In this document: piece by piece, positions 1 through 20,990 of the stretch
How positions within the stretch are numbered: the first letter of the stretch is position 1
How the letters are laid out: each line of letters starts with the position of its first letter
Origin: a virus
Virus record (IMG/VR): IMGVR_UViG_3300028883_000149
Coordinates: 1-20,990 of that record
Strand: one strand, 5' to 3'
Length of the DNA: 20,990 bases
Translations under genes and position numbers: made by a program
Notes under the pieces: generated by a model
What the model saw: the letters and a program-made list of their open reading frames with translations, nothing else
What the model was told of the DNA's origin: nothing
Databases searched by the model: none

Positions 1-1218
1 GTTCTCTAAATCCCACAGTGCTTTATCAAATACCCATGAATTCGTGGTGTCGTCCCAATAGTAATATTCGGGGTCATAGTCGGTAGGTTTCGGGCCTTTT
101 TCGTAAGTGCCTGTGGTTTCGTTCCAAACCGTATCACCCTCTGTACCACCTGTGGGTTCGGTATAATAAACCCTGTCGCCAAAAGCCGTGATTACATCTG
201 CAACAGACATACCCATTTGGCTGGCATAGTCCTGAAGGGATATAATCACTCTGCCTGTTTTGGTATTGACGATGTTACCGTCTTTAACAGACAGTCTTGT
301 GTTGGTTATATAAGATGCAAGGTTGGTCTGGTTATCTTCTGCGTCTTGTATTGCTTTGTCATAATCCGCTTGTTTGTCCACCACCCATTGAGGTGGGGTT
401 GCGCCCCAAGCTTTGCCAAACCAATCTTCTGTTGCATATGGACTGTATGGGTCTGATGACATGGTCGTTTTAAAATCGGGACTTTCTGCACCCAAGTTTT
501 TACCAAGATACCAATCGCCATTCTTTTTATCCCATTCGGCTTTAAAATCAGCGAACATTGAGTCAACATCAACCCCTATTTTTGCCGCTTCGCTCTTTAT
601 CCAGTTCCAAGTCTCTATCAGTGTAAGTCCTGCATTTACACCATATTCAACTCCTGCAAGAACAGGATTGTCTTTAAAATCAAAAACCATTTGGGAGCCA
701 TTCAGGTTGGTGCTTGCGGATCTACTCTGTGTTTCAACATTATCAGGGAGTCCACCATTCATAACCCGTAAATCTTCTTCTGTTGGCATGTTCCCGCCAT
801 TAGTGGTTAGGGTGTAATTCTCCCTCGTTTCCATACCGCTTCCGGTTCTGTATGTCCTTGAAGTTACCTGCCCGTCAGGTGCAAGCTGAACAGAAACTAA
901 ATACTTACCCCCCATGGGTTGGGGGTCTGGTGCATAATTTCCCCCGGATGGTTGTGGCGGTGGCGCATACGCATCTGATGGTTGTGGAGTTGTCTCGGTC
1001 TTTTTACTCCAAAAGGGTTCGGTCTGGTTTTGGGTATATGACTTTTTCTGCCAATACGGGGTAGACGGCTGAATGGCTGTTCCGTTCTTTGCCGTAGTTA
1101 CGATATTACCATCACCGAAAAAAGACGTAGATGGACTTTCGATTGAAGATTGCTTTGTGGTTTTCTCACCTTTCGGGAAAGAACCGATATTCGATAGTGC
1201 GTTACTGAACCAACCCAT
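1..1218 (-). CDS. Large virion-associated protein, 3' end cut off by window edge
   Basis: The minus frame opens with ATG at 1218 and stays open without a stop to base 1, giving 406 residues with the C-terminus missing. AAGGGG sits 6 bases upstream and overlaps the TAA of the gene before it, so the start is well supported. The N-terminus (MGWFSNALSNIGSFPKGEK) is followed by a low-complexity Pro/Gln/Thr stretch at about residues 55-110, with three loose copies of a PQPSGGNYAP-like unit. The part after about residue 150 is soluble, mixed alpha/beta and rich in Trp, Tyr and Asp, with no family I can name. Its place directly after the probable ejection protein suggests an internal virion, ejection or tail-tip protein; that role is inferred from position only. 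Confidence 0.8.
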   Translation of the reverse strand, partial: MGWFSNALSNIGSFPKGEKTTKQSSIESPSTSFFGDGNIVTTAKNGTAIQPSTPYWQKKSYTQNQTEPFWSKKTETTPQPSDAYAPPPQPSGGNYAPDPQPMGGKYLVSVQLAPDGQVTSRTYRTGSGMETRENYTLTTNGGNMPTEEDLRVMNGGLPDNVETQSRSASTNLNGSQMVFDFKDNPVLAGVEYGVNAGLTLIETWNWIKSEAAKIGVDVDSMFADFKAEWDKKNGDWYLGKNLGAESPDFKTTMSSDPYSPYATEDWFGKAWGATPPQWVVDKQADYDKAIQDAEDNQTNLASYITNTRLSVKDGNIVNTKTGRVIISLQDYASQMGMSVADVITAFGDRVYYTEPTGGTEGDTVWNETTGTYEKGPKPTDYDPEYYYWDDTTNSWVFDKALWDLEN

Positions 1219-1229
1219 AATTTTTCCCC

Positions 1230-2045
1230 TTATCCCACTTGGTCTTTTTTGTCGTCTGCTGTATACGGAGAACTGAACGTCTCAAAGAATCCCCCAATAT
1301 CACCTTTTTTAAGCGATTCTATTGCTCTGTTTACCTTTGATGCGGGGGTTTCGTACCCTGATGGACTCCTGTTGTCGGAATAGTCTGAATGACCAATCCC
1401 CTTCTGCCCGTAATATAAATTAGCAAGCTGTTCAAGTGCTGAACTTGCAAGTTGAATTTTACCCATTACGTCCTGTGGGGTCTGTTTCTGCTGATTTAAC
1501 AATTCTTTATTTTTGGCTTCGTTATATGCCTGCCCGATATCGGGTTTATAAATCGGTTGCGGTGCTTGTCCACCCTGTGCGAAATTCCTGTTTTCACCCG
1601 CAATCTGTCCAATGCTTTTCTGCGGTGCGGACATATATGCGTTTAACGCTCCCTCAAGTCCAGCGGTTCGGGCATGGCGTGTCTGCCTGCCTTTTTCCAT
1701 CTGCGGATTGAGATACCGCCCTGTGGTGTTCATGTAATTTATATTACGGTTCGGGCCGTAATATTGTGCGTTCATATTCGAGGGGGAATAATCGAGCATC
1801 ATCTTGTAATACTGCTTCATGTCATTTATTGCAGATGCCCTTCGCCCTGTTTTACCCTGTCTGAAAGCATCTTTTTGAGGTGAAGAACCACCTATTAAAC
1901 CGCTTGCCAATGAACCGCCAATGGAGCCGATTGCGCCACCAACTGGCCCCGCAAGAGCTGTCCCCGCAGCTGTTAGGCCACCTGTTATTGCAGAACCCCA
2001 ACCACTATTTCCCGTATATGAATTAAATCCCATTGGGCCAGCCAT
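1230..2045 (-). CDS. Glycine-rich probable DNA-ejection / internal virion protein
   Basis: 271 residues. Residues 17-53 form a Gly/Ala/Ser-rich hydrophobic stretch with small-residue spacing (glycine-zipper style), as often seen near the N-terminus of podovirus ejection or pilot proteins and of proteins that insert into membranes. The rest is polar, with many Gln, Asn and Tyr and a Gln/Pro-rich middle; it lacks Cys. AAGGAGG seven bases or fewer before the ATG makes the start secure. It sits between the stabilisation protein and the large protein at the window edge, where P22-like phages carry ejection proteins. The role is inferred from composition and neighbours; I do not recognise a named family. 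Confidence 0.75.
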   Translation of the reverse strand: MAGPMGFNSYTGNSGWGSAITGGLTAAGTALAGPVGGAIGSIGGSLASGLIGGSSPQKDAFRQGKTGRRASAINDMKQYYKMMLDYSPSNMNAQYYGPNRNINYMNTTGRYLNPQMEKGRQTRHARTAGLEGALNAYMSAPQKSIGQIAGENRNFAQGGQAPQPIYKPDIGQAYNEAKNKELLNQQKQTPQDVMGKIQLASSALEQLANLYYGQKGIGHSDYSDNRSPSGYETPASKVNRAIESLKKGDIGGFFETFSSPYTADDKKDQVG

Positions 2046-2054
2046 ACTACCTCC

Positions 2055-3995
2055 TTATTTCCTATCACTTCTTATATCGTAGTGAATTATCGCATCATAT
2101 ATTGTGAATCCATCGTTTGCCGTTGCATTGGAAAATTTATACTTTATTCTTCTTCCAGACCGTCTGGTGCTGAGTTTCGGCATGGTCTGAGATGTGCTTA
2201 ATGTCTCCGATGTGGTCACGGTTTGCCAGTTGGATTCGTAATCACATTTATATTGGACTGTCATTGATGTGCCTGATGTGCCGTTCCATCTTGGCTGAAT
2301 ATAGAGAAAGTCTTTAACTAAATGCGGAGAACCGCAATCAATCCACCCTGTTTCACCTTCCGCTATGTAGGCAGAGCCGTCATTGTTATAACCTGGGAAA
2401 CTCTTTCGCACATATCCGCTTGAATCACCAAACACAGTAAACTTGCTTCCAGAATAAAGGTCAGATGAATCCCATGTCAGGCTTTGGATATCCTGCCAAG
2501 TATAGGTTGAAATATCACTCCATGTTCCGGTTACGTCTTGGGTGAAAAACCCCATACAGGTCGTGGCTCTTTCAATGACCTTCCATGTTTGGAATTTCCA
2601 GTCATAGACCAGAATATAGTTACAGGTTGAACTTCCCTTTATCGGGACACTCAGCCAGTATTGATGTAAAATATCAGACGATGCGCCATAACACTGGTCA
2701 AGAGACGCAATATACAGCGAGTCAAGTATGCCCTGAATTTTCATAGCCTGTGGATGCGGTTGTACGCTTTCCCCATCACAGACAAAAAGTCCTTCTTCGC
2801 TTAAAAACACAAGTCCGTCTTGAGTCTTTGCGATACTCCACGGGGCAATATTAGTCACTCTTTCGTCTAAAGTCTGAGTACCAAAAGGCAAATCCCCGCC
2901 AACAAAGTAAACAACATGGACAGAGTTTTCCTTAAATACAATCAGATTGTCATACAGTGGAATCATTCGGATAATCTTGTCACCCGATGTGGTAGTTACG
3001 TCAATAGCGTCACTCACTCCCCACGTTGTAGGATCCCCCGCCTTTGAATATCTTACCCTTGACGGGAAATTACTACCGCTTTCCGTGGTGTCAGCTATCA
3101 TCAGCCTGTTTTTGTAAATGGCGATTCGTTTTGCTGACCACGTAAAAGTTGGGGATATCTTAATGTTCCTGATCTCAATATTTGACCCACTCCAATCAGC
3201 ACTTGCCACGAACCCGAAATAAGTATCTGTTGATGATGGCGTTACCTCTATCGAATGTGTTACCCAACTGGCTGTTGATGTTTTGTTCGTTGAGGAAACA
3301 ACCGCTTTGTCTGAATCAAGAGTAGCGACCGCAACTGTACCGCTTGCCTGTGTCCCGTCTTTTATGTCAAAACTGATGGTATATTTTGAGCAGTACGGGA
3401 GAACAACGGACAAATCCGTGTTATAGAAAAAGTAATCGCTTACGGCACTTGACGCAAATTCGTAATGATTTGTGTCGAACGCCAACGCTCCCGTACCGCC
3501 CGTATCCCAATCATCCGTATTGTCATTTGCACAGTCATCATCAATAAGTTCTTCTTCATTTAAGGTAAGGTCACTGGTTCCTATTCCACCATCCCATGTC
3601 TGGATATTCCCCACACCATCGGCAAAATAAAAGACATTGTTGTATGCGGTAAAGTCAACATAGTTCCCTGCTGTGAATGGAGATGCAACCGGGACAAGGA
3701 AATCACCTGGACAATACTGATACAGTGTCGTTCCTGCCACGATCATCCGCTTATTGACCTTTTCCGTGAAGAACATATCCCCCTCTGTAATGAGGGATAC
3801 TGACCCGTTTAGCTGTTGAGAAATAGACCCGCTTCCGATTTTCTTCTGACCCCAATCTTTTGTAACGGCTCCAAACTCACGGGTAAAGTCAACGTTCTTA
3901 GCAGACGGCATTTCATTAATAGGAAGAAGAACATTGTCAACCGTTTGGGTCAGGTCGTTATATCCTGTAAATTTAGGTATTAAATGGTATTGCAT
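2055..3995 (-). CDS. Phage stabilisation (tail nozzle/hub) protein with inserted jelly-roll-like domain
   Basis: 646 residues. The N-terminal part places a NVDFTREFGAVTKDWGQKKI element before repeated beta blades. The later segment has the family hallmarks: NRLMIADT, PSRVRYSKAGDPTTW, then DNLIVFKENSVHVVYFVGG and WSIAKTQDGLVFLSEEGLFV. These are typical of the DNA stabilisation/nozzle proteins that close the portal channel in P22-like tails. Residues about 148-283 look like an extra beta-sandwich (YTISFDIKDGTQASG, WVTHSIEVTPSS, IEIRNIKIS), resembling carbohydrate-binding or ligand-binding jelly rolls, set between blades. SD AAGGGGAACA precedes ATG. It follows the small fibre-like genes and precedes the ejection protein. 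I am confident of the family and less sure of the inserted domain. Confidence 0.85.
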   Translation of the reverse strand: MQYHLIPKFTGYNDLTQTVDNVLLPINEMPSAKNVDFTREFGAVTKDWGQKKIGSGSISQQLNGSVSLITEGDMFFTEKVNKRMIVAGTTLYQYCPGDFLVPVASPFTAGNYVDFTAYNNVFYFADGVGNIQTWDGGIGTSDLTLNEEELIDDDCANDNTDDWDTGGTGALAFDTNHYEFASSAVSDYFFYNTDLSVVLPYCSKYTISFDIKDGTQASGTVAVATLDSDKAVVSSTNKTSTASWVTHSIEVTPSSTDTYFGFVASADWSGSNIEIRNIKISPTFTWSAKRIAIYKNRLMIADTTESGSNFPSRVRYSKAGDPTTWGVSDAIDVTTTSGDKIIRMIPLYDNLIVFKENSVHVVYFVGGDLPFGTQTLDERVTNIAPWSIAKTQDGLVFLSEEGLFVCDGESVQPHPQAMKIQGILDSLYIASLDQCYGASSDILHQYWLSVPIKGSSTCNYILVYDWKFQTWKVIERATTCMGFFTQDVTGTWSDISTYTWQDIQSLTWDSSDLYSGSKFTVFGDSSGYVRKSFPGYNNDGSAYIAEGETGWIDCGSPHLVKDFLYIQPRWNGTSGTSMTVQYKCDYESNWQTVTTSETLSTSQTMPKLSTRRSGRRIKYKFSNATANDGFTIYDAIIHYDIRSDRK

Positions 3996-4003
3996 TGTTC
4001 CCC

Positions 4004-4213
4004 TTAATTTTTAGTGAAACGCTTTATCAACCCGTTCTCTATCACAATGTCAAAATCAGTTACACCCGTCTCAGACTGTGTGATGCCGTTAAACTTATCA
4101 TCCACATATTTCTTATTAGCAACGTGATAGTCATCCTGTGGCGTACTTGCGGGAGTATACGGGAATTTTAAAAATCTCTTTACCCCGCTGATAAGGGATT
4201 CTATTTTTCCCAT
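4004..4213 (-). CDS. Small fibre-associated protein (69 aa)
   Basis: The short protein contains YHVANKKYVDDKF at residues 29-41. The ANKKYVDDK signature is common in phage tail-fibre and baseplate proteins, just before a trimerising or beta-rich segment. The N-terminus is basic and helical and the C-terminus is beta-like. It overlaps the gene before it by 13 bases (4201-4213), implying translational coupling. It lies between an 88-residue unknown and the stabilisation protein. It may be a connector or truncated fibre piece; at this length it is unlikely to be a full fibre. Confidence 0.65.
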   Translation of the reverse strand: MGKIESLISGVKRFLKFPYTPASTPQDDYHVANKKYVDDKFNGITQSETGVTDFDIVIENGLIKRFTKN

Positions 4214-4467
4214 ATGTAAAGCGTCCCCGCCATTGTCCCGCCAATCTGAACACCGCCATGAAGGGTGATGTTTTCAACCTGAATCGGGCCGGAAGCTACG
4301 GTTGCGGTCAGAGTAAATATCGTTGTACCTGCCGTATTGGTAAAGGTCAGAACATCCGCATTGGAGTCGGGGTTCCAGACAAGTTTCTTGATATTGAAGG
4401 TCGTTGCGGTTTCAATCGCTCCGGTTGAGTCAATCCGCATCGGAGTCGCACTTGTGACGTTTGCCAT
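4201..4467 (-). CDS. Small beta-rich protein, possibly virion decoration (88 aa)
   Basis: 88 residues, very rich in Thr, Ala and Ile with alternating beta pattern (TTIFTLTATVASGPIQV) and no Cys. The ATG shares a base with the upstream stop (TAATG), so translation is coupled. I do not recognise a family. Small all-beta proteins of this sort in late operons are often head or tail decoration or fibre-cap proteins, and the neighbour with an ANKKYVDDK motif supports a fibre context. Function unknown. Confidence 0.65.
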   Translation of the reverse strand: MANVTSATPMRIDSTGAIETATTFNIKKLVWNPDSNADVLTFTNTAGTTIFTLTATVASGPIQVENITLHGGVQIGGTMAGTLYIWEK

Positions 4468-4646
4468 TATTTATTTCCCTCGATTGTGTTAATTATCTTT
4501 TGTGCTGTATCAACAACTTTTTTGACACTATTAACCGCTTTATCATCACCCTTGAAATTCGGGGTAATGTGTTTGGTTAAAATCTCAAGTCCCCTGCATA
4601 AAAGGGAACATCCCGTGAGGATTATTTTTACTTTAAAAAAGACCAT
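4467..4646 (-). CDS. Small protein of lysis region (59 aa)
   Basis: The start at 4646 is preferred because AGAGGG lies upstream and the start sits two bases after the TAA of the 65-residue gene. A longer reading from 4688 would run through that gene's end. The N-terminus (MVFFKVKIILTGCSLLCRGL) is basic-hydrophobic with two Cys and could be a short membrane anchor. The C-terminal half is a charged amphipathic helix. It ends at a TAATG junction with the next gene. Position after the holin-like genes suggests a lysis accessory; no family recognised. Confidence 0.6.
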   Translation of the reverse strand: MVFFKVKIILTGCSLLCRGLEILTKHITPNFKGDDKAVNSVKKVVDTAQKIINTIEGNK

Positions 4647-4647
4647 G

Positions 4648-4845
4648 TTATCCCTCTGCTTCCTCAAGCATCTTGTCGATTTCCTCAAAGTCTATTCCGA
4701 ATATCTTACAGACCGTTTTGGCAATCATGACAAGGCTTTTGTGTTTTGGGTTGTTTAAAAGCACCAGATAAAAAACAATACTTAAAATGCCTTTAAGAAT
4801 ACTTGCACCCTGTTCTCTTTCTTCTGCGGTTAATTTATCAATCAT
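4648..4845 (-). CDS. Holin-like small membrane protein (65 aa)
   Basis: The 65 residues have a charged N-terminus (MIDKLTAEEREQ), a hydrophobic segment at about 14-31 (ASILKGILSIVFYLVLL), a basic turn, a second weaker hydrophobic stretch and an acidic tail. This is the general make-up of small phage holins or antiholins that permeabilise the inner membrane. The start overlaps the previous gene's stop by ATGA. It is two genes downstream of the M15 endopeptidase, so a lysis role is reasonable, but holins share little sequence and I cannot name a family. Confidence 0.65.
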   Translation of the reverse strand: MIDKLTAEEREQGASILKGILSIVFYLVLLNNPKHKSLVMIAKTVCKIFGIDFEEIDKMLEEAEG

Positions 4846-5048
4846 TTTTCTTCTCCTTTATATGCAAGTTCTTCTCGGTAGAATCTTGCTTTTATGATTT
4901 GGACATTTGTCTTAATCTCTGTTATGTCCTGTGCAATCTTAACTGTGTGTTTGTCTAACCGACAATCAAGTACCATCCACCCCGTTATAAACATCGCCAG
5001 TATCGCTATAATTATGGTGGTGAACTGTGTTTGATTTACGTGGCTCAT
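4842..5048 (-). CDS. Single-pass membrane protein with coiled coil; spanin or holin candidate (68 aa)
   Basis: ATG at 5048 shares a base with the endopeptidase stop (TAATG), favouring this start over the longer reading from 5129, which lies inside the endopeptidase gene. A strong membrane segment at residues about 9-27 (FTTIIIAILAMFITGWMVL) is followed by a charged helix with heptad-like spacing (VKIAQDITEIKTNVQIIKA). N-terminal anchor plus periplasmic coiled coil is the plan of inner-membrane spanins (Rz-like), though Rz is usually longer. A holin role is the alternative. Confidence 0.65.
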   Translation of the reverse strand: MSHVNQTQFTTIIIAILAMFITGWMVLDCRLDKHTVKIAQDITEIKTNVQIIKARFYREELAYKGEEK

Positions 5049-5350
5049 TATTTTCTTCCATTGTGTTCCAAGCTGTAATGATTTCCATCGTTGAATCTCC
5101 CCCCCCAAGATCCACCGATTGATTCCCAAAACTCGCCTAAAGGTTTATGATCTTCTGTTCTAGTCAGGTACTTCCCGTTCTTGAAAAGATTTAAATCTAT
5201 TGCCAGCCTTGCGCCATGTAATGAATTTTTCTTATGCCCTGTTGTTGCGTATGCATCCCCGAATGTAAGCTCATACCCGTTTGAATATGCAAAGCGGATA
5301 AGGCTTGCTACCATAATTACAAAATAGGATTGCTTTTCCCTTAAACTCAT
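5048..5350 (-). CDS. M15-family peptidoglycan endopeptidase (endolysin)
   Basis: 100 residues covering the M15 (VanY / L-Ala-D-Glu peptidase) core. SLHGARLAIDLNLF at residues 43-56 supplies the zinc His45 and Asp52, and WGGRFNDGNHY at 82-92 supplies the WGG element and the final zinc His91. Phage M15 endolysins cleave peptide cross-links in the host wall at the end of infection. There is no signal peptide, so release would depend on a holin, consistent with the two small membrane genes that follow. It overlaps the fibre gene before it by ATGA. The length is short for T5-type endolysins but matches compact phage versions. Confidence 0.9.
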   Translation of the reverse strand: MSLREKQSYFVIMVASLIRFAYSNGYELTFGDAYATTGHKKNSLHGARLAIDLNLFKNGKYLTRTEDHKPLGEFWESIGGSWGGRFNDGNHYSLEHNGRK

Positions 5351-6180
5351 GCTTCGCTAAAATCCACAAGCGTTACTGTTTTAGTAGAGCCACCTGCTGT
5401 TATTTTCATCATAATGTCGCCATCGTCTCCGCTTCCGGTACCATCCGACATCCACGTTACACATCTTCCTTCTGCGGGGTCTGCGGGGTCTACTGATTTT
5501 TCTCTGTAGGTTATTGCTCCATTCACATCTACCCTTGTTGCGGGGGATACTGTTCCAAATCCAGTATTACCAGTATCGGTGTCTACATCAAATGCAACAA
5601 CATCGCTACTATCTAATACCTGAAAATCTGAATCTGTATTATTTGCAAAAGCAAGCGAGCCAACACTACCACCGTAACCGTTTGTAATTCTAAACGCCCA
5701 CCAACCTTGGTCAACCCTTTCAATCTTAATTGGTGATGCATTCTCGCTAGAGTAAACAGATAGAGGGTTAAGCGGAGAAGATGTACCTATACCAACGTCA
5801 CCAGTAGAAGGATCAATATATAAAGTAGAGGTATTGTAGATATCATCTGAACCACCCGGAGCATGGGTTGATGCGTGTTCTGTGCCAGAAGAAACAATAG
5901 TTAATTCGTTCCACGCACCACCATTGCCAGTACCATAAAATAACTGAGCCGTATCTGTGGCATAGTAAAATTCATCAGATGTCCCTGTATCTGGTCTTGC
6001 AGTATATAAACCCGTTGTTAAAGACGTAAGTCCCGAATGGGTACACTGAGAGGAATCGTCATCGTCATATCCGTGGTCGTTGTCGATACATGCCCGAAGG
6101 TGTGCAAGGTTCGCCCGAATATAAGTAATGTCATCTGCGATTGTGTTTGTTGCTATCGGTGTACTAGTGGTAAAACCCAT
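5347..6180 (-). CDS. Tail fibre / spike-like protein
   Basis: 277 residues, rich in Ser, Thr, Gly and Asp with few Lys. It has HASTHAPGGSDD at residues 102-113, a motif common in phage fibre shafts, and two copies of a GDVGIGTSSP / GNTGFGTVSP-type repeat (about 127-136 and 204-213) that typically precede a short beta strand and are widespread in fibre and surface proteins. It would form a trimeric appendage used in host recognition. The start shares a base with the adaptor stop (TAATG), and the gene ends in an ATGA overlap with the endolysin. High Ser/Thr content makes it a possible glycan acceptor; that is inference. Confidence 0.8.
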   Translation of the reverse strand: MGFTTSTPIATNTIADDITYIRANLAHLRACIDNDHGYDDDDSSQCTHSGLTSLTTGLYTARPDTGTSDEFYYATDTAQLFYGTGNGGAWNELTIVSSGTEHASTHAPGGSDDIYNTSTLYIDPSTGDVGIGTSSPLNPLSVYSSENASPIKIERVDQGWWAFRITNGYGGSVGSLAFANNTDSDFQVLDSSDVVAFDVDTDTGNTGFGTVSPATRVDVNGAITYREKSVDPADPAEGRCVTWMSDGTGSGDDGDIMMKITAGGSTKTVTLVDFSEA

Positions 6181-6872
6181 TACATCATCTTCCTTCCTTT
6201 ATAGAGACTCATGTCAAAGTCCCTGAAAGTTTTCATTCTCATGTCTTTTCTTGTCCATTGTCTGCGCTTATCGTAGGTCACAAGGTTGAAATATCTGTTC
6301 TTGGCTGCTTCACCGAAATACATCTGTAACTTTTCATCATGCAAATAGGCTGCTGCTTCGTAACAGCATAAATCAATAATCAACCCAGGGCAGACCTTAT
6401 CAATGGTCTTTTCATCTGAATCATCAGACAGCGTTTCAGGAAAAGCGTAATAATGAAGTGTTAAAGAATAGACACCGTCAGGGATGGGGTGAAGTTTAAC
6501 CTGTGTCGCAAGGACAGAGTAGTTGGTCGGCTTGCCCGTTCCTGTTGAGTCATCGTTGGCAAAGTAAGCATTGTCCAGTTCGGGAATAGATGACTTCACA
6601 AGCGGTGTATTCTCGCTTGCGTGGAATACGTCAAGTTCGTCAATGTAATCAGACGGCAAATCTACCGTTGCGGTAGATGCGGTTGTGGTCAGGGTTGTGT
6701 TTGCATACGACCATGAAAATCTGTGATATGCCTGATCCGCTTTTGCCACGATAGGTAAGAACCCGTTGACAATATTTCGCCTTGCATCGTATATCCAAAT
6801 TGCGATCTGAGTGCTTAAATCTTCTCGGTCAATCTTATTTGCGATAGTGGTCTTTAGGTTTCCATAGTTCAT
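6180..6872 (-). CDS. Head-to-tail adaptor protein (P22 gp4 / SU10-like)
   Basis: 230 residues. The N-terminal helical part (NLKTTIANKIDREDLSTQIA, then WIYDARRNI) and later features match the podovirus adaptor family: the VDLPSDYIDELDVF beta element, a KLHPIPDGVYSLTLHYYAFP strand pair, and a helical C-terminus with a basic tail. Adaptors bind under the portal ring and connect it to the nozzle. The gene order portal, capsid, adaptor, then stabilisation protein further on agrees. The ATG overlaps the NeuB-like stop as ATGA, so the adaptor depends on translation of the sugar gene before it. Confidence 0.8.
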   Translation of the reverse strand: MNYGNLKTTIANKIDREDLSTQIAIWIYDARRNIVNGFLPIVAKADQAYHRFSWSYANTTLTTTASTATVDLPSDYIDELDVFHASENTPLVKSSIPELDNAYFANDDSTGTGKPTNYSVLATQVKLHPIPDGVYSLTLHYYAFPETLSDDSDEKTIDKVCPGLIIDLCCYEAAAYLHDEKLQMYFGEAAKNRYFNLVTYDKRRQWTRKDMRMKTFRDFDMSLYKGRKMM

Positions 6873-7675
6873 TTTAAGGACTCTATTTTTTTCTGTTCTT
6901 CGGGCAGGATTTCTCGTCTACCCGTTCCAAGTGCTGTCTCAATGGTTCTGATATCTTTTACGAGTTTTTCCAATCCGTGTGGCTCAAGGGATGCGCTTTG
7001 GTCTGTTCCCCACATTGTTCTGTCTAAAGTGATATGTCTTTCCACAACTGTTGCACCTAACGCAACGGCTGAAACTGTGGTCGGTACTCCGACTTCATGC
7101 CCTGAATAACCAACCGGAAGCCCATATCTGCGCTGTAAAGTCTGAATCATTTTCAGGTTCAGCTTGTTATTCGGGCAGGGGTAGACCGATATACAATGCA
7201 TCAGTATTGGGTCTTTCAGGTGAGATATGGCTTTGGTGATGTCGTCATAGGTTGACCCGCCAGTTGACAGAATCGGTTTAAAATCTCTTTCCCCGATTTC
7301 CTTTAACAGCGGTTCGTCATGAATTTTTGCAGACGGGATTTTAATGTAGTCCAGATGTGAGAAATACTTCTCATACCAATCCAGAGCAGGTATATCCCAA
7401 ATAGAACAGAACCAGTCGATACCAATATCATTACAGTAGCCGTCAATCCAATCATAAGCATCAAGCGACAACTCAAGTCTTTCACGATATTGTTCATACG
7501 GCAACACTCCCCACGGTGTTTCCCTTTCGGAACCCTTGTAAAAACCGAATCCCATTGTACGTTTTTGGAACTTAACCGCATCACAACCTGCGTTATAGGC
7601 AACGTCTATCAGTTTCTTGACGTTATCCATGTCACCGTTATGATTCTGCCCTATCTCTGCGATTATATAAGCCAT
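6869..7675 (-). CDS. neuB: NeuB-family nonulosonic (sialic-type) acid synthase, without SAF domain
   Basis: 268 residues of the NeuB barrel, which condenses phosphoenolpyruvate with a hexosamine (ManNAc or a deoxy derivative) to give sialic, legionaminic or pseudaminic acid. Visible motifs: IAEIGQNHNG at 5-14; KFQ at 35-37; KIPSAKIHDEPLL and PILSTGGST in the middle; HCISVYPCPNNKLNL; GYSGHEVG, where most NeuB have SDHT; and ERHITLDRTMWGTD near the C-terminus with its metal-type His. Full NeuB enzymes have about 340 residues with a C-terminal SAF/antifreeze-like domain; this one stops after the barrel. AAGGAG precedes ATG. It sits in the capsid/tail operon and overlaps the adaptor by ATGA. The family is certain, the substrate unknown. 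Confidence 0.9.
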   Translation of the reverse strand: MAYIIAEIGQNHNGDMDNVKKLIDVAYNAGCDAVKFQKRTMGFGFYKGSERETPWGVLPYEQYRERLELSLDAYDWIDGYCNDIGIDWFCSIWDIPALDWYEKYFSHLDYIKIPSAKIHDEPLLKEIGERDFKPILSTGGSTYDDITKAISHLKDPILMHCISVYPCPNNKLNLKMIQTLQRRYGLPVGYSGHEVGVPTTVSAVALGATVVERHITLDRTMWGTDQSASLEPHGLEKLVKDIRTIETALGTGRREILPEEQKKIESLK

Positions 7676-7686
7676 AATCTCCTTTT

Positions 7687-7717
7687 AGGTGAAGGGGGAT
7701 TGCTCCCCCTGTTACCT
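7687..7717 (-). promoter_or_regulatory. GNRA-capped hairpin between 131-aa gene and NeuB gene
   Basis: Read on the minus strand, AGGGGGA pairs perfectly with TCCCCCT around the loop GCAA, a GNRA tetraloop. An outer AGGT/ACCT pairing extends the stem past a small internal loop. It covers the stop codon of the 131-residue gene and ends 11 bases before the NeuB start. No U-run follows, so it is not a classical terminator; an mRNA-stabilising or attenuating stem-loop is more likely. Confidence 0.6.
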
Positions 7718-8111
7718 ACTGATTTTCCGTCTTTACAACGATGTCAATGTTGCTCGCCTGTTTCGCCTTGGTTGCCATTTTGGCAATCAGAATGTCAGTT
7801 GCTTCGAAATCCATGTTCGTGGTCGAAATGGTTCCCGAATAAAACTTGCCAATATCATTTGTAGACGAAAGGGCAAGGGTCGCCACAACGGTAGTCGTGG
7901 AGTTTTTACACAGATATGCGACACAGTTACAGGTGGTTGAACCCATCGTGTCCCATGAAATCTGTGCGCCCTTAACGGTTTTTACGTGTCCCAAAACAAG
8001 GTTGTCCACCAGTTTCGTGGTGGTCGATGTCCCGCCCCGAAGTCTCGGAAGGGTCAGAATCTCACCAACACCACTGTTGAACAAAGGACAGCTTTCTGAA
8101 TAATCTGCCAT
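7716..8111 (-). CDS. Ser/Thr-rich probable virion decoration protein (131 aa)
   Basis: 131 residues, mostly beta-like, with Thr/Ser clusters (GGTSTTTKL, NSTTTVVATLALSSTND, SGTISTTNMD) and a few Cys. It follows the DUF115-methyltransferase gene with a TAATG junction and an AAGGAG site. I recognise no family. Size, composition and place near the major capsid gene suggest a head-decoration or head-fibre protein. Being sandwiched between a glycosyltransferase-like gene and a sugar synthase, and so rich in hydroxyl residues, it is a natural candidate acceptor for glycosylation; this is an inference. Confidence 0.7.
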   Translation of the reverse strand: MADYSESCPLFNSGVGEILTLPRLRGGTSTTTKLVDNLVLGHVKTVKGAQISWDTMGSTTCNCVAYLCKNSTTTVVATLALSSTNDIGKFYSGTISTTNMDFEATDILIAKMATKAKQASNIDIVVKTENQ

Positions 8112-9577
8112 TAGTTATCTCTCCTTTTACATAGAAAGTGCTGACCTTCCCTCATAACGTCCCATCCGTTTTCGTTGAAGAAATCTTCCCAAAACTTCGG
8201 GGGATATATGGAAAGGTGCGGTTCTATGCGGTTATCTATTTTTTCGTAGCTTTCACAAAAGGCAATAGTCAGGTACAGCGTATTTGCCACACGTTTGAAT
8301 TCGTCCATTGTCTTGTAAAGAAGTTCAGGCGGGATATGTTCCATAACATCACATGCCATGATGATATTGAATTCCCCGTCTTTATAAGGTAAGTCCCATG
8401 CGGTCACACCGGATTTACAGAGATGTTCTATCCCCCCCCAATATTTCGCCACTTCGGTCGAGATGTCGCATCCTTCCGCATACCCGCCAAGTTCGACAAG
8501 CTTTCTGACTCCCGCCCCGCCACCGCATCCTACGTCCAGAATACGATCGCCAAGTTTGGCAACTTCGGGGGCTTCTCTCAGCGAATGGGAAACTCTCATG
8601 TACTTGTCCCCCTGATACGCAAGGTTGTATTTCTCTCTCTCTAAAGTGTATGGATCTTTTGCGAGTTCGCATGCTTCTTTTACTTTCTCTATGGCAACTT
8701 TCAAATCAAGTTGTGTGATATACGGCAGGTGCCCGTCATCTTTTGTGATGCCGAATATTCCTGCCTGTGTTGAATTTATCCACATATAACCGAACTTGTG
8801 CGTCTTGGATGCCATGTCGGTGAGATACGTCCAGTAAAGCAGTAAGGGGGCTGTGGTCTTAACCTCGTTTCCGAAGATATCAATAGCAGGCCATTGCTGT
8901 GACTTGTCTGCGCTTTCTTTGCCATCAACATAATACCCCTCAGTAAATGAATATTCAGTTCCGACAAAGATATATGTTTTGGCTTCAAACACTCCAAAAG
9001 CTACGTTTACAGCAAGTCCAAGCGCATTACCCGCACCAGGGAAACATTCGTCTATATTAAGAACTTCACAGACTTCTTTGTTCAGTTCTTCGTTTTCACA
9101 TCCCATCCCGACATACTTAACAGGACCGTCCCAAGCCTTTATGACTTCCGGTGACACAAGCGTAGCTGCTATCAACATGACATCGCTCAGGTCTGTATCA
9201 ACTGTAAGGTCACGTTCAAGAATGGTCGGGTCAGCATCAGCAGCAACTACGATATGCGGTTTTATGTTGTTTTCAAGGAGCATCTTGAGACTAGAGTTAA
9301 CTGCGATAACAATAAAATTCTCATCGCAGTTCTCTAGCTCATGAATGTTATAGTTCAACGCAGGGGAAGCCCCTACAAAGATACAGGCTCGTCCTTTGCC
9401 TATACCCTTTAAGTCATCCACACATCCGTGTTCGTCGGCAAGAACAAGGTTCTCTCGAATATTTTTCTCATACAAATCCATTCGGCTCTGCTGACAAAAA
9501 GCCTTGTTCTGCATGTTATCCATGAATGTCTGCCATTTTGGATGTGTGTCTAAAAAACTTCCCTCTGCATATTCCAT
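8111..9577 (-). CDS. DUF115/Maf-like putative glycosyltransferase fused to SAM methyltransferase
   Basis: 488 residues in two domains. Residues about 35-300 look like DUF115 / MptE-like / Maf flagellin glycosyltransferases: FVGASPALNYNI at 67-78, HIVVAADADPTIL at 108-120, and GAGNALGLAVNVAFG at 181-195 followed by YIFVGTEYSFT at 202-212. Residues about 335-480 are a class I methyltransferase: ILDVGCGGGAG at 346-356 (SAM loop), GCDIS at 369-373, and ACDVMEHIPPE at 408-418. Maf proteins transfer pseudaminic or legionaminic acid to Ser/Thr of flagellin; archaeal MptE relatives are pterin diphosphokinases, the main alternative reading. The gene lies between the major capsid gene and a Ser/Thr-rich protein, with a NeuB gene two positions on. 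Domain calls are strong; the reaction is inferred. Confidence 0.85.
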   Translation of the reverse strand: MEYAEGSFLDTHPKWQTFMDNMQNKAFCQQSRMDLYEKNIRENLVLADEHGCVDDLKGIGKGRACIFVGASPALNYNIHELENCDENFIVIAVNSSLKMLLENNIKPHIVVAADADPTILERDLTVDTDLSDVMLIAATLVSPEVIKAWDGPVKYVGMGCENEELNKEVCEVLNIDECFPGAGNALGLAVNVAFGVFEAKTYIFVGTEYSFTEGYYVDGKESADKSQQWPAIDIFGNEVKTTAPLLLYWTYLTDMASKTHKFGYMWINSTQAGIFGITKDDGHLPYITQLDLKVAIEKVKEACELAKDPYTLEREKYNLAYQGDKYMRVSHSLREAPEVAKLGDRILDVGCGGGAGVRKLVELGGYAEGCDISTEVAKYWGGIEHLCKSGVTAWDLPYKDGEFNIIMACDVMEHIPPELLYKTMDEFKRVANTLYLTIAFCESYEKIDNRIEPHLSIYPPKFWEDFFNENGWDVMREGQHFLCKRRDN

Positions 9578-9585
9578 ACGCTCTC

Positions 9586-10800
9586 CTATGTGGTTAGATC
9601 GTAGATCAGACCATGACAGGCATCAGCGTTTTCCAGAACCAGTGTGTACTGACCGGAAAGCTGAAAATTCCTTGAACGGCCGGTAGAGGCTTTCTCCTCC
9701 AGCGCCCAAGAGTCGCCCTGTAACGGCATAACCCTGATACGGTTAAGGTCGATAATCAGCACCTTGTCATTGGGAACCCAACGGTCGAGAATTACGTCCA
9801 TCTCAATTCCAAGGTCACTGATAAATTTGTTTGCATAAATTCCACGGGTCTTGTTGGACTTGTCGCCCCGCAGTCTGTCCTGTTCAAGTGCAGAGAATTT
9901 CTGCGCCTGAGTGGCACCGAGAACCATGATACAGTTGTGGTCATCAGGGAACCCGCCAAGGTCAAACATCTTTTTGACCAGCTCGTTCAGCTTGGTAGCT
10001 GACAGGGCGCATGATGCCTGAACAACAGTGGTGTCGTCCAAAGTGCCACCGTCAAGGTCAGGGTCACGGATAAGCTGAATGATTCCAGCAAGTGACCGAT
10101 ACTCTGCAACGTCCGTAAAGGAAGTCCCATTGTGGTAAGCCATACCGTTGATGATAGCCATACCGAGTTCACGCTTAACTTCTTCGGTTCTGCGCTTAGT
10201 CTGTAAGGCCAGTTCGCTGTCAACGGCATACAGGTCGATATGCTCACGGGTTTTCTCGATTTTGATACCCCGCTCAAAAACCTGAGTGAAGTTCTTCCGC
10301 TGAGTACGGGCTTTTGAAATATCATCAGAAGCAGAATCGGCATCTCGTTTCGGCAGAGACGCTACATAAAACTTGGTTCCTGCTGCACAGGTTCCCCAAC
10401 GGGCAGTTGAATTGCCGTGGATTGCAACAGCATTACTTCCAGTGACGGGGGTTGTTGTAAAACGACCGTACCACTCTCCATTTTCCGGATAAATCACAGC
10501 ATCTTTCCGAAGAACCTGCTGTACTTTTGCGTTGGTAGACGGTGAAGTGATGGTCATTTTAATGTTGGTGGATGATGTAACAGTATCAACAGCATTACAC
10601 TGAAATGTTACAGCGTTCATGCTATCTTCCATCCACTTGTGTTCGGTGTTTTTTGCTGCACCCTTCATGGGGATTTTCCCCAGCAGGGCGGTATCTTTCA
10701 GGAGAACACTCTTGAGAACATTCTCCATATCCACTTTGTCTTGCGTGCCGAGAGTTCTCATTCCCGGCTGCGAGTTAAATGAATTTGATGTTAAAGCCAT
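9586..10800 (-). CDS. Major capsid protein, SU10-like
   Basis: 404 residues. The stretch at about 163-220 (RTQRKNFTQVFERGIKI, then EHIDLYAVDSELALQTKRRTEE and GMAIING) matches the HK97-fold capsid family typified by phage SU10 (DUF5309). The C-terminal part (GATQAQKFSALEQDR, DVILDRWVPNDKVLIIDL, SRNFQLSGQYTLVLEN) is also typical. It would form the icosahedral shell. The N-terminal region (about 1-60) could be a delta region, though the separate scaffold gene before it makes that unnecessary. CGGAGA lies upstream of ATG. The order portal, scaffold, capsid is canonical. Confidence 0.9.
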   Translation of the reverse strand: MALTSNSFNSQPGMRTLGTQDKVDMENVLKSVLLKDTALLGKIPMKGAAKNTEHKWMEDSMNAVTFQCNAVDTVTSSTNIKMTITSPSTNAKVQQVLRKDAVIYPENGEWYGRFTTTPVTGSNAVAIHGNSTARWGTCAAGTKFYVASLPKRDADSASDDISKARTQRKNFTQVFERGIKIEKTREHIDLYAVDSELALQTKRRTEEVKRELGMAIINGMAYHNGTSFTDVAEYRSLAGIIQLIRDPDLDGGTLDDTTVVQASCALSATKLNELVKKMFDLGGFPDDHNCIMVLGATQAQKFSALEQDRLRGDKSNKTRGIYANKFISDLGIEMDVILDRWVPNDKVLIIDLNRIRVMPLQGDSWALEEKASTGRSRNFQLSGQYTLVLENADACHGLIYDLTT

Positions 10801-10821
10801 TTTTTATCTCCGTTTAATTGC

Positions 10822-11508
10822 CTATCCAGTGATGGCCTTAAACGCATTTGCGATTTGTGCATCTGTGTCTGTCGGGTCAACGTCAGTAATAGGCTTCGTT
10901 TGTACGGGAACAGACCCACCCGGTGTCAGGTTGGCGAGTTTCTCCGCACGTTCAGTTTCAGTTTCCGACCCTTCCGGCACTACATAACCAAGCTTCTTGA
11001 ACTTTTCGATTTGGCGTTTTACTTCTTCTTTTTCACGTTCCTCTGCCAGTTCAAAGATTTGACCCATCATTCGGGGGTTGTTGTTCAGGTGCGGTTTTTC
11101 ACGGACGACAGCTCTCATATGCTCGTCTAATTCCCTGAACCTTTCCGTTCCAACCTTTTCCCTTAATGCGTCTGCTTCGAGTTCCCACTGAGTCTGCATG
11201 ATTTCGTTTCGTGCTTCCTCTCGTGCGAGCCTTCGTGCGTTGGCTATTGGATCCTCAAAGAACCCGTCCTCTGTCACAGCTTGTCCAATTGCACGGGGCT
11301 GATTGACCATTTTCTTGAGTTCTGCGATTTCCTGTGCCTGTCGAGTCAATGTTGCGTGTGCTTCCTTGTACGACTTTGCCGCCTTTTCAGGGTCATCAAA
11401 CCCAACCTCTTTTAACGGTGCCAGCGGGTCAGTCTCGGTGGCAGGGGTTTCCGGTACAGGCTCTTGTCCTTCTTCAAGGGGAGTCTCGGTCACTTGTCCT
11501 TCACTCAT
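10822..11508 (-). CDS. Capsid scaffold protein
   Basis: 228 residues from ATG 11508, chosen because GAAGGAG lies just upstream; a reading from 11577 would begin inside the previous gene. The N-terminus (about 1-35) is acidic and Pro/Thr/Glu-rich, the middle is almost wholly helical and charged with coiled-coil spacing (about 44-70 and 95-175), and the C-terminus is flexible with Asp/Thr. Helical scaffolds directly before the capsid gene have exactly this make-up; they guide shell assembly and are then expelled. It overlaps the previous gene's end by 8 bases. No sequence family is claimed beyond composition and position. Confidence 0.8.
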   Translation of the reverse strand: MSEGQVTETPLEEGQEPVPETPATETDPLAPLKEVGFDDPEKAAKSYKEAHATLTRQAQEIAELKKMVNQPRAIGQAVTEDGFFEDPIANARRLAREEARNEIMQTQWELEADALREKVGTERFRELDEHMRAVVREKPHLNNNPRMMGQIFELAEEREKEEVKRQIEKFKKLGYVVPEGSETETERAEKLANLTPGGSVPVQTKPITDVDPTDTDAQIANAFKAITG

Positions 11509-11803
11509 GTTTTTCTCCTTCGAGTTTTTGTTTAAACAGGATTTTTTCCTGCATTTCCATCCAGAGTTCGTAGGCAACCTCAGCCTTGTTGAGAGCTTTT
11601 AAACGCTCGTCAGGGCCTTGTTTGCTTAGAACTTCCTGAATGTTCATCATGTCGGTGAGCCGTTTTTTCAGCCACGTACCGCCACGGGTGTTAAGCATTT
11701 GCTCAACGTCCGTTCCGAGGATGATTTTTGCCTGTCTCGCTTTCTTTAAGGCTTCATCTTCGGGTCTTTTGTATGCGACTGCGTTTTGTCTGTAATCAGA
11801 CAT
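11501..11803 (-). CDS. Small helical protein between portal and scaffold (100 aa)
   Basis: 100 residues, largely helical and charged (KKARQAKIILGTDVEQML, DERLKALNKAEVAYELWMEM), with no Cys or membrane segment. GGAGGA is placed before the ATG inside the portal C-terminus, and the gene overlaps the portal stop by 8 bases and the scaffold start by 8 bases, so all three are coupled. I do not recognise it. Genes in this slot of SU10-like phages are often unannotated; a packaging or assembly cofactor is possible. Confidence 0.7.
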   Translation of the reverse strand: MSDYRQNAVAYKRPEDEALKKARQAKIILGTDVEQMLNTRGGTWLKKRLTDMMNIQEVLSKQGPDERLKALNKAEVAYELWMEMQEKILFKQKLEGEKHE

Positions 11804-13505
11804 TCGGTCCTCCTACCAGTTGCAGGGGTAATGCTTGTCCTTGCTGGGGCATTCCCTGTGGCGATGGTGCGCCCATATTTTGAGGGGAACCTTGTCCTTG
11901 TGGGGGTTCCACCTTCTCAATCCATGTGTCGGGGTCTTGATTTAAGGAGTCGTAAACTTTCTTGAGTCCTTCGTATAGGTTCACTTTGAATCCACCTGCC
12001 TGTTGAACTTCCGGCGGGATAGAGGAAGAAACAGACCAAGCCTGCATAGCCTGTTCTGCTTTTAGTGCTTTATTTGCCGTGACCGTGGAGCCGACAGGAG
12101 CAATGTCGTACTGGTTTAAGAGTTCGTTTACATCGGTCTGATAAAACTGCGTTCCCTGTTCTGCGAGTTTCGGGCCGAGAATCCGTAAAAACATTTCTTC
12201 GGGCATGAACCTGCGCATAATCTCAACACCCTTTTGCCCGACCATTCTCATTCCTGAGAACTCAAACAGTTTCATGGTCACGTCAAAACGACCGAGAGTG
12301 GCTTCCTGTAAACGGGTGATACCTGTTGCGGTTTCCTTCCTGTCAGGAGCAGCACCACGACCGTATTCGTATTCTCCGGTTACGTCCTGAGTCTTTTTGT
12401 CGAGTCCTTCCTGAATACGGAAAGTAGATGGTGCGATATCGTGCATCTGAAATTCCGTAACGTCATCAGGCTCGCCAACAGGGATAAGCTGACCAGGTGC
12501 GGAGATGACATCTTCGGGGTCGGTTGCTCCGCCGATCTTCATCTTGAAAATCTTGTTGATAATCAACTCAAAGTTATCGAGAGTGGCAGACCGGACAAGA
12601 TTTGTGTATTCCTGATCCTGTTCAAGCTGTTCAGGGACACCTACACCCATATATTCTCTTGGTGCGGTACAGTACCTTATGTCGATAACAGGGGTGGCAT
12701 ACGGCATTACCCTGTTCGGGTTTTTGCCTGATTCTTTTCGGGAGTCTCTTAATACGGTGTTCATTCCGGCAACTGTGATAATGTCGCCATCAGCGTAATG
12801 ATGTAAAAGTTCGACCTGCGGGCCTGTGGGGTCGTGAAATTCCAAACCGGACGCAATACCGAGTTCGGCAAGGCGGTTCTTGACTTCGTTATTTAAAGTG
12901 TCGTTGCTTCTTGACAGACCTTCGACATTTGAGTAGATACCGGCTTTTTGAAGTTCTTCAAGTTCTGCCAAGCTGACAAGCTGGCGTTCGATAAAGAACC
13001 GAGCCTGAGAGTTTCTTCGTGCGTCAGGGTCAGGGAATCCACTACAATAGTCGATTGTCGAAAAGGACAACCCTTTAAAATCTATATTTTTTCCGTTCAG
13101 TTCAAAGTCAGGCTGGACTTTCAAGTAAGATGTTCCGGCAATGACGCACTGTTTTACCCAATCGTTAAGTTCCTGAAACAGTTCTGCGGACGGGTTATCG
13201 AGTAAATTAGCCAGAACCTTCTCAACCTGCTTGGCAAGGAGTCTGTCCGAACCTTCCTGCGGTAATACAGAGATGATGGGTCTTGACTGAAACACGGTCT
13301 GCATGATTCGTGCGGTCACAACTTCGACAATAGTGTAGGAGATTTTGTCAAAGACCTGATTTCGGTATGGGAACTTGGTTTCGTCAGGAACGCCTCTCCA
13401 TGCCCGATACCACTTATTCTTGTAGTTTTCGTGCCACGGTTGAAAATAGTCCCTGCTTCTGCAATACCGTTCAACAACGAGTGTCAGCGCATCAATATCT
13501 TTCAT
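11796..13505 (-). CDS. Portal protein, SU10-like
   Basis: 569 residues. The N-terminal part (WHENYKNKWYRAWRGV, then FPYRNQVFDKISYTIVEVV) and the core agree with podovirus/SU10-type portals: GTSYLKVQPDF, DYCSGFPDPDARR, PREYMGVGVPEQLEQDQEYT, and an ATGITRLQEATLGRFDVTMK helix in the crown/stem region. The C-terminal 50 residues are Pro/Gln/Gly-rich and probably disordered. Twelve copies would form the DNA entry channel on which terminase and adaptor dock. AAAAGGGA precedes ATG. It sits between the two small genes and the scaffold set in the standard packaging-to-capsid order. Confidence 0.9.
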   Translation of the reverse strand: MKDIDALTLVVERYCRSRDYFQPWHENYKNKWYRAWRGVPDETKFPYRNQVFDKISYTIVEVVTARIMQTVFQSRPIISVLPQEGSDRLLAKQVEKVLANLLDNPSAELFQELNDWVKQCVIAGTSYLKVQPDFELNGKNIDFKGLSFSTIDYCSGFPDPDARRNSQARFFIERQLVSLAELEELQKAGIYSNVEGLSRSNDTLNNEVKNRLAELGIASGLEFHDPTGPQVELLHHYADGDIITVAGMNTVLRDSRKESGKNPNRVMPYATPVIDIRYCTAPREYMGVGVPEQLEQDQEYTNLVRSATLDNFELIINKIFKMKIGGATDPEDVISAPGQLIPVGEPDDVTEFQMHDIAPSTFRIQEGLDKKTQDVTGEYEYGRGAAPDRKETATGITRLQEATLGRFDVTMKLFEFSGMRMVGQKGVEIMRRFMPEEMFLRILGPKLAEQGTQFYQTDVNELLNQYDIAPVGSTVTANKALKAEQAMQAWSVSSSIPPEVQQAGGFKVNLYEGLKKVYDSLNQDPDTWIEKVEPPQGQGSPQNMGAPSPQGMPQQGQALPLQLVGGPNV

Positions 13506-13506
13506 G

Positions 13507-13767
13507 CTATTTTTTCCCTTTTAACGCTTTTTTTATTAAACCCATTATGTCTGTTCCTGCGAGTTTAGCCTCTGCACTAGATACAACTCTCGATGCCGCC
13601 AAATAGTCGCCCGCCGTTGGTTTGTCACCACGATCTTTTGCCATTTCGTCTGCAAGCCTCGCCTTTGTTTCCGACCTCACTCTTTCTTTACCGCTATCTT
13701 TCCCTCTTCTCTTTTTTGATAGTTTCTTTCCACCAAGTACATTTTTTGCCCACCTGTCTTTCCCCAT
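13507..13767 (-). CDS. Small basic protein upstream of portal (86 aa)
   Basis: 86 residues, strongly basic: KKLSKKRRGKDSGKERVR at about 14-31 and KKALKGKK at the end. A predicted helix fills the middle (AAGDYLAASR-like, AEAKLAG). AGGGAGAAAGC before ATG supports the start, and its TAG lies two bases before the portal start. The basic composition suggests nucleic-acid contact or packaging into the head; no family recognised. Confidence 0.7.
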   Translation of the reverse strand: MGKDRWAKNVLGGKKLSKKRRGKDSGKERVRSETKARLADEMAKDRGDKPTAGDYLAASRVVSSAEAKLAGTDIMGLIKKALKGKK

Positions 13768-13777
13768 TGCTTTCTCC

Positions 13778-13945
13778 CTATATCCGAGTCCTTATTACTC
13801 TTGTTCCCTCAACTTTGTTTTTGAGTTCCCTGTATTTCAGTGTCAGTTGGTGAATCAGGCACATGGCTTCATCGTGCTGTTCGATCAATGTGGCAATCGC
13901 CTTTGTGTTTTCCTCGACTTCTTTTTTCAGGTCATCTGTTGGCAT
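13778..13945 (-). CDS. Tiny coiled-coil protein overlapping terL end (55 aa)
   Basis: A 55-residue ORF fills what would otherwise be a gap between the large terminase and the 86-residue gene. It starts at ATG 13945, inside the terminase 3' end (14-base overlap), with GAGGGAATTAA as the ribosome site, and stops at TAG just 10 bases before the next ATG. The protein (MPTDDLKKEVEENTKAIATL at the start) is charged and helical with heptad-like spacing, then basic at the C-terminus. Tight coupling on both sides argues that it is real. Function unknown. Confidence 0.7.
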   Translation of the reverse strand: MPTDDLKKEVEENTKAIATLIEQHDEAMCLIHQLTLKYRELKNKVEGTRVIRTRI

Positions 13946-16181
13946 TTAATTCCCTCAGTTTTGCTAATTGATTTGAAGTTGCAGGGGAGATAGTTAAAAG
14001 GTCCGGGTCTTTTATCCGTGCCAGACCGTCAAGCATGTCGTCATGCGAAGAAACGGGGAAGGCTGTGAATTCGTCCTCTACGAACGTGTCCACAAGGTCA
14101 ACCTCTTTTCCGTCAAGTTGCGTGTAGTAATAATGTTTAGGGAAATATATCTGCCCGTTCTCAAACAACGGGCCAAGCCATTTGATCCGGCCATCCTTTT
14201 TAAGCTGATTTCCACCAACGGGGGTTATTTTGAAACGGTAGGTCTGGCGTTCCTGCTCTGATTCAATATGCTCAATGTCACATTGCATACCATAATGTTC
14301 GTATGCAACGGCTAGCGGTCGATATTGCCTGTGTAATTCGAGTAATTTTGCTGCCCGTTCTGTCAGATTGAATCTGTCTCGAACAATGGCAACAATATAG
14401 TAGTTACTATCCCCACCTATCCCGACCACCCACATAGTTGTGTAATCGTGTTTTCTGCCCTTACAAGAAGCGGGGTCAACCAATATGTAGAGATTTAATG
14501 CGTTCACATCCAGTTTGTTGTAATAACGCAACCATTCCCGTTTAAAGCCTTGAGCGTTATCAGCAACCGGGTCTTGACAATATTGACAATTTTTTGAGCA
14601 ATACCCATTTGCTATATAGTTTCCGGTAGTTGTCTGGATATTGTAAACGGGTAATATGCCTAAATTTTTCTGCCACTTTAGCTTTACCTGATTTCCTTTA
14701 CCTATGTTTCGTGTACCGTTTTTATAAATTCGGTTTATAATATTTTGCTCTTTTGCAAGAAAACCGCGGGTCATGTTTAAAAACCGGATGTAAGTGTCAC
14801 GTCCACCCGTTAAGCAATAAAAACCCTGCATACCATCACGGTTTTCTCTTTCATATTCGTGGAGTGAATACGGAAGGTTTAGCAGGTCGAGACAATATTC
14901 TATTTTCTCGCAAATATGACTGTTTTTTATCGTATCTTGTGTCCAACCTATTCCACCAGAGACGCCACCGTCTGCATCAAAAAAACCCGCAAGATACATG
15001 GCTGCAGACAATTTTTCGCTGTTTAAATAGTTTTGCCCGCAGGGGATATTTATTGCTTTACATAAAGATTTTTGGTGATAACGTTTAAACCCAAGTGGCG
15101 ACCAGTGACGTCTTTCAGGGTGTGGCGCACGACCAGTCCACCATTTATGGTCTGGGGTATGGTCAAAAAAGTCTCCATTGTCCATACAGCTTCTTACCGT
15201 TTCAGCCATTCTTGAATGGGTATAAACAACTTCTGACGGGGTTAGTTTGGCCCTACCGCCATTTTCCCCAAACTCCCACCCTAAAACCTTGTCACCTTTT
15301 TTTATTTCGTAAATAGGCTTATGGCTAAAGTCAGCCATAGTTATTTTTGTGTGTGGACCATGACAAGAAAAAACATAACTTCCCTGGCGTTTTCTGCGGT
15401 CTGTGAGTTCTTCACGGGACATCATGACAGGTTCGCCATCAGGTTTACCGTTCTTGGTCGCAGGATATATACGGGGGGTACATGCCCCTCTCCGCATCAA
15501 AACACGGTATGTGTCATTGAAATGGTAGCGTGTGCCGATATGTCTCTGGATACCGCCCTCTTTACCCAATGATTGGGAAAGTTCCCATGAAGCGGTGGTC
15601 TTTTCCATCATTTCGGGGGTGGTTACGGAACGGTCGGTGACAACATCATCATAGATAAGAACATCAAAATGTTTACTGATAGGCTGACCGTCTACCAGAC
15701 CCCATGCTTCGACAGTACACTCTTTCGGATTCCCTTTACGTTTAACAGTGATTCCTTCATCTTCTGACCATTTGGGGGAATCTTTGTGTGGGTTTTGATA
15801 AAGCACATCGGGATACAGGCTTTTAAGAAGCTCATTATCCTCGAACTCACGCTTGATTTGGCGCAAGAACCCTTTTGCAATAGGTCTTGTGTGGGAAAAG
15901 ATACAGAAAGTTTTTTCGGAATCATTTAATATGTCCTGTATGGTTAATGCACAGGTAATTACGCTACTTTTGTAGTGTTCCCTAGACCACAGGTCAATAT
16001 ATCCATTTGGTTCGGCCTCCACTTCACGGCAACGGTCGAATACAAAATCACGGTTGGCATCATCTCTTTTTAGGATAAATACGAGCAGGAAGAATAAATC
16101 GGTTCTGCCAAGCTCAGCCATACAGTTTGGATCTGCTACCAGAGCTTTCTCGTATAATTCGATTGACTCAAGACGGGTCAT
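13932..16181 (-). CDS. terL: Large terminase subunit (intein-containing precursor)
   Basis: The precursor has 749 residues; removing the intein (273-531) leaves a 490-residue enzyme, normal for TerL. The ATPase part shows a Walker A-like SREHYKSS at 66-73 and a Walker B at 174-179 (VLIYDD). The nuclease part shows the acidic triad: LVDPA with Asp569, AYEHYG with Glu628, and HDDMLDG with Asp715/718. TerL drives DNA into the prohead through the portal and cuts it. The rejoined junction reads YVFS-CQYCQDP, matching the conserved QYxQdP region of terminases. The ATG has no recognisable SD (TTGTAATATACCAC precedes it); an in-frame TAA lies 8 codons upstream, so no longer form is possible. A hairpin and a motif shared with the early operon lie just upstream. 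Confidence 0.92.
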   Translation of the reverse strand: MTRLESIELYEKALVADPNCMAELGRTDLFFLLVFILKRDDANRDFVFDRCREVEAEPNGYIDLWSREHYKSSVITCALTIQDILNDSEKTFCIFSHTRPIAKGFLRQIKREFEDNELLKSLYPDVLYQNPHKDSPKWSEDEGITVKRKGNPKECTVEAWGLVDGQPISKHFDVLIYDDVVTDRSVTTPEMMEKTTASWELSQSLGKEGGIQRHIGTRYHFNDTYRVLMRRGACTPRIYPATKNGKPDGEPVMMSREELTDRRKRQGSYVFSCHGPHTKITMADFSHKPIYEIKKGDKVLGWEFGENGGRAKLTPSEVVYTHSRMAETVRSCMDNGDFFDHTPDHKWWTGRAPHPERRHWSPLGFKRYHQKSLCKAINIPCGQNYLNSEKLSAAMYLAGFFDADGGVSGGIGWTQDTIKNSHICEKIEYCLDLLNLPYSLHEYERENRDGMQGFYCLTGGRDTYIRFLNMTRGFLAKEQNIINRIYKNGTRNIGKGNQVKLKWQKNLGILPVYNIQTTTGNYIANGYCSKNCQYCQDPVADNAQGFKREWLRYYNKLDVNALNLYILVDPASCKGRKHDYTTMWVVGIGGDSNYYIVAIVRDRFNLTERAAKLLELHRQYRPLAVAYEHYGMQCDIEHIESEQERQTYRFKITPVGGNQLKKDGRIKWLGPLFENGQIYFPKHYYYTQLDGKEVDLVDTFVEDEFTAFPVSSHDDMLDGLARIKDPDLLTISPATSNQLAKLRELNANR
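14589..15365 (-). other. Intein with LAGLIDADG endonuclease inside TerL
   Basis: 259 residues, Cys273 to Asn531 of the precursor. The splicing domain shows an N-terminal block starting with Cys and EIKKGDKVLGW, a TPDH element at 342-345 (block B), and a C-terminal VYNIQTTTGNYIANG block followed by CSKN and the +1 Cys of the host protein. The usual penultimate His is replaced by Lys530. A single LAGLIDADG motif (YLAGFFDADGG, about 396-406) marks the homing endonuclease. The insertion is at the highly conserved QYxQDP site, as expected for an endonuclease that targets an essential, invariant sequence. Splicing is expected to be active, because otherwise packaging would fail. Confidence 0.9.
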
Positions 16182-16195
16182 GTGGTATATTACAA

Positions 16196-16212
16196 ATGTG
16201 AGTTAGTTGTTT
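16196..16212 (-). repeat. 17-base leader motif, copy upstream of terL
   Basis: On the minus strand this reads AAACAACTAACTCACAT. It differs by one base from the copy at 19700-19716 on the plus strand. In both places the motif ends exactly 14 bases before an ATG, here that of terL. The shared spacing suggests a leader or protein-binding element rather than chance. Confidence 0.6.
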
Positions 16213-16221
16213 TAAGGAATT

Positions 16222-16241
16222 GGGGAGATTGCCGTCTCCCC
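16222..16241. promoter_or_regulatory. 7-bp stem-loop upstream of terL
   Basis: GGGGAGA and TCTCCCC form a perfect stem around a six-base loop. On the minus-strand RNA the loop is CGGCAA. On the plus strand TTTT follows, which would make only a weak terminator; on the minus strand no T-run follows at once. It lies in the 116-base space between the small and large terminase genes and could set their relative expression. Confidence 0.5.
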
Positions 16242-16297
16242 TTTTCCACTTAAAGACACCCTAGAGTTGCGCTTACATCAGAGGCGTAGGATGTATG

Positions 16298-16639
16298 CTA
16301 TTCGTTATTCACCACCAATTTAGGTTTTTTACTCTCATTTAACTTGTCAAGTACGCTTTTAGCTTCTTCACTTATTTTCACTGTGATATTCTTATCTTCT
16401 GTTTTCTGTGATAATATTTCTTTTGGAAGAAGGTCTATTGCTTTCCAAATCAGCTTTTCTGTGAATTTTTCATCTTTTTTGCATTTGCCATAAAGAAACT
16501 TCTGACCGCCAAGCGCAATATAAGTTTTCCAGATATCATCCTTCAACCTACCTAAACCTGTTTTCTGACCGGGCCTTCTACCAATCGGCTTGCCGTACTT
16601 TGATAATTTTTTGCCATCAGGGCCAATCTTGTATTCCAC
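16298..16639 (-). CDS. Putative terminase small subunit
   Basis: 113 residues from a GTG start (16639) with only a weak purine stretch upstream. The N-terminus is basic with a KPIGRRPGQKTG element. It is followed by a helical LKDDIWKTYIALGGQKFL segment and IDLLPKEI at about 69-76. This plan (basic arm, then a helix with ALGG, then LLPKEI) is common in small proteins next to phage terminases that bind the packaging site. The C-terminal 35 residues are charged and variable. Position directly before terL supports the call; the sequence signal alone is modest. Confidence 0.6.
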   Translation of the reverse strand: MEYKIGPDGKKLSKYGKPIGRRPGQKTGLGRLKDDIWKTYIALGGQKFLYGKCKKDEKFTEKLIWKAIDLLPKEILSQKTEDKNITVKISEEAKSVLDKLNESKKPKLVVNNE

Positions 16640-16796
16640 AACTTTTCTTTCTGTAAACTAAATTTGTGTCAGTGAGGGTAAATTTTTTTACATATACAAC
16701 ACGTTTTTGGCTAAAAAACGCCCGTCAGAGGTGTTTTAAAACTAGAAGAAATAAATTCCCTTAGTGAGCCTTTTTTCGTCTAAATACCCCCGTATT
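16640..16796. other. Intergenic region before small terminase
   Basis: 157 bases without a convincing ORF on either strand. It holds an AT-based inverted repeat (CGTTTTT 16702-16708 / AAAAACG 16714-16720, loop GGCTA). A late promoter or regulatory leader for the packaging operon could lie here, but I see no clear -35/-10 pair. Confidence 0.4.
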
Positions 16797-17027
16797 TCAC
16801 TCTTTCTCGTTGTACCTTGCCACGGCTTCTTTTGCGTTGCGTAATGACGAAAACTCCATTTCGTACACCCACAGATTCGTGTTGATTCCTTCGGCACAGA
16901 GTTCGGCACTTTTTCTACGTTTCAGCATGTTGTGAACACGCTCATTTCCTGTCTGTATCCGGTATTTGTTACCGCAACTTCCAAGAATTACGGTTTCTGT
17001 TGGGGATTGTATGAATTTTTTGGTCAT
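16797..17027 (-). CDS. Hypothetical protein (76 aa)
   Basis: 76 residues, no membrane segment. The middle is basic (MLKRRKSAEL) and the C-terminal half (NLWVYEMEFSSLRNAKEA) reads as strand then helix, suggesting a small alpha/beta fold. It begins at an ATGA overlap with the lipoprotein gene before it, so the two are translated together. No family recognised. Confidence 0.6.
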   Translation of the reverse strand: MTKKFIQSPTETVILGSCGNKYRIQTGNERVHNMLKRRKSAELCAEGINTNLWVYEMEFSSLRNAKEAVARYNEKE

Positions 17028-17575
17028 CTGATAAGCACCAACGGGTTAATATCAAGAAGCATTTCGTCATTTTGCGGTTCAAAAAAGACTATTTCGTCGG
17101 TGGTCATGAACCAGACAATAGAATGACCGGAAATCCACGCAATCCCGCCCATAACGCCATACCAGGGGGAAATATTCAGTTCAGATATCACAGCCATGGA
17201 AAAATCTTTGCAGACAAAAGGGATATCTTTTCGGGATTTCCACCTGTCTATGGGAGAGGCGTGTAGAAAATCCTCTATCCATTCCATAGGAACGGCATAT
17301 TCGCCGCCGGAATACAACCTTAAAGCTGTAAAATCATCCTTAACATAAGGTTCGGAAGTGCCAAGCATCCAAAGCGGTTTACCGAACTGTTCAACGATTT
17401 GTGTCTGTAAATCAGCGGTAGTAGCCTTTACAGCGGATCCATCAGCGACCATATCTTCCAACGTACCCCACTTATCAAGCATATTTCCCCATTCAGCCAC
17501 GGAAGAACCAGCGTCATACGCAGGAATAGTGCAGGATGTGAAAAGAAAAAATATTATAAAAAATTTTTTTGGCAC
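17024..17575 (-). CDS. Predicted phage lipoprotein with Cys/His/Glu protease-like core
   Basis: 183 residues from GTG 17575, with AAAAAGG upstream. The N-terminus (MPKKFFIIFFLFTSC) is a short basic and hydrophobic signal with a lipobox-like LFTSC; Cys15 would be lipidated, though Phe at -3 is not canonical. The C-terminal half shows FVCKDFS (Cys122), SGHSIVWF (His151) and FFEPQND (Glu166), ordered like the active site of papain-like or transglutaminase-like cysteine enzymes, including the fold seen in MOA-type lectins. I infer a secreted or membrane-anchored cysteine peptidase, conceivably a superinfection-exclusion or envelope-acting protein. It is coupled with two very small genes on either side. 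The catalytic reading is tentative. Confidence 0.65.
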   Translation of the reverse strand: MPKKFFIIFFLFTSCTIPAYDAGSSVAEWGNMLDKWGTLEDMVADGSAVKATTADLQTQIVEQFGKPLWMLGTSEPYVKDDFTALRLYSGGEYAVPMEWIEDFLHASPIDRWKSRKDIPFVCKDFSMAVISELNISPWYGVMGGIAWISGHSIVWFMTTDEIVFFEPQNDEMLLDINPLVLIR

Positions 17576-17701
17576 TTACCTTTTTCCCCATTTGGGTTTG
17601 TCAATCGCTTTTCGTAATTCATCCAACAGGTAAATTGCGGTTCGGACTTTACCACGTTTCAGCATGGCTTCAATTTCGTCTATGATATGTTCAGGACTCA
17701 T
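17576..17701 (-). CDS. Tiny helical protein (41 aa)
   Basis: A 41-residue ORF from ATG 17701 to TAA 17576. It overlaps the previous gene's stop by 11 bases and ends immediately before the GTG of the lipoprotein gene; its last codons supply that gene's AAAAAGG ribosome site. The sequence (MSPEHIIDEIEAMLKRGKVR, then a Leu/Ala helix) is amphipathic and basic at the end. SD is weak, so translation probably depends on coupling. No family recognised. Confidence 0.6.
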   Translation of the reverse strand: MSPEHIIDEIEAMLKRGKVRTAIYLLDELRKAIDKPKWGKR

Positions 17702-17897
17702 TGCTAAATTCAATTTCTCTGATTATTTCTGCGATACTTCTGTTTATTTCGTTTAAACAGCCAATGGTTTCCAACTTTTCATCTATAGCACTAACCCTTA
17801 TGTTTCGTGAATATTCCTTATCGCTAAGATATACCCTTATATAAAAATCAGAGTAACTACCGCTCTTTAGTGGCTCTTTCCAAACATCTATTTGCAT
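17691..17897 (-). CDS. Hypothetical protein (68 aa)
   Basis: 68 residues, beta-like N-terminal half (IDVWKEPLKSGSYSDFYIRV) and helical C-terminal half (NEINRSIAEIIREIEF). AGGTGAAG lies before the ATG, which is nested 10 bases into the previous gene's end. The layout resembles other compact phage accessory proteins, but I do not recognise it. Confidence 0.6.
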   Translation of the reverse strand: MQIDVWKEPLKSGSYSDFYIRVYLSDKEYSRNIRVSAIDEKLETIGCLNEINRSIAEIIREIEFSNES

Positions 17898-18133
17898 TCT
17901 TCACCTAAATATTCCCACAACAGCTTAAATGTTTCCGCTCTGTAAATATTTGCAGAGACATCAATATCTTTTCCGTTACGCTTTATTCTTTTGTGATATT
18001 CCCCGTCAGCTCTATTGTTGTTCTCTAGCTCCTCAATCTCCCAACCAAGCATTTTTAGAATATTTTCCAGAAGGCCAATATTACCCCAACAATACTCATG
18101 TGACTTTAATATGGCTTCGTATACGTTATCCAT
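17888..18133 (-). CDS. Hypothetical protein (81 aa)
   Basis: 81 residues, mildly acidic, with a helical N-terminus (YEAILKSHEYCWGNIGLLEN) and a basic RIKRNGKDIDV strand region. The start lies in a 22-base block that is repeated almost exactly at the next gene upstream (18373-18394), with AGAGGG as the ribosome site. The two proteins themselves are not alike past the first two residues. No family recognised. Confidence 0.6.
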   Translation of the reverse strand: MDNVYEAILKSHEYCWGNIGLLENILKMLGWEIEELENNNRADGEYHKRIKRNGKDIDVSANIYRAETFKLLWEYLGEECK

Positions 18134-18149
18134 AGGCCCTCTATGATGA
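18128..18149 (-). repeat. Duplicated translation-start block, copy 1
   Basis: 22 bases spanning the SD and start codon of the 81-residue gene. It matches 18373-18394 at 21 of 22 positions. On the minus strand both read TCATCATAGAG(G/A)GCCTATGGAT. Confidence 0.8.
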
Positions 18150-18171
18150 GTTTGTCCAATCTTCCCTGTCC

Positions 18172-18378
18172 TTATTCCAAATCCCTTAGATATTTTTGAT
18201 TGTTATCACAAAATTTTCCCGTCTTATATTTTTGCAAATTTATGGCTAGACCAGACACTATCTCAGGAATACGTTTCTCAAGACGCTTTTTTGCATCTTC
18301 AACTGCTAATTCAACCTCTTTTTGGGCTGCATCCTTAATTGCGATATTGATTGACTCTATTAGTGTGTTATGATCCAT
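18172..18378 (-). CDS. Hypothetical helical protein (68 aa)
   Basis: 68 residues, strongly helical and charged at residues 1-40 (IKDAAQKEVELAVEDAKKRL), then a hydrophobic turn and a basic, polar C-terminus with one Cys. The pattern suggests a coiled coil or dimer. It starts in the second copy of the duplicated start block. Two neighbouring genes with the same start block probably arose by local duplication of the leader or share a translational control. Function unknown. Confidence 0.6.
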   Translation of the reverse strand: MDHNTLIESINIAIKDAAQKEVELAVEDAKKRLEKRIPEIVSGLAINLQKYKTGKFCDNNQKYLRDLE

Positions 18379-18394
18379 AGGCTCTCTATGATGA
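18373..18394 (-). repeat. Duplicated translation-start block, copy 2
   Basis: Covers the SD and ATG of the 68-residue gene. It is identical to 18128-18149 except for one base inside the SD region (AGAGAG here, AGAGGG there), which would make the two genes differ in initiation strength. Confidence 0.8.
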
Positions 18395-18444
18395 TTATTG
18401 GTTAATATATCTCTATACGCTTCCTCTGAGGGTGGTCAGCACCC

Positions 18445-18657
18445 CTACCCCTCCCCGTTCTTGTACGCAGCATTAAATAGCATGTTGTTTCTTACTCTTA
18501 TTTCTCTTTTCAGCTCTGCGTTTTCTGCTCTCAGTTTTTTATTGTTAGCCAGTAACAATTCATTGTGCTCGATCAGATCATCTGTTAGCCTAATTAGCTC
18601 TTGGCTCCCGCCTGTGGAGCAATGGCATTTGAGTATTGTTTTTCCTTCACTTTTCAT
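18445..18657 (-). CDS. Hypothetical coiled-coil protein (70 aa)
   Basis: 70 residues. A short N-terminal segment with CHC and Gly (residues about 11-17) precedes a long helix with leucine-zipper-like spacing (RLTDDLIEHNELLLANNKKL, then AENAELKREI). The ribosome site is weak (CAGAGA). It is the first gene after the long non-coding stretch, and an AT-rich tract with TATTATATATATACT lies upstream and could hold a promoter. After its stop comes a GGGTG/CACCC stem (18430-18444). No family recognised. Confidence 0.6.
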   Translation of the reverse strand: MKSEGKTILKCHCSTGGSQELIRLTDDLIEHNELLLANNKKLRAENAELKREIRVRNNMLFNAAYKNGEG

Positions 18658-18714
18658 AATTGGCTAATCTCTGTTTTATCACTTTAGTATATATATAATA
18701 GGTAAATATGCCCT

Positions 18715-18807
18715 TTAAACGTCTGCAATCCATATGATCAGCTTATCCAGGTGGTGCTGCAGAGCTGTTATTATGTCGATTAGGGCTTGTTTTATGTAGT
18801 CTGACAT
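18715..18807 (-). CDS. Possible 30-aa amphipathic peptide
   Basis: ORF from ATG 18807 to TAA 18715. The peptide (MSDYIKQALIDIITALQHHL plus ten more residues ending IIWIADV) is a single amphipathic, hydrophobic helix, like small membrane-active peptides. No SD is visible, so the call is weak; it may be chance in an AT-rich region. Confidence 0.25.
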   Translation of the reverse strand: MSDYIKQALIDIITALQHHLDKLIIWIADV

Positions 18808-18899
18808 GGGATGTGGTTAAACTTTCCAGCCTAAATTGAATCTGAATTCAGTTTCATTCCTTTGTAAGTACTTGATTTATCATAATCACAGTATAACAT

Positions 18900-18933
18900 A
18901 GTCTATAAGTCTAGTAGTTTAGTAGGTTGGTTA
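18900..18933 (+). repeat. Degenerate repeat unit, copy 1
   Basis: AGTCTATAAG followed after an 8-base insertion by TTTAGTAGGTTGGTTA. It matches the copy at 19100-19125 except for the insertion and two substitutions. Function unknown. Confidence 0.6.
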
Positions 18934-19024
18934 TGTGCAATTAATGCACAGTTAGTTGATATTTAATGATCGCTGTATGTGGTCTGATGTTATGAATAGT
19001 TCTCTCATTAACCCTTGTGCATTA

Positions 19025-19040
19025 TTAACCATCTGGTTAA
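19025..19040. repeat. Inverted repeat TTAACC-N4-GGTTAA
   Basis: A perfect 6-base inverted repeat with a 4-base centre. It could be an operator half-site pair or a small RNA stem; its neighbour at 18935-18949 has 5-base arms with a 5-base centre. Confidence 0.5.
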
Positions 19041-19099
19041 GTATTTTAAGGTTATGTTGATAAGTTAATTCGTTATATTTAATGGCTATCTCTAGCATA

Positions 19100-19125
19100 A
19101 GTCTATAAGATTAGTAGATTGGTTA
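19100..19125 (+). repeat. Degenerate repeat unit, copy 2
   Basis: AGTCTATAAG directly followed by ATTAGTAGATTGGTTA, the shorter form of the unit at 18900-18933. It sits 6 bases from the stop of the 56-residue gene. Confidence 0.6.
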
Positions 19126-19131
19126 ACATCG

Positions 19132-19302
19132 CTAACAGGCCTTCTTTAATTGTTTATACCGTGCTCTTGCGCCACATGATCTACGGGTCCAGTTTTGTGC
19201 ACCTGTTCTGCCGTTTATTACTAAAGCATGTGTATAAGTGGTATTCTCAAGTCCATTAATATATGCTTGCTTGCGGAGTGCTTTTGCTTTTGTTGCGTTC
19301 AT
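19132..19302 (-). CDS. Small phage protein of KALRKQAY...YKQLKK type (56 aa)
   Basis: 56 residues from ATG 19302, with TAGGG upstream. A longer reading from 19416 would overlap the 52-residue gene in another frame and lacks a ribosome site. The layout NATKAKALRKQAY at the N-terminus and ARARYKQLKKAC at the C-terminus, with a short beta-like centre, resembles a recurrent small phage protein of unknown role. Basic and likely nucleic-acid-binding by composition. It is second in the leftward unit that starts at the 19.54 kb promoter. Confidence 0.6.
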   Translation of the reverse strand: MNATKAKALRKQAYINGLENTTYTHALVINGRTGAQNWTRRSCGARARYKQLKKAC

Positions 19303-19372
19303 AATTACCCTATGTCTTATTATGCTTCGCTGTGTGTTAATCGATTGTAGGCCATTCTCGCGCGCCTGTTTT

Positions 19373-19531
19373 TTACATATTGTTGATGATACCGCTGATC
19401 TTGCGTTCTTCATCATCCCGGATATCTTCCAAGTATCTGTTTAACAAGTCCTGTTCGGCTTCGGGAATATTACGAATTGGGTAATCAATTCCAGGGATAT
19501 CTTCAATTTCTATATCAATCAAGTTGTTCAT
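19373..19531 (-). CDS. Small acidic protein, near-leaderless (52 aa)
   Basis: 52 residues, acidic (MNNLIDIEIEDIPGIDYPIR, then a charged helix LLNRYLEDIRDDEERKISG). The ATG at 19531 starts only 9 bases after the -10 box of a perfect-consensus promoter, so the mRNA would have a leader of about 0-3 bases. AAGG at 19539-19536 could act as an SD only if transcription began further upstream. The place, first leftward gene of a divergent control region, is where phage regulators are often found, but it has no visible DNA-binding motif. Unknown function. Confidence 0.6.
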   Translation of the reverse strand: MNNLIDIEIEDIPGIDYPIRNIPEAEQDLLNRYLEDIRDDEERKISGIINNM

Positions 19532-19539
19532 TATACCTT

Positions 19540-19568
19540 ATTATACCACAATATCTTGTATATGTCAA
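19540..19568 (-). promoter_or_regulatory. Leftward sigma-70 promoter, perfect consensus
   Basis: On the minus strand TTGACA (19568-19563), a 17-base spacer and TATAAT (19545-19540). Both hexamers and the spacing match the ideal. It drives the 52-residue gene and perhaps the small genes beyond it. Confidence 0.85.
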
Positions 19569-19603
19569 GCGATATTTACCTAATTAGCACTATATCTTGT
19601 GGT
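19545..19603. promoter_or_regulatory. Operator-like repeats between divergent promoters
   Basis: ACCACAA (19545-19551) and TTGTGGT (19597-19603) form an inverted pair, and ATATCTTGT occurs twice (19551-19559, 19592-19600), 41 bases apart, or about four helical turns. A related inverted pair, TAGCACTATA (19585-19594) and TATAGTGTGCTA (19669-19680), puts one arm in the spacer of the rightward promoter. These look like sites for a repressor that controls both promoters. Confidence 0.5.
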
Positions 19604-19656
19604 TTTTAATAAGATGAATTAATTTGAATTATTTTAAAGAAAGTTAAAAAAAAGTA

Positions 19657-19684
19657 TTGACATCGTGTTATAGTGTGCTAATAT
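19657..19684 (+). promoter_or_regulatory. Rightward sigma-70 promoter
   Basis: TTGACA (19657-19662), a 16-base spacer and TAATAT (19679-19684). The 50 bases upstream are A/T tracts that could act as an UP element. It would start the operon of small proteins at 19731. Confidence 0.8.
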
Positions 19685-19699
19685 CTTTAATAGAGACAC

Positions 19700-19716
19700 A
19701 AACAACTAACTTACAT
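19700..19716 (+). repeat. 17-base leader motif, copy upstream of early operon
   Basis: AAACAACTAACTTACAT, one base different from the minus-strand copy before terL (16196-16212), and again ending 14 bases before an ATG. Here it lies in the 5' leader, 16 bases after the -10 box, and is followed by an AAGGAG ribosome site. Confidence 0.6.
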
Positions 19717-19730
19717 AAGGAGATACGGCA

Positions 19731-19898
19731 ATGAAATATGAAAAAATTAAAAAAATAACAATCTTTTGTCCTGTATGTAAAAAACAAAGATCCAGACTGT
19801 ATTTTATTGGGAATACGAACAATACGGCTTGTTTTTCATGCTGTCTTGAAATCGAAAATAAAAAGTTTAATAAGGAGGCGCGGCAATGCCAAAATTAA
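19731..19898 (+). CDS. Small zinc-ribbon protein (55 aa)
   Basis: 55 residues from ATG 19731, with AAGGAG 8 bases upstream. The FCPVC pair (Cys13, Cys16) and the CFSCC group (Cys34, Cys37, Cys38) make a typical treble-clef or zinc-ribbon spacing; the N- and C-termini are Lys-rich. It is the first gene of the rightward unit. Such proteins bind nucleic acid or partner proteins, often to alter host transcription; the partner cannot be read from sequence. Its 3' end overlaps the next start. Confidence 0.7.
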   Translation: MKYEKIKKITIFCPVCKKQRSRLYFIGNTNNTACFSCCLEIENKKFNKEARQCQN

Positions 19899-19969
19899 AA
19901 GAACTACTCACAGTAGCAGCAATGGTCACAATGGGTTACATAACAATAATAATTGCATTTATATTTTAA
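19886..19969 (+). CDS. 27-aa membrane peptide
   Basis: 27 residues from ATG 19886 within the end of the zinc-ribbon gene. AAGGAGG is 10 bases upstream in a CGGCAATG context identical to that of the previous gene. The peptide (MPKLKELLTVAAMVTMGY, then ITIIIAFIF) is a short basic head followed by one membrane-spanning helix. It could act on the host membrane or be a regulator; its size prevents family assignment. Confidence 0.55.
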   Translation: MPKLKELLTVAAMVTMGYITIIIAFIF

Positions 19970-19982
19970 GGAGGGTTTTATT

Positions 19983-20123
19983 ATGGATTTTAGCGATTAC
20001 GAAAAACAAATAATCATAGACCTTCTCGAATTTGAACAAATTGAACTTGAAAAAGACGGTTTAAAATCATCAGAACGCTTTAAAAATGTATTATCAGCAT
20101 TAATAAAACTAGGGGGTGAATAA
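19983..20123 (+). CDS. Small helical protein (46 aa)
   Basis: 46 residues after AAGGAGGG. The N-terminal two-thirds is an acidic helix (DYEKQIIIDLLEFEQIELEK), followed by a second short helix (SSERFKNVLSALIKLGG). It ends at a TAATG junction with the RHH gene, so the two are translated together. Two helices of this kind suggest a small dimer or a partner of the RHH protein. No family recognised. Confidence 0.65.
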   Translation: MDFSDYEKQIIIDLLEFEQIELEKDGLKSSERFKNVLSALIKLGGE

Positions 20124-20263
20124 TGGAAAAGGTCGCAGTAAACATACAAATGCCCGTATCCGTGTCAGCCTGGATTGACAAGAAAGCACGGGAAGAAAAC
20201 CGGAGCAGATCAAATATGATACTCACAATTATACTTAAAGCTATGAAGGAGGGTGAAAAATGA
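20123..20263 (+). CDS. Ribbon-helix-helix regulator (Arc/CopG-like)
   Basis: 46 residues with the full RHH plan: beta strand VAVNIQMPV (residues 4-12), helix A SAWIDKKAREEN (15-26) and helix B SRSNMILTIILKAMKE (28-43). The NRSRSNM turn is typical of CopG/Arc proteins, which bind short inverted repeats as dimers. It could act on the inverted repeats between the divergent promoters just upstream, and so control its own operon; this is inference. Stop and next start overlap as ATGA. Confidence 0.8.
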   Translation: MEKVAVNIQMPVSVSAWIDKKAREENRSRSNMILTIILKAMKEGEK

Positions 20264-20541
20264 TAGATAAAGACATCATAGAAATTGCAGAAGAACGAAA
20301 CAATGTATATATCAACCCTGATACGATGATGTATAACAGGGACAGCCGGGAAGCAACATATGGTTGGGATGCAGTTCCGAAATACTGGATAGAGTCGATC
20401 AAAATCGAAGAACATATCGAAGAATCAGGTGGTTTTAATAATTGGCGAAAATGGAACAGGGAAGAAGTGGCCGAATGGGTGCAAACCAATTATGATTGTG
20501 ACGATGAAACCGCTAAAGAGGTCGCCTTTTACATAAGCTAA
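20260..20541 (+). CDS. Hypothetical protein (93 aa)
   Basis: 93 residues, acidic, rich in Trp and Tyr, with no membrane segment. A C-terminal part (NREEVAEWVQTNYDCDDETAKEVA) looks like a helical SAM- or UBA-like repeat. Last gene of the rightward unit. Its TAA interlocks with the TAG of the convergent resolvase gene (CTAA), so both share bases 20538-20541. No family recognised. Confidence 0.65.
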   Translation: MIDKDIIEIAEERNNVYINPDTMMYNRDSREATYGWDAVPKYWIESIKIEEHIEESGGFNNWRKWNREEVAEWVQTNYDCDDETAKEVAFYIS

Positions 20542-20954
20542 ACCCCCTTATAATACTGCAGTATACACACCGCATCAGCTTCGTTCTGATCTAATCGAGT
20601 GCCTAGGAACTTTTCAGACCATTCTAGGCACTCTTTTTTTGTGGCATTCCCTTTACCAAGCACCGCCTTTTTCCATTGGGTAGGTAATACACAAGACCAA
20701 TCTACGTTATTACTTTCAGCCCATCCGACAATAGAGCCTTGCATATCCTGTAAGATTGAATTTTTAGATGCTTGTTTTGTGCGCTCAAATATCAAGTGGT
20801 CAGGATAACCGTACCAATCCGCGAATTCCTGCAGATAAGTGTTAAGATGCCCGCACCGCTTCCCTGTAAGACTCCACACGGCAGTTCTGATCGTGTCCAT
20901 ATGGAGCCATGCTGCGCCTGTAGTGGTTGCGGGGTCAAGTGCGAGTATTAGCAT
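20538..20954 (-). CDS. RuvC-like Holliday-junction resolvase
   Basis: 138 residues from ATG 20954, with an alternative TTG start at 20987 that would add 11 residues; neither has a good SD, and the family start (LILALDPATTTG) favours the ATG. RNase-H-fold acidic residues: Asp7 in LALDPATT, Glu57 in LIFER, and Glu125/Asp127 in NEADAV. QWKKAVLGKGNATKK at 93-107 is the typical RuvC/phage resolvase segment. It would cut branched DNA before packaging or resolve recombination intermediates. Read leftwards, convergent with the small-protein operon, and its coding strand contains that operon's terminator in antisense. Confidence 0.85.
   Translation of the reverse strand: MLILALDPATTTGAAWLHMDTIRTAVWSLTGKRCGHLNTYLQEFADWYGYPDHLIFERTKQASKNSILQDMQGSIVGWAESNNVDWSCVLPTQWKKAVLGKGNATKKECLEWSEKFLGTRLDQNEADAVCILQYYKGV
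20597..20640 (+). terminator. Intrinsic terminator of rightward operon, inside the resolvase gene
   Basis: GAGTGCCTAG (20597-20606) and CTAGGCACTC (20624-20633) form a perfect 10-bp stem, followed by seven T residues. It acts on the plus strand, 56 bases after the last rightward gene, and lies wholly within coding sequence of the opposite-strand resolvase. Confidence 0.85.
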
Positions 20955-20990
20955 TATACAGCACACCAAGCGTTTGTTTCTTTCCAAACA

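Follow-up and report, generated by a model that had tools for sequence, protein, structure and literature searches.

Paired NrdR-like boxes at a phage promoter suggest that a host nucleotide sensor times viral genes

Two NrdR-like boxes at a leftward phage promoter

What controls the divergent promoter region at the right end of a phage packaging and virion gene block? The window (the whole stretch of DNA analysed) is a complete IMG/VR record of 20,990 bp. All of its large genes lie on the minus strand, with the promoter region at the right end of their block. The leftward sigma-70 promoter, TTGACA-N17-TATAAT (minus strand, 19540–19568; −35 hexamer 19568–19563, −10 hexamer 19545–19540), has a 17-bp spacer (19546–19562) and a TGn extended −10. 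It scored 12/12 and was the sole such site detected in the window, against an expectation from shuffling of 0.01 per shuffled window. Just 8 nt lie between the −10 box and the ATG (19531) of a 52-residue ORF, so a leader of ~0–3 nt is expected from the usual start site, and the mRNA of this gene is predicted to be leaderless or near-leaderless. The first-pass annotation had described a perfect-consensus leftward promoter with an ATG close to the −10 box, as we confirm here.

Among nine stretches of viral contigs that share the promoter and its spacer motif, one type (L018–L020) has its promoter ahead of an operon for the NrdG-like and NrdD proteins of anaerobic ribonucleotide reductase, NrdD being confirmed in the record of L018. 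This arrangement made NrdR the suspected regulator. The NrdR box consensus is acaCwAtATaTwGtg (PMC4009431). In the window, it is matched at 13/16 positions by both a proximal box, CCACAATATCTTGTAT (19546–19561), and a distal box, GCACTATATCTTGTGG (19587–19602), the latter upstream of the −35 hexamer. These are the two best consensus matches of the whole 21-kb contig. The proximal box sits inside the promoter spacer and fills it, thereby overlapping the RNA polymerase site. Together the two boxes bracket the −35 hexamer and stand 41 bp apart, or four turns of DNA.

The published pair rule calls for C.[AT].A[AT].[AT].G twice, with 20–23 or 30–33 nt between (PMC12051234). Gaps are part of the rule because NrdR requires its two boxes to lie an integer number of turns apart (PMC12051234). 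In the window this regular expression matched CAATATCTTG at 19549, within the proximal box, and CTATATCTTG at 19590; the 31 nt between them fall in the published "long" class of 30–33 (PMC12051234). None of 300 shuffled windows, none of 5000 shuffled intergenic regions, and no position in 2 Mb of simulated sequence reached the pair score of 26/32. The ATG-to-box distance is also alike in Listeria nrdDG (13 bp from box 2; PMC12051234) and at the window promoter (14 bp). A phage nrdG/nrdD operon promoter (L018, 1519–1582) carries a strong box and a weaker box 41 bp on, the spacing of the window.

Judged by their sequence, the repeats between the promoters match two NrdR boxes and do not look like a lambda-like operator set. 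They comprise a 16-nt direct repeat, TACCACAATATCTTGT (19544–19559) and TAGCACTATATCTTGT (19585–19600), whose copies are 88% identical, start 41 bp apart, and are each dyads in themselves. The ACCACAA/TTGTGGT arms noticed earlier are present, but they form just the edges of this longer dyad repeat. TTGTGGT by itself was not enriched (6 copies vs 4 expected), and TAGCACTATA was likewise unremarkable. Its relative in the rightward promoter spacer is a poor copy, with 85% identity across 13 nt and a two-base shift.

Cellular nrdD boxes provided a comparison. The strict box-pair pattern matched none of 398 genomes from one Clostridia phylum; it was too stringent for a positive control, and nrdD loci were scanned with a matrix instead. 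Among 30 nrdD loci drawn from genomes of one Clostridia phylum, the phage-box matrix recovered box pairs in 21. With all spacings from 22 to 59 allowed, the best cellular pairs were spaced 31–33 in 20 loci and 43 in one. A matrix of the cellular boxes in turn ranked the window boxes first (distal, 18.8 bits) and second (proximal, 17.7 bits); the third-ranked site reached 10.0 bits. The window pair totalled 36.5 bits; the window lay outside both training sets, although the cellular boxes had themselves been chosen with the phage matrix.

Searches for ribonucleotide reductase (RNR) genes found neither PF02867 nor PF13597 in the contig, and no PF13597 in a partner contig of the same virus. Because no RNR gene turned up in the portion of the genome available here (the other half being unseen), we did not file the promoter as a standard RNR promoter of the NrdR regulon. 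The phage contig also lacks an NrdR gene. NrdR occurs in most bacteria (PMC9110341), and we assume its presence in the host of the window phage.

Genes on either side of the promoter region

The leftward block (1–18657, minus strand) comprises small genes followed by terS-like, intein-containing terL, portal, scaffold-like, capsid, and tail or virion genes. A second contig of the same virus, identified by an identical capsid protein, extends it leftward by at least ~3.7 kb with more virion-like genes, giving ~23 kb in all behind the promoter. The terL intein (gene at 13932–16181, minus strand) contains a LAGLIDADG domain (Pfam LAGLIDADG_3, 9e-5), and relatives have no insert at that place. By eye, the virion block also includes a NeuB-like sugar synthase (6869–7675, minus strand) and a protein whose C-terminal part resembles a methyltransferase (8111–9577, minus strand). 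Rfam and tRNA searches gave no matches.

The first leftward gene would encode a 52-residue acidic protein, p52 (19373–19531, minus strand), whose start codon coincides with or adjoins the predicted start of transcription. At 0.013 its coding score was weak, exceeding the 90th percentile for antisense ORFs and lying within the range of pieces of true genes; p52 is probably a real gene. The first-pass annotation had likened its near-leaderless mRNA to that of some phage repressors transcribed from a maintenance promoter. Our results lend the repressor reading no support. The protein has 14 D/E against 5 K/R and matched no family in profile searches, and a single-sequence structure prediction (pLDDT 63) gave a disordered N-terminus and one helix, with no DNA-binding fold.

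The second leftward ORF encodes a 94-residue basic protein, p94 (19132–19416, minus strand), called from the ORF and its coding score, with an inner Met at 19302 as a possible start. A 474-bp gap separates it from the next leftward gene, and no terminator-like site was listed there. This AT-rich stretch (18658–19131) has no convincing gene, an imperfect 29-nt direct repeat (18905–18933 and 19097–19125), and small palindromes. It could be an origin or a packaging site.

Rightward transcription has its own sigma-70 promoter, TTGACA-N16-TAATAT (plus strand, 19657–19684; 10/12, TGn before the −10), in accord with the earlier reading. Behind it, five small genes with strong SD sites form a divergent operon (19731–20541, plus strand). 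These encode a CxxC protein, a 27-aa membrane-like ORF, a 46-aa ORF, an RHH protein (20123–20263), and a 93-aa ORF. The CxxC protein (19731–19898) was considered as a stripped NrdR zinc ribbon and dropped by eye, no RRRR motif being present. The small RHH protein proposed for this operon is supported by a match to the Arc-like repressor family phrog_3431 (E=3.7e-5), Pfam RHH_5 matching below its cut-off only. It may regulate its own operon. The locus had been proposed as a genetic switch or decision point; a regulatory point heading virion genes stands, but its operators match the sites of a host repressor and not evident phage-repressor sites.

No homologues of p94, the RuvC-like protein, or the portal protein were found in viral contigs, and tblastn of p52, p94, p93, and the RuvC-like protein in phages returned nothing significant. 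A terminase search of viral contigs did give 11 relatives, and none of these had the RHH gene. None carried the box pair either, so the pair is not conserved in that clade (L002–L014).

Recurrence of the box pair in other phages

We scanned 2.9 million viral contigs for a box, 20 to 33 nt, and a second box directly before TATAAT. A total of 43 stretches matched, which by our own grouping represent ~24 phage types. Gap lengths were 22 (17 stretches), 21 (11), 20 (10), 32 (4), and 23 (1); none of the 43 had a gap of 24–31, although the pattern permitted it. Exchanging the conserved C and G gave a control pattern with 0 matches in viral contigs. In vitro, inversion of the conserved C/G pairs reduces NrdR binding by a factor of 50 or more (PMC9110341). 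Where the pattern did not constrain the distal box, 176 of 260 positions agreed with the NrdR consensus, compared with ~101 expected in AT-rich DNA. A perfect TTGACA, likewise outside the pattern, lies 17 bp upstream of the −10 in L015, L034, L039, L045, and L056 and 18 bp upstream in L062. The cellular matrix recovered the pair in 22 of the 24 recurring types and none in control phage loci totalling 167 kb. One stretch (L034, 8882–9001) holds four NrdR-like boxes in a row, at spacings of 31, 31, and 42 bp.

Single boxes were treated differently. The one-box pattern TTGACANNNACAAGATATTGTGGTATAAT matched 9 viral and 2 bacterial stretches, and a single box was discounted as evidence because the bacterial matches precede a Veg-like gene. 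These perfect promoters of a Veg-like gene, from two rumen or gut Clostridia (L024, 6316–6344; L025, 4285–4313), each carry a single NrdR-like box in their spacer.

About half of the recurring types have terminase, portal, or capsid genes downstream, as a raw share that includes some short contigs and several SPP1-portal phages of possibly common descent. An SPP1-type portal gene follows directly in L015, L034, L039, and L055, and another portal family in L042. Directly downstream in other types are terminase then portal (L033, L050, L062), terS-methyltransferase-terL (L028), and a SU10-type capsid protein (L060 and a near-identical group). terS follows directly in L047 and ~1.3 kb down in L044. 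A terminase-like gene upstream of the promoter in L034 and L039 places the promoter between terL and portal; L015 and L055 have an ORF of the same size in that place, with no Pfam match. By eye, L015 also has a strong terminator-like hairpin and T run <100 nt past its box-pair promoter near 10308 (minus strand) and before the portal gene. This promoter may thus yield a small RNA or require antitermination; the hairpin region had no Rfam match.

Other pairs lie in regulatory or early regions (the L032 group, L048, L051, and L059). L032 is Streptococcus parauberis prophage Javan389, whose pair, with a gap of 32, belongs to the long-spacing class reported for most streptococci (PMC12051234). Javan384, Javan385, and Javan389 share one pair, Javan399 has a different pair with 33-bp spacing, and Javan271/411 showed no pair in the matched stretches. 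In the Javan phages, the −10 box on which the search relied is oriented opposite to the early genes. Between these relatives, the early-region pair shows turnover in both box sequence and spacing (42 vs 33 bp; L063, 3682–3739; L096, 2323–2371).

Searches of the records with recurring pairs detected no RNR gene apart from one of class I/II, which lies elsewhere in the record of L053. Likewise, the only NrdR match in these records was a weak one of 26 bits, below the cut-off, in the record of L062 (G031 C1:24364–24741), where the box pair stands before terL.

Proposed control by NrdR, alternatives, and known systems

Our data make it likely that the leftward promoter is under the control of the host nucleotide-sensing repressor NrdR, which would couple the virion block to replication. 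The NrdR tetramer binds DNA with ATP plus dATP, but not with ATP alone (PMC12051234, PMC9110341). NrdR boxes on a phage promoter would therefore mean repression at high dATP and firing as replication proceeds. When dATP is abundant, the ATP/dATP-loaded tetramer would bind both boxes and exclude RNA polymerase. As phage replication drains dATP, NrdR would release the boxes and the very strong promoter would fire, starting the near-leaderless 52-residue gene and then the packaging and virion block. With such genes behind the promoter, a host protein would in effect operate a late switch coupled to replication; the borrowed sensor would tie structural genes to replication without a phage-encoded one. 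We infer NrdR binding at the boxes, readthrough across the whole block, and the timing. In Streptococcus pneumoniae undergoing lytic infection, strong induction of RNR operons that carry NrdR sites is seen from 10 min onward, and the NrdR regulon is reportedly derepressed by phage infection (PMC6755750).

Several observations weigh against this model: the terminase relatives (L002–L014) lack the pair, half of the genome is missing and could contain RNR genes, the 474-bp gap separates p94 from the next leftward gene, and the recurring pairs are not all at late genes. The gap also bears on an alternative that we consider unlikely, in which the boxes are NrdR sites but serve dNTP supply. The promoter would then mainly serve expression of p52 and p94, which might influence NrdR or nucleotide metabolism, and transcription of the virion genes would depend on other promoters or factors. 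Such a role would suit the well-studied NrdR targets, all of which are RNR genes, as well as the phage nrdG/nrdD operon with such a box (L018). However, the known part of the genome has no RNR-type gene, in other phages the pair immediately precedes portal, terminase, or capsid genes, and a promoter scan found no second leftward promoter above 9/12 near the gap.

It is distinctly improbable that a phage protein (the RHH protein or p52) represses these operators, in a classical immunity or Arc/Mnt-like switch. RHH proteins often autoregulate, this RHH gene lies in the divergent operon, and each promoter spacer holds one site. Yet the sites fit NrdR boxes in both sequence and helical spacing, that in the rightward spacer is a poor copy, and p52 is acidic and lacks a DNA-binding fold. 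Phages with the same sites are also without this RHH gene, as far as tested in the terminase relatives. Chance resemblance, in which a strong constitutive promoter lying in AT-rich DNA mimics an NrdR pair by accident, is barely credible. A single box overlapping TGGTATAAT does occur at the host promoter of the Veg-like gene in two Clostridia, so one box beside a −10 can arise without evident NrdR function. The window pair, however, exceeded every shuffle and simulation, the recurring pairs occupy permitted spacings only, the swapped control was empty, and the control phage loci held no pair.

Control by NrdR thus remains our preferred reading, and the recurring promoters suggest that phages borrow the host sensor of DNA building blocks for timing their own genes. 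Opinion could fall evenly on a broader claim, that many unrelated phages have independently put NrdR-box pairs on packaging and virion promoters, the dATP sensor serving as a late switch that is coupled to replication and needs no phage activator. NrdR has been described as a repressor specific to RNR, and use of its sites by phages would widen its role to the timing of viral genes. Phages could then sense the consumption of dNTPs by replication without encoding a sensor, and late-gene activation in some phages with no obvious activator would be explained. Late transcription would further be predicted to depend on host dNTP state, including dNTP-depleting defences.

In lambda-type divergent immunity switches, the repressor mRNA is leaderless. 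The window likewise has divergent promoters, a leader predicted to be short, and operator repeats between, but its first gene is not an evident repressor and its operators match a host regulator. Late transcription in T4 is coupled to ongoing DNA replication, as we propose for the late genes here. T4 uses a phage activator and clamp, whereas coupling at the window promoter would go through the dNTP pool and a host repressor. The bacterial NrdR regulon (for example, Listeria nrdDG, Streptococcus nrdHEF/nrdDG, and E. coli nrdHIEF) shares the box sequence, the integer-turn pair, and the overlap with −35/−10 (PMC12051234). That regulon drives RNR, whereas the window promoter belongs to a phage, heads packaging and virion genes, and has no RNR gene in the known part. 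The open-access literature searched held no description of NrdR boxes at phage promoters. The nearest precedent is "lytic deferment" in Alphaproteobacteria phages, whose CtrA-controlled promoters likewise let a host factor reading host state control phage genes (PMC9437464). CtrA is a cell-cycle regulator, in contrast to the dATP sensor NrdR, whose candidate sites are known here from sequence in several phage types.
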